DNA of 64,000 nt from Nitrospinaceae bacterium (GCA_029261405.1 JAJDBK010000017.1:1-64000); one strand, 5' to 3'. Positions 1 to 64,000 are shown, counted from the first letter of the stretch. Made by a program: numbers and translations. Notes: a model not told the origin generated them from the letters alone.

Positions 1-44
1 AAAAAAAACCGGCGCCCGACATTTATCTACAGGCCGGACACCGG
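1..44 (-). terminator. Rho-independent terminator of the sulfite reductase gene
   Basis: Read on the minus strand, a 12-bp stem (arms at 33-44 and 9-20) pairs along its full length when G-U wobbles are allowed. It is followed directly by eight T residues. It lies just past the stop codon of the sulfite reductase gene, as expected for an intrinsic terminator of the cysH-sulfite reductase transcript. Confidence 0.8.
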
Positions 45-51
45 AATAAAA

Positions 52-2292
52 TTAACCTTTTTTGATGACGAGCAGGTGCTGGTCACCCTCTTTTGTCTGC
101 GACAGAATCTCGTGGCCGTCGTTTGCCAAACTCATCGGTACGTTGCGTATCGGGGAGCCGTCGTCTAACAGCGCTTCTAAAATCGAGCCGGAAGGCGCCC
201 CCTCTAATGCAAGTTTCACCTTGATATAGTTGAATGGGCATTTCACGCCGGTCAGGTCTAGCCGTTTCGGAGCGTCCAGATCTTCCGCGCCTTCATCAAC
301 GATGTTCGCTTTACCGTTTATCCGGGTATAAGCCGCCAGACACTCCTCAAGGAATCCTTCTGTCAGTTCCAGCCGGGTAGTGGCGTCCGCTCCGCAGATC
401 GAATCGCCGTTTGTCGGTGGTGAGAGTAACTGCCGATAGTTCTCCGGCACAAAACCACGGGTGATTATCTTGTTGTCGAACTCTTTAAAAAGCTCCTCGT
501 CCGTCTCCGGGTCGAGTCCGTAAGTTACCAGCAACGCCCGCGCCGACTGGATAACCCCCTTGTGCAAATCCTTAACAGAATCGCCGGGTGTCTCCGCTCG
601 TCTCGCCGACGCAAGATCGTGTCGCGCCTGATTGAAATAAGCGTCGATGATATCGATAGCGGCGCCACCACATTCGCCGGGGCCTACCTCTTCGAGACTA
701 AACTCTTTTTCAGCGTCAAAATCGAGATAAGAGTCGCGGTCCGTTTCCGGGCTTTCGAGGGTAGTGTACTCTTTAAGCTCCTCCTCGAATTTTTCCGCCC
801 CGATTCGCAAAACCCGTTCATGAAGTGTTTCGCCAACCTGTTTTTCGTCGTCCAGAATCGCGATGACACGTTTTAATGCGTCAATAGTCCGTTTCGCCGG
901 AATTTTCGCCACCGGAATACCGAACTTGCCGTCATTCACAAGCGTACCGCCCAGATAGAACTGGTAGTGCGGAACAAGAATGTCGTTTATCTTTCTGGCT
1001 GACCCCTGCAACCCGATATCCGCCGTGTGGTGATGTCCACAAGCGTTCGGGCAACCGCTAACCGCGATACGAAGTCGCGATCCTGTAGCAAGCCCGTCTG
1101 CAAGCTCTTCCAGCCGTTTCGCAAAAGCTTTCGAGTCGGTAATGCCTTCGTTACAGGTAGCCGCGCCGTTACACGATGTCACCCGCGATACTTTCTCAGG
1201 CTCTACGATCCGGATATCGATTCCGGCCAGACCTTCGACAAACGACCCGACTTCACCCTCTGACAAACCGGTAAATACCAGATCGGCCTGTTTGGTGATA
1301 AGCAATCTGACTTCCGGGTAACCGTCGAGCAGTTTATACAGTCTGCGTAACTGGTCCGATGTAAGGTCGCCTGTAGGTATCCGCGCTGTAACTGATTTAC
1401 TGCTGGTATCGACCGGATCAAACGAACCTTCAGGTATATCCATCGGTTCAAGATCAGAAAGGTTCGCAAGCTCCGTCTCGTAGTGCGACCTGAATTTCTC
1501 AATACCGAACTTCTCTATAAGAAATTTTAACCTCGCCCTGTTCCGGTTGATTCTGGTTCCGTACCGGTTAAAAACTTTCAGAATAGCCAGAATCGACCTG
1601 TTAAGCTCTTCGGGTCTTACGAAATCAATCAGCGGTAGGGCAAATCTGGGCATAGCTCCCTGCCCACCACCGACATAGATGGCAAACCCCTGCTCACCAT
1701 TGACCACAGTATTGATGGCCGCTATATCGTCCACCAATCCACCTGCGCACCCTTTGCCATGTCCGCAGATGGTGATTTTCATCTTACGGGGCAATCCTTT
1801 GGAGAACTCGTGACCCAGAAAGTAGTCAGAAACCTCCACAGCCACCGGAATCACGTTTACGGCGTCTTCATGGATCGACTCGTCATTATCACAAGCGTTG
1901 ACGTTACGGATCGAGTTGCCACCGGCGCCGAGCGAAATAATGCCCGTTTCATTCAGCGATTCGAGAAGAGGCGTAAGGTTGTCGAGGGTGACCTGATAAA
2001 ACTGGATATCCTGTCTGGTGGTGAAATGTACAATCCCGTCGGAGTAGCTGTCCGTAGCGTCCGCAAGTCCGGGAAGAGTCTCTTTATCGAGAACTCCGGC
2101 GGCGACCTTCGTGCGGACCATAAAAAGATCCTTCTGCCGCTGGCTATATACTCCAAAATTGAGTCTGGCCGCCTTGAACTCATCAGAAGTCGCAGCGCCC
2201 TTCTTATACTTGTCGAAGACATCCCTGAACCCTACAAGGGCGTTGTTTACTTTCTCTCTTCTTGTCGTTGACCGTATCTGGGTAATCGTCAT
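52..2292 (-). CDS. Sulfite/nitrite reductase hemoprotein fused to a HEPN-like segment and a C-terminal TusA-like domain
   Basis: A siroheme-[4Fe-4S] reductase, most likely reducing sulfite to sulfide in the cytoplasm. Two ferredoxin-like half domains and the siroheme-binding region occupy about residues 40-490. The cluster ligands are C374 and C380 (C-x5-C) and C414 and C418 (CPNAC). Residues about 545-640 are helical and HEPN-like. Residues about 677-746 are TusA/SirA-like, with the active-site cysteine C685 in a CPFN motif where the family usually has CPxP. At 746 residues it is longer than a stand-alone hemoprotein (about 550-600). The ATG at 2292 has AAGGAG 10 bases upstream. It lies 70 bases after the APS/PAPS reductase gene on the same strand, supporting sulfate assimilation. 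Nitrite as substrate cannot be excluded. Confidence 0.85.
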   Translation of the reverse strand: MTITQIRSTTRREKVNNALVGFRDVFDKYKKGAATSDEFKAARLNFGVYSQRQKDLFMVRTKVAAGVLDKETLPGLADATDSYSDGIVHFTTRQDIQFYQVTLDNLTPLLESLNETGIISLGAGGNSIRNVNACDNDESIHEDAVNVIPVAVEVSDYFLGHEFSKGLPRKMKITICGHGKGCAGGLVDDIAAINTVVNGEQGFAIYVGGGQGAMPRFALPLIDFVRPEELNRSILAILKVFNRYGTRINRNRARLKFLIEKFGIEKFRSHYETELANLSDLEPMDIPEGSFDPVDTSSKSVTARIPTGDLTSDQLRRLYKLLDGYPEVRLLITKQADLVFTGLSEGEVGSFVEGLAGIDIRIVEPEKVSRVTSCNGAATCNEGITDSKAFAKRLEELADGLATGSRLRIAVSGCPNACGHHHTADIGLQGSARKINDILVPHYQFYLGGTLVNDGKFGIPVAKIPAKRTIDALKRVIAILDDEKQVGETLHERVLRIGAEKFEEELKEYTTLESPETDRDSYLDFDAEKEFSLEEVGPGECGGAAIDIIDAYFNQARHDLASARRAETPGDSVKDLHKGVIQSARALLVTYGLDPETDEELFKEFDNKIITRGFVPENYRQLLSPPTNGDSICGADATTRLELTEGFLEECLAAYTRINGKANIVDEGAEDLDAPKRLDLTGVKCPFNYIKVKLALEGAPSGSILEALLDDGSPIRNVPMSLANDGHEILSQTKEGDQHLLVIKKG

Positions 2293-2328
2293 GTCGCAAA
2301 AAACTCCTTCATGAATCCTGCAACCTCA

Positions 2329-2351
2329 CCCGGCCCACAAACGGGGCCGGG
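2329..2351. promoter_or_regulatory. Intergenic GC-rich hairpin between cysH and sulfite reductase
   Basis: CCCGGCCC and GGGCCGGG are separated by a short A-rich loop in the 70-bp gap between the two genes. There is no T-tract on the minus strand, so it is unlikely to be a full terminator. It may act as an mRNA processing or stabilising stem. The role is inferred. Confidence 0.35.
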
Positions 2352-2362
2352 CGGGTCGGGGA

Positions 2363-3166
2363 TTATCTGTCTTCGATATCCGATTCGCTGATCTCACCTG
2401 CGGTAACAGCTTCCGGATGAATATCCTCTTCCTTGATTGCGTCCACGTCCACATTCGTCACCGCTTTGAGCGGCTGGGTGTGGATTCCACATTCGCCACC
2501 ACACTTGGAGGTGTTGAGCCATCTGCCGGCCCGTTCATTGTCATCTGTGGTTATCACTGTGCAAGGTGAACAACCGAGAGAGCGATACCCCTCCGCGTAG
2601 AGCGGGTTGACCTTCACCTGGTACTGGGCGAGGTATTGCCAAATCTCACGCTCCTTGAAAAGAAGGATCGGATTGAGTTTGATCAGGTCGTGGTCCCTCT
2701 TTTCGATCTCTTTATAGTCGGTACGGGTTCTACCCTCTGTGCATCGCAGGCCGGTGATCCAGCACTCTACGTTCATCTCGTGTACGGCCTGTATGACCGG
2801 CTCCACTTTCAGTATCTGGCAACATTTATCGGGATCGGTTTCGTAGAGGGGACCGATATCCTGGTCCGACTTAAAAACCTTGAGGCTGGGGTACTCATCA
2901 ACGAGATCGTTCATGAATGTGATGGTCTCAGCCGGTTTATACTTGGTGGTGACGATGAAACCTCTAACATCCGGGTTTACCTTTACAGCCAGATCCCATA
3001 CAACCATAGAGTCTTTGCCAAGACTGTTTGCCACAACAGACTTGTCGCCGAACTTGTCGAAAGACCATTCGAGCAGTTTTTTCGCTCTTTCGACCTTTTC
3101 GCCGAAATGCAGTTTGTTGACCAGTTCGGTCAGGTCATCTTTTTCAATCTCAAGCTCAATACTCAT
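2363..3166 (-). CDS. cysH: Phosphoadenylyl/adenylyl-sulfate reductase (CysH family, FeS type)
   Basis: Reduces APS (or PAPS) to sulfite with thioredoxin. A PP-loop motif SLGKDS lies near residues 48-53. The cysteine pairs C115-C116 and C199/C202 are the four ligands typical of the [4Fe-4S] APS-reductase type. The catalytic C226 sits in ECGIH. At 267 residues it has normal length. The ATG at 3166 is preferred because AGGAG stands 7 bases upstream; a TTG at 3172 is the alternative. It feeds sulfite to the downstream sulfite reductase. It is transcribed from a near-consensus promoter shared divergently with an Rrf2 regulator, which is a plausible controller. Confidence 0.9.
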   Translation of the reverse strand: MSIELEIEKDDLTELVNKLHFGEKVERAKKLLEWSFDKFGDKSVVANSLGKDSMVVWDLAVKVNPDVRGFIVTTKYKPAETITFMNDLVDEYPSLKVFKSDQDIGPLYETDPDKCCQILKVEPVIQAVHEMNVECWITGLRCTEGRTRTDYKEIEKRDHDLIKLNPILLFKEREIWQYLAQYQVKVNPLYAEGYRSLGCSPCTVITTDDNERAGRWLNTSKCGGECGIHTQPLKAVTNVDVDAIKEEDIHPEAVTAGEISESDIEDR

Positions 3167-3186
3167 CCTCAAACTCCTGTAATCCG

Positions 3187-3206
3187 ATTAATTCGATAAT
3201 TTCGAT
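3187..3206. promoter_or_regulatory. Candidate operator in the cysH leader
   Basis: An AT-rich imperfect palindrome ATTA-N6-TAAT (3187-3200) overlaps two direct copies of TTCGAT (3192-3197 and 3201-3206). It sits between the predicted cysH transcription start and its ribosome binding site. Its position beside a divergent Rrf2 gene suggests a regulator site, but no match to a defined operator is claimed. Confidence 0.3.
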
Positions 3207-3219
3207 GTAATTGGTAGGA

Positions 3220-3248
3220 ATAGTACACCTCGACCTTCCATGTGTCAA
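3220..3248 (-). promoter_or_regulatory. Sigma-70 promoter of cysH-sulfite reductase
   Basis: On the minus strand TTGACA (3248-3243) and TACTAT (3225-3220) are separated by 17 bases. The -35 is a perfect consensus and the -10 matches four of six positions. The cysH start codon is about 55 bases downstream of the -10. Confidence 0.75.
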
Positions 3249-3302
3249 CGATTTTTTATATAAGCTCATAACCCATTCTGTATCAATACTGTAAAAATCG
3301 AG

Positions 3303-3332
3303 TTGTTTTTTAATTCTACCTGATATTATACT
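3303..3332 (+). promoter_or_regulatory. Promoter of the Rrf2 regulator gene
   Basis: TTGTTT (3303-3308) and TATACT (3327-3332) are separated by 18 bases, ending 26 bases before the regulator start codon. An AGAGGA ribosome binding site follows. It is divergent from the cysH promoter within about 190 bases. Confidence 0.5.
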
Positions 3333-3358
3333 TAAGCGATAGGAATTAGAGGAATAAA

Positions 3359-3811
3359 ATGAAGTTTTCGGCAAAATTTGAATACGCGCTACTGACTCTG
3401 CTACATCTTAATTGCGAGCCGGACGATTCCCCTGTCTCTGGCAGGGCCATCTCTGAGGAGTTGGGCATACCGTACCGGTTTCTGGAGCAGATCCTGGGCG
3501 ACCTGAAAAAGGGCGGGCTTGTGAGAAGCGTTCGTGGCAACCAGGGCGGGTACAAACTTAACGCCGACGCAGAGGTTATTTCTATATACGATGTCTACGA
3601 GATCACCGATGGCAAGCTTGTGCCGTGGGACTGTTCCGTATCCGAATCGCAGGATCGTTGTGGCAAGAACCTTAACCAGTGTGTTATCAGCCAGTTCTAC
3701 GCCGATTTCAAGGAGACGTTTCGCACGTTAATGAAAAAGCATACGTTGCAAAGTCTTTGTATCAGATCGGCGGCGATGAAACGAGAGGCGGCCGCCACTT
3801 CCGCCAAATAA
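3359..3811 (+). CDS. Rrf2-family transcriptional regulator
   Basis: A 150-residue winged-helix regulator. The N-terminal half has the Rrf2 helix-turn-helix pattern (RAISEELGIPYRFLEQIL, then the GGY wing near residues 62-64). Three cysteines in the effector region (about residues 88, 98 and 104) match the FeS- or thiol-sensing segment of IscR/NsrR/CymR relatives. It is divergent from cysH-sulfite reductase, so control of sulfur assimilation, or of FeS or cysteine status, is likely. The specific ligand cannot be read from the sequence. Confidence 0.88.
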   Translation: MKFSAKFEYALLTLLHLNCEPDDSPVSGRAISEELGIPYRFLEQILGDLKKGGLVRSVRGNQGGYKLNADAEVISIYDVYEITDGKLVPWDCSVSESQDRCGKNLNQCVISQFYADFKETFRTLMKKHTLQSLCIRSAAMKREAAATSAK

Positions 3812-3817
3812 AACCTG

Positions 3818-3846
3818 TTGACACACTCTTATTTGAAACGTAGCAT
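3818..3846 (+). promoter_or_regulatory. Sigma-70 promoter of rho with a long leader
   Basis: TTGACA (3818-3823) and TAGCAT (3841-3846) are 17 bases apart. The leader to the rho ATG is about 140 nt. Long leaders are known for rho genes, which are often autoregulated by premature termination; that such control acts here is inference. Confidence 0.65.
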
Positions 3847-3991
3847 GGGTTTCGTATAAGAACATACCAACGACATAAACCATTCAAGTAAATCTTTTCG
3901 AGTAACCTACTGATTAACACGGAATGCGTAACTTTGCGCCCCGTGCTTTATATAACCTTATCTAAACAACCCTTTTGTAACAGACGGAATC

Positions 3992-5293
3992 ATGGCGGCA
4001 AAAAACACCCCCTCCAGCGACTCGGACACATCGTCCAATGAACCAATGAACGTAGCGACCCTTAAGAAAAAAACCGTTGTCGAGTTATCCGAAATAGCGG
4101 ACAAGTACAAGATTGAGGGAATTCGCGGCCTTCGCAAACAGGAGCTTATGTTCAAGATCCTGGAGGCCCAGACCGAGCAGGAGGGGCTGATTTATGGCGA
4201 AGGGGTTCTTGAGATATTGCCGGACGGGTTTGGATTTCTGCGGGCGCCATCGTTTAACTACCTGCCGGGTCCGGACGACATATATGTATCGCCATCCCAG
4301 ATAAGGAAGTTCGACCTTCGCACCGGCGACACAATCTCCGGGCAGATACGGGCGCCGAAAGAGAGTGAGCGTTATTTCGCTCTGCTGAAGGTGGAGACGA
4401 TCAACTTCGAGAAACCTGACACTTCCAAACATAAAACACTGTTTGACAACCTCACGCCTCTCTACCCGGAGGAGCGGTTTATCCTCGAATCTACCAAGGA
4501 AAACCTTAGCGGTCGGGTGTTAGACCTTGTATGCCCGATAGGTAAAGGTCAACGTTCCCTGATCGTATCGCCACCTCGGGCTGGTAAAACCATGGTGATG
4601 CAGTCTATCGCCAACTCGATCACACAAAACCACCCTGAAGTTTATCTGATTGTTCTGCTGATAGATGAACGACCCGAAGAGGTGACCGACATGCAGAGAT
4701 CGGTCGATAGCGAGGTTATCTCATCGACGTTTGACGAACCGGCCACCCGTCACGTTCAGGTTGCGGAGATGGTTATCGAGAAAGCGAAACGACTGGTTGA
4801 ACGGAAACGTGATGTTGTGATCCTGCTCGATTCTATCACGAGACTTGCGCGGGCTTATAATACGATTGTCCCGCCGTCGGGCAAGGTTTTGTCGGGTGGT
4901 GTTGACTCAAACGCGCTCCAGCGTCCGAAACGATTTTTTGGAGCCGCCCGGAATATCGAAGAGGGGGGATCGCTCACCATCATCGCCACCGCTCTTATAG
5001 ATACCGGCTCGCGTATGGACGACGTTATCTTCGAGGAGTTCAAAGGCACGGGTAATATGGAAGTGCATCTCGACCGGAAACTCGCCGACCGCCGTGTCTT
5101 CCCGGCCATCGATATCAGCAGATCGGGTACCCGTAAAGAGGAGCTACTTATGGACGCTGATGACCTGCGCCGTATCTGGGTGCTCAGGAAGGTATTGCAA
5201 CCGATGGATTCCGTGGAAGCGATGGAACTTCTCGTGGACAAGATGCGGATGGCCAAATCGAACAAGAAATTTTTGGAGTCGATGAACGCTTAG
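3992..5293 (+). CDS. rho: Transcription termination factor Rho
   Basis: Hexameric RNA-dependent ATPase that terminates transcription. An N-terminal helical domain (about residues 20-60) precedes the cold-shock-like RNA-binding domain ([16 protein letters not shown], about residues 69-84). The Walker A motif PPRAGKTMV lies near residue 195, followed by the Walker B and Q-loop regions ([16 protein letters not shown] and LSGGVD). At 433 residues it has standard length without a large insertion. It appears monocistronic, starting after its own promoter and followed by an IS remnant. Confidence 0.97.
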
Positions 5294-5382
5294 ATAGCGC
5301 CGTCACGAGATAGCCGCCAGAGCGCGATACACCTGATTTGAACAGTAGCGAGGAATTAGGCTGTACTCCTGGCGTATCGCGT

Positions 5383-5640
5383 TGCAATGGCTGGCGTCGA
5401 TCATCAGCCATTCATAATCGGGGTCATCAACAAGAGTTTCCAGGAGTTTTTTCCACATACCCTTCTCCCGCCAACGGCAAAAACGCCTCTGGACATTCTT
5501 CCAAGGATAAACAATCGGTTATCCTTGGCAACACCACCCCAACAGCCCGCACGGCCAGATAAATGTCGCTCCAGCAATGCCCATACCTTATCCGATATAT
5601 CGTGTCGCCTATGTGGACGCTGTCATATCAACCCTCCTGT
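5383..5640 (-). mobile_element. Degenerate IS5-family transposase fragment
   Basis: On the minus strand, pieces of an IS5-type transposase N-terminus are readable in different frames: ISDKVWALLE and GGVAKDNRLF, then WKNVQRRFCRWREKG, then WLMIDASHC. The residues normally lying between DNRLF and WKN (about 20) are deleted and at least two frameshifts are present. Homology stops after the first catalytic-Asp motif (DASHC). It is a dead remnant in the gap between rho and the radical SAM genes. The rest of 5294-5691 holds nothing else recognised. Confidence 0.7.
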
Positions 5641-5691
5641 TGGCTTGATATGATGCTACACTATGCTATTTCTCATCTCGTGAGACACTAT

Positions 5692-6906
5692 CTAGGAGTC
5701 TTTCATCTCCTCCATGGCTTTCTGGACCTGGTATGCGGGTGGTTCGTATATGCAAAACGGCTCCTCGGCCAGATAATTGCCGCCTGTGTAGAAAAAAGCG
5801 CGCGCCCGACACCCTTCACACACAGTCTTATAGTCACAAGCGCCACATTTACCTTCAAGGTTCTCCTGATCCCGAAGTTTCCCGAATATTTCCGAGTCCT
5901 TCCATATATCCTTGAAGTGTCTCTTCCTGACGTGTCCAGCCTCCAGCGGAAAATAACCACAGGGGAAAACCTCACCTTTGTGGGAGATGAAACAGATCGA
6001 CTGTCCGGCAAGGCAACCCTTGGTCATGGCGGCCATGCCGTGGGTCTTCGGGGTTACTGTAATTCCTTCAGCGGCGGCCCGCTGACGCATAATCCTGAAG
6101 TAGTGGGGGGCGCATGTGGCTTTGAGCTGAATTTTATTTTCCAGCGATACACCGTAGAACCAGTTGAGCACCTCTTCATATTTCTCCGCATCGAGCGACT
6201 GCGACTCCTCGATCTCCACACCACAACCTACCGGCACCAACATGAAAATATGGAGAGCGTCCACACCGAGGTTGACCGCGTTCGAGTAGATTTCTTCTAC
6301 TTGATGAACATTATGCTTGGCGATGGTGCAGTTTATCTGGGTCGATACACCGACATCCTGGACATATTTTATCCCTTTTACCGCGCGGTCAAAAGAGCCT
6401 GGCAGTTTTCTGAACATGTCGTGGGTCTCCGGGGTCGCGCCGTCGAGGGATACCGCAACCCGCTGGACACCGGAGTCTTTCAGCTTTTGAGCGATTTCGG
6501 GAGTAATCATGGTGCCGTTGCTGGCCAAAGCCACGGTAAGCCCGACATCGTTGGCATGAGCCGCCAACTGAAAGATATCGGGCCGCATCAGAGGTTCACC
6601 ACCGGAGAAAACCAGTATACACTCACCTGTTTCCCTGATCTGGTCGATCAGTTTCAGCGATTCTTCAGTGGAGAGATCAGACTCCATCAGTTGCTTCGAT
6701 ACATCAATGCGTCGGCAATGGATACATTCGAGGTTGCACCCCGCTGTGGTCTCCCAGAACAGAACCCGCAATTGGTTCTCCTGGTTATTCATGAAGTTTC
6801 GGGCCATGTCGCCAGATTTGTCGGTCTCTTTTATATCTTTATAGACATCCTTTATGACACCTCCCGGATGTCCTCCCGGATGTTTTCCTTTTTGGGGATG
6901 CGGCAT
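5692..6906 (-). CDS. ahbD: AhbD-type radical SAM heme synthase (NirJ family)
   Basis: Radical SAM enzyme expected to decarboxylate the two propionates of Fe-coproporphyrin III to give heme in the siroheme-dependent pathway. The [4Fe-4S]/SAM motif is C57-x3-C61-x2-C64 (CNLECIHC). SGGEPL and SLDGA follow in the barrel. A C-terminal cysteine-rich region (CGACDYKTVCEGC plus further cysteines) would bind an auxiliary cluster. The N-terminus is rich in His, Gly and Lys. It starts 19 bases after the NirJ/AhbC-like gene with a TTGGAG ribosome site, so the two are co-transcribed. A role in heme d1 synthesis is the main alternative. Confidence 0.75.
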   Translation of the reverse strand: MPHPQKGKHPGGHPGGVIKDVYKDIKETDKSGDMARNFMNNQENQLRVLFWETTAGCNLECIHCRRIDVSKQLMESDLSTEESLKLIDQIRETGECILVFSGGEPLMRPDIFQLAAHANDVGLTVALASNGTMITPEIAQKLKDSGVQRVAVSLDGATPETHDMFRKLPGSFDRAVKGIKYVQDVGVSTQINCTIAKHNVHQVEEIYSNAVNLGVDALHIFMLVPVGCGVEIEESQSLDAEKYEEVLNWFYGVSLENKIQLKATCAPHYFRIMRQRAAAEGITVTPKTHGMAAMTKGCLAGQSICFISHKGEVFPCGYFPLEAGHVRKRHFKDIWKDSEIFGKLRDQENLEGKCGACDYKTVCEGCRARAFFYTGGNYLAEEPFCIYEPPAYQVQKAMEEMKDS

Positions 6907-6925
6907 TAATTTCGCTCCAATATGT

Positions 6926-8221
6926 TTATACGCCGGAAGGCGCGGTTCGTTTTTTCAGAAGATGCTCGGGAACCGGGAAATCCTCCCCTTTCGCTTTTAA
7001 CTCCTCACGGTCAGCCGGGCTGATTCCGCACTCCTCGTCAGTAAGGTAACAAGCCGGGTCGGGAGCGGTCGGGTCGTTGTATACGAGGTCGGCCCGGACC
7101 CTCAAGGCTCCGCCGCACATCATCAGAAACTTGCACTTGGCGCATTTGCCCCTCAGGTTGTCGAGCCTGTGTTTTAAAAGGCTCATCACCTTGTCCGACT
7201 CGTCGGTCCAGATCTCGGAAAATTTGCGATCCCGGACGTTGCCGAAGGAGTAGTGCATCCAGAACTGGTCTGCGTGTACGTTTCCTTTAAAATCGATATC
7301 GCCGAAAGATACGCCGGAGGAGTAACGACCACCGCCGTTCCATTCGAGCATCTTTTTTACCTTCTCAGCTTTCTCCGGGTTCTTCTCCAGCAGTTTCATA
7401 TAGAGGTAAGGCCCGTCCACATGGTTGTCTACCGTAAGGATATCCTTGTCGAGTCCACGGCTGTGAAAGTCGTCGGTTCGCCGGATGATTGTGTCCATGG
7501 CGTGCCGGGTCTCCTCGTGGGTCAGATCCTCGTCGGTTAAATCGGACGCTCTTCCTGAATAGACCAGATGGTAGAAACAGGCGCGTTGCACGTTCTCTTT
7601 TTCGATGAAATCGAAAATCTGGTCGAGGTTCTCGTAGTTGTGCCGGGTAAGCGTCAGTCGGAGTCCGACTTTCTGTCCCACCTTCACACAGTTGCGGAAT
7701 CCACGGACAGCCTTGTCGAAAGCCCCCTTTTTGCCACGAAAATGGTCGTTGATATCGCCGATTCCGTCGAGAGATATACCTACATATGTAAAACCGTTAT
7801 CCTTGATCCTTTGCGCAGTCTCTTCATCTATAAGCACACCGTTGGTGGAGAGGGTCATACGGAGACCGATCTCCTTGGCGTGTTCGGCCAGCGCCCATAT
7901 ATCCTTTCGCACCAGCGGTTCGCCACCGGAAAAGAGGACCGCAGGTATGCCGAACGCCTTCAGATCGTCTAACAGGTTGAGTCCTTCCTGAGTGGAAAGC
8001 TCGCCTGAGTAGGCTTTCTCTTCAGAATCGGTGTAGCAGTGAATGCACTTTAAGTTACAGGTACGGGTAATGTTCCAGGCGGTTACGGGCCGCCGCTCCG
8101 CCGAAGATTTTGGCACTTCGTGGGCGTTTGGCATATTTTTCATCCCGTGCGACTGACGTCCGTAACGAATGGCGTCGCCTTCGTTCTCCTTGTCGCAATA
8201 AAGGGCGGAAATACCTATCAT
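6926..8221 (-). CDS. NirJ/AhbC-type radical SAM protein (siroheme-derived heme pathway)
   Basis: A 431-residue radical SAM protein. The cluster motif is C55-x3-C59-x2-C62 (CNLKCIHC), followed by GGEPLVR and the SLDGIG segment. The C-terminal region with CAKCKFLMMCGG is typical of the NirJ/AhbC group. AhbC removes acetate groups from 12,18-didecarboxysiroheme; NirJ acts in heme d1 synthesis. Pairing with an AhbD-like gene favours AhbC, but the sequence also resembles true NirJ, including the YHLVYSGRA and DNHVDG segments. It is first in a two-gene operon, with GGAGG upstream of the ATG at 8221. No ahbA/ahbB or nirD-like genes are in the window. Confidence 0.75.
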   Translation of the reverse strand: MIGISALYCDKENEGDAIRYGRQSHGMKNMPNAHEVPKSSAERRPVTAWNITRTCNLKCIHCYTDSEEKAYSGELSTQEGLNLLDDLKAFGIPAVLFSGGEPLVRKDIWALAEHAKEIGLRMTLSTNGVLIDEETAQRIKDNGFTYVGISLDGIGDINDHFRGKKGAFDKAVRGFRNCVKVGQKVGLRLTLTRHNYENLDQIFDFIEKENVQRACFYHLVYSGRASDLTDEDLTHEETRHAMDTIIRRTDDFHSRGLDKDILTVDNHVDGPYLYMKLLEKNPEKAEKVKKMLEWNGGGRYSSGVSFGDIDFKGNVHADQFWMHYSFGNVRDRKFSEIWTDESDKVMSLLKHRLDNLRGKCAKCKFLMMCGGALRVRADLVYNDPTAPDPACYLTDEECGISPADREELKAKGEDFPVPEHLLKKRTAPSGV

Positions 8222-8358
8222 CTATTAAATTCCTCCGAGTTACACGCGGGGTGGTTGTTCATACAGGATGTGTCGCAAAAACACGTCTGGCGTAGTTTAT
8301 CAATATACGCTGTAACAGTTTAGCGTCCGAAGGTACCCGGAGGCAAGGGAAAGCTCGG

Positions 8359-8889
8359 TTACTTCATCCGCCGGAAGTCGTAGGGGGAGACGTAGGAGGG
8401 GTCCCCCCAGATGTTTACCTTTTCCCCCTTGGCGACATTCTCCGCATTGAAGAGTATCTTTACATAATATTGATTATATTGCTTTTTTCTGGTGCGGACC
8501 GGGTGATATATCTCGGCCAATCCACGGCGGATAAGCTCCAGATTGACGTTGATCTTGTCGAGAAAAATAATGCCCTGGACCCTGCGAAACTTATCGACTC
8601 CGAATGACTCCACGATAACCTCCTTGTCCTTAACCAGTGTGGAAAGCTCGTTTTTCGCCTGATTGTAGAAAGGTTGGGCCACCCCGGTTTTGGTGTTCAG
8701 ATCGGGAGCGTCTATGTAGGCGAGTTGGACACGCATACTCTTTCCCTTGTCATCCTCCACAAGCACAGTGTCGCCATCGTAGACGTGGGTCACACGGCCC
8801 CAGATGAAATCCTCGGCCATTACAGGAGTGACGGAAAGAACAAAAAGAGCCACCAGCGCCACAACCATTAAAGGAAGCGTCCCCGCCAT
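8359..8889 (-). CDS. Secreted thermonuclease-like (SNase) protein
   Basis: Staphylococcal-nuclease fold. The start at 8889 gives a clear signal peptide (a hydrophobic run ending near VMA); a longer frame reaching a TTG at 8982 lacks a ribosome site. Motifs GDTV, RVQLAYIDAPD and DKFRRVQG cover the calcium- and nucleotide-binding region. The usual glutamate of the IDAPE motif is aspartate here, which could weaken catalysis. The likely location is periplasmic or surface. It is a single gene next to the radical SAM pair with no obvious functional link. Confidence 0.75.
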   Translation of the reverse strand: MAGTLPLMVVALVALFVLSVTPVMAEDFIWGRVTHVYDGDTVLVEDDKGKSMRVQLAYIDAPDLNTKTGVAQPFYNQAKNELSTLVKDKEVIVESFGVDKFRRVQGIIFLDKINVNLELIRRGLAEIYHPVRTRKKQYNQYYVKILFNAENVAKGEKVNIWGDPSYVSPYDFRRMK

Positions 8890-9043
8890 AACCCGATTTG
8901 ATATTCCTTGCACAGAATTCTCCTTGGCGTGATCGAGTCTCTCTGCTACGATCTGACCAAAACCTGTAACTTGTAGTTTCAACTAACTATCATATAATTA
9001 TTTAACTAAAAATGGCAAATAAGAAAAAATCTGGAGTTTATCG

Positions 9044-9415
9044 TTGGCTGACAATCTGCTGAAACTTGCGGGAAGAATCCTGGTGGCAACTCTTTTCGCG
9101 TGGACATTCTACGACCATGCGACCCATTTTTCCACTGTCCTGCCAAAAATAGAGTCGCTAAAATTACCATTCCCCGGAGTGTTATACGCGATCTCACTCG
9201 TGGCCCTTGGCATAGGATCAATCGGCCTGGCTCTCGGATACAGGACAAAAAACGCCGCCACAATACTGATCGTCTGGCTTGCGGTGGTCACCTACTTCTT
9301 CCATTTCGACCCTTCAAGCAGAGCCCAGACATTCGTTCTCCTGAAAAACGGCGCCATCATGGGCTCCCTGCTCTACATAATAACAAGCGGCCCAGGCTCC
9401 TACTCCCTGAAATAG
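9044..9415 (+). CDS. Small DoxX-like integral membrane protein
   Basis: A 123-residue protein with about four hydrophobic segments. The helix-1 GRILVATLF segment and the spacing of helices resemble the DoxX family. The start is a TTG preceded by GGAG 7 bases upstream. It is divergent from the nuclease and convergent with uvrC. No biochemical role can be assigned; DoxX relatives are linked to redox membrane proteins in some bacteria. Confidence 0.6.
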   Translation: MADNLLKLAGRILVATLFAWTFYDHATHFSTVLPKIESLKLPFPGVLYAISLVALGIGSIGLALGYRTKNAATILIVWLAVVTYFFHFDPSSRAQTFVLLKNGAIMGSLLYIITSGPGSYSLK

Positions 9416-9473
9416 CCGGGCCAGCCTTCAACTTGCCTGGATTTTGACTCTCCATGATTTGAGGGCCAGTGTT

Positions 9474-11300
9474 TCAGGCGTTATCGTGAATTTTTCTCGC
9501 CACATCCTCGGAGACTGCGAGGGTTTCGGCTATCTCTGATACAGTCGCTGAGCGCACACCTGTCACCGAGCCGAATCGGGTAAGAAGAGCTTTCTTTCGT
9601 TTCGGGCCGACACCCGGTATAGCGTCGAGCGACGAGCGGGTCATCGCTTTGTCCCGCAACTTCTTATGATAATCGATGGCGAACCGGTGCGCTTCGTCCC
9701 GAACCCTCAGCAGTAAAAACCTGCCGGGTGAGGTTGGCGGGAATTCCACCACCTCCCCGTTAAGAGCCGAAATGATCTGGTCGGTCTCCAGGTTTTCCCG
9801 ATCTTTTCCCTTGGCGATACCAACAACGTGGGGCGGATCGATTCCAAGCTCACCGAACCGTTTCATCACTGCGCTTATCTGCCCTTTACCCCCATCAATT
9901 ATCATCAGATCGGGAAAATCTTTCCCTTCTCGTTCGAGTTTTGTGAACCTGCGTTCTATGACTTCCGCCATGGAGCGGTAGTCGTCCGGGCCGATCACTG
10001 TCCTGATCCTGTATTTGCGGTAACCGCTTTTATCAGGGATACCATCTGTAAAAGTCACCACCGACCCGACAGTCGATACACCGGCGCTGTTGGAAATGTC
10101 GTAAGCCTCGATCACTTTCGGCGCCTCGTCCATATGGAGCCGCCCCCTGATCTCTTCTAGCGCCCCCTCACGGCTGTCGGCGGAGTTGGTTATCACGTTA
10201 AGCTGTAGTTGAGCGTTCCTCTCCGCCATGTCGAGCAGTTTGCGTTTGTCACCCTTTACCGGCACGACGATTTTCACCTTAAAACCCCGTTTCGCCGAAA
10301 GCCGGTTTTCGAGCAGGTCGTTTCGCTCAGGGATATCGTTGACCACTATGACGGGGGGTATCTCCATCGATCCTGTGTAGAACTGCCGGATAAACGCGCC
10401 CAAAGCCTCGGACCTGTCGAGTCGGTCGAGTTGGTCGAACAGAAAATGCCGTTCCCCTCGCACCTTACCGCCCCGTACCTGAAAAATCTTGATGATCGAC
10501 TCTCCTTCCGATTCCACCGACGCTATGACATCCTCGTCCGCCAGAGAGCCACGGTTGATGGTCTGGCGTTCCAGCAGATTTTTTACCGACTCCATCTGGT
10601 CCCGGTAACGCCCGGCCCGCTCGAACATTTCGTCCGCCGACGCTTTCCACATCAGCTCTTCGAGACTTTTAATAAGCATGTCGCTCTGCCCCTTGAGGAA
10701 AAGCGTCACCTGCTCCACCACCGCCATATATTCATCAGGCGTGACTTTACCCGCGCAAGGAGCGAGACATCGCCCCATCTGGTGGTTCAGGCAGGGTCGG
10801 CGCGGAGGTTTGCGATCAAGGTCGTCACGGCTTTGACGAAGTGGGAAAATCTTGTGGATCAGGCGCATGGTTGACCGGACCGTTTTTACCGCAACGTATG
10901 GCCCGAAATATGCGCTACCATCCTTGATGACCTTCCGCACCAGCAGGAGGCGCGGATATTTCTCTTTCAACGTGATTTTCAGATACGGATAATTCTTGTC
11001 GTCTTTAAGGAGCACGTTGTAGCCCGGTTGCTCCTCCTTTATCAGGTTGTCCTCCAGCAGTAACGCTTCCATCTCAGATGCTGTGACGATGATATCTATC
11101 CGTGCGACCTTCATAACCATCAGCGCGATCCGTGGCGAATGCCCGGCGGATTGGTGGAAATAGGAGCGAACCCGGCTCTTGAGCGATTTTGCTTTCCCTA
11201 TGTAGAGGATTTTCCCGGCGGTGTCTTTCATCTTGTAGACACCGGGAGAATCGGGGAGGTTCGCCAAGGTTTCTTTAAGGTGATTATAAGGTTCGGTCAT
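9474..11300 (-). CDS. uvrC: Excinuclease ABC subunit C
   Basis: Makes the dual incisions in nucleotide excision repair with UvrAB. The N-terminal GIY-YIG nuclease reads GVYKMKD and ILYIGKAKSLKSRV (about residues 18-45). The UVR domain lies near residues 200-240, the RNase H-like 3'-nick endonuclease domain with DGGKGQ near residue 470, and a C-terminal helix-hairpin-helix pair has IPGVGPKRKKALL. At 608 residues it has family length. It is monocistronic. Confidence 0.97.
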   Translation of the reverse strand: MTEPYNHLKETLANLPDSPGVYKMKDTAGKILYIGKAKSLKSRVRSYFHQSAGHSPRIALMVMKVARIDIIVTASEMEALLLEDNLIKEEQPGYNVLLKDDKNYPYLKITLKEKYPRLLLVRKVIKDGSAYFGPYVAVKTVRSTMRLIHKIFPLRQSRDDLDRKPPRRPCLNHQMGRCLAPCAGKVTPDEYMAVVEQVTLFLKGQSDMLIKSLEELMWKASADEMFERAGRYRDQMESVKNLLERQTINRGSLADEDVIASVESEGESIIKIFQVRGGKVRGERHFLFDQLDRLDRSEALGAFIRQFYTGSMEIPPVIVVNDIPERNDLLENRLSAKRGFKVKIVVPVKGDKRKLLDMAERNAQLQLNVITNSADSREGALEEIRGRLHMDEAPKVIEAYDISNSAGVSTVGSVVTFTDGIPDKSGYRKYRIRTVIGPDDYRSMAEVIERRFTKLEREGKDFPDLMIIDGGKGQISAVMKRFGELGIDPPHVVGIAKGKDRENLETDQIISALNGEVVEFPPTSPGRFLLLRVRDEAHRFAIDYHKKLRDKAMTRSSLDAIPGVGPKRKKALLTRFGSVTGVRSATVSEIAETLAVSEDVARKIHDNA

Positions 11301-11485
11301 GTTTTCGATTATATCGCGGTAGACATATTCAGGTTGGCTACAATAATGGCGGTTTTATCTTCAATTAATGTAGGTGATTCGATGGGTTTGCGGGGTGTGT
11401 TTTGTAGCGCCAGCATTTTCAATGCGTTACCGGCAAGTCGACAGTGGCGCCGTAATTGCTCCTTATAGTGGCAGGAGCAAGCGAT

Positions 11486-11740
11486 ATGGAAATTATAAGC
11501 ATTCCGGTAACCGCAATTCTCTCAATAGTTTTGGCCTGCGGAGTTGTTGTTTTCGCTATTAGCGAACCTGAGTTTCTGGAACCGAGAATTTTTCCCGATC
11601 CGGTGAAAGGACCCGGCGGAGTCGTGATGAACAAACATCATACTGTAGATAAAATAAAAAAAAGGGTAACCGGGGCGATAAAAAAGTCTGCAAAAAATAA
11701 ACCCCTGGATAGGGAGAGGGATATGAGGTGGCGTAGCTAG
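11486..11740 (+). CDS. Small single-span membrane protein, unknown
   Basis: An 84-residue protein: one N-terminal transmembrane helix (about residues 4-23), then a basic cytoplasmic tail rich in Lys and Arg. AGGAG stands 8 bases before the ATG. It is not recognised. It is followed by a strong hairpin terminator and then aclB, so it is probably its own transcription unit. Confidence 0.5.
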   Translation: MEIISIPVTAILSIVLACGVVVFAISEPEFLEPRIFPDPVKGPGGVVMNKHHTVDKIKKRVTGAIKKSAKNKPLDRERDMRWRS

Positions 11741-11780
11741 TGGTGGCTGGTTTCGGCTTGTAACTCTCCTCTTTCATTGC

Positions 11781-11826
11781 AAACCCCGGAGCGGCGGACC
11801 CCTCCCTCCCGCCGCTCCGGAGGTTT
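11781..11826 (+). terminator. Strong hairpin, probable terminator upstream of aclB
   Basis: CCGGAGCGGC and GCCGCTCCGG form a 10-bp perfect stem, extended by AAACC and GGTTT with one bulge, around a pyrimidine-rich loop. It is followed by a weakly T-rich stretch and separates the small membrane protein gene from the aclB promoter. Confidence 0.6.
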
Positions 11827-11884
11827 GCTCCCCTCTTTATAATTCAACTGGCCTACTTATCTCTGGAATTATTCCAAACCGCTG

Positions 11885-11913
11885 TTGACTTAAAGGAGCC
11901 ATTCTGATACCTT
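11885..11913 (+). promoter_or_regulatory. Promoter of aclBA
   Basis: TTGACT (11885-11890) and TACCTT (11908-11913) lie 17 bases apart. The leader of about 70 nt ends in a strong GAGGAGG ribosome site 7 bases before the aclB ATG. Confidence 0.6.
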
Positions 11914-11988
11914 GCTCCCCTTTCGTACCACGTCTTACATAATGATCCTGATAATTATCCTGTTACGCCAAACTGAGGAGGTCGCCCA

Positions 11989-13194
11989 ATGGGCAAGGTA
12001 CTAGAAGGCCCTGGAATGGAGCTTTTTAACAAATGGGGCATTTATACGCCTCGTCATTTTGTTATTTCCACAACTGACCAGTTCGAATCGCTGTTGCAAT
12101 CGAATGTCTGGATGCGGGAATCCAAGCTTGTAGTCAAAGCCCACGAGGCTTTGGGATCTCGAATGAAGCTCGGGCTTGTAAAGATCAACCTGGACGCCGA
12201 TGGCGCCAAAAAAGCGGCTGACGAGATTCTCGGAAGAGATATCGACGGTCTGATTATCTCCCAGGTAATCATTTCGGAAATGATCGTTCACGAGGAGGAG
12301 TTTTATCTCGCAGTAACCTCCACCCGTGAAGGCGCCGAGATCCTGATGGCCAAATTCGGCGGTATCGAAGTGGAAGAGAACTGGGAGCAGGTAAAACGAA
12401 CATTCGTTGAAGTCGGCGATAAACCGACCGATGAACAACTCGAAGAGTGCGCCAAATCAGCCGGGTTTGGTGGTGAGCTTGTAGAGAAGATGAGAAAATT
12501 CTCTCACCGTCTATTTGAAGCTTACGATAACGAGGATGGTTCCTATATGGAGATCAACCCGTTGATTGTCAACCCAGCCGATGGCAAGCTGTGCGCCCTC
12601 GACGCGGTTATCCTGCTCGATAACGACGCGCGATACAGACATCCCGACTGGAATTTTTCGTTTGCGTCTGAGTTCGGTCGCGCATATACCGAAGATGAGA
12701 AGGCGATCATGGAGATCGACTCCAGGGTCAAAGGCTCTGTTAAACTCATAGAGATACCGGGTGGCAAGGTTGCTCTCCTTCCGGCGGGCGGCGGCGCTTC
12801 GGTCTTCTACTCCGACGCGGTGATAAACCTCGGCGGAACCATCGCCAACTATTCCGAATATTCGGGTGATCCTCCCGCTTGGGCCGTGGAGGCGCTTACC
12901 GACAAGGTCTGCTCCCTGCCCGGAATCGAACATATCATCGTAGGTGGCGCTATAGCCAACTTTACCGATGTCAAAGCCACCTTCACCGGCATCATCGCCG
13001 GTTTCCGGAAAGCCAAGGAAGAGGGGAAACTCGACAACGTAAAGATCTGGGTACGCCGTGGCGGTCCGAACGAAGCGGTCGGCCTGGAGTCGATGAGAAA
13101 ACTTGCGGAGGAGGGGTTTGATATTCACGTTTACGACCGTTACACACCCCTTACCGACATAGCCAGATTCGCTCTTAAAGGGGAGGATAACTAA
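11989..13194 (+). CDS. aclB: ATP-citrate lyase, small (beta) subunit
   Basis: Part of the enzyme that splits citrate to acetyl-CoA and oxaloacetate using ATP and CoA, the diagnostic step of the reductive TCA cycle. At 401 residues it fits the small subunit. The N-terminal ATP-grasp region (about residues 1-240) has MEINPLIVN, as in succinyl-CoA synthetase beta chains. A C-terminal ligase-like domain contains GGAIANFTDV. It is separated from aclA by three bases and translated from a strong ribosome site. The subunit order aclB-aclA matches that in Chlorobium-type operons. Confidence 0.93.
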   Translation: MGKVLEGPGMELFNKWGIYTPRHFVISTTDQFESLLQSNVWMRESKLVVKAHEALGSRMKLGLVKINLDADGAKKAADEILGRDIDGLIISQVIISEMIVHEEEFYLAVTSTREGAEILMAKFGGIEVEENWEQVKRTFVEVGDKPTDEQLEECAKSAGFGGELVEKMRKFSHRLFEAYDNEDGSYMEINPLIVNPADGKLCALDAVILLDNDARYRHPDWNFSFASEFGRAYTEDEKAIMEIDSRVKGSVKLIEIPGGKVALLPAGGGASVFYSDAVINLGGTIANYSEYSGDPPAWAVEALTDKVCSLPGIEHIIVGGAIANFTDVKATFTGIIAGFRKAKEEGKLDNVKIWVRRGGPNEAVGLESMRKLAEEGFDIHVYDRYTPLTDIARFALKGEDN

Positions 13195-13197
13195 CCG

Positions 13198-15027
13198 ATG
13201 AGTATCGTTTGCGATGAAAATTCAAAAGTAGTGATAATGGGCGGCGTCGCTGGTGTCAGCGCGGCTATGCGAATGGCCGAGTTTTCATATCTGTGCAAGC
13301 TCCCTTTTTCCGTAACATCTTTTGTCTACCCCCCCGATGCGGGCAAGACAGCCGAGATCCAGTACGGCTCCCAGTTTCTTTCCATTCCGATATATAAATC
13401 GGTGGGAGAAGCGACTGCGAACCATCCGGAGACAAATACCGCCCTCGTATATATTGGCGCCAACCGCGCCTACAAGGGATGTATGGAAGCTCTGGAAAAT
13501 GAGAAGATACAGTTTGTATCGATGATTACAGAAGGCGTACCGGAGAAGGACGCCAAACTGCTTATCAAAAACTCAAAGAAGCTCGGAAAGCTCTTGAACG
13601 GCCCCTCTTCCATCGGTGTTCTCTCCGCTGGTAAATGTCGGCTCGGAGTTATCGGTGGTGAGTATAACAACCTGAAACTTTCCAAGCTCTTCAGGCCCGG
13701 ATCGTTTGGTGTCATCACAAAGTCGGGTGGTCTTTCAAATGAGATCATGTGGCTTGTATCGCAGTTCGCCGACGGGGTAACCACCACCATCGGTGTGGGC
13801 GGGGATACATATCCCGTAACCGATTTCACGACCTACCTCGATCTTTTCGAGAAGGATTCCGATACCAAAGCCGTCATCATCGTCGGCGAGATGGGTGGTA
13901 ACCTGGAAGAGGAAGCCGCCACCTGGTATGAGGAGAAACCTCGCAGAATCAAACTGATCGGCATGGTCTCCGGTTTCTGTCAGGAGACTTTGCCGAAGGG
14001 CATGAAGTTCGGTCACGCTGGCGCCAAAGAGGGCAAACATGGAGAAGGCTCCGCGAGAGCCAAGACCGAACGCCTCAGAGGCGCTGGCGCCATTGTCCCC
14101 GATACATTCGGCGACCTCGGCCCGACCATCAAACAGGTTTACGAAGACCTGAAAGCTACGGGACAGGCAAAAGAGATCAAGGATCTTCCTTTCTCCGAGC
14201 TACCCGATCTGCCGAGGAAGGTCGAAGAGGTTATCAAAGCCGGGGATGTCATGGTACAGCCCCTCTTCAAATCGACCATTACCGATGACCGTGGGGAGGA
14301 GCCGCTCTATTGTGGTTATCCAGCTTCCGAACTCATCAGTAAAGGGTACGATATTCCGCATGTTCTTGGGCTGTTGTGGAATAAAAAACTCCCCAACGAC
14401 AAGGAAGCGGAGATCATTAAACGTATCCTGATGTTAGCCGCCGACCACGGTCCATGCGTATCGGGAGCCCTCGGCACAATCATGGCCGCCTGCGCCGGAA
14501 TCGGCATGTCGCAATCTGTCGCCGCCGGGCTTATCATGATCGGACCCAGATTCGGCGGAGCGGTTACCGACGCGTCGAAATATTTCAACTACGGACTGGT
14601 CCACTACCCGAACGATATCCCCGGTTTTCTTACGCACATGAAGAAAAACGTTGGACCCGTTCCCGGAATCGGACACAGGGTCAAATCGCTCAAGAACCCC
14701 GATAAACGGGTTCAGGAGCTGATAAGAAGTGTTAAAGAACTTGGGCTTCGCTCCCCGCATCTCGATTACGCTCTGGCGGTCGAGGCTGTGACCACCGGTA
14801 AGAAGGATAACCTTATCCTTAACGTCGATGGGTGTATGGCGTGTGTCCTCACCGATCTCGGATTCCCGCATCAGTCGCTGAACGGTTTCTTCGTTCTGGC
14901 CCGGACAATGGGAATGATCGGACACTGGATCGACCAGAAACGTGAAGGCGGACGACTTATCAGGCTCTATAACTACCTGGTTAACTTCGCCGTCACACCG
15001 CGCAGAGAAGTTCCAGACCGAAAATAG
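13198..15027 (+). CDS. aclA: ATP-citrate lyase, large (alpha) subunit
   Basis: Catalytic large subunit (609 residues). The N-terminal CoA-binding, succinyl-CoA-ligase-like part (about residues 1-330) carries the phospho-histidine loop GHAGAKEGKHGEG near residue 280. The C-terminal citrate-synthase-like part (about residues 370-609) contains DHGPCVSGALG and the segment around IGHRVKSLKNPD. With AclB it forms acetyl-CoA for reductive-cycle CO2 fixation. A hairpin follows the stop codon. No other reductive TCA genes are in the window. Confidence 0.93.
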   Translation: MSIVCDENSKVVIMGGVAGVSAAMRMAEFSYLCKLPFSVTSFVYPPDAGKTAEIQYGSQFLSIPIYKSVGEATANHPETNTALVYIGANRAYKGCMEALENEKIQFVSMITEGVPEKDAKLLIKNSKKLGKLLNGPSSIGVLSAGKCRLGVIGGEYNNLKLSKLFRPGSFGVITKSGGLSNEIMWLVSQFADGVTTTIGVGGDTYPVTDFTTYLDLFEKDSDTKAVIIVGEMGGNLEEEAATWYEEKPRRIKLIGMVSGFCQETLPKGMKFGHAGAKEGKHGEGSARAKTERLRGAGAIVPDTFGDLGPTIKQVYEDLKATGQAKEIKDLPFSELPDLPRKVEEVIKAGDVMVQPLFKSTITDDRGEEPLYCGYPASELISKGYDIPHVLGLLWNKKLPNDKEAEIIKRILMLAADHGPCVSGALGTIMAACAGIGMSQSVAAGLIMIGPRFGGAVTDASKYFNYGLVHYPNDIPGFLTHMKKNVGPVPGIGHRVKSLKNPDKRVQELIRSVKELGLRSPHLDYALAVEAVTTGKKDNLILNVDGCMACVLTDLGFPHQSLNGFFVLARTMGMIGHWIDQKREGGRLIRLYNYLVNFAVTPRREVPDRK

Positions 15028-15046
15028 TTTTTTTTCTGAGATTTTA

Positions 15047-15083
15047 TAGGTCCCGGTGTTGACAAAATAGATACCGGGACCTA
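15047..15083 (+). terminator. Hairpin downstream of aclA
   Basis: TAGGTCCCGGT and ACCGGGACCTA form an 11-bp perfect stem, 20 bases after the aclA stop codon. A run of eight T residues lies before the stem rather than after it, so this may be an RNA-stabilising 3' stem or a weak terminator. Confidence 0.55.
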
Positions 15084-15407
15084 ACTTAGAGTCGTTAGAT
15101 CGTTTCCTCCTTGCGGAAAACCGGGACGTTACGGACTGGCGTTGATGGTCAGGCCCAGGTTTGGGCGCTTTCGAAATGAAAGAATAGACAGCATCCACGC
15201 CAAGTGCGGAGCGTCCCGTTTTTTGTGGGTGCGTGGTACCCTCCAAAGCATAAACTCCCTGCCACTTTCGCTGTCGCTGGGAACCGTGGGTCTGTTTACG
15301 GTCACTCCGGAGAGTGGCTACGCCACTTGCCTCCGGGTCCATTCCTTGCGATTAAGAAATCTCATCTCTGATACGGTTTATTTCCCCTCTTTTGCTATAC
15401 TGCCGGT
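15084..15407. other. Intergenic stretch without a recognised gene
   Basis: About 320 bases between the aclA hairpin and the broken pentapeptide-repeat gene. Open frames on either strand lack ribosome sites and recognisable motifs. Nothing supported is seen. Confidence 0.5.
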
Positions 15408-15766
15408 ATGGCGAAAATCAAATTCTCGGACTGGGAAGTAGTCGAACCGGCGGACGGCGTTTTCAGGCCAGCCGATTTCGCCAACAGAACGATTACACTC
15501 ACCGACTGCCAAAACGCCATATTCGACTGCCCGCCGATTTTAGCGGTGCGCTATTCCTTGGTAATGTAGATTTCTCCGGCGCATGGTTCAAGAACGGAGT
15601 GACGTTTGAAGACGCAAAATTCGGCAGTGAACACCAAACGAAATTCGGGGATCAAGAAATCAGATTTTATAAAGAAGATGGAAAAATGTACATCTTCAAT
15701 CAAAATTATGGCATTTCTGAGAGCTTTTCAGCAAACTGCCAAATATATGACGCATATAATGTATAG
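15408..15766 (+). pseudogene. Frameshifted pentapeptide-repeat protein gene
   Basis: The ATG at 15408 opens a frame starting MAKIKFSDWEVVEPADG and reading to about 15530. The coherent sequence then continues one frame over as ADFSGALFLGNVDFSGAWF and FEDAKF, characteristic A(D/N)FxxA-type pentapeptide repeats. The first frame stops shortly after, at 15567. A single-base indel near 15530 therefore splits a small pentapeptide-repeat protein. The remainder is too short for a confident function. Confidence 0.6.
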
Positions 15767-15806
15767 TAAACAACATATGGGCATTATAAACACGATACGT
15801 CATTAA

Positions 15807-17225
15807 ATGAATATAACATCAGGCGAAATCGCCACCGCCCTGACAGGAATCAGGGAGGCTATTCTTTATTCCTTTCTGCATAAGGTAGAAGCGGTATATG
15901 GTGAAACCTGGGTTTTTCTTTTTCGCAAAGGTAAAGAAAAACAGAGACTGCTAATCTCACTTACTCCGCTAAACAGTCGGGTTCACCTCCTCTCATCACC
16001 TGTGGAAAAAACTTCCACACTCGAAGGTTTCGGCAAGTTATTGAAAAAAACCTTGACTCGTTCTTACCTTACCGCCGTGGAGCAGGTGAATAACGACCGG
16101 GCGCTGAAACTTACCCTCGAAACCGATTCGGGTGTCAGATATCTGGTGGCGGAGATCATGGGTACCCGTAGCAACGCTTATCTGCTGGATGCGGACGGCA
16201 AGGTTCTGGCTCTGGCGCTGAACAGGAAAACCGCCAACACACCCGGAAACCTCTACGCTCCACCAAAGCTCCGGGAGAGCGGTGATGTCGCAACCCATGA
16301 AGAAAATCCCGATTTTAATCTGGAGCTTGAAAAACGATACGGGATCACAGCCACCGAAGAGATCCTGCAAAGGGCCAAATCGTCGATTGTGTCAACGTAC
16401 CGGGGTGAGTTAAAGAAGCTGAAAAAGAGACTGAAATCGTTGCAGGCCAAACGAGATGAACTTGCCCGCCAAAAAGATGACAAGCGGCTGGCTGAAATCC
16501 TTCAGGCCGGTTACCAGAAAATCGAAAAAGGGACAAAACTTGTCACGCTCGACGACTATTTCAGACCCGGCGGCGGCAAGATAGATATAAAACTGGACCC
16601 GAAACTCAACCCGTCGGAGAACGTGGCCCTCTATTACAAACGGTTTCGCCGGTACGAAAAAGGCCTGCCACGAATTGAAGAAGAACGTCTAAGACTCGAA
16701 AGCCGATCCGCTGAACTTTCCACCCTCGTCAAGAGAGTGGAGTCGGCGAAAAATATCGAAGATCTGTCAAAGTGGCTTGAGGAGAAAAAAACGGACGCTC
16801 CAAAAAAATCGACTGCGGAGAAAAAACGGGCTAGTCAGGAATCGAGCCTTGGACGAAAATTCATCTCTTCGGAGGGTTATACGATATTTGTAGGAAGAAA
16901 CGATAGAGAGAACGACGAACTTACGCGGGTCGCAAACGGGAGAGACTTGTGGCTCCACGCCCGCGATTATCCCGGCAGTCATGTGCTGGTACGTCTGCCA
17001 AAAAAGATCGAACTTCCCCGGAAGACCCTCATGGAAGCGGGAATGCTGGCCTTGAAATATTCAAAAGCGGTAAAGGCGGGCAAAGGTGAGGTGACTTACG
17101 CTTACGCCAAAAATGTGCGTAAACCGAAAGGTTTTGCGCCGGGTAAGGTTTTGGTCAGCCAGGACAAATTCCTGCTCGCCCGGATCGACCAGAAAGTGGT
17201 GGACGCCATGAAAGAGAGGAGTTAA
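15807..17225 (+). CDS. rqcH: NFACT/RqcH-type ribosome quality control protein
   Basis: Bacterial Rqc2 homologue expected to bind stalled 50S subunits and direct C-terminal alanine tailing. An NFACT-N domain covers about residues 1-180. A long charged coiled coil follows (about residues 190-340, with KKLKKRLKSLQAKRDEL). The NFACT-R domain (about 350-470) contains LWLHARDYPGSHVLVR. At 472 residues it is shorter than the Firmicutes proteins of about 570, with a reduced middle. It is often annotated as fibronectin-binding protein. Its stop overlaps the galU stop on the other strand. Confidence 0.9.
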   Translation: MNITSGEIATALTGIREAILYSFLHKVEAVYGETWVFLFRKGKEKQRLLISLTPLNSRVHLLSSPVEKTSTLEGFGKLLKKTLTRSYLTAVEQVNNDRALKLTLETDSGVRYLVAEIMGTRSNAYLLDADGKVLALALNRKTANTPGNLYAPPKLRESGDVATHEENPDFNLELEKRYGITATEEILQRAKSSIVSTYRGELKKLKKRLKSLQAKRDELARQKDDKRLAEILQAGYQKIEKGTKLVTLDDYFRPGGGKIDIKLDPKLNPSENVALYYKRFRRYEKGLPRIEEERLRLESRSAELSTLVKRVESAKNIEDLSKWLEEKKTDAPKKSTAEKKRASQESSLGRKFISSEGYTIFVGRNDRENDELTRVANGRDLWLHARDYPGSHVLVRLPKKIELPRKTLMEAGMLALKYSKAVKAGKGEVTYAYAKNVRKPKGFAPGKVLVSQDKFLLARIDQKVVDAMKERS

Positions 17226-18088
17226 AGGGGCAGGTTTTTCAAATACTCACGGAACGGTCCGCCGAGTTCCTTGCTTCTCAAGGCGTATTCGACGGTCGCC
17301 TGTAAAAATCCGAGTTTATCACCCGCGTCGTAACGGGTTCCGGTGAACTGGCAGGCGTAGATAGCGCCATCGGCGAGCATAGCGTCAAGGGCGGTGGTGA
17401 GCTGGATTTCACCCCTGCCATCTGGCGCTGTGGCCTCTATATAATCGAATACCTCAGGTGTGAGGATATACCTGCCGATGATGGCGAGGTCTGATGGCGC
17501 TTTTTCTCTGGGCGGTTTCTCCACCATGCTCAATATCTGGTAGACTCGATCACCAGCAGGTTTTGGCTCAATCACACCATACGCTGAAACGTTCTCCATC
17601 GGGACTTTCTGTACCGCGATAACCGGAGCGTTTTTCTCGTCGTAAACTTTTATAAGTTGCCCGATAGCCGGATTGTTCTCCGAATGTATGATGTCATCCC
17701 CGAGGATTACCGCGAACGGCTCGTCTCCTATAACATCGCGCGCTTTGAGGATGGCGTGGCCAAGACCCTTCGGCTCTTTCTGTCTTACATAACAGATCTC
17801 GCACATATCGGATATGCGCCGAACCATTTCGAGCCGTTTATAATCTTTTTTCCCCTCCAGCAACAGTTCAAGCTCCACAGACTTGTCGAAATGATCTTCG
17901 ATGGCGTTTTTCGCCCTGCCGGTAATCATGATAATCTGTTCTATGCCCGCCTCGATAGCCTCCTCAACCACATACTGAATCAATGGTTTATCCACAAGGG
18001 GAAGGGTTTCTTTGGGGCACGATTTCGTGGCTGGCAAAAACCGGGTCCCAAGTCCGGCTACAGGAAAGACCGCTTTACGTATTTTCAT
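17222..18088 (-). CDS. galU: UTP-glucose-1-phosphate uridylyltransferase
   Basis: Makes UDP-glucose for envelope polysaccharides. The nucleotidyltransferase signature GLGTRFLPATKSCPKE lies at residues 12-27. VEKP and the sugar-binding segment GRGEIQLTTAL follow. At 288 residues it has normal length. The 3' ends of galU and rqcH overlap by four bases in convergent orientation. Confidence 0.95.
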   Translation of the reverse strand: MKIRKAVFPVAGLGTRFLPATKSCPKETLPLVDKPLIQYVVEEAIEAGIEQIIMITGRAKNAIEDHFDKSVELELLLEGKKDYKRLEMVRRISDMCEICYVRQKEPKGLGHAILKARDVIGDEPFAVILGDDIIHSENNPAIGQLIKVYDEKNAPVIAVQKVPMENVSAYGVIEPKPAGDRVYQILSMVEKPPREKAPSDLAIIGRYILTPEVFDYIEATAPDGRGEIQLTTALDAMLADGAIYACQFTGTRYDAGDKLGFLQATVEYALRSKELGGPFREYLKNLPL

Positions 18089-18159
18089 TTCATGTTATGA
18101 AGATTTGCTGGTTGAAAGGAAAGTACAATACAAGAGAGGGAAAGTCAATGAGTTGTGGT

Positions 18160-18270
18160 TTAGAACCGGGGAAGTGATTTGATCTTGTGACCCAGAGCCC
18201 GTTTACACGACAAAACCAGAAAGAGTGTGGCGATAACCGATAGTTTAACGATTTTTTCGATTATCTTCAT
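18160..18270 (-). CDS. Very small lipoprotein-like or membrane peptide
   Basis: A 36-residue frame reading MKIIEKIVKLSVIATLF then LVLSCKRALG. A basic N-terminus, a hydrophobic core and an LVLSC lipobox-like end would leave a short mature peptide. A GAGG ribosome site stands about 6 bases before the ATG. It starts 12 bases after the FlgM-like gene on the same strand, so the two could be co-transcribed. The function is unknown and so short a gene needs confirmation. Confidence 0.4.
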   Translation of the reverse strand: MKIIEKIVKLSVIATLFLVLSCKRALGHKIKSLPRF

Positions 18271-18282
18271 GATAACCTCAGC

Positions 18283-18456
18283 TTACGCCGTCCACCGGTT
18301 TTTCCGGTTAACCCCTTCAACCACCGATTCGTCTTCCCTCAGTTTCTGGGCGATCTTATCGGCTATCTCTGAAGACTTGATTTTGTAGGTCTTCTCCTCA
18401 ATTTCCCGTTTGAAACGGGCCACGAGGTCTTCTCTTACTGCGCCAACGGAACTCAT
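18283..18456 (-). CDS. flgM: FlgM-like anti-sigma-28 factor (57 residues)
   Basis: A 57-residue acidic/basic helical protein. The segment VREDLVARFKREIEEKTYKI followed by SSEIADKIAQKLRED matches the C-terminal sigma-28-binding pattern of FlgM (V-x2-L-x2-KI-x3-G/K-x-Y-x-I-x-S-x2-IA-x-K-I). The disordered N-terminal half of longer FlgM proteins is absent. A CCGATAA element resembling the sigma-28 -10 box lies about 50 bases upstream (18498-18504, minus strand). If correct, it would hold FliA inactive until hook completion. No other flagellar structural gene is in the window. Confidence 0.55.
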   Translation of the reverse strand: MSSVGAVREDLVARFKREIEEKTYKIKSSEIADKIAQKLREDESVVEGVNRKNRWTA

Positions 18457-18504
18457 TTTTTTACTCTGATTTTATTACCATCTCACTTACATTTAATTTA
18501 TCGG

Positions 18505-19037
18505 ACAACGCTCTTTGAGCCATTAGCATTTTTTTTCCACATGCAATTTCATCAAACATCTGTATATAAGAGAGTTACGCCAATTACCCCTGTTTACATG
18601 AAAAAAAATCAATGATCAGGCTAATTTCTGGAGGCATTTCTCCGATAAGGTTTCCCTTTCAATTATTCTCGACTGTTTTTCTGCAAACCCTGTTTAATAA
18701 ATGAGTTAACCAGAATATTTCAGTAGAGCGGCAAGGGCGCGGCAAGGGGGGCAGGTCTTTTTTTTTGCTGTTTCCAATTTTACAACCCGCTTACCGTCGA
18801 ATGGTGCAGTCCAACATACCGGACGACCTCCTGCTGACCGATTCGCAAAGGTCTGACCATATATGCGGAGTAGTGTAAAAGAGGAATATCAATATTCAGG
18901 ACTTGACCCCTTTCCACATTTCAGAACACAACATTTGACAATATCTCCAACATTGGACGGTTACTATTCTTTATCAATAAATCCTGCTTGAAGCCTATAA
19001 GGAAATGTGGGAAAATTCGCAATACTTCGTTTATAAC
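18505..19037. other. AT-rich intergenic stretch without a recognised gene
   Basis: About 530 bases upstream of the IS derivative. No frame with both a ribosome site and coherent composition was found on either strand, and no tRNA-like fold was noticed. A short G-rich tract followed by T9 lies near 18749-18768. Confidence 0.5.
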
Positions 19038-19560
19038 TTAGCGGTTTGCTGAAAAGCTCTTAATAATTGGCGCCGCTTTGGATTTTTCTGAATCTAGGAG
19101 TCTGTCGGACTTGGGATGATTCTGCTACAAAGTAGTGCGACTACCCCGGGTGGTGCGACCACAGCGATATAGTGGTGCGACCACAGCGATATGGCCCGGT
19201 TTCGGCCGGATTTTCCGCCCTTTTTCGGCGAATAGGGCGAGAATGAATCACAAAGCCGCATGTACCTCACATTACGATGGTGAAAGGCCGCAAGACCGTA
19301 TCTCTGGACGGGCGTACCACGAGAAGTGAGGGGTATAAAATAAGCCAGAGCAAACGAAAAAGAGTCGAGGAGATCTTCGGCTGGATGAAGTCGTTCGGAG
19401 GTTTCAGAAAAACAAGATACCGTGGCGCAGAACGGGTTGGAGAGCATGGCCTGATCGTGGCTACAGCTTACAACCTGATGAGTTTTCGTTTCCTGCACAG
19501 GCAAAACCAAAATAAAAGGTGAAATACGCTGGTAAATCCAGTTTTTCAGCAAACTGTTAG
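19038..19560 (+). mobile_element. IS5-type element, internally deleted (515 bp) with TTAG target duplication
   Basis: Terminal inverted repeats CGGTTTGCTGAAAAGCT (19042-19058) and, on the minus strand, CAGTTTGCTGAAAAACT (19556-19540) match at 15 of 17 positions. Both sides are flanked by TTAG (19038-19041 and 19557-19560), a YTAR-type duplication typical of the IS5 group. Inside, a transposase C-terminus is readable at about 19277-19522 (KRVEEIFGWMKSFGGFRKTR and then GLIVATAYNLM, the region with the catalytic Glu). The N-terminal two thirds of the transposase are missing, and a fragment of the dispersed hairpin repeat fills 19094-19195. It is non-autonomous. Confidence 0.75.
19094..19195 (+). 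repeat. Dispersed hairpin repeat, copy A (one-ended)
   Basis: It begins CTAGGAGTCTGTCGGACTT, as at 29501 and 61981. Hairpins GTAGT-GCG-ACTAC (19132-19144) and GTGGT-GCG-ACCAC (19150-19162 and 19172-19184, 22-bp period) follow. It lies inside the IS5-type deletion derivative and has no opposite end. Confidence 0.7.
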
Positions 19561-19588
19561 TGTTCAAAACCTGACCGCCCCTATTCTG

Positions 19589-20683
19589 TTGTTGTGTTGT
19601 TTAACTGGTAGCCCCGCTTTTGCCGCTGACGACGATTTCTTCTCACAGCATTGGAAAACCCCGATTCCGCCTCAGGGGGAAGCGCCAGCCGGTTTTTCCG
19701 ATCTTGAGAAATCCCTGCGTGTAGCCGCATGCGGGGAATGCCATACAAGCCAACATGAAGAGTGGAAGGGTTCGAGGCACAGCATGGCGATGACAGCTGG
19801 TGTAACCGGACAGTTTCACGAGCCGTGGTTATCTACAGCGGGTGTGGAGTCGTGCAAGGATTGCCACGCTCCCCTCTTTGAGCAGAGGGGCGCCACCGCC
19901 GATATGACATTGGCGGAAGAGGGGGTTACCTGTGCGGCCTGCCATGTACGAAATCATGTGCGATTCGGCCCCACTCCCAAAGGTGAGAGAATTGATGAAC
20001 CTCCCCACAACGGATTCATCGAAGTTAAAGGTTTCGGAGACTCCAGGTTCTGCAAACCGTGTCACCAGTTTGAAGTGGATGGTCGCAGGGTAAACGGAAA
20101 ACTGCTGGAAGACACATACAACCAGTGGAAGGCAAGTGAATTTTCAGCGCGTGGTGTAGGGTGCGCTGATTGCCATATGCCGGGCCGACGACACCTCTTC
20201 AGAGGTATCCACGACAAGGATACAGTTTTGCAAGGGCTTACCATATCGGTGCGTCATGACCAAAACAGCGTAGAGTTAACGGTAATGAACAGCGGAGTGG
20301 GACATAGTTTCCCGACTTATGTGACACCACAGGTTTCGATAGGCGCAATTCTTGTGTCGGGTGATAAAAAGGTGGAACTCGGAAAGGAGTGGATCGGGTG
20401 GTTCGTTCCCCTCGATCTTTCGGAGGAGTATTTCGATACCCGGATAAAACCGGACGAATCTTTCACTGCGAGTTTTCCTCTTCCCGACAACGCGACAGGT
20501 TCGGTTGATCTGGTCATAACCGTCCTGCCAGATAATTTCTACCGCAGGTTTTTCGACTATCTGATCGAGTACAATGTCGAAGGAATTGATTTAACGAAGA
20601 TAAAAGAGGCCCACCGCAATAGTGTCGAGTCGGCCTATATTCTATACAGCAAAACCGTGGAGATAACGGCGCCAGGCCGATGA
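19589..20683 (+). CDS. Pentaheme c-type cytochrome, 5' end damaged
   Basis: Five CxxCH heme sites (CGECH, CKDCH, CAACH, CKPCH, CADCH) lie in the first 200 residues, followed by a beta-rich C-terminal half with GHSFPTYVTPQ. The architecture is shared with the pentaheme proteins at 53682 and 56497. The open frame starts only 29 bases beyond the IS target duplication. The signal peptide keeps its hydrophobic core and cleavage region (SPAFAADD) but lacks the basic n-region, an ATG and a ribosome site; the TTG at 19589 is nominal. It was probably a periplasmic electron carrier, and its 5' end and promoter look removed, so it may be silent. Confidence 0.7.
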   Translation: MLCCLTGSPAFAADDDFFSQHWKTPIPPQGEAPAGFSDLEKSLRVAACGECHTSQHEEWKGSRHSMAMTAGVTGQFHEPWLSTAGVESCKDCHAPLFEQRGATADMTLAEEGVTCAACHVRNHVRFGPTPKGERIDEPPHNGFIEVKGFGDSRFCKPCHQFEVDGRRVNGKLLEDTYNQWKASEFSARGVGCADCHMPGRRHLFRGIHDKDTVLQGLTISVRHDQNSVELTVMNSGVGHSFPTYVTPQVSIGAILVSGDKKVELGKEWIGWFVPLDLSEEYFDTRIKPDESFTASFPLPDNATGSVDLVITVLPDNFYRRFFDYLIEYNVEGIDLTKIKEAHRNSVESAYILYSKTVEITAPGR

Positions 20684-20689
20684 TAATTG

Positions 20690-21691
20690 ATGAAGCTCCT
20701 GATAGTCAAAACTTCCTCCATGGGGGATGTTATCCATACGTTTCCGGTGGTGAGCGCTCTGGCGAAATCGGGACGAGGTTACACTATCGACTGGGTGGTG
20801 AATGAAGAATATGTGGAACTGGTCGCTCTTTCTCCGCATGTTCGTCGAGTAGTACCGTTCAAACGCAAAATAATGGGCGGTATCATGAACCCGTTCAAAG
20901 CCATGCGTGAGATGTTGTCATTAGCCGGGGAGTTAAAGTCTGAAAAATACGACGTTGTTCTCGACTTGCAAGGGTTATTGCGTTCAGGGCTTGTCAGCGC
21001 AACAGCCAGAGCGGAGACACGAGCCGGATTCGCCGACGCGAGGGAGGGGGCGCCATTTTTCTACAACCGGAAAGTTACAGTCGCAGGTCAAATCACTCAC
21101 GCCATCGACCGGAATATGGAGCTTGCCAGGAGTCTCGGCCTGATCGATACGTCAACTGTCGAATACGACCTTAAAATACCCGACGCTGAACGTGAGCGAG
21201 TCGCAAAACTGCTTCCAGAAAGTCCTTATTTCATTCTTAACCCTAACTCCCGATGGTCGAGCAAAAAGTGGCCCGTATCCCGTTTCGCCAAGGTCGCAAA
21301 AGAGTTCTCCGGCTTGACACCGGTTATAATAGGAAGTCTGGATGAGACAGAGACCGGCGCAAGCCTTGCCAGGTTGACGGGAGACAGGGCGGTCGATCTT
21401 ACCGGAAAGGGGGGGCTGACGTTTTTATCGGCATTATTACAAAGAGCGAAATTTATGTTGACCAATGACTCCGGCCCCATGCATCTGGCCAGTGCGTTGG
21501 GAGTAAAGGTCGTGGTCATATACGGGCCGACTGACCCGATGAAAGTGGGGCCGTATGGAGATTCTGGAATTGTGGTAAAAGCTGATACCGACTGTTCGCC
21601 GTGCAGGAACCGGGAGTGCGAGGTATCCCCCTCCTGCATGGAGTTGGTAAGTGTCGATAAAGTTGCAGAGGCGTGTTCGGAATGGACCTGA
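20690..21691 (+). CDS. waaC: Lipopolysaccharide heptosyltransferase I-like (GT9)
   Basis: GT9 glycosyltransferase that adds heptose to the LPS inner core at the inner membrane. The N-terminal KTSSMGDVIHTFPV lies at about residues 6-19. The donor-site segment NDSGPMHLASALG is followed by YGPTDP. At 333 residues it fits WaaC. The ATG at 20690 is preferred over the adjacent TTG. It opens a compact plus-strand cluster through the PKD lipoprotein. The general GT9 assignment is firm; acceptor specificity is inferred. Confidence 0.85.
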   Translation: MKLLIVKTSSMGDVIHTFPVVSALAKSGRGYTIDWVVNEEYVELVALSPHVRRVVPFKRKIMGGIMNPFKAMREMLSLAGELKSEKYDVVLDLQGLLRSGLVSATARAETRAGFADAREGAPFFYNRKVTVAGQITHAIDRNMELARSLGLIDTSTVEYDLKIPDAERERVAKLLPESPYFILNPNSRWSSKKWPVSRFAKVAKEFSGLTPVIIGSLDETETGASLARLTGDRAVDLTGKGGLTFLSALLQRAKFMLTNDSGPMHLASALGVKVVVIYGPTDPMKVGPYGDSGIVVKADTDCSPCRNRECEVSPSCMELVSVDKVAEACSEWT

Positions 21692-22236
21692 AACTGACGC
21701 TGTTCCTGAACGAATGGCTCTCCGGCCCTGCGGCGGGGGCTTTTATGCTCAATGTGACGGAGCCATCCAACTGGTACGCTCCGATAAGCGTCCTCGTATT
21801 GGCCCTCTGTATCCATGACTGGAAAAGAGGTCTGATAGCCGCCGTCGTAGCGGGAGTGGCGGTGGGACTTGGGGATGCGCTTGCCCACCAGATATTAAAA
21901 CCGTTCTTCGGCAGGGTGAGGCCATGTCACGTCATACCGGAGATTACCACGCTCGCCGGATGTACCGCTTCGTTATCATTCCCTTCTAACCACGCTGTTA
22001 ATTCCGTCTGTATTGCAGGCGCCCTCGGTTATTTTTTCCGCCCGATACTCGGACCTCTGCTCGTTATAGGGTTGCTTGTTTCCCTTTCCAGGGTGGCGGT
22101 CGGTGTGCATTACGTCTCGGATGTAACAGCCGGAGCGATTCTCGGTTTTGCTATCGGTTGGGGCATGGCCCTTGGAGTAGCGTCTCTCTTTCCGCAAGCA
22201 GAGCCCGTCAAAATTCCAAAAGGTGAGTTGCAATGA
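21682..22236 (+). CDS. PAP2-family membrane phosphatase
   Basis: Lipid phosphatase or undecaprenyl-pyrophosphatase-like protein with about five transmembrane helices. The three acid-phosphatase motifs are visible: KPFFGRVRP, PSNHAVNS and SRVAVGVHYVSD. The ATG at 21682 overlaps the end of the heptosyltransferase gene by 10 bases. The 3' end overlaps the next gene in an ATGA. Likely role: recycling polyprenyl carrier or trimming lipid A phosphate for the glycan pathway around it. Confidence 0.85.
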   Translation: MDLKLTLFLNEWLSGPAAGAFMLNVTEPSNWYAPISVLVLALCIHDWKRGLIAAVVAGVAVGLGDALAHQILKPFFGRVRPCHVIPEITTLAGCTASLSFPSNHAVNSVCIAGALGYFFRPILGPLLVIGLLVSLSRVAVGVHYVSDVTAGAILGFAIGWGMALGVASLFPQAEPVKIPKGELQ

Positions 22237-22820
22237 GCGATATATATAATTCTCCGGGAAGATCGAACGTTCGTGTACCCGCCTATTTTGCGCTCAGGTA
22301 CTCGATCCCGAAAGACCCCGATTCGCTTCTGCTCGAAATAGAGAGCCACCGTACATCTGACCGGTTCTGCACGCCCCCCACAGCTTTCACAGATCTGCCC
22401 GCAGACCTGACGGAGCTTAACGAATTTCAGGAGACCCAGCCGCATATCTACCGGATGTGGATGACGCTGGAGCGGAAACTCGACTACCTGATCCATTTTT
22501 TGAACGAAGACGTTTATAACGATCCGGATATGGATGAGGCTTTTTGCATAAACCTCTCCGCTGGCGGCGTCAGGATAAGGACCCCTCTCAAACCTGCCCC
22601 TGATGCGGTGTATCTTGTACGGATGGCGCCACCCACCTTCCCGGCCTTGCTGGTGGAGGCTCTGGCGACGGTTATTGAATCGACGGTGGATGAAGAGCGG
22701 GAGGGACACTTTCTGGTCTCATTCTCTTTCACCGCTATCAACCTGCAGGATCAGGAAGACCTGATATCGTATCTCTTCAAGCGACAACGTGAAATATTGC
22801 GAAACAAGTCCGGGTCATAA
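22233..22820 (+). CDS. PilZ-domain-like protein
   Basis: A 195-residue protein. The N-terminal segment RSNVRVPAYFALRY and the later INLSAGGVRIRT fit a PilZ fold (RxxxR and D/NxSxxG motifs), here separated by a long insertion of about 90 residues. This is the atypical PilZ pattern found in flagellar or c-di-GMP-associated proteins. It could couple c-di-GMP to motility or envelope glycosylation. Key nucleotide-binding residues are not all clear, so ligand binding is uncertain. Confidence 0.6.
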   Translation: MSDIYNSPGRSNVRVPAYFALRYSIPKDPDSLLLEIESHRTSDRFCTPPTAFTDLPADLTELNEFQETQPHIYRMWMTLERKLDYLIHFLNEDVYNDPDMDEAFCINLSAGGVRIRTPLKPAPDAVYLVRMAPPTFPALLVEALATVIESTVDEEREGHFLVSFSFTAINLQDQEDLISYLFKRQREILRNKSGS

Positions 22821-22848
22821 CCTTCTGTAGCAGATAAAAAGTAATGGT

Positions 22849-24663
22849 ATGACGGTTTTCGATAATAATCTTTCAGCTTTATCTCTCCGCGCCCCGGACC
22901 TTGCGCAAAGGGTGATGGCTGTCGGCAGGTTTGACAAACCGATGGCGCCCGACGCTTACGCCGAAGAGGCTCTCCCCGATTCGGCGGGCGATATTCTTGC
23001 GAGCTCTCGTCTGGCGGTTCTCCTCGGAATCGGAGTCGGCGTCATGCTCAGGAACGTCTATTCGATGTCGGACGAGGACGTATCTATCCTGCTGATCGAA
23101 CTTGACATAAACGATTTCGCCAAAGCTATATCCCTGACTGACCTGGCCGGTGTGATCGCCGATGAGAGGGTCACCATAAGCGTGGGGGAAGAGGCCCAGG
23201 AGGCGGTTACGATGAGGCTGGAGCTTATATTCGGAGTTTTTCCGCTCACAGATTTTCCCGTCTTCGCCAACAGGCTCTCCCTGCAAAAGAAGAGGGTTTA
23301 CTACTCTTCGGTTGCAGACAGGCTTGAGCATATGAAAAAGATCGGCGCCCAGAATATCGTTACCGTAAAGGAGATGGAGCCTGTATGGCGGCGCAATTTC
23401 GTGAGCAACCTTCCTGCCATCCTGGGGTCGGCCCCGGTCTCCTCCCTTTTCGGAAAATATAAAAATATCCCGGCGGTTTTAGTCGCCGCCGGCCCTTCTC
23501 TCGACAGGAACGCCCATCTTTTGTCGGCGTTTAAAGGGCGAAGTTTAATTATGGCCGTAGACACATCGGTGAGAGCGTTACTTTCCCTTGGCATAACGCC
23601 CGATATTGTCGCTTCTCTCGACGCCAAACCGGAGAATTTTCTTCATTTGGCTGGCCTGAGTATGCCCGATACCCTCATGGTGTGTAACCCGATGGTGAAC
23701 TCCGGTATCGTCAGGGAGAGCGCCGGGCCGGTGGTATTTACCGGCGCTTACGACTCACTCTTCGACTGGATAGAAGAGAGTATCGGTGAGCGGGGTGAGA
23801 TACTTTTAGGGGGTTCCGTAGCGGCGTCGGCGTTTGATCTGGCCTGCAAGATGGGTTGTTCCCCCATTATTTTCATGGGTCAGGATCTTTGTTATCACCC
23901 CGGAAGGTCACATGCGTCTCTCACATTTTATGAAGATCTGAGGAGCGGTCAGGGGGAAGAGTGTGTGGAGGATCGTGAGCTGGAGAAGGATTTTACCGAA
24001 GATGCGCTAGAGAGTGTAAACATCACCGGCGCAAAGGTGACTGTAACACCGAAACTGAGCAACCTGAAACGTTGGTTCGAGTTTATGATTACAAAAACCG
24101 ACTCTTCTGTCATCAACTCCACAGAGGGGGGAATGTTGATCGAAGGGGCGGAAAATCTCTCCATGACCGAGTCGGTTGCGCGGTTCGCCGCTACCTGTGA
24201 AGATGTACGGATAGGCGCCTTTGCGGCTCATGATGTGGGCGAAAAAGCCGAGCGATTGTCAGAAAAACTGAAGGTGGCTCTCAAGGAGGGACGGTTCATC
24301 AAATCGGTTTGCGCGCGAGCCATTTCTACCGTAAAGTCCGCCGCCGACAAACTGCTCGACCCTGCTATTCATGACAAAAACCTTGGCGAAGAGTTAAAAA
24401 ACCTCGCTAACTTCTCACATCAGATTCTTGATAAAAAGCTGTTCGTCGATACCAACCGGTTCGCGGTAGATATTGCGCTCGATTCGGTGAAGGCCACCCA
24501 GGTCATGTCGAAAGGGAAAAAGGGGAATGAAGCCCTTGTTATAGCCCTCGAATCGTACCGGCTCCTCTTCACAAACCTCTACGACACAGCGGCCCGGTAT
24601 GAAAGAAACCTGAACGACTCCATAAAAATATTGCGTCCCATGTTGAGAGGAGCGCAAGGTTGA
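22849..24663 (+). CDS. Maf-type motility-associated glycosyltransferase (DUF115/MptE-like)
   Basis: A 604-residue protein with the MAF/DUF115 domain at about residues 195-375 (PAVLVAAGPSLDRN, then DIVASLDAKPE and GGSVAASAFDLACKMGC, then GQDLCY). Maf proteins transfer nonulosonic acids (pseudaminic or legionaminic) to flagellin. N- and C-terminal helical extensions are as usual for the family. The stop overlaps the next gene in an ATGA-like TTGA arrangement. With the downstream transferases it suggests flagellin glycosylation; no flagellin or nonulosonate synthesis gene is in the window. Confidence 0.8.
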   Translation: MTVFDNNLSALSLRAPDLAQRVMAVGRFDKPMAPDAYAEEALPDSAGDILASSRLAVLLGIGVGVMLRNVYSMSDEDVSILLIELDINDFAKAISLTDLAGVIADERVTISVGEEAQEAVTMRLELIFGVFPLTDFPVFANRLSLQKKRVYYSSVADRLEHMKKIGAQNIVTVKEMEPVWRRNFVSNLPAILGSAPVSSLFGKYKNIPAVLVAAGPSLDRNAHLLSAFKGRSLIMAVDTSVRALLSLGITPDIVASLDAKPENFLHLAGLSMPDTLMVCNPMVNSGIVRESAGPVVFTGAYDSLFDWIEESIGERGEILLGGSVAASAFDLACKMGCSPIIFMGQDLCYHPGRSHASLTFYEDLRSGQGEECVEDRELEKDFTEDALESVNITGAKVTVTPKLSNLKRWFEFMITKTDSSVINSTEGGMLIEGAENLSMTESVARFAATCEDVRIGAFAAHDVGEKAERLSEKLKVALKEGRFIKSVCARAISTVKSAADKLLDPAIHDKNLGEELKNLANFSHQILDKKLFVDTNRFAVDIALDSVKATQVMSKGKKGNEALVIALESYRLLFTNLYDTAARYERNLNDSIKILRPMLRGAQG

Positions 24664-26417
24664 GCCTGCTGGAAAAAAATCTCGCCGCGTTAAAGATCAG
24701 GAACCCGCAACTAGCGGAGATGATTTCATCGCAGGAGGATATTTTTGCTGTCAGCATGTCCAAATCGGGTTTCCCGATTCCTGATACCACTCCGGTTTCG
24801 ATACATAGCGCTTACCACCCGGAGAGAGAAGGGAAAACTTTCGCCGGGATGAATCGACACACCTCTGATAGGTCGCTGTTGGTTTTCGGGTTTGCATTCG
24901 GGTACCACCTGATGGAGCTTTCCATGCAGGGTCATAAACTGACGGTTGTGGAGCCGTCCCTGTCGATGTTGCGCTCCGCGTTCTCATCTGTCGATCTTGC
25001 GGAAACGCTTGCAAGGATCGACCTCGTAACACCGAACCAGCTCGACATTAAAAGCCATGCCGATTCGATATGGATCGATCATGAACCGACCGCAAGGCTT
25101 TATCCGGCTCTACGGAAACTTCTCTGGAGCCAGCAATACACACGCTCGGCCACAGCCCGCAACAACTACAGGGTAATGGTGGTCGGCCCCGCTTATGGAG
25201 GGAGCGCGCAGACGGCGCAATCGTGTTCACGCGCTTTGGAGAGTCTCGGTTTCACGGTTCATCACGAAGACCATTCAGGTTATGAAAACGAATATCTGAA
25301 CATTGCCCGGTCAACGGAAAACAACCTGCAGAGGGGGCGTTTGAGGACCGCGCTGACCGAATACCTGGGGGAGAGAACCGTCACAACCGCCAACGTTTTC
25401 CAGCCCGACATTATCCTTGCCCTGGCCCAGGCGCCACTTAGCCCGAACACTCTCGCAAACTTGAGAGCGTTTAACGCGCCGCTGATCTTCTGGTTCGTGG
25501 AAAACCATAGGGTCACCCCCTACTGGAAAAGCCTCGCAGGGTGTTACGACTACTTTTTCCATATTCAGAAAGGTTTTACGAACCTTCTGGAAAACGAGGG
25601 GGCTGTCGGCGTTCATTACCTTCCCCAGGCTGTCGATCCGTTGATCCACCACCCTGTAAGACTTTCCGCAAGGGAGATAAAAAAATATGGCGCTCCCCTC
25701 TCTTTTATGGGAGCCGGTTACCCGAATCGCAAGAAATTCTTTTCGGAATTGATCGACCTGCCCCTCACGATTTGGGGGACAGAATGGGATCTTGAGACCC
25801 CTCTGGGGGGCAGGGTAAGAAACAAAAACAGACGACTTGCGCCGGGTGAGTATGTAAAGGTCTACAATGCCACCGACATAAACCTCAATCTTCACAGCTC
25901 CATATCGGAGGTCATGATAGACCCCGTGGCCGACTTCATAAACCCGCGCACTTTCGAGATACCGGCGTGTGGCGGTTTCCAACTCGTTGATGAAAGGGAT
26001 GGGCTGGCAGATGTATTGACCCCCGGCGAAGAGATCGAAATTTTCCGATCCATAACGGAGTTGCGGGAAAAGATCGAATATTTCATAAACCATCCTGAAA
26101 AACGGGAAGCGATCGCCGAGGCTGGCGGACAGAAGGTTTTACAAAATCATACCTTCGTTCACAGAATGGCGGAGATGATGAGCATCGTTATACCCGCCGA
26201 ACAGGAACGACTCGACCTGAAAAAGAGGGTCAATGACGTGGACACCATAATTGCCCGCGCCACAGATAGTGAACTTAAGCGGTATCTCTCCCCCTTTGCG
26301 GGGAGCGGTGAACTTTCACTTGATAAGATTTGCGAACGGATCGCCATCGGAAGCGGTCCGCTCACCCGGCCAGAGGCGATACTCCTGATGATGGATCAGA
26401 TTGCGGGGCGGCGGTAA
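24660..26417 (+). CDS. CgeB/DUF3880-type glycosyltransferase with Maf-like N-terminus
   Basis: A 585-residue protein. The N-terminal 150 residues resemble the start of the preceding Maf protein (SLLEKNLAALKIRNPQLAEM). A GT-B glycosyltransferase region of CgeB type follows, with WFVENHRVTPYW, LPQAVDP and FEIPACGGFQLVDE. The start is a TTG overlapping the previous stop. It is probably a second sugar transferase acting on the same surface or flagellar substrate. Confidence 0.7.
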   Translation: MSLLEKNLAALKIRNPQLAEMISSQEDIFAVSMSKSGFPIPDTTPVSIHSAYHPEREGKTFAGMNRHTSDRSLLVFGFAFGYHLMELSMQGHKLTVVEPSLSMLRSAFSSVDLAETLARIDLVTPNQLDIKSHADSIWIDHEPTARLYPALRKLLWSQQYTRSATARNNYRVMVVGPAYGGSAQTAQSCSRALESLGFTVHHEDHSGYENEYLNIARSTENNLQRGRLRTALTEYLGERTVTTANVFQPDIILALAQAPLSPNTLANLRAFNAPLIFWFVENHRVTPYWKSLAGCYDYFFHIQKGFTNLLENEGAVGVHYLPQAVDPLIHHPVRLSAREIKKYGAPLSFMGAGYPNRKKFFSELIDLPLTIWGTEWDLETPLGGRVRNKNRRLAPGEYVKVYNATDINLNLHSSISEVMIDPVADFINPRTFEIPACGGFQLVDERDGLADVLTPGEEIEIFRSITELREKIEYFINHPEKREAIAEAGGQKVLQNHTFVHRMAEMMSIVIPAEQERLDLKKRVNDVDTIIARATDSELKRYLSPFAGSGELSLDKICERIAIGSGPLTRPEAILLMMDQIAGRR

Positions 26418-26420
26418 AGT

Positions 26421-28115
26421 ATGGGGAAAAAGATACTCCTGCTTAACCACACAAGGATGGGGGACCTGATCCAGACAACACCGTTGGCGCTCGGACTGAA
26501 AAGAGAATACCCCGATTGCAAAATAACGGCTCTCGTCGATTCCGGTTTTATAGCTGTAGCCGAAATGATGGGAGGTGTGGACAAGGTGATTCCCCTCGAT
26601 ATCCGCCGGTTCCTCCCATCAGGCGAAGGGAGTGAAACCGACCTGCTGGAGATCTACGAATATCTGGATCAACTGGCGAAAGAGTTGGAAAAGGTCGGCT
26701 TTGACATATTGATAAACCTTAGCCACTCAAAGTTTTCCGCCCTGCTTTCGCTCCTGATCGGGGCTGAGGATATGCGCGGTTATTTGAGCTCATCGAGAGG
26801 GGATCGTCTGATAACCGATCCGTGGCTCACTTATTTCTCATCGTTCCTCAAGTTCAGACGCTACAACCGTTTTAATCTTGTCGATATCTACATGCGGGCG
26901 GGTGGAGTCACACCCGACGGATCTTTGCGCCCATCCTTGCGTATACCCGCAACAGCGATGGTGTCTGTCGCTGAAAAGATGTCGCAACTTGGTGTAGTGG
27001 AAGAAGATACCGTTGTGGCTATCCAGGCGGGCGCCAGTCGGGCTGACCGGCGATGGCCCTCTTCAAATTTCGCCAGGGTCGCCGATCACCTTGTACAAAC
27101 ACGAAAAGCGAAGATCATCCTGCTCGGAGCCGGTTCCGAAAAAAAACTTGGCGATGAGATTAACTCCGCCATGGAAACCTCAGCAATCGACCTTGTGGGT
27201 AAAACTTCGGTGGAGGAGCTTGCAGGCTGGCTGAAATCATCAAACCTTCTGATAACCAACGACACCGGCACGATGCATCTGGCTACAGCGGTTAATACAC
27301 CGATAACCGCCCTCTTTCTGGCCCACGCCAGAGGTGAGGAGACCGGACCTTACTGCGATAACGCCACGGTGATGGGAGCGGATATAGAATGCGCCCCATG
27401 CCCGCACAGTGGTCAATGCGACCACCTCTCCTGCTTCTCATACATCACGCAGGAGGAGGTAATCGCCGTGTGCGAAAGCAGGCTTGACGGTAAACCGGTC
27501 CCGGAGCGAGACGGTAGGCTTTTTGCCAGGGCGACGGTATGCTCCACCAGATTCCATTCAGACGGAGGGCTGGACCTTACTCCTGTATTAAAGTCACAGC
27601 TGACATCAGAGGATCTGTTTGCTGAAATATACCGTGACCTTTTCATCACCGCCTTGTCGCACTGGCATAACCCGGAAAAGATGGAGGCGGGTAGAGGAAT
27701 CGATTACACCATTTTTCTGAACCGTTATACCGGCGGTCGGAGCGATTTGAAAAACTCCATCGACAGCGCTATCAGAGGCTCGGCTAAAATCTCAGCGCTG
27801 GCGTTAGAGGGTATTTCGGTTACAAGCAACGCTGTCCCAGGTATTGATGTGAATAAAATTTCCGATATGGAAAACCGGATTCACGCCACCTCAATCGCTC
27901 ACCCATCCCTGCTCCCGATGACCGAAGTTTACCGAAGACGGGTGGAAAATTTCACCGGCGATAACCCCGCTATTTTATCCCGTCAGGCGAAAACCGCATA
28001 TCTATGGTTATCGCATCTGTCGAATCTTTTTTCCACCGCCGTTAAAACCTCTGAAAAAGAAGTTACCCGGTGGTGTACAATTCTAAACAAACAGGAAACG
28101 AAGGAAACATTGTGA
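26421..28115 (+). CDS. GT9 heptosyltransferase-like protein with C-terminal extension
   Basis: Residues 1-350 are a GT9 fold (NHTRMGDLIQTTPLALGLK, then ITNDTGTMHLATAVNTP). About 200 additional residues follow that do not resemble known heptosyltransferases. CPHSGQCDHLSC contributes a small cysteine group before the extension. It starts three bases after the CgeB-like gene. It is likely to be a glycan transferase of the same cluster rather than a core LPS enzyme. Confidence 0.75.
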   Translation: MGKKILLLNHTRMGDLIQTTPLALGLKREYPDCKITALVDSGFIAVAEMMGGVDKVIPLDIRRFLPSGEGSETDLLEIYEYLDQLAKELEKVGFDILINLSHSKFSALLSLLIGAEDMRGYLSSSRGDRLITDPWLTYFSSFLKFRRYNRFNLVDIYMRAGGVTPDGSLRPSLRIPATAMVSVAEKMSQLGVVEEDTVVAIQAGASRADRRWPSSNFARVADHLVQTRKAKIILLGAGSEKKLGDEINSAMETSAIDLVGKTSVEELAGWLKSSNLLITNDTGTMHLATAVNTPITALFLAHARGEETGPYCDNATVMGADIECAPCPHSGQCDHLSCFSYITQEEVIAVCESRLDGKPVPERDGRLFARATVCSTRFHSDGGLDLTPVLKSQLTSEDLFAEIYRDLFITALSHWHNPEKMEAGRGIDYTIFLNRYTGGRSDLKNSIDSAIRGSAKISALALEGISVTSNAVPGIDVNKISDMENRIHATSIAHPSLLPMTEVYRRRVENFTGDNPAILSRQAKTAYLWLSHLSNLFSTAVKTSEKEVTRWCTILNKQETKETL

Positions 28116-28810
28116 TGAAAGCAAATAAACCGCTGACCATACGCTTATGGCTCCCAGCTTTGCTGTTGCTTTTTCTGGTCGGGTGCGGAGTAGATAGCCA
28201 GGTTAACGAGCTGTTAAACCCGGCTGAACCATCCAAATCTCCCGTTGCGGTTATCCAGGCGTCAGACACATCGGTCAAGGTCGGTTCCACAATAACGTTC
28301 AAGGGAAACGCCAGCACCGATCCCCAGTCACAAGATCTTACATACGCATGGCTCTTGAGCGAACTGCCTACCGGGAGCGCCTCCGCCCTCTCCAGCGCAA
28401 CGGACGCTGTCGTAACCCTTACCCTTGATGTGGGGGGCTACTACACGGTTACCTTGCAAGTTACAAACTCTGGCGCCCTGAAGAGCAACACTGCGGCAGT
28501 GCAGGTGGACGCCACAGGGACAGGGAGCAACCATCCCCCGGTAGCCATGGCTGGCGCTGACCAGTCGGTTACCGCTGGAGACCTCGTGATACTCGACGCC
28601 TCATCAAGCGTCGACGCCGACCAGGAAGACCTGACCTATATCTGGACCTTGCTGTCGGCTCCCGCTACAAGCGAGATTACAGGATTAAGCAACGCATCCG
28701 ATATCTACAGCTTTTTGCAGACCGACGTGGCTGGCGCCTATACAGTCAGACTCAGGGTCAGCGATGGCATAGATACGGATGAAGACTTCATAATTATTAC
28801 AGCGGCCTGA
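28115..28810 (+). CDS. PKD-domain lipoprotein
   Basis: A 231-residue exported lipoprotein. A signal peptide ends in the lipobox LVGCG (Cys near residue 24). Two PKD-like repeats follow (about residues 45-135 and 148-231), each with a DPQSQDLTYAW or DADQEDLTYIW core. The ATG at 28115 overlaps the previous stop codon (TGATG). It is probably outer-membrane anchored and could bind glycans or proteins at the surface. Confidence 0.75.
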   Translation: MKANKPLTIRLWLPALLLLFLVGCGVDSQVNELLNPAEPSKSPVAVIQASDTSVKVGSTITFKGNASTDPQSQDLTYAWLLSELPTGSASALSSATDAVVTLTLDVGGYYTVTLQVTNSGALKSNTAAVQVDATGTGSNHPPVAMAGADQSVTAGDLVILDASSSVDADQEDLTYIWTLLSAPATSEITGLSNASDIYSFLQTDVAGAYTVRLRVSDGIDTDEDFIIITAA

Positions 28811-28883
28811 CAAAAAGAGATCATTGCGATATCATATTTCGTAACCACTTTGTAAATGAGATAGAGCGGAACTGGAGAAAAGC

Positions 28884-29504
28884 ATGGCGTTGATTGTGAC
28901 CATCAATGATAATTCGGTCGATATTGAAATCAGCGACTCTGATACGGTGGTTTCGCTGATAGACAAAATATCGAAAACCGCCCTTAAACAGGGCGAACTG
29001 ATCTCCAGGATAAGCATTGACGGGGAAGCCTCCCATAACCTTCCAGCTGACAAGCCGATCAGTGAAATAGGGAGGCTGGATGTCGTCACCATAAAAAACC
29101 CGCTCGAAGAAGTAATCATACTTTTCGGGAAAATGGGTATGTACCTCGAATCACTATCCGGCGGAATGGGTGAGATGGCGGACAATTTCAGGATGGGAAG
29201 CAGTGAGGAGGCCAACTCATTACTGGTACAGGTCGTGGAGGGGTTAAGCTCCTTCACCAGCCTCCTCGAAAGCGCAGTTCTTGTAGCCAGAACAGACCTT
29301 GCCAGCCTGATTGTGGATGGCGAATCTATAAAAAGCCGCGAGGAAAAACTTTTTGCAACCCTTGAGGATATTCGAAAGGGGCAGGAAAACCTTGACTGGG
29401 TTACCGTCGCCGACCTGCTGGAATACGAACTTACCCCCATCCTCGAAGAGTGGGCCACGATCCTCCCGTCAATCACCCGGGAACTCCAGAAGTCCAACAA
29501 CTAG
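28884..29504 (+). CDS. Unknown protein with a ubiquitin-like N-terminal segment
   Basis: A 206-residue soluble protein. The first 70 residues have a beta-grasp pattern: a two-strand hairpin (LIVTINDNSVDIEI), a helix after SDTVVSLIDKI, then RISIDGEA and a final DVVTI strand. The remaining 135 residues are predicted helical. The fold is inferred from pattern only and no motif for conjugation is present. The stop codon TAG lies within the first bases of a dispersed repeat, so the original 3' end may differ. Confidence 0.5.
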   Translation: MALIVTINDNSVDIEISDSDTVVSLIDKISKTALKQGELISRISIDGEASHNLPADKPISEIGRLDVVTIKNPLEEVIILFGKMGMYLESLSGGMGEMADNFRMGSSEEANSLLVQVVEGLSSFTSLLESAVLVARTDLASLIVDGESIKSREEKLFATLEDIRKGQENLDWVTVADLLEYELTPILEEWATILPSITRELQKSNN

Positions 29505-29904
29505 GAGTCTGTCGGACTTGGGGGTTCGTTAGCGAGTAGTGCGACTACCCCGGGTGGCTCGGATAAGTTGGCAAATGTGAAACTGTGTCCCTCCGCCACG
29601 GCTCATTTCCACCCAATGACTATCATACAAGAGACTTCGGGTGCGCGCCACACTGCCACTGCCTGCCACCTAACCACACCATGCGTCATTGCCACCGTAG
29701 TCATAGGGATGGAATTCTTTGATTTTCCGCAACAGAGTCGGAGGCAGGGAGCGAAGCGAGCGCTACCGGAGCTAACGTAACCAGACCATGGAATCCCAGC
29801 GTCAGCGACTTTGGGTGTGGCCCAGCCACCCGAGCCACTCACTTTTATTTCTTTGATTGCTTTAGGACTGTTACCATGTTTGTTTTTCTATTGATGGAGG
29901 GGAG
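29501..29904 (+). repeat. Dispersed hairpin repeat, copy B, and adjoining intergenic DNA
   Basis: Starts CTAGGAGTCTGTCGGACTT, with hairpin GTAGT-GCG-ACTAC at 29536-29548. The first 63 bases match the reverse complement of 62060-62122. A segment of about 280 bases to 29838 is bounded by GTGGCTCGG and its inverse CCGAGCCAC. No gene was recognised between the unknown protein and the symporter. Confidence 0.65.
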
Positions 29905-31158
29905 ATGAACGGTAACGGTGAGAATGGAAATAAGAGCAATCTGACCCTCTATATATTCAGTTCGATAGTTCTCGCCATTATTGTTGCGTTATTTTTCCCT
30001 CATTTCGCCGAATCGTTTCATGTTGGTGGCGAGTTATTCTTGCGTCTGCTCAAGATGATGGTCGTGCCACTGGTGGTGACGAGCGTGATGAGCGGCATCC
30101 TCGGACTTGGCGATATCAGGAAGCTCGGCAAACCGGGCGGGTATGCGGTCCTCTACTACCTTGCCACCACTATTCTGGCCGTGTTTATAGGTCTTGCGGT
30201 GGTAAATATCATCCAGCCGGGAGTGGGCACGATAGACCAGGCGACACTGGAAAAGGTGGCGGATGAACAGGCCGGGAAAAAACCGGGGATGGAGTCGGCC
30301 ACTATCAGCGCTATCCTCAATAACCTTCTGTTGATGCTTGTCACGGACAATCTGGTATCGTCAGCCGCCGAGACGAACCTGCTCCCACTTATAGTCTTTT
30401 CCATTGTATTTGCTGGGCTTCTAACGACCATGGGGCCAAAGGTGTCGGCTATAACAGAGTTGATTCATCAGGCCAACAGCGCATTTATGAGTTTCATTCT
30501 GCTCATCATGAAACTTGCGCCAGTCGGCATATTCTGTCTCGTGACGGCCCGGTTCGGTCAGGCCCAGTCTGATGGAAAACTGCTGGAGACCTTGAGCCAG
30601 ACCGGCTTATATTCTCTGACGGTGTTAGTGGGGTTGTCGATCCACGCTTTTATCACCATACCCGCCATCTTGTGGTTTTTCACCAAGCGAAACCCGTATA
30701 GGTTCATGCTCCAGATGGGGCAGGCGCTCTTGACAGCCTTTTCCACCGCAAGCTCCTCGGCCACGTTACCGGTGACCATGGAGTGCGCAATAGACAAGGC
30801 GAAAATCTCCCCAAAATCGACCGATTTCGTCCTGCCGTTAGGAGCTACCATCAACATGGACGGCACGGCCCTATACGAAGCCACAGCGGCCATATTTATC
30901 GCCCAGGCCATCGGCATGGATCTAGGCCTGCTCCAGCAGTTGACCGTGGCTGTTACGGCGACTCTTGCGGCCATCGGCGCCGCCGGCATTCCCGAGGCGG
31001 GGCTCGTAACGATGGTAATCGTGCTAAACGCCGTCGGCATTCCTGTGGAATATATCGGTCTTATCCTTTCGGTAGACTGGTTGCTCGACCGGTTCAGGAC
31101 CACAGTCAACGTGCTCGGCGACTCCGCTGGCGCCGCCATTATCGACAAGACCTTGTGA
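29905..31158 (+). CDS. Dicarboxylate/amino acid:cation symporter (DAACS family)
   Basis: Sodium- or proton-driven uptake of C4-dicarboxylate or acidic amino acids. At 417 residues with about eight helices it fits the GltP/DctA/GltT family. The serine-rich re-entrant loop appears as ASSSATLPVTMECAI, and the conserved NMDG as GATINMDGTALYEA. GGAGG precedes the ATG. Substrate choice cannot be resolved by eye. Confidence 0.9.
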   Translation: MNGNGENGNKSNLTLYIFSSIVLAIIVALFFPHFAESFHVGGELFLRLLKMMVVPLVVTSVMSGILGLGDIRKLGKPGGYAVLYYLATTILAVFIGLAVVNIIQPGVGTIDQATLEKVADEQAGKKPGMESATISAILNNLLLMLVTDNLVSSAAETNLLPLIVFSIVFAGLLTTMGPKVSAITELIHQANSAFMSFILLIMKLAPVGIFCLVTARFGQAQSDGKLLETLSQTGLYSLTVLVGLSIHAFITIPAILWFFTKRNPYRFMLQMGQALLTAFSTASSSATLPVTMECAIDKAKISPKSTDFVLPLGATINMDGTALYEATAAIFIAQAIGMDLGLLQQLTVAVTATLAAIGAAGIPEAGLVTMVIVLNAVGIPVEYIGLILSVDWLLDRFRTTVNVLGDSAGAAIIDKTL

Positions 31159-31165
31159 TTGGCGG

Positions 31166-31194
31166 TTGACTACAGAGGGAAAATCGTTTAAATA
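31166..31194 (+). promoter_or_regulatory. Promoter of the rpmH-rnpA-yidDC cluster
   Basis: TTGACT (31166-31171) and TAAATA (31189-31194), 17 bases apart. The predicted leader contains a 6-bp hairpin CCCGCA/TGCGGG (31214-31231) before the rpmH ribosome site AAGGAG (31262-31267). Confidence 0.65.
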
Positions 31195-31274
31195 TAACCG
31201 TTTAATTTTCCGGCCCGCATATTTGTGCGGGTTGTTAGTGGTAATAAACTGCTTTTTCGTGAAGGAGAAAAGGC

Positions 31275-31409
31275 GTGAAACGTACATACCAGCCTCATCA
31301 GCTGAAAAGAGCGAGAAAACACGGGTTCATGGCGCGAATGGCAAGTCGCAGTGGCCGCAATGTAATAAAGAGAAGAAGGGCCAGAGGCCGGAAAAGGTTA
31401 TCGGTCTGA
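31275..31409 (+). CDS. rpmH: 50S ribosomal protein L34
   Basis: A 44-residue highly basic protein with the universal L34 sequence: [20 protein letters not shown] and [18 protein letters not shown]. It starts at a GTG with AAGGAG 7 bases upstream. It heads the conserved rpmH-rnpA-yidD-yidC-khpB order. Its stop codon overlaps a potential CTG start of rnpA. Confidence 0.97.
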
Positions 31410-31771
31410 CAGACGGCGACAGGCGGTCAGTATTCTCACGATCATCGAGAATACTCAAGTCCAGGGAATTTGCTCTGATACTGAAAAAGGGTCGTCGAAC
31501 AAGGGGCGTAAGGCTGGAGTATGTCTTCATGCGAAACGGCCTTGAAAGGTCACGGCTCGGATTGATTGTATCGAGAAAAACCGGCAACGCGGTAGCCCGA
31601 AACAGGCATAAAAGAATTGTCAGAGAGGTTTTCAGGTTGAACAATCACAAGTTCACTGAAAATATTGATCTGCTGGTTCGAAGCGCCCCATTTAAAGGCG
31701 ATTTAAAATTTATGAATGTTCAGTCTGAATTTACCCGTTTGACCGCCAGGTTGGCGCAACTTTCCGCATAA
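31406..31771 (+). CDS. rnpA: Ribonuclease P protein component
   Basis: Protein subunit of RNase P, matures tRNA 5' ends. [17 protein letters not shown] and the RNR motif in [18 protein letters not shown] identify it. The start is unusual: no ATG, GTG or TTG occurs in frame between the rpmH stop region and residue 36. A CTG at 31406 overlaps the rpmH stop as CTGA and gives 121 residues, the normal length. The alternative is a GTG or TTG upstream of rpmH (31259, 31238 or 31232), giving a protein that overlaps rpmH completely, as in Thermus. The 3' end is secure. Confidence 0.9.
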
Positions 31772-31855
31772 CCGGGATAATTTAGTTATGAAGCGCTTTG
31801 TGTCGCAACCACCATGTTTGGCAGTGACCGATTTTGGCTTTATGTCGAGGTCCAG

Positions 31856-32068
31856 GTGATCGAAAAAGCTTTATTGCTTCTGATAAAAGGGTATAAAAGC
31901 GTCATTTCGCCCCTCTTGCCTCCGGCGTGCAGGTTTTACCCCACATGTTCGAGTTACTCCGCCGAGGCCATAGAGAAACATGGCGTATTGCGCGGTTTTA
32001 TTCTTGCCATCGGGAGAGTCCTTCGCTGTAATCCACTTTTTGAAGGGGGCGTAGACCCGGTTCCATGA
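31856..32068 (+). CDS. yidD: Membrane protein insertion efficiency factor YidD
   Basis: A 70-residue protein starting at GTG with GAGG upstream; an ATG at 31814 would add 14 residues without a ribosome site. The family core is [20 protein letters not shown] followed by [12 protein letters not shown] and [14 protein letters not shown]. It assists YidC-mediated membrane insertion. Its stop overlaps the yidC ATG (ATGA). Confidence 0.9.
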
Positions 32069-33834
32069 AGGACAAAAACTTTATATTGGCTTTAATCTTT
32101 TCGGTCATGCTGATCGTCGTATACAACCTCTACTACAGCGCTCGTTTCGGCGGTTATCTGGAAGAGCAACAGCTTGAGTTGGCAAAAAGTGAGGCTGAAA
32201 AGGGTGAAGTCGCCCCTTCGCCGCCAGACGAAACCCGGGAATCCACGGTCTCCACAGGTGAAGCGCCTGTAGCTGTATCCACGGTTACCGGAGGTGAGCC
32301 GGGTGAAGACTTTTCGGAAAGTCCGCTCTCCGAAAGCCCGATAGCGGAGCTTGTTCCCGAAGAGCCTGTCAGGCCGCAAGCCGACACATCGGAAAAGAGA
32401 CTGGTCATAAATAACGGCCTGGTGAAGATAACTCTTACAAACAAGGGCGCTACGCCGACCGGATACATATTGACGAAGTATTTCGACAACGATCACAACA
32501 ACATTGATCTCTACTTCGATTTCGACAAGTTCGCAACAGAGAAGAAAGAAGATGGCGATGGCGACCTGCTCAAGGCCATAACCCGTTACCCACTGCTCGG
32601 CGTAAAATTTCCGCGCGAATCGTTCAGCAAAAAAATCAACGGATCGTATTTCACCGTATCTGAATCGTTATCTGAAGTGGTTGTGTCTGATAAACCGTAC
32701 ACTGTGACCTATTCGTTAACGGACAACTCCGGGATCACGGTTGACAAAAGCTATACGTTCTACCCGGACAAATATACGTTCGATTTTTCGATCAACGTGA
32801 AGTCGAATCCTAAATGGGGGAAATTCGACTACTCCCTTGTCTGGTTCGGGTTGGGTAATGAGGAGACTGACCTCATGGCCATCTACTCCTACATCGGACC
32901 GGTATTAATGGTCAATGGCGAACGATTTTCAGGAGAGCTGGACGAGGACGAGCGCAAGAAGAGCTACTCAGGCGCTATCCCATGGGCCGCCTTGACGAAC
33001 AAGTTTTACACCGGAGTGGGGATCCCCTTCAAAAGCAATAACAACGGTGTAACAACAACCTGGCTTGACGACACCCTTCAGTCGGTTGAGTGGAATATGG
33101 TGGCCGACAGTCGTGGGGACTTGCGGGAGTTTACTTTCTACCTCGGACCTAAAGAACATGCAATTCTCAAAGAGTATACCAACGGCGTATATTCGGTAAT
33201 CGACTACGGTTATTTCGATATCATCGCCAAACCACTCTACACGGTAATGTCCTTTTTCCACAACATTACCGGTAACTGGGGCTGGTCGATAATCCTGCTG
33301 ACCTGTGTGGTAAAAATCCTCTTTTTCCCGTTGAGCCAGAAGAGCTTCCGGTCGATGCAGAAACTGCAAAAACTGCAACCGCTCCTCAAAAAGATTCAGG
33401 AAACCTACAAGGACGACAAAGAGAAGCTGAACAAGGCTTTGATGGGTCTTTACAAGGAGCATAAGGTAAACCCTCTTGGGGGTTGTTTGCCGATGCTGGC
33501 GCAGATACCGATATTTTTCGCGCTCTACAAGGTATTGCTCGAATCGATAGAGATGAAAGGCGCCGGCTGGATTTTATGGATTGAAGACCTTTCGTTACAC
33601 GACCCTTATTATATTACTCCCGTGCTGATGGGTATTTCGATGCTGGTACAGCAACTCATGACCCCCAACACTGGAGACCCGGTTCAAAGAAAAGTTATGA
33701 TGGCCTTGCCCGTGGTATTTACATTTATGTTTTTAACATTTCCCGCCGGGCTGGTTATCTATTGGCTTGTAAACAACACATTGACCATCATCCAGCAATG
33801 GATCATATACAGGGAATCTAAAACAGATGGATAA
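32065..33834 (+). CDS. yidC: Membrane protein insertase YidC
   Basis: Inserts inner-membrane proteins alone or with Sec. One N-terminal helix (about residues 8-25) precedes an acidic Pro/Glu-rich linker and a large periplasmic beta domain (about residues 110-360). The Oxa1 core with five helices is at about residues 375-580, starting near [20 protein letters not shown]. At 589 residues it has Gram-negative length. The next gene overlaps by 8 bases. Confidence 0.97.
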
Positions 33835-34924
33835 CAATGGCGAATGGATTGACGTAGAAGGCTCTTCAAGAGAAGAAGCCGAAGAGAAAGCCCTGACCGC
33901 TTTGGGCGCAGACAACAGAGAGGAGCTTGAGGTTTCAAGCGAGAAGACCAAACGAAAGTTTCTCGGAGTAGGCGGAAAAGTCGTAACGATCAGGGTTCGG
34001 AAAAAGGAGGCTCCCGCTGAGGAAGAGGCGCCTGTTGAGGAGCCTGTGATCGCCGAGAGTGTCGAAGAAGAGGCGCCACCTCCGCCACCTGTAGCGAAAG
34101 AGTCTCAGTTTCCGACAGATATTGTCACCATGGAGTCGAAATACCGGCCATGGGCGTCCAAGGGGCCTGCGGGAACCCATATTCCTAAAAGAGGACGGGG
34201 TTTCTCAAACCGTCTCTACAGCATGGATCCAGTTGACCAGCCTGAGCCATCCGGCATCGGCAAAAGGGACGGTGGCCCCAAATCCGCCGTCGCTGTACGA
34301 CCAGCCGTCAAGAGCTTTGAAGACGACATCCATACACCGTATGAAGAGCGGGAGTATGCGCCTCAAACCTATGAGGACGCCGAAGGCTCCGTGGTAACCA
34401 CAGAGGCCCGCGATGAGGCGGTATCTTTCATCCGCACTGTCATCTCAAACATGGGTCTTAGTGGCGATGTTATCGGTTACAGACTCAAGGACAGGTTATT
34501 GATCCAGATCGGGGAGACCGGCGCAGGAGGTCTTCTCATCGGCAGAAGAGGTGAGACCCTCGACTCACTTCAATACCTGGTGGATATCATAATCAACAGG
34601 AGCCTTGAGTCACGAATCCGGGTGGTGGTCGATACGGAAAACTACCGGGACAGACGAAAACTCAAGGTTACCGATATGTCCAAAAATATGGCCAACAAAG
34701 CGAATAAGATACAAAAAGCGGTCCCCCTGCCCCCCATGACACCTGTGGAGAGGCGCATAGTGCATGTCACTTTGGCCGACGACAAACGTGTCACGACCAG
34801 ATCGGAAGGGACTGGCGCAAGGCGAAGGGTGGTTATCCATCCTGTGGGAAAGAAGGGCGGAAATCCGGGCAAGAAAAATGAGAACGGCGCCAGGGGCGGT
34901 TATCGGAAAGGGGCCAGAGACTGA
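33827..34924 (+). CDS. khpB: KH-R3H RNA-binding protein (Jag/KhpB)
   Basis: An N-terminal Jag_N domain (EGSSREEAEEKALTALGA, then KRKFLGVGGK) is followed by a long Pro/Glu-rich disordered linker (about residues 60-190), a KH domain with GLLIGRRGETLDSLQYL (about residues 230-246), and an R3H domain (ERRIVHVTLADDKRVTTRSEG). It binds RNA and is usually adjacent to yidC, as here. The basic Gly/Lys/Arg tail is typical. Confidence 0.9.
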   Translation: MDNNGEWIDVEGSSREEAEEKALTALGADNREELEVSSEKTKRKFLGVGGKVVTIRVRKKEAPAEEEAPVEEPVIAESVEEEAPPPPPVAKESQFPTDIVTMESKYRPWASKGPAGTHIPKRGRGFSNRLYSMDPVDQPEPSGIGKRDGGPKSAVAVRPAVKSFEDDIHTPYEEREYAPQTYEDAEGSVVTTEARDEAVSFIRTVISNMGLSGDVIGYRLKDRLLIQIGETGAGGLLIGRRGETLDSLQYLVDIIINRSLESRIRVVVDTENYRDRRKLKVTDMSKNMANKANKIQKAVPLPPMTPVERRIVHVTLADDKRVTTRSEGTGARRRVVIHPVGKKGGNPGKKNENGARGGYRKGARD

Positions 34925-35013
34925 TCCGGGTTTCTCTCCCGGAGTCTGTCGGATAAAGTATGGTAGAATCACGCATTTCAGATCGTAACACCAATTGACA
35001 GCGGGCTAAACAT

Positions 35014-36180
35014 ATGGCCAACGACCTCGCCGGTACCCATATACTTGTCATTGACAACGCCTCTGAAGTCAGGAGCCTTCGAAAGTCCTTGAACGACGAG
35101 GGGTTCTTTAAACTCTCAGACATGTCCGACGGACTGAAAGTCCTTACCGGAATCAAAAAAGACAAGCCGGAGGTGGTTGTATGCAACCAGCATATACCAC
35201 GCTACTCCGGTGTCCAGATCTTCAAGTCGATCTCGGGCGACAAAGAGCTGGCGAACATAAAATTCATTATGACCACCCCGAAACTTTCCAAACGGGAGCG
35301 GGATGAGCTTGTAAGTCAGGGCATAAGGAATATCCTCGAACGACCATTCTCCGACGAGGCGTTACGCGACCTCATTTTCAGTCTCTTCGGCATTGCGGTC
35401 GAGGATATGGAGAGTGTAGCTGAAGAGTTTTATAAAGACGGGATGGAGCTTTTCAAAGGGAAAGACTTCGAAAAAGCCCTGACCACTTTCAAAAACGCCA
35501 ATGACGCATTTGAATGCGCTGAGTATTTTTATATGCAAGGGCGTTGTTACATCGAGTTGGAAATGTGGGATCAGGCCATTGCCGGGTTAAAGAACACCAT
35601 CCGAGTTGAACGCAATTACAAGGATGTGGACAAATACATGGGGATGGCCTTGCGGGCGAAAGAGGACATGGGCGGCGCGCTAGAGAGCCTGGAGCGCGCT
35701 TCCAAACAGCCGGACGCAACAGCCGAGACTCATGTGGAGCTTGGTAAAACCTATCTTTCCACAGACCAGATACCAAAAGCCGACGAGTCTTTCAGAAAAG
35801 CCACCGATATGGATTCGGGCAATGTGGATATCAGAATCCAGATCGGTAACGCCTACCTTGACAAGGGTGTTTTCGATAAGGCGGAAGACACCTTTGGCGA
35901 CGCCATCGGGATGAGTCCTGATACCATCCAGCTCTACAACAGGATGGCTATCGCCTTGAGAAAACAGGGAAAACACCGGGAGGCGATCAATATCTACATC
36001 AAGGCCCTCAAAATCACATGTAAAGATGAAGCCCTCTATTTCAACCTGGCCAGGGCCCTGCACGAGGCGGGAGAGAAGGAGAAAGCGATCAAATCGCTTA
36101 ATATGGCCATCAAGCTTGACCCGGAGTTCACTGAAGCGATTGAGCTTAAAATTGAATATATTTCGGATAAAAAAGCATAA
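35014..36180 (+). CDS. Pseudo-receiver domain protein with TPR repeats
   Basis: Residues about 8-130 are a CheY-like receiver and residues about 140-388 contain around six TPR units (for example EKALTTFKNANDAFECAEYF and HREAINIYIKALKI). The phospho-acceptor aspartate is replaced by N58 (VVVCNQHIP), the acidic pair is D14-N15, and the conserved KPF lysine is Arg. It is therefore unlikely to be phosphorylated and probably serves as a scaffold. Such receiver-TPR proteins occur near motility genes in deltaproteobacterial groups; the partner is unknown. Confidence 0.75.
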   Translation: MANDLAGTHILVIDNASEVRSLRKSLNDEGFFKLSDMSDGLKVLTGIKKDKPEVVVCNQHIPRYSGVQIFKSISGDKELANIKFIMTTPKLSKRERDELVSQGIRNILERPFSDEALRDLIFSLFGIAVEDMESVAEEFYKDGMELFKGKDFEKALTTFKNANDAFECAEYFYMQGRCYIELEMWDQAIAGLKNTIRVERNYKDVDKYMGMALRAKEDMGGALESLERASKQPDATAETHVELGKTYLSTDQIPKADESFRKATDMDSGNVDIRIQIGNAYLDKGVFDKAEDTFGDAIGMSPDTIQLYNRMAIALRKQGKHREAINIYIKALKITCKDEALYFNLARALHEAGEKEKAIKSLNMAIKLDPEFTEAIELKIEYISDKKA

Positions 36181-36230
36181 ACTCGCTCCCCTGTTCAACC
36201 ACGGCTGTCTCCATGCATTATACTATTCCA

Positions 36231-36264
36231 AACCAGAATAACTTCATATAACCAGAACAACTTC
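36231..36264 (+). repeat. Two direct 15-bp repeats before the cNMP-binding-like gene
   Basis: AACCAGAATAACTTC (36231-36245) and AACCAGAACAACTTC (36250-36264) differ at one base and are 19 bp apart, just upstream of the next ribosome site. They could be paired regulator half-sites or a slippage duplication. Confidence 0.5.
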
Positions 36265-36282
36265 GCATTTGGGAGAGAGCTG

Positions 36283-36783
36283 ATGAACACTGAAACAATA
36301 AAAGCCGGTCAATGGGTTTTCACCGAAGGAACGGTTCCACAATATTTCTTTTTCAAGTTGCTAAGTGGTGACGTGTCGATCTACAAGCGTGGCAGGAAAA
36401 TCCGTAGTCTGACGATAGAAGAGGGATCCAAGCCGATCATGCTCGGTGTCTCTGCGGCGTTGCGTGACGACCGGTTGCATATGGCTTCTGTAAAGGCGGA
36501 CTCCGATATCGTGGTTGAAAGATTGAATATCGATCATATCAGGGGTGTGCTGGCCAATGAAATGCCAGATAACCTGAAAAAAAACCTCGCTATCATGATG
36601 GAGTCGATCGGGGCGGGTAACGAGATCGTCAGCCTTATCACAAGGTTTGAGGAGTTGGAAAGACCCGACACGGTAATACCCGAAAGTATGCCGGAAGAAG
36701 CGCGGGAAATCCTGGGTGAGGTAAAGCGGCTTTACCAGTTGATAACCGCCGATGTGGACAAGATTATCGCCAGGAACAAATAA
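36283..36783 (+). CDS. Cyclic-nucleotide-binding-like (cupin) domain protein
   Basis: A 166-residue protein. The first 110 residues have the CRP-like beta-roll pattern (IKAGQWVFTEGTVPQYFFFK, then LLSGDVSIYK). The phosphate-binding cassette residues (GE and RxA) are not preserved, so cAMP binding is doubtful. There is no DNA-binding domain; the C-terminus is helical. It sits between the pseudo-receiver/TPR gene and polA. Confidence 0.65.
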   Translation: MNTETIKAGQWVFTEGTVPQYFFFKLLSGDVSIYKRGRKIRSLTIEEGSKPIMLGVSAALRDDRLHMASVKADSDIVVERLNIDHIRGVLANEMPDNLKKNLAIMMESIGAGNEIVSLITRFEELERPDTVIPESMPEEAREILGEVKRLYQLITADVDKIIARNK

Positions 36784-36820
36784 GTGGCCCTCTTTATGAG
36801 CCTATGACGTTATTTCCGGG

Positions 36821-39454
36821 ATGAGTGGTCGTCCGAAACTATGTGTCATAGACGGCGCCGGTTATTATTATCGGGCTTTTTTCGGGATACGTAGCGCCCT
36901 TTCAAATTCGAAGGGTCTCCCGACCAACGCTGTCTATGGTTTCGCCACCATGTTAAGGCGAATTCTGAAGGAGGAGCGTCCCGACCATATCGTCGTCGCC
37001 TTGGACTCCAAAGAGAAAACCTTCCGCCACGATATCTACGATCAGTACAAGGCGAACCGCCCGGAAATGCCAAAAGAGCTGTCGATTCAGCTTCCATACA
37101 TTGACAGTTTGATCGACGCTCTTAACATAAAGACCTTGAAGGTACCCGGATTCGAGGCGGACGACATTATCGGCGCTGTGGCTGTGAAGGGGGCGGAAGA
37201 TGGTTTCGATGTGGTTATAGCCACGTCGGACAAGGATATGGCCCAGCTTGTCCGGCCCGGGATAACGCTTTTTGATTCAATGAAAGACAAACACCTCGAC
37301 GAGGCGGGAGTTCAAGAAAAATTTGGTGTTCCCCCTTCCCGAATCATAGATCTGCTCGGACTGATGGGTGACACGTCGGACAATATTCCGGGAGTGCCGG
37401 GAGTGGGGGGGAAGACGGCCCTTGCTCTTGTAAAAGAATTTGGCGCCCTGGAGGCTGTTCTCGAATCAGCCGAATCGGTTTCACGCAAAAAAGTCAGGGA
37501 AAACCTTATCGAATATAAGGAACAGGCGTTGTTATCAAAGCGCCTGGCTACGATCTCCCTTGATGCGCCGGTCGGTTTCGATCCTGACGGATGGAAAGTT
37601 GTCGAACCTGATCTCCCGAAACTTAAAGCGCTCTATTCCGAACTCGAATTCATCAGCCTGCTGAAAGATATAGAAGGGGAGCGGGCGCCACAGCCGGTTG
37701 AATACACTCTGGTGTCAGATGAAGATTCGCTGGCGGATACGCTCGATACCTTGAGCGCAATGGATGTTATCTCCATAACCACCTACCCGGACTCCCTCGA
37801 CTCAACAGAGGCTAAACTTGCCGGGTTGGCGATTGGCGGCGATAGAGCCGGAAATTGGTACATCCCTGTTGTGGACAATCTGGACTCGCTAAAGAAGCTG
37901 TTTGAGAATGACCAGATAAAAAAGATCGGACCCGACCTTAAAAAGACAGCCAACCTTCTTGCCACATCGGGAATCAGGTTTGCGGGGGGAGACTTCGACA
38001 CCGGCGTTGCCGGATACCTGCTAGATCCTTCCGGGGCGTGCGACCTGACGGCCCTTGCGATATCACGGCTCGGAGAGACGATGATAACGGAGAGTGCGAT
38101 TCTTGGTTCTGGTGTGAAGAGAACCACCATTAACAATGCGCCCCTCGACTCGTCCGCCCCTTTCGCAACCTCCCAGGCCGCTATGGCGTTTCGTCTGGCG
38201 GCGCTTTTACAGGAGGAACTGAAACAAAAGTCGCTGTTACAGTTGTTTGAGGAGATTGAAATCCCGTTAATTGCAACCCTTGCCAGAATTGAACAAAACG
38301 GAGTGCTCATAGACGAAAAGAGGCTCGCCGACCTGTCAAATCGGATGGGAGAGCGGGTATCGGTTCTTGAGGAGAAGATAGAAGAGTCAGCGGGGGAGAA
38401 ATTTAATGTCAACTCACCAAAACAACTTGGGGAGATTCTTTTCGACAAACTCCTCCTGCCGGGCGGTAAAAAGAAAAAAACAGGCTATTCGACCAGCCAG
38501 GATACGCTGGAACGGTTAAAGGACCTGCACGAACTACCCTCTCTGGCCCTCGAATACCGGAAGCTGACCAAGCTGAAAAACACATATATCGACGCATTGC
38601 CGAAGATGATAAACCGTCGAACAGGAAGGATTCACACTTCGTATAATCAGACGGTGACCGCCACCGGCCGACTATCCTCCTCCGACCCGAACCTTCAGAA
38701 TATCCCGATCCGCACCGAAGCGGGCCGTGAGATCAGGCGTTCGTTCATTCCGGCTGAAGGGTACAAGCTGGTATCAGCCGATTATTCACAGATCGAACTA
38801 CGCCTGCTGGCCCATTTTTCGGGAGAGCCTGCGCTCGTGGAGGCGTTTTCCAATAATGAAGACGTTCATTCCTCGACAGCAAGCCGTATCTTTGGTGTGG
38901 ACCCGGCGTTCGTGACTTCAGATATGCGGGCTGTGGCAAAGACTGTTAACTTCGGTGTCATATATGGCCAGACCGCCTTTGGTCTTTCGCAGGAGTTGAA
39001 CATTCCGAGAGGGTCGGCCCAGCGATATATCGACGGCTATTTTGCACGCCATCCGGGGATCAGCGCATATATAAACAGAACGGTGGCGGAGGCGAAAAGA
39101 CTCGGTTACGTCACAACAATCATGGGGCGCAAAAGGTATCTACCCGATCTTTTGGCAAGCAATAAGATGACCCGCCAGTTCGCCGAACGAAACGCCGTCA
39201 ATACTCCTATGCAAGGTTCGGCGGCTGACCTTATCAAAAAGGCGATGATCGATATCGACAGGTTGCTTGCGCGGGAGGGGCATACGTCGATGATGATCCT
39301 GCAGGTCCACGACGAACTGGTTTTTGAAATACCGGAAGGAGATGTGGAGAGGCTGATTCCTCTCATCCGCTCCGGCATGGAGGAAGTTTTCGAGTTGAAA
39401 GTTCCGTTGGTTGTGGATATCGGCATAGGGGATGACTGGGAGGCGGCGCATTAA
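36821..39454 (+). CDS. polA: DNA polymerase I with degenerate proofreading domain
   Basis: 877 residues. A 5'-3' exonuclease covers about 1-290 (FEADDIIGA and GDTSDNIPGVPGVGGKTA). The 3'-5' exonuclease-like domain is at about 300-480 and the polymerase domain at about 490-877. Polymerase motifs A (DYSQIELRLLAHFSG), B (KTVNFGVIYG) and C (QVHDELVFE) are intact. The DxE of exonuclease motif I is missing (ISITTYPDS) and the motif II aspartate is replaced (GPDLKKTANLL), so proofreading is likely lost, as in many bacterial PolA proteins. It acts in Okazaki fragment processing and repair. Confidence 0.96.
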   Translation: MSGRPKLCVIDGAGYYYRAFFGIRSALSNSKGLPTNAVYGFATMLRRILKEERPDHIVVALDSKEKTFRHDIYDQYKANRPEMPKELSIQLPYIDSLIDALNIKTLKVPGFEADDIIGAVAVKGAEDGFDVVIATSDKDMAQLVRPGITLFDSMKDKHLDEAGVQEKFGVPPSRIIDLLGLMGDTSDNIPGVPGVGGKTALALVKEFGALEAVLESAESVSRKKVRENLIEYKEQALLSKRLATISLDAPVGFDPDGWKVVEPDLPKLKALYSELEFISLLKDIEGERAPQPVEYTLVSDEDSLADTLDTLSAMDVISITTYPDSLDSTEAKLAGLAIGGDRAGNWYIPVVDNLDSLKKLFENDQIKKIGPDLKKTANLLATSGIRFAGGDFDTGVAGYLLDPSGACDLTALAISRLGETMITESAILGSGVKRTTINNAPLDSSAPFATSQAAMAFRLAALLQEELKQKSLLQLFEEIEIPLIATLARIEQNGVLIDEKRLADLSNRMGERVSVLEEKIEESAGEKFNVNSPKQLGEILFDKLLLPGGKKKKTGYSTSQDTLERLKDLHELPSLALEYRKLTKLKNTYIDALPKMINRRTGRIHTSYNQTVTATGRLSSSDPNLQNIPIRTEAGREIRRSFIPAEGYKLVSADYSQIELRLLAHFSGEPALVEAFSNNEDVHSSTASRIFGVDPAFVTSDMRAVAKTVNFGVIYGQTAFGLSQELNIPRGSAQRYIDGYFARHPGISAYINRTVAEAKRLGYVTTIMGRKRYLPDLLASNKMTRQFAERNAVNTPMQGSAADLIKKAMIDIDRLLAREGHTSMMILQVHDELVFEIPEGDVERLIPLIRSGMEEVFELKVPLVVDIGIGDDWEAAH

Positions 39455-39525
39455 ATTTACGCCTCATGGCAATCGTATGCGACAATGGAAAATTATTTTT
39501 TTTTCCAAACCCACAGGAGTATGCC

Positions 39526-40782
39526 ATGCCTGTTTTTCCATGTGACTTTCCGTCCCGGTTTCGCACCCTGCTGTTGATGGTTCTGTTTACGTTGGGCGCT
39601 TGTTCAGGCGGAGGGGGAGGCGGCGACGGCGACTCTTCAGACAGCTCCACCGATACAGGAACCGGCGACAGCAGATCAAGAAACCTCGTAGCCTCAATCA
39701 CTCTCGGAGGGCTTCAGTCCGCATGGATAGACCCGGTCTCCCTCACCATGGGTGGTGGTAACGTCAACGAGATGGTCTTTTCGAGCGACGTTCCGATCTA
39801 TATTGATGGCGTGCGCACAGGTGACACCACCTATTACGAATTCGACATCACCGGCAATCTGCTGGCGGAGGGGGATTACAGGTACTGGTTCATGGGAGTC
39901 TGGGACCCCTCCCTGCTCGGCGGTTCACCCAGCGTGGTTCTCCCTCCGGCGCAGTTCCATGCGGGAGCGTTTCCGAGCGGCTCTTACAGTTTTAAAATCT
40001 CAAACCCCCAGAACGCAACGGCAACGATAAACATCTATAACTCGAGGAAGGACGACACCAACCTCGGTTCAGGAGCGCTTGCTCTCAACTTCTTCGTATA
40101 CAGCCTCGCAGGTGAGGCTAATGGTCTGCTCGACAGCGAGAGCGACGCCGCCATCATTCAAACGTACATGAACAATATTTTCGGTCAGGCGGGAATAAAC
40201 ATAGGTTCGATTAACCTCGAATTTCGGCAGGACGTAAACGCTTTTGTGCAGGTCCAGTCCGAGGCCGGAATGTTGGCGTTCCTCGAAACAGCGTCTAGAG
40301 GAAGCGCGGGCCGGTCCGATTACGGAATAAACTGCTTTATCATGCCGAAACTCTACCGGGGAACGCTGGGGCTGGATGGCGCCATACCTGGCCCCGGATC
40401 GGTTCACGGCACGGCGGCCTCCGGTCTGATCGCCCAGGCCGCTTCGATGCGCTACGCCGCCTCCGGCTATTCGGTAAAAGATACCGATCAATACATTCTG
40501 GCGAAAATCCTTGCCCATGAGATAGGTCACTACCTGGGCTTATTCCACACCACGGAGAGAGATGGCTCTGCGATCCCCACCCTTGCCGACACACCAAAAT
40601 GTACCCCTGAGAACGATACAGACGATGACGGCGCTGTTTCGGGACCAGAATGCAGGGGGTTAGGCGCCGAATCGCTGATGTTCTGGACTTTCGATCTTGA
40701 CCTGGTTCTTTCCGGAGATTTCCAGATCGGCATGTCGAGCCAGGAGAGTCAGGTCGCAAACACACATCCATCTGTCTATTAA
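39526..40782 (+). CDS. Zinc metalloprotease-like lipoprotein
   Basis: A 418-residue exported protein. AGGAG precedes the ATG at 39526. The signal peptide ends in the lipobox TLGACSGG, followed by a Gly/Asp/Ser-rich linker. HEIGHYLGLFH matches the metzincin zinc motif HExxHxxGxxH, and an MxW segment (SLMFW) lies about 55 residues further, where a Met-turn is expected. It is probably a surface or periplasmic endopeptidase. The substrate is unknown. Confidence 0.75.
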   Translation: MPVFPCDFPSRFRTLLLMVLFTLGACSGGGGGGDGDSSDSSTDTGTGDSRSRNLVASITLGGLQSAWIDPVSLTMGGGNVNEMVFSSDVPIYIDGVRTGDTTYYEFDITGNLLAEGDYRYWFMGVWDPSLLGGSPSVVLPPAQFHAGAFPSGSYSFKISNPQNATATINIYNSRKDDTNLGSGALALNFFVYSLAGEANGLLDSESDAAIIQTYMNNIFGQAGINIGSINLEFRQDVNAFVQVQSEAGMLAFLETASRGSAGRSDYGINCFIMPKLYRGTLGLDGAIPGPGSVHGTAASGLIAQAASMRYAASGYSVKDTDQYILAKILAHEIGHYLGLFHTTERDGSAIPTLADTPKCTPENDTDDDGAVSGPECRGLGAESLMFWTFDLDLVLSGDFQIGMSSQESQVANTHPSVY

Positions 40783-40796
40783 CGGATAATACAAAT

Positions 40797-41333
40797 ATGA
40801 GATATTTATTGTTGGCGGTGGCGTTGATGACGCTCATCCCGGTAACCAGCCCGGCTCAGGAGGTTCAGGTCACGAAGAAAAACCTGGTCTCTGTACTTTC
40901 CGGCTACCACGAGGCGCCGGGTGAAGAGTATTGGCGAAATCTGGAACCTGAGACTACAAAAACCACACTGATCGATATAGCCACAGACACTACTGTGTTT
41001 ACCATCGCAAGAGCGAGAGCCTTGCTGGCTTTGCAATACTTTGCGGACGATGAATCGATGGCGGTAGTAGCGGAGAGGGCTGTAAACGACCCGGTTCCGT
41101 ATATGAGAGCTACAGCGGTGGAGGCCCTTTCCGATATGAAAGGGGAGAAGCGGGTTGAACTGCTCTCGAAAACCTTGTCCGACAAGGAGTTGATGGTCCG
41201 GCTGACAGCGATAAACAGCCTCAAAACTATCGGAACGGCGGAAGCCAGATCAGCCCTTGAGAATCACAACGGTGTGGAGACCGATAAAAGCGCCCGTGAA
41301 ATAATCGGCAAGGCTTTATCTGAAATGAAGTGA
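40797..41333 (+). CDS. Periplasmic HEAT-repeat protein
   Basis: A 178-residue protein with a signal peptide (MRYLLLAVALMTLIP, then SPAQ) and two to three HEAT-like repeats (PYMRATAVEALSDM, then LMVRLTAINSLKTIG). It is probably a protein-protein scaffold. It lies 14 bases after the metalloprotease gene and is likely co-transcribed, suggesting a linked exported role. Confidence 0.7.
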   Translation: MRYLLLAVALMTLIPVTSPAQEVQVTKKNLVSVLSGYHEAPGEEYWRNLEPETTKTTLIDIATDTTVFTIARARALLALQYFADDESMAVVAERAVNDPVPYMRATAVEALSDMKGEKRVELLSKTLSDKELMVRLTAINSLKTIGTAEARSALENHNGVETDKSAREIIGKALSEMK

Positions 41334-41338
41334 GCGGA

Positions 41339-42625
41339 CTACTTTCTTCTGTTTTTGCTCTGTAAAATAGCCGATTCTCGTCCTTGATTTAAAGGTTTGT
41401 AATATTCCACACCTTCAAGCTCCGTGGGCAGGTATTGTTGCGTCACTTCATGTCCCGGATAGTCGTGGGGATAGAGATAACGCCCCTCCTCCGACCGGTT
41501 TTTGTTGACCTTTTCCCTTAGATGGTTTGGAACCGGGTAGCTTTTTCCGTTGCCGGTCACATCGTATAGCGCCGATTTGATCGCCTGATATGCGGAGTTG
41601 CTCTTGGGGGCTGTAGCGATATGGATTGTGGCCTGGGCCAGAGATATCCCGCATTCCGGCATTCCGATCTTCTCCACCACGTTCATGACCGATGTGGCTA
41701 CAAGCAGAGCCGCCGGATCGGCCAGCCCCACGTCTTCAGACGCCGTTACCACCAGTCTTCGGGCTATGAACATCGGATCCTCACCACCCGCCAACATCTT
41801 CGCCAGCCAGTAGATAGCGGCGTCCGGGTCGGAGCCACGCAGTGATTTCTGGAACGCCGACGCATGGTCGTAATGCTCCTGGGAGCTTTTATCGTAAAGG
41901 ATGGTCGAGTCGCGGGTCAGTTCATCGACAAGATCAACATCGATCATAGATCGTGTGTTACAGACATTTGAAAGGGCCTGGACAAGGTTGAGAGCTATTC
42001 TTCCGTCACCCGCCGATTTGTCGGCGATCCGTTCTTTAATCGTGTCGTTGAGTAATTCTCCGAATAGAGGGTCAAAACCCCCTTCGTTGAGCGCCCGGTC
42101 GATGATGGTTCTTATCTCTTCACGTTTGAGCCGTTTTAACCGGTATATGCCGAGTCGGCTTCGTAAAGCCGGTATCACCGCAAGCGCCGGATTTTCTGTA
42201 GTGGCGCCGAGCAGTCCAATCGCGCCCGATTCCAGGTGTGGCAGTATGGCGTCCTGTTGCACCTTTCCAAACCGGTGGATTTCGTCAATAAAGAGAATGG
42301 TTTTTTTTCCGGACAGCCGCCATTTCTCACCGGCTTTATCCACAGCCGACCTTATATCCTTTACACCCGACTGGACCGCGCTCCTCTCGATCAGATGGAA
42401 ATCCCCGATCCGGGCCACAATCCGGGCGAGAGTCGATTTTCCCGAGCCGGGAGGACCCCAGAAGATGGCGGCCATGAGAGTTCCACCGACAATCCTCTCC
42501 CGCAAAGCGGTACCTTCACCTACCAGTTCATCTTGCCCGACAAACTTTTCCAGTCTGTCTGGACGCATCCTGTCGGCAAGCGGTTGCAACGGTTTTGCCG
42601 GGACAGATTGATCGAAAAGTTCCAT
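41339..42625 (-). CDS. rarA: Replication-associated recombination protein RarA (MgsA) ATPase
   Basis: AAA+ clamp-loader-like ATPase acting at stalled forks. Walker A GPPGSGKSTLARIVA and Walker B ILFIDEIHRFGKVQQD are present, followed by the ATTENPA sensor region and the C-terminal tetramerisation domain with DDPMF-like GGEDPMFIARRLV. 428 residues from the ATG at 42625; an ATG two codons earlier is possible. Convergent with the HEAT-repeat gene. Confidence 0.95.
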   Translation of the reverse strand: MELFDQSVPAKPLQPLADRMRPDRLEKFVGQDELVGEGTALRERIVGGTLMAAIFWGPPGSGKSTLARIVARIGDFHLIERSAVQSGVKDIRSAVDKAGEKWRLSGKKTILFIDEIHRFGKVQQDAILPHLESGAIGLLGATTENPALAVIPALRSRLGIYRLKRLKREEIRTIIDRALNEGGFDPLFGELLNDTIKERIADKSAGDGRIALNLVQALSNVCNTRSMIDVDLVDELTRDSTILYDKSSQEHYDHASAFQKSLRGSDPDAAIYWLAKMLAGGEDPMFIARRLVVTASEDVGLADPAALLVATSVMNVVEKIGMPECGISLAQATIHIATAPKSNSAYQAIKSALYDVTGNGKSYPVPNHLREKVNKNRSEEGRYLYPHDYPGHEVTQQYLPTELEGVEYYKPLNQGRESAILQSKNRRK

Positions 42626-42730
42626 TCTCATAATTACCGGAAAAAGGGCCGGACAGATCGAATGCTTGACACAGCCCTTCTATATAGAGGAAAATTTTCC
42701 CATGGGTATCAGTCTTGACCGTTGCCAAAC

Positions 42731-42850
42731 ATGGTAACAGATAACATAGCCGTTTACAGCATCGCTGAATGTTCGTTTAAACCCTCCCAGGGTAAAGACT
42801 CTTCCTCCGTGCGCGCTTTCGTAGAAGAGAAAATTACGCCTTATGAATGA
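42731..42850 (+). CDS. Possible 39-residue leader peptide before phoH
   Basis: A short frame starting MVTDNIAVYS and ending PYE; its stop codon overlaps the phoH start region. The arrangement would allow translational coupling, but no ribosome site is evident and composition alone does not prove coding. Confidence 0.25.
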   Translation: MVTDNIAVYSIAECSFKPSQGKDSSSVRAFVEEKITPYE

Positions 42851-43820
42851 GCTGGACCTGGACCTGCTCGGTTTTCTTCAGGAGATCGCCGGGGCGAAAG
42901 ATAAAAACCTCAAGACGATAGAAAAACGGTTTGATGTCCAGATTCTGAGCCGGGACGGAAAGATCAGAGTCAGGGGGGAAGACGAAGAGAAGACCGAAAA
43001 CGCTGGTAAACTGCTACAGCAACTCTCCAAAATCGTGCGATCGGGTGAAAACGTCGAACCTGGCGATCTGAAACATATGATTAACGCCTTCTGCGAAGAC
43101 CCGACTTTCGATGTGGGTGAGGTGTTCAGCGAAAAAATCAGGTTGCACACCGGCAAAGGGGATGTCTCGCCCAGATCGAAATCGCAGTACGAATATGTCA
43201 GCGCCATGCGCAACTACGATGTCGTACTCGCCATCGGTCCGGCTGGAACCGGAAAAACGTATCTGGCCATGGCGGCGGCCATCTCCGATCTGCTCAGAAA
43301 ACGGGTCAGCAGGATCATCCTGACCCGGCCTGCGGTGGAAGCTGGTGAAAGTCTCGGTTTTCTCCCGGGCGACCTCTACGAAAAGGTCACACCATATATA
43401 CGACCCTTGCACGACGCTCTTTTCGACATGCTCGACGCCGACCGGGTGAACAGCATGATGGAACAAGGGCTTATCGAAATCGCTCCTCTGGCTTATATGC
43501 GGGGGAGGACGCTCAACGACGCTTTTATTATTCTGGACGAAGCGCAAAACTCCACTTGCGAACAGATGAAGATGTTTCTGACCCGGCTCGGGCGCAGTTC
43601 CAAGGTAGTTGTGACAGGAGACATCACCCAGATAGACCTGCCTTCCTCCAGAAAATCGGGACTTGTGTTCATCAGTTCGGTTCTCAAGGATGTGGAAGGG
43701 CTTAAAATCGTTAACTTTACGGAAAAAGATGTGGTGCGCCACCCACTGGTTCGAAAGATCCTGGAGGCCTACGACCAGTATGAAAACCGTGATACATCAT
43801 CGACCGGGAATAATTCATGA
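42843..43820 (+). CDS. ybeZ: PhoH-family ATPase (PhoH-like, ybeZ type)
   Basis: A 325-residue P-loop NTPase. The N-terminal KH-like region spans about residues 1-95. Walker A GPAGTGKTYLAMAAA lies near 132-146 and Walker B FIILDEAQN near 222-230. GDITQIDLP also matches the family. The position before the HD-phosphohydrolase and ybeY genes is conserved widely and implies a role in rRNA/ribosome maturation or RNA turnover. Its stop overlaps the next ATG. Confidence 0.93.
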   Translation: MNELDLDLLGFLQEIAGAKDKNLKTIEKRFDVQILSRDGKIRVRGEDEEKTENAGKLLQQLSKIVRSGENVEPGDLKHMINAFCEDPTFDVGEVFSEKIRLHTGKGDVSPRSKSQYEYVSAMRNYDVVLAIGPAGTGKTYLAMAAAISDLLRKRVSRIILTRPAVEAGESLGFLPGDLYEKVTPYIRPLHDALFDMLDADRVNSMMEQGLIEIAPLAYMRGRTLNDAFIILDEAQNSTCEQMKMFLTRLGRSSKVVVTGDITQIDLPSSRKSGLVFISSVLKDVEGLKIVNFTEKDVVRHPLVRKILEAYDQYENRDTSSTGNNS

Positions 43821-46339
43821 CCCCTCCGGGTAAAATAATAGACATAGACGCTTTCAAACAGAAAGACGAGAGTTTTTCGTCAGCTAAAACCCCAAAGGAT
43901 AAAAAACAGGTCAACCCGTCGGTATTGCGTAAAGAGATATTTTACGCAGGTATCCTTGTAGTTCTGGTTTCGCTGACACTGGCGTACATGATGACTCCGG
44001 CCAAAAAACGGGTCTTCACACCTCCGCCTGTCGGCGCTATCGCCGATATGGATATCAAAGCCACCGAGGATATGCTCGTGGTTGACGAGGAGTCTACGGA
44101 GAAGAACAGGAGCGGCGCCCGGAACCTTATCGCCGATGTTTACGATTTCGACGATAAGGTGGCTCTTGAAGTGGCGAAAAATATCGACAACGCCTTCGCT
44201 TATATCGCTTCAGCCTATATCACCCAGGCCGAACAAGCTTATCAAAACTCCATGGAGCGGCTCAGCGGAGACCGTCAACAGAAAACAGAAGAGGAGGCTG
44301 TAACAGGCTTGGCGACAGACGAAAAAGCCGAACTGGCGCGCCGTTTGTCCGAGGAGGAGAAGAGCCTCCGCAGGTTTGAAAATAGTGACGGGTTTAATAT
44401 CGTTGAAGCCGGTTTTATGGAAAGGCTCGGAGTGGAGCTTGATGAGAAAGCGTTAAAATCGGCCCGTTATTACCACTACTGGCCGAAAATAGGGGTTTTG
44501 GCTAAATCGGCGCTGACCGAAGCTTTTGCCAAGGGGATACTGACTTCGAAGAAAGAACTGCCCCCCTCGTCGGTGGCGGGAATCACTTTGAGGAGACTCT
44601 CCACAGGCAAAGAGAGTTCTATCAGAACTTTTGAAGATATTCTCGACAAGGGAGACGCCATAAAGTCGATCATACCTGAAATAAGCGGGTCTATCCGGGA
44701 AGACCGGCCTGGCCTCAAGCGATTGGCGCTTCAGATCACCAGCTTGTTGATGCAACCGAACGTTACCTTCAACAAGCTTGAAACATCCCTCAGAAAAGAG
44801 GAGGCCGGTAAAAAGGCGCCCCCGGTCTTTTTTCAGGTACAGAAAGGGGAGATGATCGTCCGGGAGGGTGAACGACTGACACCAGCTCATTTCACCAAAC
44901 TTTCCGCCATGGCCGGAACGGGAGATGATCGCGGGCGATTGGCTATTTTCCTCGGATTTTTCGCCGTCAACCTGGTGATCGCCATCATGTCCGCTTTCTT
45001 CCTGCAAAAGTTTCATGAGGAGATCCAGGGGGACAAAAAACTTCAGCTCTTGATGTCGCTGTTGGTTGTGGGGCATATCGGTCTTATCCAGGGGATAAAC
45101 AACGGGGCGGCCCTCTTTATTCCGCAAACCCCCGGTCTCGGCCTCGACAGTTATATGCTGGCGGCGCCATTGGTGTTCGGTCCGATGGTAGCGTCGATAT
45201 TCTTCACCACAGAGCTTACGTTAATATTCACCATCATAGTCTCCGCTTTAACCGGCCTGCTCCTGCGCGAGATGACGATTCTTCCGTTACTTACCATACT
45301 TGGTGGACTTATCTGCGCCTACCAGGTCCGTTCGTATCAGAGACGGGCGTCTATCCTTAAAGTGGGTCTGGCCGTGGCGCTGATGAACGTACTCGTAACC
45401 CAGTCGTTTGATACGATAGGCGCCAGATTCCTTTCGGAAAGCCGGTTACACGATGTGGCTTTTGCGTTTACCGGGGGAGCTTTGGCCGCTTTACTGGTCT
45501 CCGCTTTGGCGCCACTGATCGAGTCATTTTTTCCTGTTGTCTCCGACATTAAACTTCTGGAGTTATCGAGCCTCAACCATCCCCTGATGCGCAGGTTGAT
45601 TATGGAAGCGCCCGGCACCTACCACCATTCGATCATGGTCGGAGCTCTGTCGGAACAAGCGTGCAAATCGATCGGCGCCAACGACCTTCTGGCAAGGGTA
45701 GGCGCTCTTTTTCACGATATCGGCAAACTGAAAAAACCGCAATATTTCAGTGAAAACCAACGGAAAGGAGAGGAAAATCCGCACGACCGCCTGACTCCGA
45801 GCATGAGCTACCTTATAATCGTCAACCATATCAAAGAGGGGCAGGAGCTTGCAAGGCAGTATAAACTTCTTCCCCAGATAGCGGCTATGATCCCGGAGCA
45901 TCAGGGAACCCAACTCGTAAAATATTTCTACAGCAAAGCCAAAGAGAGTCAGGATATTTCCAGAGGCGAAGTCAAAGAGTCTGACTTCTGTTATCCAGGA
46001 CCGATTCCAGGCTCGCGAGAGTCGGCTTGTGTAGCCCTGGCCGACAGCCTCGAAGCGGCGGCGCGGGCATGCCAGAACCCGACACCCCTCAGGATAAGAG
46101 GGCTGGTTACAGAGGTGATAAACGACAAGTTCGTCCAGGGTCAGCTCGACAACAGCCATCTTACATTGCACGACCTGGCCGAGATAGCGGAGAGTTTCAC
46201 CCACTCTCTGACCCACATACATCACAGCAGGATACAATATCCGGAAGCCGTCACCGACAAGGATAAAAAGAACCCCAATGCGTCAAATCCAGATCAGCAA
46301 AAAGAGGCGAAAGGGAACGCCAGAAACCTCCGGGCTTAG
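43817..46339 (+). CDS. 7TM-HD domain phosphohydrolase (PgpH/YqfF family)
   Basis: An 840-residue membrane protein. An N-terminal helix (about residues 40-60), a large extracytoplasmic 7TMR-HDED domain (to about residue 370), seven helices (about 375-575), then a cytoplasmic HD domain with HHSIMVGALSEQA and LFHDIGKLKKP (about residues 595-650). PgpH in Firmicutes degrades c-di-AMP; whether that applies here is inference, as no c-di-AMP gene is in the window. The last 62 bases overlap ybeY. Confidence 0.9.
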   Translation: MTPPGKIIDIDAFKQKDESFSSAKTPKDKKQVNPSVLRKEIFYAGILVVLVSLTLAYMMTPAKKRVFTPPPVGAIADMDIKATEDMLVVDEESTEKNRSGARNLIADVYDFDDKVALEVAKNIDNAFAYIASAYITQAEQAYQNSMERLSGDRQQKTEEEAVTGLATDEKAELARRLSEEEKSLRRFENSDGFNIVEAGFMERLGVELDEKALKSARYYHYWPKIGVLAKSALTEAFAKGILTSKKELPPSSVAGITLRRLSTGKESSIRTFEDILDKGDAIKSIIPEISGSIREDRPGLKRLALQITSLLMQPNVTFNKLETSLRKEEAGKKAPPVFFQVQKGEMIVREGERLTPAHFTKLSAMAGTGDDRGRLAIFLGFFAVNLVIAIMSAFFLQKFHEEIQGDKKLQLLMSLLVVGHIGLIQGINNGAALFIPQTPGLGLDSYMLAAPLVFGPMVASIFFTTELTLIFTIIVSALTGLLLREMTILPLLTILGGLICAYQVRSYQRRASILKVGLAVALMNVLVTQSFDTIGARFLSESRLHDVAFAFTGGALAALLVSALAPLIESFFPVVSDIKLLELSSLNHPLMRRLIMEAPGTYHHSIMVGALSEQACKSIGANDLLARVGALFHDIGKLKKPQYFSENQRKGEENPHDRLTPSMSYLIIVNHIKEGQELARQYKLLPQIAAMIPEHQGTQLVKYFYSKAKESQDISRGEVKESDFCYPGPIPGSRESACVALADSLEAAARACQNPTPLRIRGLVTEVINDKFVQGQLDNSHLTLHDLAEIAESFTHSLTHIHHSRIQYPEAVTDKDKKNPNASNPDQQKEAKGNARNLRA

Positions 46340-46724
46340 AGAAAAAATCGGTTTGATTCTCGACTATGTGGGTCTTGATGATGTGGAGTTGAGCCTGCTC
46401 TTTACCACCGATAAACATATGCGGGCCTTGAACCTGGAATATCGTGGAATCGACTCCCCCACCGACGTTTTATCCTTCTCCCAACTTGAGGGTGATGACT
46501 CCGGGCTGAATCCTGAGATGCTCGGTGATCTGGTTATCTCCGTCGATACGGCGAAACGGTACGCCGATGAGGCGGGACGGAGCCTGCCAGATGAGATCGA
46601 CGCTCTTATGGTCCACGGAATCCTGCACCTGCTCGGTTACGACCACGAAACCGGCCCTGACGACTCCCGGAGAATGAAAGCCAAAGAGCGGGCGATACTT
46701 CGCAGGCTGGCGGCAGTCGGCTAG
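46278..46724 (+). CDS. ybeY: Endoribonuclease YbeY
   Basis: Single-strand RNase involved in 16S rRNA 3' maturation and ribosome quality control. The zinc motif is HGILHLLGYDH (H-x3-H-x5-H). At 148 residues from the ATG at 46278 it has standard length. This start overlaps the previous gene by 62 bases; the N-terminal residues QIQISKKRR would be the beginning of the fold. Confidence 0.95.
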   Translation: MRQIQISKKRRKGTPETSGLREKIGLILDYVGLDDVELSLLFTTDKHMRALNLEYRGIDSPTDVLSFSQLEGDDSGLNPEMLGDLVISVDTAKRYADEAGRSLPDEIDALMVHGILHLLGYDHETGPDDSRRMKAKERAILRRLAAVG

Positions 46725-46755
46725 CCCGACAGGAATGTTGTACAATCGAAACGAT

Positions 46756-47994
46756 ATGAAAACCCTTATCCTGACTATCGGTAACGAGGTCACATCTGGT
46801 CACACTGTAAATACCAACGCCGCCTTTATTGCAGAATTGCTGGAGGAGGTAGGGCTTACACCAGATCGGGTGGTGACTATAAGGGATGAACCGGTAGATC
46901 TGGTTCGTGATATCAGACAGGCGGTTAAAAAGTTCGGTGTTGTAATAATCACAGGCGGACTCGGGCCGACCCACGACGATGTCACGAAACCCGCACTATG
47001 CAAGGTTTTTAAAGCGCCGCTGGTTCACGACCCTGCAATCCTCAAGAGGGTTAAACGGTTCTTTGCGCGCATTGATAAACCGATGTTACCTGTCAACAAA
47101 GGACAGGCGGATGTGCCTGAAGGTTTTACAGCCCTGGATAACAAGTGGGGTACCGCTCCTGGACTTTTTTACGATACAGGTAGTTCGCTACTCTTCTCCC
47201 TGCCGGGTGTTCCGAGGGAGATGCGTGGACTGATGAAAAATGAAGTTATGCCGATTCTGAAAAAAAAGGTGTCGGGCAGGGCCATTTCGCGCATGGTATT
47301 CAGGACGGCTGGAATAGGCGAAACCGGTGTCAGCGAACTGATTGAAAATACCGGCGCTCTAAACGAAGCGGAGGTTGCTTTTCTGCCGAAATCTGGACGA
47401 GTCGATGTTCGGGTAACGGTAAACGATACCGATGAAACAAGGGCGAAAACCCGCCTCAAAGGCGTGACGAAAAAAATCGGGAAAGTTTTAGCTCCATATG
47501 TTTTCGGGAAAAACGATATCACCCTTGAACAGGCTGTGGGAAAATCGCTTCTAAAACAGGGGTTTACAATTGCCTGCGCCGAAAGTTGTACCGGGGGGAT
47601 GTTCGCAGGCGCCATAACCTCGGTCCCCGGTTCGTCTCGCTATTTTCTGGAGGGAGCCGTTACATACAGCGACTCCGCGAAGATGAAACGATTGAAGGTA
47701 AAAGGGGTTACCATTAAAAAATATGGAGCGGTGTCAGAACAGGTGGCTATGGAAATGGCGAAGGGGATATGCGAAACTTCTGGCGCAACAGTAGGTATCT
47801 CCGCCACAGGTGTCGCCGGACCTTCGGGTGGCTCGAAAGAAAAACCTGTAGGGCTTGTATATCTTGGCCTATGTATAGATGGCGAGGTTACAGCGCAAAC
47901 GAAAAACTACCGGTTCGACCGGGTAACCAACCAGAACAGAACGGTTAACGATATGCTAACCTGGCTCTATTTTGAACTGAAAGCGAGACGATGA
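46756..47994 (+). CDS. cinA: CinA-family NMN amidohydrolase
   Basis: 412 residues from the ATG at 46756 (start of [15 protein letters not shown]). The N-terminal MoCF-like domain contains [12 protein letters not shown]. The C-terminal nicotinamide-nucleotide amidase domain (about residues 255-412) has [16 protein letters not shown] and [11 protein letters not shown]. It recycles pyridine nucleotides. It ends in an ATGA overlap with rpe. Confidence 0.93.
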
Positions 47995-48662
47995 CTATAC
48001 CTGAAAAACAACGTGAAATAATTGTGGCCCCATCCTTGTTGTCGGCTGATTTTGGACGGCTGGCCGAAGAGGTGAAAGCTGTTGAAGAGGCGGGGGCGGA
48101 CTGGATTCACGTCGATGTGATGGATGGTCATTTTGTGCCGAACATAACTATCGGTCCGCTGGTAGTTGATGGTTTACGGAAATATACAAAACTGCCGCTC
48201 GACGTACATCTGATGATAGAAAATCCCGACCTCTACATCCCGGAATTCGCCAAAGCTGGCGCAGACATTATCACCGTGCATCAGGAAGCGTGCCCACACC
48301 TGCACCGGACTATCGGCCTGATAAAAAGCCTCGGCAAAAAAGCGGGAGTTTCAATCAACCCGGCCACACCAGTGAGTATGCTCGAAGAGATAATTTTCGA
48401 TGTCGATCTGGTCCTGATAATGTCGGTGAACCCCGGTTTCGGAGGCCAGTCATTTATCAAAAACGCCCTGAGCAGAGCCGAGCTGATTAAAGAGATGTGC
48501 GACGAGTTCGAGCTTGATGTCGATATAGAAATGGACGGTGGTATCAGCCCGAAAAACTGCGCCGAAGTAAAAGCCTCCGGCGTAAACGCCATGGTGGCCG
48601 GGTCGGCTGTTTTCAAGAGCGGCGACTACAAGGCGACTATCACGGCGATCCGGGAAGGGTGA
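47991..48662 (+). CDS. rpe: Ribulose-phosphate 3-epimerase
   Basis: Interconverts ribulose-5-P and xylulose-5-P in the pentose phosphate pathway. A 223-residue TIM barrel with [24 protein letters not shown] (metal-binding His/Asp), HLMIENP and [11 protein letters not shown]. The ATG overlaps the cinA stop. Confidence 0.96.
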
Positions 48663-48721
48663 TTTATTTATATTATTACTTATGATACTATAACAGTAGA
48701 TCTTGAGTGTTGAGCGAAAAA

Positions 48722-48929
48722 ATGAGCGAAATAATTTTTCCTTGTTGAAGAGGCTCCTGAGGGTGGGTTTACAGCAAGGGCCCTTGGTGAGTCGATCTTC
48801 ACAGAAGCCGATGACCAGGACGCTCTCAGGATAAACGTTCGTGCGGCTGTCGCCTGCCATTACGATGAAGGCTCCGCCCCGAAAGTGATTCGTCTTCACT
48901 TTGTAAAAGAAGAACTGATCACATTATGA
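48722..48929 (+). pseudogene. Frameshifted antitoxin-like gene preceding hicA
   Basis: The ATG at 48722 reads MSEIIF and then stops (CCT TGT TGA). One base out of frame, a coherent 60-residue sequence runs from LVEEAPEGGFTARALGES to VIRLHFVKEELITL and ends at 48929, overlapping the HicA-like ATG. Proteins of this pattern accompany HicA toxins. An extra T in the T-run at 48735-48739 explains the shift; a programmed slip is possible but less likely. Confidence 0.6.
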
Positions 48930-49168
48930 AGCTCCCCCGTTCATTGAGCGGGTCGGAACTTGTAAAAATCTTGCGGCGTGTTGGATACGATGTCACGCGC
49001 CAGACGGGGAGCCACATCAGACTTACGCATAAGAAACCTTTTCCCCATCATGTGACTATTCCTAATCATGATCCCCTTCGCATTGGGGCTTTGTCATCCT
49101 GGATGGTATTTTATGCAAGTGTAAATTTTACGTTCAATGAGCGAAGCATATCCCATGTGTTTACATAA
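48926..49168 (+). pseudogene. HicA/YcfA-like toxin, C-terminus replaced
   Basis: Residues 1-58 follow the HicA fold: SGSELVKILRRVGYDVTRQ, GSHIRLTH with the catalytic His, then NHDPLRIGALSS. After that the sequence (WMVFYASVNFTFN) no longer matches; the last helix is missing and the frame runs into the 3' end of the neighbouring minus-strand PIN-like gene. With the frameshifted partner this is a decaying toxin-antitoxin pair. Confidence 0.6.
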
Positions 49169-49602
49169 GGAACATTAAAATGCCCACAAACATTTGGAAT
49201 CTTCACCTTTTGGGAGTGTTGACTAACAAATGCCTCTTGAGTTACGACAGTGTCAGAATTTACCCGGGCGTGAGCAATTACCCAAGGGTCAGCTTTTGCC
49301 AAAAATTCCTTCACGTTGTTTTCGGGATAATTGTTTTTTACATAATCAGCAATCCGCCCAAGTTCCAATTGGACAGTGCCATTAGGTTCCACAAACATTC
49401 CGGTATCTTTTCGTTCTTTCGCCCATAAGGCGAGTTTGTCATCACCGTCTGCTAATTCTGAAAACACCATCGTCGAGCTATAGATCACTCCCCTTTCGGA
49501 TTGCTGATCAAGCAAATCCCAAAATGCTGGCATAAAGTCCATACCATAAGGCCCATTTTTAGCTTGGATATAAACATTTGAGTCCAAACAAAAATTAGGC
49601 AT
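49111..49602 (-). CDS. PIN-like DUF4411 protein (putative toxin)
   Basis: A 163-residue protein. FCLDSNVYIQAKNGPYG at the N-terminus carries the first PIN-type aspartate. YSSTMVFSELADGDD and AKADPWVIAHAR supply further conserved acidic residues. VVTQEAFV and KVKIPNVCGHFNVP match the DUF4411 C-terminus. It overlaps the upstream XRE-ImmA gene by 8 bases. The pair is a recurrent toxin-antitoxin-like arrangement, so RNase activity is likely but not shown. Confidence 0.75.
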   Translation of the reverse strand: MPNFCLDSNVYIQAKNGPYGMDFMPAFWDLLDQQSERGVIYSSTMVFSELADGDDKLALWAKERKDTGMFVEPNGTVQLELGRIADYVKNNYPENNVKEFLAKADPWVIAHARVNSDTVVTQEAFVSQHSQKVKIPNVCGHFNVPYVNTWDMLRSLNVKFTLA

Positions 49603-50782
49603 TTTCTCGCTTCCGCACTCCTAAATTATCAGCAATGTAGTACAGTGTTTTTACTCTTTTAACATTTGCCAATCTCGCGGCATCCCTGAATAAAAGCCGC
49701 CCTTCAAATGTTGCGGATATAACTGCGTTCAGAAATCTACTGCCTAAACGAACTTTGAGCGTTGAATAGAAATCGCCTCCACTACCAGTTTGGCGGGATT
49801 TATGTTTCTTTATCTCCTCTAATTCACGTTCGTACTGTTCTTGAAATTCAAACCTACTAATCCGATTTAGTTCCAGCGCTCTTCGAAGAATTACAATGGA
49901 GCTGACTCGATAGCGACGAACCAAGCTGTTAACATTGTCCCCAATATCAACATTTCGATCCCAGCTATCCACAAACTGTTTGCTTGGGACAAGTAATTCA
50001 GCCGCCACTTTATTACAAAAGTTTTCAATCTCCTTTGCATCACCGGCGCCGACTCTGCCAAGGTCAGGGTCAGAGATTCCGCTCTCTCCAACCCATATGT
50101 GTGCGAGTTCATGAGCTAATGTGAATATTTGTGCGGCTTTGGAGTCTTTTCCATTCAAAAATACCAGTGGTGCCAAAGCATCACTAATTGCAAATCCACG
50201 AAACTCTTGAACCGACAAAGGTCGGCTCGTATTATTTCCAACCACTCCATTACGCAAAACCAATATCCCGGACTCTTCTGTTGCAAACATGAATTTCCGG
50301 AGAAAATCCTCCCAGCTAGAAGAATTCTCCCTTGCAACAGAATTTAGTTGCAGAGTATCAGCAATATCTTCAGCCACATCTTCCGGGGAATCTTCGATGG
50401 AAAAACTAGCCACGAAAGGCAGTTCTGTTTCTCCAACTTCTCTTTGGTATTCCTGATACCACTGCTGTTTAGTCAAAGTATCACTTAGAAGGTCAGAGAA
50501 TTCCAAACTAATTGTCTCGTGTTCGACATTTCTGATAGTGCGTAAATCTGGTAAACCCAGCTTTTCTCTTGGAGGGGAAGACAAAAACAGGTATCCAAAT
50601 GGAACATGTAGTTTATCCGCAAGCGTTTGGGCCTGATGGAATGTAGGATGGGCATCCCCAGTCTCCCAAGAAAGCAAGCGTTCTTCCTTGACAGGAATCT
50701 TCGCAGCAAGCCCGCTGGTGGAGAGTTGAGACCGTTCACGGGCCCAACGCAGGATTTCTGGTTTTATTAGAGCTTCAGTCAT
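49595..50782 (-). CDS. XRE-type HTH protein with ImmA/IrrE metallopeptidase domain
   Basis: A 395-residue protein. The N-terminal helix-turn-helix (about residues 12-65) includes STSGLAAKIPVKEERLLSWE. The ImmA/IrrE (DUF955) domain has HELAHIWVG near residues 225-233 with a downstream acidic ligand in the helix carrying EIENFCNKVAAELLVP. It is likely the antitoxin/regulator of the PIN-like protein, with proteolysis possibly controlling release. Base composition is more AT-rich than the neighbours, consistent with transfer. Confidence 0.8.
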   Translation of the reverse strand: MTEALIKPEILRWARERSQLSTSGLAAKIPVKEERLLSWETGDAHPTFHQAQTLADKLHVPFGYLFLSSPPREKLGLPDLRTIRNVEHETISLEFSDLLSDTLTKQQWYQEYQREVGETELPFVASFSIEDSPEDVAEDIADTLQLNSVARENSSSWEDFLRKFMFATEESGILVLRNGVVGNNTSRPLSVQEFRGFAISDALAPLVFLNGKDSKAAQIFTLAHELAHIWVGESGISDPDLGRVGAGDAKEIENFCNKVAAELLVPSKQFVDSWDRNVDIGDNVNSLVRRYRVSSIVILRRALELNRISRFEFQEQYERELEEIKKHKSRQTGSGGDFYSTLKVRLGSRFLNAVISATFEGRLLFRDAARLANVKRVKTLYYIADNLGVRKRENA

Positions 50783-50885
50783 ATTTTTACATTATCGCAT
50801 CATCAGTCTATCGCAATTCCTGGAAATATTTAAGCTTTGAATTGTGACCAGCCTTGTTCTATAACCGGGTATAAGTAAATGAGAA

Positions 50886-50918
50886 CGAGAAAGGGGGCGG
50901 TCAGCGAGAAAGGGGGCG
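50886..50918 (+). repeat. Pair of 14-bp direct repeats
   Basis: CGAGAAAGGGGGCG occurs at 50886-50899 and again at 50905-50918, a 19-bp spacing, upstream of the XRE-ImmA gene (on its 5' side) and of the hicB fragment. It might be an operator or a remnant of a mobile junction. Confidence 0.5.
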
Positions 50919-51023
50919 AGTCTCGCATCTTGATATATCATAAAGCGGTCTGATCTCCGGGGCGGAATAATTTTAGCCTCCTTTCAGGGAAGGTTTCTAA
51001 TCAATACAAATTTGGAGACACCC

Positions 51024-51179
51024 ATGAAATATTACGCATTTGAAATCGTGATAGAAAAAGAGAGCGAGGATGAAGGGTATTCCGCCTACAGCCCCACTCT
51101 TCCCGGTTGTTTTAGCAATGGTAAGACCATAGAGGAGGCAAAACGGAACAACAATAACGGCCCTCCTTACGTTCAATAA
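51024..51179 (+). pseudogene. HicB-like antitoxin, 3'-truncated
   Basis: Begins MKYYAFEIVIEKESEDEGYS and continues with AYSPTLPGCFSNGKTIEEAK, the N-terminal half of HicB antitoxins. After AKRN the match stops and a stop codon follows at 51177. The C-terminal DNA-binding part is absent and no hicA lies beside it. The next 80 bases lead into the 3' end of the NrfD gene. Confidence 0.65.
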
Positions 51180-51260
51180 CCTTCAGATGGTCTGATGGCG
51201 TCTGTTCAGGGATTGCGCGAAAGCGACCCTCTTCTACATCAGTGGATGGCGCCCGCCATG

Positions 51261-52412
51261 CTAATGAGCCGCTTCTCTTGGTGGGAAGATTTTCATCAGG
51301 ATGTAGAGGAAGAGGAAAGGGAGCAACGTCAGCCCTATGGTCATGAGGATTCCTTCCTTTTCGAGCCATTCCACGTTAAACGCCCTGAAGCCCACACCGC
51401 TTTTCGAGAAGAGTTGACCGCCGATAATGACGTTCCATCTCATCATCCATACTTCGAATATCGAGGTTACAGACGCGATAATCGCAAGCCTTGTATAGAG
51501 CGCTTCGTTCTCTTTTATGAAGATCATTATCGTCAGCAGTACGAAAGAGACCACAACACCGATTCCGAGTTGCATGATAACAAAGGTCTCCCATAGCCAA
51601 TCGGCAAGGAGGGTCGATATGACCACCCATGCGTCGGACGATTCGTAGAAGAAGAAGAGTATTTCAAGCCCCTCGGAGATCACATAACCGAGCATCGAAA
51701 GCCAGAGGAAGAAGCAGAGTGATCGGAGACATTCAAACGAGCGGGTCAATATCCCCTTATTGGAAAACCAGATGTAGAGCAGGATGACAAGCGCCAGACC
51801 AGACAAGATCGCCGAGAGGAGGAAGACCTGCGGCATCAACGGCGTTGACCACCACGGATTCGATTTGAGCGACCCGAAAAGGAAACCTACATAACCGTGC
51901 AACGTACACGCCGCCGGGATGCCGAGTAGCGCAAGCACGTTTATAACTTTTCTGTCAGCTTTTCTCGTCTCTTCGTTTATATCGGTAACGCCCAACGCCA
52001 GAACGCCCCAGAACATACGTTGCACCCCGCCACCACTGAATCGATAGTTGTGAACAATATCCTCCCGGTACGACACAAGAATCTCGAGTATCAGCACAAT
52101 AAGATAGAAGGAGTAGATAAAACCGAACCCGGCGATGGCAGAGTGCCAATGCGGGGTTATCATGATATTGAATGAGCGCTCCGGGTGACCGAGGTGGACG
52201 AGGAGCGGAAGTGTGACGCAGAGCATGAACGACAGGGAGACCAGCAGGGCAAAACGGCTGACCGGTTTCATCTCCTCACGCCCAAAGACATGGTAGAGGG
52301 CCGATGCGATAAACGCCCCCGCCACAAGCCCCGTTATAAATGGATATGTGACGATCATCAGCGACCAGAATATGTGGATATCGTTCGGGTAGAGGTATTC
52401 GGAGTATGTCAT
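51261..52412 (-). CDS. nrfD: NrfD/PsrC-type quinol-interacting membrane subunit
   Basis: A 383-residue membrane protein with about nine to ten helices of the NrfD/PsrC family, which exchange electrons with menaquinone. LLVHLGHPERSFN is the typical segment on the quinone side. It is the last gene of the eight-gene cytochrome operon, 6 bases after its FeS partner. It is expected to anchor the FeS subunit and link it to the quinone pool. Confidence 0.88.
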   Translation of the reverse strand: MTYSEYLYPNDIHIFWSLMIVTYPFITGLVAGAFIASALYHVFGREEMKPVSRFALLVSLSFMLCVTLPLLVHLGHPERSFNIMITPHWHSAIAGFGFIYSFYLIVLILEILVSYREDIVHNYRFSGGGVQRMFWGVLALGVTDINEETRKADRKVINVLALLGIPAACTLHGYVGFLFGSLKSNPWWSTPLMPQVFLLSAILSGLALVILLYIWFSNKGILTRSFECLRSLCFFLWLSMLGYVISEGLEILFFFYESSDAWVVISTLLADWLWETFVIMQLGIGVVVSFVLLTIMIFIKENEALYTRLAIIASVTSIFEVWMMRWNVIIGGQLFSKSGVGFRAFNVEWLEKEGILMTIGLTLLPFLFLYILMKIFPPREAAH

Positions 52413-52418
52413 GATCTT

Positions 52419-53156
52419 TTACCTGACCGCCTTGTCAATGCCGATGTAGAAACAGAACGGTTCGGTATTCAACTCCGGTTTCAGCACGTTGGTCAAGGCG
52501 GTCGATAGTATCTTTCGTATCTCGGAGCCTTTCTCCTTCAGGTCGCCGAATTTCCTGGCCCCGGTAGGGCAGACGGTGACACAAGCGGGTTGTAGACCTT
52601 TGGTTATTCTGTGGAAACACCAGGTGCATTTGTCCGCCGTATGGGTTCGCGGGTCGATATAACGGGAGCCGTAAGGGCAGGCCTGCACACAATATCCGCA
52701 ACCGATGCAACGTTGTTTATCGACCAGCACCACCCCTTGCGGCGATATGTAAGATGCGTTAACAGGGCATACCTGGGCGCACGGTGTATGCCGACAGTGG
52801 TTGCATAGTTTCGGGACGAAGAATCCTTTGGTCGGTTTTGCGTCTTTGGCGGGGTTATCGACCGATACGAATCCATTCTTGCCACCGTTCGGCGAATCGA
52901 CGTAGACATGGTCGTCCTCCGTAACCTGATAACGCTCCACCCACGTCCGGAAGAAGGCTGGAGGCACATCGTTCTCCCGTTTGTCGGCCCGCACACACGC
53001 GCCGCAACCGATGCAGGCGTTGATGTCGATAATGTATACCCAATAATGCTCGAACCAGTCGGGCGACTCTTCGGCTGTCAGACCTTTCGGGATAAAGACC
53101 GCCAACATTCCGCCTAGTCCGGCTTTAATAATGTCCCGCCGTGTTTTATCCGCCAT
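52419..53156 (-). CDS. nrfC: Tat-exported four-cluster ferredoxin subunit (PsrB/NrfC-like)
   Basis: 245 residues from the ATG at 53156. A Tat signal (KTRRDIIKAGLGGML) indicates export. Cysteine groups lie at 48/51/54, 118/121/126/130, 150/153/156/160 and 177/180/192/196. The fourth cysteine of the first group is aspartate (D58), so one cluster may be [3Fe-4S] or Asp-ligated. It is the electron carrier between the multiheme cytochromes and NrfD. A longer frame to 53318 overlaps the tetraheme gene and lacks a signal peptide. Confidence 0.88.
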   Translation of the reverse strand: MADKTRRDIIKAGLGGMLAVFIPKGLTAEESPDWFEHYWVYIIDINACIGCGACVRADKRENDVPPAFFRTWVERYQVTEDDHVYVDSPNGGKNGFVSVDNPAKDAKPTKGFFVPKLCNHCRHTPCAQVCPVNASYISPQGVVLVDKQRCIGCGYCVQACPYGSRYIDPRTHTADKCTWCFHRITKGLQPACVTVCPTGARKFGDLKEKGSEIRKILSTALTNVLKPELNTEPFCFYIGIDKAVR

Positions 53157-53164
53157 GATCCGAC

Positions 53165-53656
53165 CTACATTCCGGGGGAGTGGGGGTTGTGGCATTCGAT
53201 ACAGCCGATCTCGGAGTCGGTCGGGTCGGCGCCGTTGTTTTCCATGTGCAGGGCCATATCCTCCTGTCGGGGAAAACCTTCCGGGCGGGAGAAGAGGTAT
53301 TGGTGGCAGATGGCGCACGCATCCCGGCTCCTGTCGGGGGCGTTGGTCACTTCCGGGTGGGCGTTGGGGTGATTTTCGTCACCAGCGTAAGGCTGGAAGT
53401 GGCAGGTTTCACACGGAACTTTTGCGTGTCCTCCATCCGCGATTGCCCCGGCGTTTTCGTCGTGACATCCGGCGCATACGTCACTCCCCTGATGTATCGG
53501 GTCGCGGGCCTGTTCCTCGTACAGATGATCGCCCCTGAATTCGCCGTATTGTCCGAATGAGGCGGGTATCAGGAATGGACGGACACCGAGGCCCATGATT
53601 ATGATCGCCACGACGATTATCATGGCCCGTTTTATATAAAGATATGGATCGACCAT
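53165..53656 (-). CDS. Membrane-anchored tetraheme c-type cytochrome
   Basis: A 163-residue protein with one N-terminal helix (AMIIVVAIIIMGLGV) acting as uncleaved anchor or signal, then four CxxCH sites (CAGCH, CETCH, CAICH, CIECH). The short length and four hemes recall small NapC/NrfH-like or CymA-like carriers, but spacing does not match NapC exactly. It lies 8 bases before the FeS gene and is likely to relay electrons within the complex. Confidence 0.85.
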   Translation of the reverse strand: MVDPYLYIKRAMIIVVAIIIMGLGVRPFLIPASFGQYGEFRGDHLYEEQARDPIHQGSDVCAGCHDENAGAIADGGHAKVPCETCHFQPYAGDENHPNAHPEVTNAPDRSRDACAICHQYLFSRPEGFPRQEDMALHMENNGADPTDSEIGCIECHNPHSPGM

Positions 53657-53681
53657 GATATTCAGTCGGCTTTATCCGAGA

Positions 53682-54794
53682 TTATTTAACTATGCTTTGG
53701 GAACTGAACAGGGGTATCTTCATCAGCGTCCGTTCGGTCACCACAGGTTCGTACTGAAAGAAAAGTTCAGCTGAAACAGAGGCTACGGAACCTGTTTTTC
53801 TTGAAAGGATAAATTTTTCGCTTCTGGTCTCTTTCGGTTTAAGTCGGTTGTCTTCCGTTATTTTCACACCATACAGAAATACGTCCCCGTCCGACTGAAT
53901 TTCGTCCCCATCGGCGTTGACGACAATTTTTCGGTACTCCTTACTTAAGGTTTCGATTACAGCGCCTTTTGCGTTGTGGGTGCGGACCTCCAGGACAAGT
54001 TTCCGCGCAGGTGTGCCTGTGGGAACCGAATGGCCGATTTTTTCATTTGTTATATCGAGCGAAACCCCGATACGCTTGGCGGTTTTCTCCACATGGGTGA
54101 TTTTTACTGTGACAGAATCTGTCATAGTAGACAGATTGTGCGACAGGGAATGATCGTGGATCTTTTCTCTTCCCCTCTCGATGGCGGTCTTTCCGTCGAT
54201 CTCTTTCATGTGGCAGTTCTGGCACTCTTTACCCTCATTCGCGTAGGGTGAGCGCAACCATTCGTTGTACGTGTCTCCGACTTTTACGCCGTGACGGTTC
54301 TCGAAGGAATGACAGCCTGCGCAAAGTTTGGAGCCTGCGAAATCCTTTGAGTAGGCGGTCTTGTGATGGGGCGATTCGGCGTTTTCCAAAACCGACCGTT
54401 TGGTCTCTCCCGGTTCGGAGTGAAACGGCCCATCTTTTTTGTCAAGATCGATTTTTGCTACGGTATGACAGAAATCGCAGGTGACCCCTTCGGTCGTTAT
54501 GGGAAGCTCCACATCGTAATCACCGGTGATGCTTACTGTGGGGGCGTGACAGTTAAGGCAATATTTCTTCGCCGAACCCTTTGTCTCAGTATAGGCTTTA
54601 CGGTAAGCGGTCTGAAAAATCGGATTGCTGTAAGAGAGGGCGTGCAGACTCCCTTTCCAGTTGCGATAGTTGTCCTCATGGCAGTTGGCGCATACGAGAG
54701 AGCTTTCATAACTTTTATCGCCCGAAAAGGCCGGGAGAGTCATAGCGACAATAAATACCGGAACAAGGAGCGTCTTAAGTATTGAGGTTGTCAT
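53682..54794 (-). CDS. Pentaheme c-type cytochrome (second copy in operon)
   Basis: A 370-residue periplasmic protein with a signal peptide (MTTSILKTLLVPVFIVAMTL, cleaved near AFSGD). Five CxxCH sites: CANCH, CLNCH, CDFCH, CAGCH, CQNCH. A C-terminal beta-rich domain contains GHSVPTGTPARKLVLEV. It is paralogous to the proteins at 56497 and 19589, sharing the DTYNEW-type segment between hemes four and five. It sits between subunit IV and the tetraheme gene. It is probably an electron acceptor or donor of the cytochrome b complex. Confidence 0.88.
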   Translation of the reverse strand: MTTSILKTLLVPVFIVAMTLPAFSGDKSYESSLVCANCHEDNYRNWKGSLHALSYSNPIFQTAYRKAYTETKGSAKKYCLNCHAPTVSITGDYDVELPITTEGVTCDFCHTVAKIDLDKKDGPFHSEPGETKRSVLENAESPHHKTAYSKDFAGSKLCAGCHSFENRHGVKVGDTYNEWLRSPYANEGKECQNCHMKEIDGKTAIERGREKIHDHSLSHNLSTMTDSVTVKITHVEKTAKRIGVSLDITNEKIGHSVPTGTPARKLVLEVRTHNAKGAVIETLSKEYRKIVVNADGDEIQSDGDVFLYGVKITEDNRLKPKETRSEKFILSRKTGSVASVSAELFFQYEPVVTERTLMKIPLFSSQSIVK

Positions 54795-54825
54795 GGTATT
54801 TCACTTAGCTTAAAGGATTTTCCGG

Positions 54826-55314
54826 TCAGGTCAGCCAACCAAGTAGAGAAAACAGTATGGTAAGCAGAGCCGATACGGAGCCTACCGCCATGGCGATGGG
54901 GCGTTTTGATGGTCTCCGCTCCGCTCCGCCACGGTCGAGAAACGGGACCAGTAAAAGCGCCGTTACGGCTATACCCTGAATCACTATTCCAAGGATTTTC
55001 GGCGCCCAGCTTCCGAGAAAATCGAAATACTGGGCGAACTTAAGCGTATAAAAGGCGGCCAGAAAATACCATTCCGGCTTGATATGGGCCGGTGTGTCGA
55101 ACGGGTCCGCCTTGACTCCGAGATGCGCCGGGAAGATAATCGAAAAGGTGACAAGGATCATAATGATAGCGAGGCACTGCAAAACCTGCTCGATCATATG
55201 GTGCGGGAAGAACCAGTGGGCTTTCCCCTCTTTTACAAGGCGTTTTTTCTCCTCAAGAGGGATCGCCTTTACCTCGCACTCTTTTTTCTTCGTATATTCG
55301 GTTGGGTGAGCCAT
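54826..55314 (-). CDS. Cytochrome b subunit IV-like protein (PetD type)
   Basis: 162 residues from the ATG at 55314. It contains the Qo-site PEWY motif (KPEWYFLAAFYTLK) and three helices, matching subunit IV of split cytochrome b6f-type complexes. The N-terminus is charged and cytoplasmic. It starts 13 bases after the cytochrome b6-like gene. The longer upstream frame overlaps that gene and is not needed. Confidence 0.85.
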   Translation of the reverse strand: MAHPTEYTKKKECEVKAIPLEEKKRLVKEGKAHWFFPHHMIEQVLQCLAIIMILVTFSIIFPAHLGVKADPFDTPAHIKPEWYFLAAFYTLKFAQYFDFLGSWAPKILGIVIQGIAVTALLLVPFLDRGGAERRPSKRPIAMAVGSVSALLTILFSLLGWLT

Positions 55315-55327
55315 TTTTTTCCTCCCT

Positions 55328-56029
55328 CTACATCGGGCCTGAAATGCCTTGTCTTCTGATCTGCACGAGATGCAGACCGACAATGGAGGCTAGAATCAGG
55401 GGGAGTATCATCACATGGATCGCGAAAAACCGGGTCAGGGTTATCTGCCCGATATCTTCACCGCCCCGGAGAAAATAGCGGAGGTGTTCGCCGACAACAG
55501 GCATGGCGGCCGGAGTCTCGGTCCCCACAACGGTGGCCCAGTATGCAAGCTGTGTCCACGGAAGCAGATAACCGGTAAAAGACATTCCCAGAGTTAACAA
55601 AAAGAGGGTCACTCCCACCACCCAGTTAAGTTCCCTGGGCGCTTTGTAGATGCCGGTTACGAATATCTTGGTCATATGGATCAGGATAGTGATTATCATC
55701 AGGTTCGACCCCCAGGCGTGAACACCCCGTATCAGCCACCCGAAAGGAACATCATTCATGATTCTTGCCACCGACGAGTGAGCTTTCATGATGCTCGGCT
55801 CGTAGTAGATCATCAGCAGGGCGCCTGTTACTATCTGGCAGATGAAGATAAAGAAGCTGATACCGCCAAAGCAGGCCCAGAATGTCAGGTGGGCGGGTAC
55901 GATCTTCTCGAACATCTCGTCCTGCAAGATCTCTTTCACACCCAGCCGGTCGTCCACCGCAGAGAAGAGACGGATCGCAAGTTTGTTCCTGATCTTCAGG
56001 GGGCCTAGTTCGAGGGTTTCAAGTTCCAT
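55328..56029 (-). CDS. Cytochrome b6-like subunit
   Basis: 233 residues from the ATG at 56029, four transmembrane helices. Heme-b histidine pairs are visible in HAWGSNLMIITILIH and HVMILPLILASIVGLH. GYLLPWTQLAYWA lies at the Qo site. With the Rieske and subunit IV genes it forms a quinol:cytochrome c oxidoreductase core of the split b6f type. It starts 4 bases after the Rieske stop. Confidence 0.92.
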   Translation of the reverse strand: MELETLELGPLKIRNKLAIRLFSAVDDRLGVKEILQDEMFEKIVPAHLTFWACFGGISFFIFICQIVTGALLMIYYEPSIMKAHSSVARIMNDVPFGWLIRGVHAWGSNLMIITILIHMTKIFVTGIYKAPRELNWVVGVTLFLLTLGMSFTGYLLPWTQLAYWATVVGTETPAAMPVVGEHLRYFLRGGEDIGQITLTRFFAIHVMILPLILASIVGLHLVQIRRQGISGPM

Positions 56030-56033
56030 GCCT

Positions 56034-56492
56034 TCACACTTCTTCAATAATTATATATTCATCCTCGATCCTGGCGGAGAACGAGGGGAGTGGCGCAGGC
56101 GCAGGCCCGCCGAGAACAGTCCCGGAGGTGTCGAATCTGGCGCCGTGGCATGGGCATCTTAGCTCATTTGATTTTTCGTCCCACTTGACCACACACCCCA
56201 AGTGGGTGCAGACCACGGAGAGGGCCACAAGCTCCTGCTCGTTCGGGCGGATCACCACAGCTGGTTTATTGAGGAAACGAATGAATTTCGCATCCCCTAT
56301 AGGCACCTCGCCAGCGGGGAACTTCATGGAGCGCGCCCCCCCCTCTCCGGCCGACTCCTGCCGGGGCCAGAGATACTGGAATATCGGTATCACCATCATG
56401 GCGGCTCCGATGGCGCTGAAAAAAGCGGCGCTCATTCCGAGGAACCGTCTGCGGGTGTCGAGGTTCAAGTTATCGGCCAGGGTGGATGACAT
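56034..56492 (-). CDS. Rieske 2Fe-2S protein
   Basis: 152 residues from the ATG at 56492. A twin-arginine signal anchor (LDTRRRFLGMSAAFFSA) precedes a soluble domain with cluster motifs CTHLGC and CPCHG. It is the quinol-oxidising FeS subunit of the cytochrome b complex. It begins 4 bases after the upstream pentaheme gene, which strongly supports one transcript. Confidence 0.93.
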   Translation of the reverse strand: MSSTLADNLNLDTRRRFLGMSAAFFSAIGAAMMVIPIFQYLWPRQESAGEGGARSMKFPAGEVPIGDAKFIRFLNKPAVVIRPNEQELVALSVVCTHLGCVVKWDEKSNELRCPCHGARFDTSGTVLGGPAPAPLPSFSARIEDEYIIIEEV

Positions 56493-56496
56493 GGGC

Positions 56497-57672
56497 CTAC
56501 TGCTCTCCTGAAACCGTCTCGTCACGGCTTAACTCTATGCGCATCTCCGTTTCGGTCAGTATGGCTGGTGAGTAGAGGTAATCGACCCAGACAGAAACGA
56601 TGGCGCCTTTGTTATTAGGTATATAAAAAGTGAAGTGTTCGTTCCTGGTCTCTTTCGGATGAATTCTGTTGTCCTTGGCCAGGGAGGCGCCTTTGCCAAG
56701 CATGATATCGGCGTCGGATGTAAGTTCGATTCCTTGCTCGTCGAAGATCGCCTTTTCGTATACCACCCGTTTTTTGTAGACTTTTCCGCCGGGAACGCGA
56801 ACTTCGCAAAAGAGAATAAGTTTTCTCGTCGGCACACCTGTCGGGATACGGTGGCCCGATCCGACGTTGGTAACTTTGACGGAGACTGTCATTCGATCTT
56901 TGGCTCTGTTCACTCCGGCGATTTCAAGGGCAAGGGCTTTTTTCAGCTGGGTGATCGAATGAGACCCGGCCAGATCGTGGCTAGATATCCGCTCCCCCTT
57001 CTCACTTTTGACGTTCTCAGCGATTTCACCAGTCACCTGTGGCATGTGGCAGTATTGACACTGTTTCCCCTCATCGGCGTAGGCGCTATCTTTCCACTCG
57101 TCGTAGGTGGTCATAACCGGAACGCCGTTGGGGGTGTATTGATGGCATGTGGCGCAGAATTCCGATTTTGTGTGAATTTCGGAATGAGCCACCTTGTGCC
57201 GTTTGACCGATCCCTCTTTGTTGGGGCCATATTTCACCGATCCCATATCCAGTTCAAAAGGGAATTCGTGGTTATCATTGATCTCTTTTACGCTGTGGCA
57301 GAAATCGCAGGTTATACCTTCGGAGGCGATCGATACTTCAAGGTCGATCTCCCCTGTGACAATCGATGTCGGCGCGTGGCAGGAGAGGCAAAGTTTGGCC
57401 GCTTTCCCTTTACTGCTGTAGTAAGCCTGGATGTAGGAGGCGCGAAATATCGGGTCGCTTGTGGCCCTTGAGTGCATTGAGCCTTTCCACCTGTCGTATA
57501 TCTGTTTGTGGCAAGTTCCGCACCACCGGGAGGAGTTAAAACCGTTTTCGTTAACAGCTTCAACCGCAGGTTTGTGCGACTGCGAAAAAGCCGGGGATGA
57601 GAGCGGGAGGAGAAAGAACGGGACAAAAAAAAGCGCAAGCCGCAGTCTTTTTCCGGCGAAACTACTTACCAT
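56497..57672 (-). CDS. Pentaheme c-type cytochrome (first gene of the operon)
   Basis: 391 residues from the ATG at 57672, which gives a clean signal peptide ending near AFSQS. Five CxxCH sites: CGTCH, CLSCH, CDFCH, CATCH, CQYCH. The C-terminal domain has GHRIPTGVPTRKLILF. It is a paralogue of the proteins at 53682 and 19589. It leads the operon and could replace cytochrome c1 or f as acceptor from the Rieske protein. An upstream start at 57732 would disrupt the signal peptide. Confidence 0.88.
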   Translation of the reverse strand: MVSSFAGKRLRLALFFVPFFLLPLSSPAFSQSHKPAVEAVNENGFNSSRWCGTCHKQIYDRWKGSMHSRATSDPIFRASYIQAYYSSKGKAAKLCLSCHAPTSIVTGEIDLEVSIASEGITCDFCHSVKEINDNHEFPFELDMGSVKYGPNKEGSVKRHKVAHSEIHTKSEFCATCHQYTPNGVPVMTTYDEWKDSAYADEGKQCQYCHMPQVTGEIAENVKSEKGERISSHDLAGSHSITQLKKALALEIAGVNRAKDRMTVSVKVTNVGSGHRIPTGVPTRKLILFCEVRVPGGKVYKKRVVYEKAIFDEQGIELTSDADIMLGKGASLAKDNRIHPKETRNEHFTFYIPNNKGAIVSVWVDYLYSPAILTETEMRIELSRDETVSGEQ

Positions 57673-57835
57673 CACCGATTCACCCCGATCTGTTTGTAAA
57701 ATACAAGCCTTGCGATTATCAATATACCGCACGATTATCGTAGTTTAAGCTAATTATGTCAATCCCGCTGTCCGTATCGGGGTTTGAGCGAGCGTGTTAC
57801 AATTGCAACTTTTCAAACTTTGAGGATCAGATAAT

Positions 57836-59827
57836 ATGCGGCCCGAAACCATGGTTGTTACGGCGGCTTTGCCATACGCTAACGGCTCCATCCACCTCGG
57901 GCATCTTGTCGAGTATATACAAACCGATATCTTCGTCCGTTTCAACAGGATGCGAGGGGTTCGCGCCCTCTATTTTTGCGCCGACGACACTCATGGCGCT
58001 CCGATAATGATCCGGGCGAGAAACGAAGGGACGACCCCGGAGGCGGTGATTGAGCGATACCAGAAGGAGCATCTGGCCGATTTTGCCGATTTCAACATAA
58101 AGTTTGATAACTACCACTCCACCAACTCCGAAGAGAACAGAATCCTATCCGAAGATATCTTCTCCAAACTTACAAATAAGGGGGGAATCGTCAAGCGGGA
58201 TGTCAGCAACGCCTTCTGTGAAAAGGATGGCATGTTCCTGCCGGACCGGTTTGTTCTGGGGAAATGCCCGAAATGTGACGCTCCCGACCAGTATGGTGAC
58301 GCTTGTGACACCTGTGGCGCCCACTACGATACCACCGACTTAAAAGAGCCGAAATGCTCCATGTGCGGTAACCAACCGACACGAAAATCGTCATCCCACT
58401 ACTTTTTCCGGGTAAGCGACTATGAAGAGACGTTAAAAAAGTTCCTCGATTCAGACGCTTTGCAGGAGGAAGTCAAAAACTTCCTGACCACCTGGTTAAA
58501 AGAGGGTCTTAAAGAGTGGGACATATCGCGGGACGGCCCATATTTCGGTTTCAGAATACCGGGTGAGGAGAACAAGTTCTTTTATGTCTGGCTCGACGCG
58601 CCGGTCGGTTACCTCGCGTCGGCGAAAAACTGGGCCGATAAAAACGGTGAGGATTTTGATTATCTCTGGAAAAGCGGAGAGCCTGCGATCCACCATTTTA
58701 TCGGTAAGGATATAGTCTATTTCCATACCCTCTTCTGGGTGCCGATGCTCGAAGGGGCCGGTTTTTCTCTCCCGGACAAGATTCATGTCCACGGGTTCCT
58801 GACGATAAATGGCGAGAAGATGTCAAAATCGAAAGGCACTTTTATTAACGCCCGTGATTATTTAAATCATCTCGACCCTGAGTATCTGCGCTTCTACTAC
58901 GCTTGTAAGTTAAAGAACAGCATTGACGACCTTGATCTTAATTTCGAGGATTTTTTCCACCGGGTCAACGCCGAGCTTGTGAACAAGATCGCCAACCTCG
59001 CCAGCAGAACTATCAGCATGTTCAACAAAAACAGTGCGCTAGGCAATAAACTCACCGGCATCACAGGCCCGGAGGCCAGGATGTTGCAAGAGATGATCGA
59101 CGAAGGCGGGGCTATCGGGAGCGATTATAACTCGTGCGATTTTGCCCTCGCGGTGAGGAGAATCGTGCGCATGGCCGACATCGCCAACACCTATATCGAC
59201 AGCGCAAAACCGTGGGAGTATAAAAACGATACACAACGCGCCGGAGAAATCCTGACTGCGGGCATAAACGCGTTACGGCTGATAACGATCTATCTGAAAC
59301 CGGTGATACCCGAATTTGCGGCGAAGGTTGAAAAGATCCTGCTTGTTGATCCATTCAGGTGGGACGACCATAAAACACTCCTTACGAATCACACCATCGG
59401 AGAGTTCATCCGGCTTGCCGATAGAATAGAGATGAAAGCGGTCGAAAAAATTCTCGAAGAGGCGAAATCGGCCTCCATCGATGAGAGCGCAACTCAAGAT
59501 GACGATTTAATAGAATTTGAAGATTTCACGAAGGTCGATTTGAGAACCGCGACCATAAAACAGGCGGAGAAGATCAAAAAAGCGAAAAAACTGCTAAAAC
59601 TCACCCTCGATTTAGGGGGGGAGGAGAGAATAGTGGTGGCTGGCATAGCGGAGAAATATAGCGCCGAAGAGGTCGTTGGCAAAACGGTTGTTATAGTGGC
59701 GAATCTCAAACCGAGAAAAATGATGGGTGTGATGTCCCACGGTATGATTCTCGCCGTCAACGATGGTGAGTCACTAAAATTGCTGACACCGGATGGGCAG
59801 GTGGCCTCCGGTCTTAAAGTCTCCTGA
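57836..59827 (+). CDS. metG: Methionyl-tRNA synthetase with C-terminal tRNA-binding domain
   Basis: Charges tRNA-Met. Class I motifs GSIHLGH (residues 19-25) and KMSKSKG are present. A zinc-binding insertion has CPKCDAPDQYGDACDTC and CSMCG. The C-terminal EMAPII/Trbp111-like domain (about residues 560-663) begins EDFTKVDLRTATI. At 663 residues it fits the long dimeric form. GAGG precedes the ATG. It is divergent from the cytochrome operon. Confidence 0.97.
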   Translation: MRPETMVVTAALPYANGSIHLGHLVEYIQTDIFVRFNRMRGVRALYFCADDTHGAPIMIRARNEGTTPEAVIERYQKEHLADFADFNIKFDNYHSTNSEENRILSEDIFSKLTNKGGIVKRDVSNAFCEKDGMFLPDRFVLGKCPKCDAPDQYGDACDTCGAHYDTTDLKEPKCSMCGNQPTRKSSSHYFFRVSDYEETLKKFLDSDALQEEVKNFLTTWLKEGLKEWDISRDGPYFGFRIPGEENKFFYVWLDAPVGYLASAKNWADKNGEDFDYLWKSGEPAIHHFIGKDIVYFHTLFWVPMLEGAGFSLPDKIHVHGFLTINGEKMSKSKGTFINARDYLNHLDPEYLRFYYACKLKNSIDDLDLNFEDFFHRVNAELVNKIANLASRTISMFNKNSALGNKLTGITGPEARMLQEMIDEGGAIGSDYNSCDFALAVRRIVRMADIANTYIDSAKPWEYKNDTQRAGEILTAGINALRLITIYLKPVIPEFAAKVEKILLVDPFRWDDHKTLLTNHTIGEFIRLADRIEMKAVEKILEEAKSASIDESATQDDDLIEFEDFTKVDLRTATIKQAEKIKKAKKLLKLTLDLGGEERIVVAGIAEKYSAEEVVGKTVVIVANLKPRKMMGVMSHGMILAVNDGESLKLLTPDGQVASGLKVS

Positions 59828-59844
59828 AAATCGGAGGAATGACG

Positions 59845-60522
59845 ATGGGAAATAACGAGTTTCACCTGCCGAAAGCCACCCTTGCGTTTCTTAAGGGTTT
59901 GCAAAATAATAACAACAGGGAGTGGTTCGACGAACACCGGAACGATTACAAGGTCAGTTTCGTGGAACCGCTTAAGGATCTGGTTGTCCATCTCGGCGAG
60001 GCTCTTGAGAAGAAACTGCCGGGACTCAGGTACGAACCGAGGATCAACGGGTCAATATTCCGGCTTAACCGGGATGTCAGGTTCTCCAAAAATAAAAGCC
60101 CGTACAAGACCAACGGAGGGGTTTTTTTGTGGGTTGGCAATGAGAAGAAACTCGCTTGCCCCGGAGTCTATTTCCATCTGGAGGCCCGTTCCCTGATGCT
60201 CGGCGCGGGTGTCTACATGTTTGCTCCTGACAAGCTAGATATCTACAGGAGTCGTGTGGAGGAGAATGGCGCCGCCCTTGCCCGTGCGCTCAAGAAGGCG
60301 GAAAAAGCCGGTTTTGAGACTGGCGGTGAGAAATTAAAGAGGGTTCCCCGTGGGTTCGATCAGGAGAGTAAATATGCGGACCTCCTGAAATACAAGGGGC
60401 TGCACACGGGAAAGAGATACCCGGCAAAAAAGGTGACGGAACCTGGTCTTGTGAAGTGGCTTGCAAGAGAGTACGCTCCCACGTTCGACCTGGTGAAAGT
60501 TTTGGAAAAATCTCTTTTTTAG
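59845..60522 (+). CDS. DUF2461-family protein
   Basis: A 225-residue protein. The N-terminal LPKATLAFLKGLQNNNNREW followed by FDEHRNDY, and FRLNRDVRFSKNKSPYKTN in the middle, are the hallmarks of DUF2461 (TIGR02453). The biochemical function is unknown. The ATG at 59845 is chosen because GGAGG lies 8 bases upstream; the ATG at 59839 is too close. It follows metG by 17 bases and may be co-transcribed. Confidence 0.88.
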   Translation: MGNNEFHLPKATLAFLKGLQNNNNREWFDEHRNDYKVSFVEPLKDLVVHLGEALEKKLPGLRYEPRINGSIFRLNRDVRFSKNKSPYKTNGGVFLWVGNEKKLACPGVYFHLEARSLMLGAGVYMFAPDKLDIYRSRVEENGAALARALKKAEKAGFETGGEKLKRVPRGFDQESKYADLLKYKGLHTGKRYPAKKVTEPGLVKWLAREYAPTFDLVKVLEKSLF

Positions 60523-60538
60523 GCAAACAAAGGAGTGT

Positions 60539-61291
60539 ATGTTGCTAGCGAAAGTCGGGAACGCTTTTAAGATTGTAGTGGAGAAGACCCGCTCCCCATA
60601 TTTTATCGGAGTGATGTCCGTTCTGTTTTCCGCAATTGTGATCTACTATTTCTATCTGCTCATTCCTGTGGTTATGGATCCGTTTCATACAGGCAGGTAC
60701 GACACCTCCCACTTGATGACGATAGCCCCGATGGCTGGTCTTTCATCAGCCCTGTTGGCGAAGATGTTTATCGACAGGAAGTTTGGAAGTATTAACTCGA
60801 TACTGATGGCGTTAATCTTCTTCACCTTCATTGTCGGCTCCGTATTTCTGGGTTCATACTCCGGCAGGTACTCCAATAACTATGTTGGGAATTACGCCAA
60901 AGACCCGATCATACATATCGGCGCCCTGATTCGCCATGAGATCGACAGTGGCCGTCCGGCGCCGAAAGATATCGGGGCGATCCTAAACTCGGAAAAGATT
61001 GGCGACCGGATCGAAACGTTCTTCTATTTCCAGAGCGCGGATAAGTATGTACTGCTGGTTATGTCCCCTCGCGAAGGGGAGCGGACTCTGACCGGGAAGA
61101 GTTATTACTACAGGTCGGACAAAGATATCCTCGGTTCATTCTACCATGAGAGCAATAGCGATGTGGACCGGCTATCGGTAGCGATTCTCAACATGGAACC
61201 ACATACCTATTCTAGAAAAGATGGAGTTTGGGATAATGACAGGAGAGTGCGGCATCCAGTGATCTATACCCCGCTTTGGCGGACACCGTAA
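60539..61291 (+). CDS. Unknown membrane protein
   Basis: A 250-residue protein with three N-terminal transmembrane helices (about residues 22-42, 60-76 and 85-108) followed by a soluble domain of about 140 residues on one side of the membrane. No family was recognised. AAAGGAG precedes the ATG and the gene lies 16 bases after the DUF2461 gene. It ends 23 bases before the chosen start of the peroxiredoxin-like gene. Confidence 0.6.
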   Translation: MLLAKVGNAFKIVVEKTRSPYFIGVMSVLFSAIVIYYFYLLIPVVMDPFHTGRYDTSHLMTIAPMAGLSSALLAKMFIDRKFGSINSILMALIFFTFIVGSVFLGSYSGRYSNNYVGNYAKDPIIHIGALIRHEIDSGRPAPKDIGAILNSEKIGDRIETFFYFQSADKYVLLVMSPREGERTLTGKSYYYRSDKDILGSFYHESNSDVDRLSVAILNMEPHTYSRKDGVWDNDRRVRHPVIYTPLWRTP

Positions 61292-61314
61292 TTGGCTATA
61301 AAGAGAATAGTGAT

Positions 61315-61977
61315 ATGAACGGGAAGGTAGCTCTTCAGTCGGAGCTTGACGCATTCAAGGAAAAAGGGATGTCGATGACGCCCGATGAAGTTGTAAGCGC
61401 CATGATGGAGAGCGGAAAAAAGCTGGCCGAATCGGGAATTATAGAACAGGCGAAAAATGTGGGGGATAAGGCGCCCGATTTCAGACTGTCAAACGTTCGA
61501 GGGGAGGAGGTCTCCCTGTCCGGTATCTTGAAAAAAGGCGCGGTGGCCCTGGTCTTTTACAGAGGAGCGTGGTGTCCATACTGCGACCTGCAGTTCAAGG
61601 CGTTGCAGTCAGCCTTGCCGCGAATAAAGGGGACAGGCGCTACGCTCGTGGGAATATCCCCCTCTACACCCGATAACTCCTTGTCGATGGCTGAAAAGAT
61701 GGGACTTGAGTTCGAGGTGGTAAGCGATGTGGGTAACAGTGTGGCCCGGGAGTATGGGCTGGTCTATACCCTTGATGAAATATTAAGGCCGATCTACAAG
61801 GGGTTTGGAATCGATATTCCGGGAAATAACGGTGACGATCTTTACGAACTCCCCTTTGCCGCCACCTACATCATTGGAACGGATCGGGTGATCCGTTATG
61901 CGTTTCTCGACACCGACTATACGAAACGGATGGAACCTGCCCTGATGGTTGAAGAACTGAAAAAAGCGTCAAAATAA
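61315..61977 (+). CDS. Peroxiredoxin-like (AhpC/TSA) protein
   Basis: 220 residues with a thioredoxin fold. The redox motif is RGAWCPYCDLQFKAL (a CxxC rather than the single cysteine of classic peroxiredoxins), after KAPDFRLSNVRGEEVSLS. An N-terminal helical extension of about 50 residues is present. It probably reduces peroxides or disulfides in the cytoplasm, as no signal peptide is seen. The family is clear; the exact substrate is not. Confidence 0.8.
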   Translation: MNGKVALQSELDAFKEKGMSMTPDEVVSAMMESGKKLAESGIIEQAKNVGDKAPDFRLSNVRGEEVSLSGILKKGAVALVFYRGAWCPYCDLQFKALQSALPRIKGTGATLVGISPSTPDNSLSMAEKMGLEFEVVSDVGNSVAREYGLVYTLDEILRPIYKGFGIDIPGNNGDDLYELPFAATYIIGTDRVIRYAFLDTDYTKRMEPALMVEELKKASK

Positions 61978-61980
61978 AGC

Positions 61981-62122
61981 CAGGAGTCTGTCGGACTTAG
62001 GGTGATCCTGCTACAAAGTGGTGCGACCACAGCGATATGGTGGTGCGACCACAGCGAGTGGCCGAGCCACCCGGGGTAGTCGCACTACTCGCTAACGAAC
62101 CCCTGAGTCCGACAGACTCCTG
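61981..62122 (+). repeat. MITE-like element with perfect 17-bp inverted ends (dispersed repeat, copy C)
   Basis: 142 bp bounded by CAGGAGTCTGTCGGACT (61981-61997) and its exact inverse (62106-62122). Inside are hairpins GTGGT-GCG-ACCAC (62018-62030 and 62040-62052, 22-bp period) and GTAGT-CGC-ACTAC (62076-62088). It carries no coding sequence, so if mobile it depends on a transposase in trans. It is the only two-ended copy in the window. Confidence 0.75.
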
Positions 62123-62169
62123 TGAAAAACAAACAGATATATTCAGAAAGGAGACATCCAAAAAAAAGC

Positions 62170-62197
62170 TAAAGGAAATTTTCCGATTCTCCGAAAA
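62170..62197 (+). promoter_or_regulatory. Possible sigma-28-type promoter
   Basis: TAAA (62170-62173) and TCCGAAAA (62190-62197) are separated by 16 bases, close to the TAAA-N15-GCCGATAA pattern of FliA promoters. It lies 32 bases before the next gene. The match is imperfect and should be treated as a suggestion. Confidence 0.3.
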
Positions 62198-62229
62198 GAT
62201 TGGTGTACGGGAGAAAAGGAGAAAGAAAA

Positions 62230-62994
62230 ATGATAGATTCAGTTCAGTTCGGCGCCGTGGGGAGACGGTCCGATATAATGGCGCTTTACGGCGCAAACAG
62301 CCAAGAGGGAAGAGTTGGGCGCCAGCAAGGTCAGACTCAAGGGCAAGGCGCGACAGCCGTAGCCCCATCAAATTTCAAGGGGTTCTCTCAAAAAATAAAC
62401 GATTTTTTCGACGGCGCCTACAACTCGTTACCGCAAGGTTTTCGTCAACACGCCGGGGCCGGATCGACAGCCGAAGTCTCCGTCCGCGCGAACGTAAGCT
62501 CCCGTTTTGAAAGCTCTTACAACTATTCCGGCCCCAACGGCGAAAAAATCTCAGCCTATACATCAATGACAAGAGAGACGAGTCTCTCCGCCGATTTCAG
62601 GATGGCCCAGGCTAACGATATAGCCAACGCCCAGATGAATGCCACGGAGGGTTTCGGCCCGGAAGCGACAGCCGGCAGGATCGTCGATTTTGCCATGTCT
62701 TTCTTTCCGATGTTCGCAAGCCAGAACTCCGATATGAGTTACGAAGATCAGGTAACCGCATATGAAAAAATGGTAACAGACGCCATTGACAAAGGCTTTT
62801 CGGAGGCGATGGCTATCCTGGGCGATCTGCCGGATGAGGTTTCGAGCGGAATAAACGAAACGCGCGACCTGATAAGCGCCCAGCTGTCAGAGATTTTCGA
62901 CATGATGCGAGGCGATGGCGCGGAAGAAGCGCAAAAGTCGCTTGAAAATGGAAGTTTTAAGGATTTTCTGAAGGCTGATAAAGCGGTAGCGTAA
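62230..62994 (+). CDS. Unknown helical protein, DUF5610-like
   Basis: A 254-residue soluble protein. The N-terminus is Gln/Gly-rich and looks disordered (to about residue 50). The C-terminal half is helical: GFSEAMAILGDLPDEVSSGI followed by NETRDLISAQLSEIFD resembles DUF5610-type proteins seen in deltaproteobacterial genomes. AGGAG precedes the ATG. No enzymatic motif is visible, and the link to motility is only suggested by a weak sigma-28-like promoter. Confidence 0.5.
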   Translation: MIDSVQFGAVGRRSDIMALYGANSQEGRVGRQQGQTQGQGATAVAPSNFKGFSQKINDFFDGAYNSLPQGFRQHAGAGSTAEVSVRANVSSRFESSYNYSGPNGEKISAYTSMTRETSLSADFRMAQANDIANAQMNATEGFGPEATAGRIVDFAMSFFPMFASQNSDMSYEDQVTAYEKMVTDAIDKGFSEAMAILGDLPDEVSSGINETRDLISAQLSEIFDMMRGDGAEEAQKSLENGSFKDFLKADKAVA

Positions 62995-63049
62995 AAAGCG
63001 CGGCTCACATAATGAGGGAGCAGGGAAGCTCCCCAGGAATATTCCGGGC

Positions 63050-63082
63050 CGCCTGAATGACCAGGGAAGGAAACTTCAGGCG
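63050..63082. terminator. Bidirectional hairpin between convergent genes
   Basis: CGCCTGAA (63050-63057) pairs perfectly with TTCAGGCG (63075-63082). It lies between the stop codons of the DUF5610-like gene (plus) and the small minus-strand gene, where a shared terminator is expected. The following T-tract is weak. Confidence 0.4.
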
Positions 63083-63166
63083 CCATTATTTCAAATTATT
63101 CAAAGCGTTGGGACTCTATATCTACGGGCGCAACAAACCCTGTCTAAACGATACTGCGAGACCCGA

Positions 63167-63391
63167 TTACCCGAAGAACGCCGATGGATCAGGCGTATCC
63201 TTGTTCTTTTGGACTTCCTCAATCACAGAACCGGTCTCATGTTTCATCAGGAGTCGCGAACATCGCCGTTCGCCTCCATCCCAAAACACTCCTGAATCGA
63301 GGAATGCGCCTGTTTTTCCGGCTATCTCGCGTAACGACACACTCCTTTTTTGGGTGTCGGTCAGCCCATTGGCCTGATAGTTTTTTCCCAC
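63167..63391 (-). CDS. Small unknown protein (74 residues)
   Basis: Starts at a GTG preceded by a good AAGGAG site 7 bases upstream on the minus strand. The sequence (GKNYQANGLTDTQKRSVSLR, then EIAGKTGAFLDSGVFWDGG) is not recognised and has no signal or membrane segment. The strong ribosome site and fair composition support coding, but there is no family support. Confidence 0.4.
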   Translation of the reverse strand: MGKNYQANGLTDTQKRSVSLREIAGKTGAFLDSGVFWDGGERRCSRLLMKHETGSVIEEVQKNKDTPDPSAFFG

Positions 63392-63460
63392 TTGAATACT
63401 CCTTAAGTTTCTTCTACACCTCTAATGTGGGGCCACTTCAGGGAGAAAAGCAAATATGCT

Positions 63461-63572
63461 CGAGCCACTATGCCGCTGTGACCGCGCGCCACTATATCGC
63501 TTGTATGATATTCGTTAGGTGAAAATGAGCCGGGGCGGAGGGACACTATATCGTCGTGGTCGCGCCACCGGG
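63461..63572 (+). repeat. Degenerate dispersed hairpin repeat, copy D
   Basis: On the minus strand this stretch contains variants of the 22-bp unit, for example GGCGCGACCACGACGATATAGTG beginning within CCCGGTGGC, and AGCGATATAGTGGCGCG. Hairpin arms are partly broken. The recognisable ends found in other copies are missing. The remaining DNA from 63392 to 63460 and 63573 to 63645 holds no recognised gene. Confidence 0.5.
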
Positions 63573-63659
63573 TACGAAAACACATGAATAATCCGGGTTA
63601 ATACGGTAAAATTTCAAAAGGTTCAATAAACGTCCTGTTCCAGGTGGAGGAGTCCGATA

Positions 63660-64000
63660 GTGACAAGTAGGTATGGAGGAGTTGTAATTCTGATTTTCCA
63701 CCTGATCTTTTTTTCCCATCTTTCTTTGGCTACGGGCCAGAGTGAGTTTGATCTTGAGGCGGAACTCGCCGATGAGCTAGGATTCCTTCAGGCGGAAATG
63801 GTTGTCGTAACAGCCTCCAGAACCAAGCAGAGCGTGATCGAATCCCCATCCGCGATCTCGGTGGTTACTCGCAGGGAGATAAAATACTCCCCGGCAAGGA
63901 ATATTCCGGAACTGCTCCAGTATGTGGTCGGGATGGACGGATACACCAAAACCCATACCGACATGGATGTAGCGGCCAGAGGATTTGCGTTCGACGAGAC
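63660..64000 (+). CDS. TonB-dependent outer membrane receptor, N-terminal part
   Basis: Runs off the right edge. A GTG start with GGAGGAG about 8 bases upstream, a signal peptide (VILIFHLIFFSHLSLATG), a short acidic segment, then the plug-domain start: EMVVVTASRTKQSVIESPSA, ISVVTRREI, and NIPELLQYVVGMDGY. It transports a large ligand (siderophore, cobalamin or similar) across the outer membrane with TonB energy. The ligand cannot be told from the visible 113 residues. Confidence 0.85.
   Translation, partial: MTSRYGGVVILIFHLIFFSHLSLATGQSEFDLEAELADELGFLQAEMVVVTASRTKQSVIESPSAISVVTRREIKYSPARNIPELLQYVVGMDGYTKTHTDMDVAARGFAFDE

Follow-up and report, generated by a model that had tools for sequence, protein, structure and literature searches.

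Gene content of the cluster

The window analysed here, a 64,000-nucleotide stretch of a Nitrospinaceae bacterium genome, carries eight open frames on its minus strand in the order c5A, Rieske, b6, IV, c5B, c4, FeS and NrfD, with successive intergenic gaps of 4, 4, 13, 31, 25, 8 and 6 bp (Table 1). The Pfam families matched in the cluster are Rieske, Cytochrome_B, Cytochrom_B_C, Fer4_11, NrfD and Cytochrome_C554, and these matches, combined with conservation in relatives, rule out chance open frames. An earlier sequence-only reading had listed these parts in this order and on this strand, with gaps of 4–31 bp and five, five and four haem motifs in the three multihaem cytochromes, all of which the open frames and Pfam matches bear out. 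It had also noted a missing cytochrome f or c1 and a pentaheme protein in that place, as we find: the cluster has no gene for either, and c5A precedes Rieske, b6 and IV.

Table 1. Genes and promoter-like site of the cluster, in window coordinates
Feature	Coordinates	Strand	Properties
c5A, exported pentaheme cytochrome c, PHC / c552 family	56497-57672	-	391 aa, 5 CXXCH
Rieske 2Fe-2S protein	56034-56492	-	152 aa, CTHLGC...CPCHGARF, one N-terminal membrane helix; Pfam PF00355
Cytochrome b6	55328-56029	-	233 aa; His 104, 118, 205, 220; Cys53
Subunit IV	54826-55314	-	162 aa, PEWY; Pfam PF00032
c5B, pentaheme cytochrome c	53682-54794	-	370 aa, 5 CXXCH
c4, tetraheme cytochrome c, one N-terminal membrane helix	53165-53656	-	163 aa, 4 CXXCH
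FeS, Tat-type exported ferredoxin subunit (NrfC/PsrB type)	52419-53156	-	245 aa, four Cys motifs, TRRDIIK Tat-like start
NrfD-type membrane subunit	51261-52412	-	383 aa; PF03916
Promoter-like site TTGACA-17-GATAAT, upstream of c5A	57734-57762	-	consensus scan, 11/12 matches

In a scan of the sequence, c5A is preceded by one strong sigma-70-like site (57762-57734), and no promoter-like site, nor any terminator-like one for the minus strand, was seen in the 31-bp gap between IV and c5B. Such a gap is compatible with a single transcript, and co-transcription of all eight genes is plausible.

A Rieske/cytochrome b module with a putative haem c_n

The first four genes encode a complex of the Rieske/cytochrome b superfamily, as judged by the four haem-b histidines of b6 (104, 118, 205 and 220, invariant in relatives), the PEWY motif found in every IV, and the CTHLGC and CPCH ligands of the 2Fe-2S cluster. 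The best solved match of b6 is cytochrome b6 of 7r0w (E 1.6e-63), and in that alignment its Cys53, invariant in aligned relatives, takes the place of Cys35, the haem c_n cysteine of cytochrome b6. By this cysteine, module 1 belongs to the b6f-type subgroup with haem c_n, the haem itself being putative. Close to the predicted haem pocket, Glu42 of subunit IV is also invariant in relatives; a low potential of haem c_n has been linked to glutamate as its second ligand (PMC12954380), and we infer that Glu42 plays this part here.

Aligned to b6f Rieske proteins, the CPCHGARF motif is without the Ser and Tyr that raise potential, and the corresponding motif in relatives is CPCHGG or CPCHGA, mostly with Phe. 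In yeast, loss of the Ser and of the Tyr lowers the Rieske potential by ~130 and ~65 mV, respectively (PMC12954380). The motif thus suggests a potential at the level of menaquinone, although this is not certain from the motif, since Kustd1480 stays high-potential despite having Phe for Tyr (PMC12954380). Module 1 is not a canonical b6f complex, as the cluster has no cytochrome f and the scores against the curated PetB, PetC and PetD models (256, 83 and 53.6 bits) fall under their cut-offs (325, 250 and 127 bits).

Among described systems, CbcVWX of Geobacter and the bc-like operons of Nitrospina and Kuenenia likewise join Rieske and cytochrome b to a multihaem cytochrome c that replaces cytochrome f or c1, and in Nitrospina gracilis a split-b operon adjoins an octaheme (PMC3578206), split cytochromes b with octahemes being found in Kuenenia too. 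Whereas these systems have an octaheme or another c subunit, module 1 has a pentaheme of the PHC/c552 family.

An NrfD–FeS module with a tetraheme cytochrome

The best match of FeS is PsrB (2vpw_B, E 5.4e-45). Its Tyr155, within CIGCGYC, aligns with an Ala of Thermus thermophilus PsrB, at the position of QrcC Tyr113, which is essential for the reaction with menaquinone (PMC13059093). In motif 1, Asp58 replaces the fourth Cys, a substitution common to close relatives and present in 23 of 82 family members. NrfD scores 122.9 bits against PF03916 (gathering score 25.8), which places it in the NrfD/PsrC superfamily. A profile search by sequence found no solved chain for it at E 0.01; a fold search with its predicted structure (pLDDT 85.5) gave ActC of ACIII as the best solved match (TM 0.81).

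The tetraheme c4 has four further histidines beside its CXXCH motifs (H77, H137, H159 and H93), three of them invariant and one nearly invariant in relatives, a pattern consistent with a bis-His electron wire. Its predicted structure (pLDDT 87.7) retrieved no solved relative in a fold search.

ACIII and QrcABCD resemble module 2 in combining NrfD, FeS and multihaem cytochrome on the periplasmic side, but the cluster differs from them in having no molybdopterin-like subunit, second NrfD, ActD/ActE or QrcA/QrcB. Membership of ACIII is rejected, given the absence from the cluster of the molybdopterin-like ActB fusion, the second NrfD (ActF) and ActD/ActE. So is membership of DsrMKJOP: the scores against the curated DsrO and DsrP models (153.8 and 43.8 bits) fall under their cut-offs (200 and 350 bits), and the cluster is without DsrM and DsrK.

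Two old pentaheme paralogs

In the window, c5A and c5B are 37% identical. A tree of the pentahemes separates them into two clades with support of 100 (18 rows for c5A, 7 for c5B), and all 18 c5A rows derive from Rieske/b6 operons. They are, as the tree and gene neighbourhoods indicate, old paralogs that have each kept their partner module, and this clade split with partner fidelity points to a duplication older than the radiation of the sampled class. We reject a recent origin of c5B by duplication of c5A, given the age of the two clades.

Five CXXCH motifs and similarity to the solved structure 5ze8 (E 2.5e-20 for c5A; E 7.4e-22 for c5B), the best solved match, assign both proteins to the PHC/pentaheme c552 family; they score below the curated cut-off for the ExtKL equivalog. 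With the described members ExtKL, Gsu2801 and T. tepidum c552 they share the five motifs and a C-terminal domain (PMC11976967), but unlike these they are encoded inside quinone-oxidoreductase operons. In c5A, five further histidines are invariant in relatives, so that each of its haems could have a second ligand and the protein is more likely an electron carrier than an enzyme, although an open haem has been described for some members of the family (PMC11976967). We also considered the pentaheme–triheme–FeS–NrfD operons of Methanoperedens as homologous four-gene units and rejected them, as their pentahemes match neither c5A nor c5B.

The two halves are separate operons in the class

The closest named relatives among the matches listed are Nitrospinota metagenome-assembled genomes. 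In a phylum sample of 24 genomes, close relatives of the b6 gene occur in most genomes of the class and, where the contig permits, sit in the arrangement c5A–Rieske–b6–IV. Divergently upstream of c5A lies metG, in the window as in several relatives with the same order, and folE comes after IV in seven relative loci (L051, L052, L053, L055, L056, L058 and L059); in the window, c5B and not folE takes this place. Judged by this conserved gene order, c5A–Rieske–b6–IV is a four-gene operon of the class, usually set between metG and folE.

The other half, c5B–c4–FeS–NrfD, forms a separate four-gene operon elsewhere in the genome in G006, G007, G008 and G011, while G009 has c4–FeS–NrfD units without c5B, and G018 has c5B near NrfD on the opposite strand. 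The two modules are adjacent in none of these six relatives that have both, several relative assemblies being fragmented and the G006 contig stopping 106 bp past IV; in G006 an unrelated gene precedes c5B. The sequence-only reading had treated the eight genes as one unit, perhaps one assembly, and proposed searching for its order across genomes. That order is absent from the class relatives, and the idea of one unit does not find support in the class, where each half is an operon of its own at a different place and c5A and c5B each keep to their own half. As the halves lie apart in relatives and each pentaheme paralog is tied to its own module, the window is best read as two ancestral operons set in tandem, a lineage-specific joining.

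The genome is a draft in 81 contigs and no other class member has the order, as might be expected had assembly wrongly joined two loci of one genome or of two organisms. We consider such an artefact very improbable: both halves are complete and meet within the 31-bp gap, GC3 is alike across the eight genes (0.55-0.70), both halves group with the same-order relatives, and the genome holds no second close copy of either.

Recurrent linkage of NrfD with cytochrome b and Rieske genes

At least 574 NrfD relatives were confirmed in named genomes, and the tetraheme–FeS–NrfD trio is widespread, being present in most of the best 80 of these loci, which were read. We called an NrfD gene linked if its own strand carried a gene for cytochrome b, subunit IV or a Rieske protein no more than 7 kb away. 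By this definition, 10 of the 90 genes in an NrfD tree are linked, the window included, and the supported branches of this tree force at least 8 changes of linkage state. A broader sample, in which 35 of 385 genomes carry this NrfD family, added the linked cases L162 and L163, as well as L173 with a more distant NrfD; a plasmid search returned distant NrfD proteins only. By rough arithmetic, ~3 cytochrome b hits per ~2.6 Mb genome put chance linkage near 1%. The cytochromes b of linked clusters elsewhere are mostly unsplit or fused, so that these clusters look like independent arrangements. On the evidence of the tree and gene order, the pairing of NrfD with Rieske/cytochrome b arose repeatedly and in several phyla, the phylum of G037 being represented by one genome. 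This could reflect physical contact; since respiratory genes tend to cluster in any case and sequence similarity guided the choice of loci, it speaks for recurrence, not contact.

These observations bear on whether the eight proteins may form one supercomplex, in which two pentahemes would hold a b6-type core and NrfD–FeS–c4 together and electrons would pass directly between the quinone sites, for example in a confurcating or bifurcating menaquinone loop. The tandem operon with its short gaps, the homology of c5A and c5B, and the repeated linkage in the tree and in the broader sample would all fit such an assembly, but the modules lie apart in every other class member that has both, and the mostly unsplit or fused cytochromes b of the linked clusters imply no common interface. 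We regard it as unlikely. More speculative, and a little less probable again, is the idea that such a joined supercomplex would have quinone sites of opposite coupling wired through the two pentahemes, and evolved repeatedly because the pair acts as a reversible menaquinone–cytochrome converter.

Relation to Geobacter complexes

The closest described single cluster, compared by annotation only, is PcmABCDEFG of Geobacter metallireducens (Gmet_2117-2123), which comprises a membrane protein, a 4Fe-4S protein, two cytochromes b, a Rieske protein and two 4-haem cytochromes (PMC10989804). Its transcripts rise strongly in DIET growth with Methanosarcina barkeri (PMC10989804), and another paper counts it among the genes of a p-cresol cluster (PMC7324539); a literature search on p-cresol methylhydroxylase together with Rieske or bc1 yielded no papers. 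By annotation, PcmABCDEFG already unites both kinds of part, but it has two tetrahemes, compared to two pentahemes and one tetraheme in the window, and its gene order differs.

CbcSTU (Cbc4) of Geobacter consists of a tetraheme cytochrome c, a 4Fe-4S ferredoxin and an integral membrane subunit in the same order as c4–FeS–NrfD (PMC11434368, PMC10989804), a correspondence of composition and order only. In the window this trio is preceded by a pentaheme gene and, further upstream, by those of a Rieske/cytochrome b complex, neither of which is part of CbcSTU. The first reading was right to see a likeness to Geobacter-type complexes, which is better put as a CbcSTU-like half, c4–FeS–NrfD, beside a Rieske/cytochrome b complex. 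Its further suggestion that the cluster is richer than Cbc holds only in part, since PcmABCDEFG already unites Rieske, cytochromes b, a 4Fe-4S protein, a membrane protein and tetrahemes in one cluster (PMC10989804).

Proposed mechanism and significance

We propose that the cluster encodes two menaquinone–cytochrome c oxidoreductase modules, ancestrally separate operons now in tandem, and that these most likely assemble into two complexes with a periplasmic cytochrome pool in common; we give this reading a probability of about two in three. Module 1 would oxidise menaquinol at its outer site in a Q cycle, passing one electron via the low-potential Rieske cluster to c5A, and the other would reach the inner quinone site by way of the two b haems and probably of haem c_n. 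In module 2, NrfD and FeS would exchange electrons with menaquinone on the periplasmic side, with transfer from NrfD/FeS via c4 to c5B, a path whose direction is not readable from sequence. The two complexes would be linked by the common cytochrome pool and made together because of the tandem.

The modules might instead run in opposed directions, module 1 oxidising menaquinol in the forward, proton-motive sense and module 2 feeding electrons of low-potential periplasmic cytochromes into menaquinone, in the manner of QrcABCD, which reduces menaquinone with an H+/e- of 1 (PMC13059093). The cell could then alternate between respiring and supplying electrons in reverse for autotrophy. Tyr155 of FeS, at the essential QrcC Tyr113 position, would suit this scheme, as would the ATP-citrate lyase encoded in the window and the aa3-type oxidase of the genome. 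CbcSTU-type units, however, are described as menaquinol:ferricytochrome c oxidoreductases, which work in the other direction (PMC11434368), and the task could also fall to a Qrc-like pair (L180) encoded in the genome. We think opposed directions improbable, and return to two complexes on a shared pool as our preferred reading. Molybdopterin proteins number four in the genome, including a NuoG-like one, and searches for the NrfA and CdhC families gave no match there. Autotrophy of the host, likewise suggested by the first reading, is plausible because of the ATP-citrate lyase in the window.

Within one class, these two operons occur both separately and in tandem, with each pentaheme paralog faithful to its module, and the locus is thus a natural test of how modular quinone–cytochrome machinery gets assembled. 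Beyond this class, the repeated pairing of NrfD with Rieske/cytochrome b suggests a functional partnership that is little described in the literature searched, and which could matter for how electrons reach extracellular acceptors and for the supply of reductant in autotrophs.

Related quinone modules

The window's genome carries an additional quinone module on contig 78 (locus L180), where the gene for a QrcB-like molybdopterin protein precedes that for a QrcC-like FeS protein. In Methanoperedens-type genomes, pentaheme–triheme–FeS–NrfD operons follow the same order as module 2 (L088, L090, L094, L109 and L116); the pentahemes of these five operons gave no match to c5A or c5B, whose own family has been linked to an archaeal cytochrome nanowire (PMC11976967). 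Within the class, locus L013 of the relative G009 has a tandem pair of c4–FeS–NrfD units with a triheme protein between them (2214–8246). In the FeS subunit of the window, Asp58 takes the fourth cysteine position of ferredoxin motif 1, a substitution found in 23 of the 82 family members.

Other genes in the window

The helix-turn-helix/metallopeptidase-like and PIN-like genes lie directly downstream of nrfD (49111–50782, minus strand) and, with a HicA-like short frame, may be toxin–antitoxin genes close to the rearranged end, judging from their translations, which were read by eye. Elsewhere, a protein matching MtrC/MtrF domain II/IV adjoins heptosyltransferase genes, and the window encodes the two subunits of ATP-citrate lyase, an enzyme that marks the reductive TCA cycle.

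Positions of the features discussed, in window coordinates
Feature	Position	Strand
ATP-citrate lyase, both subunits	11989–15024	+
MtrC/MtrF-matching protein	19589–20680	+
HicA-like short frame	48926–49168	
PIN-like gene	49111–49602	-
Helix-turn-helix/metallopeptidase-like gene	49595–50782	-
FeS Asp58 codon	52983–52985	-
c5B	53682–54794	-
c5A	56497–57672	-
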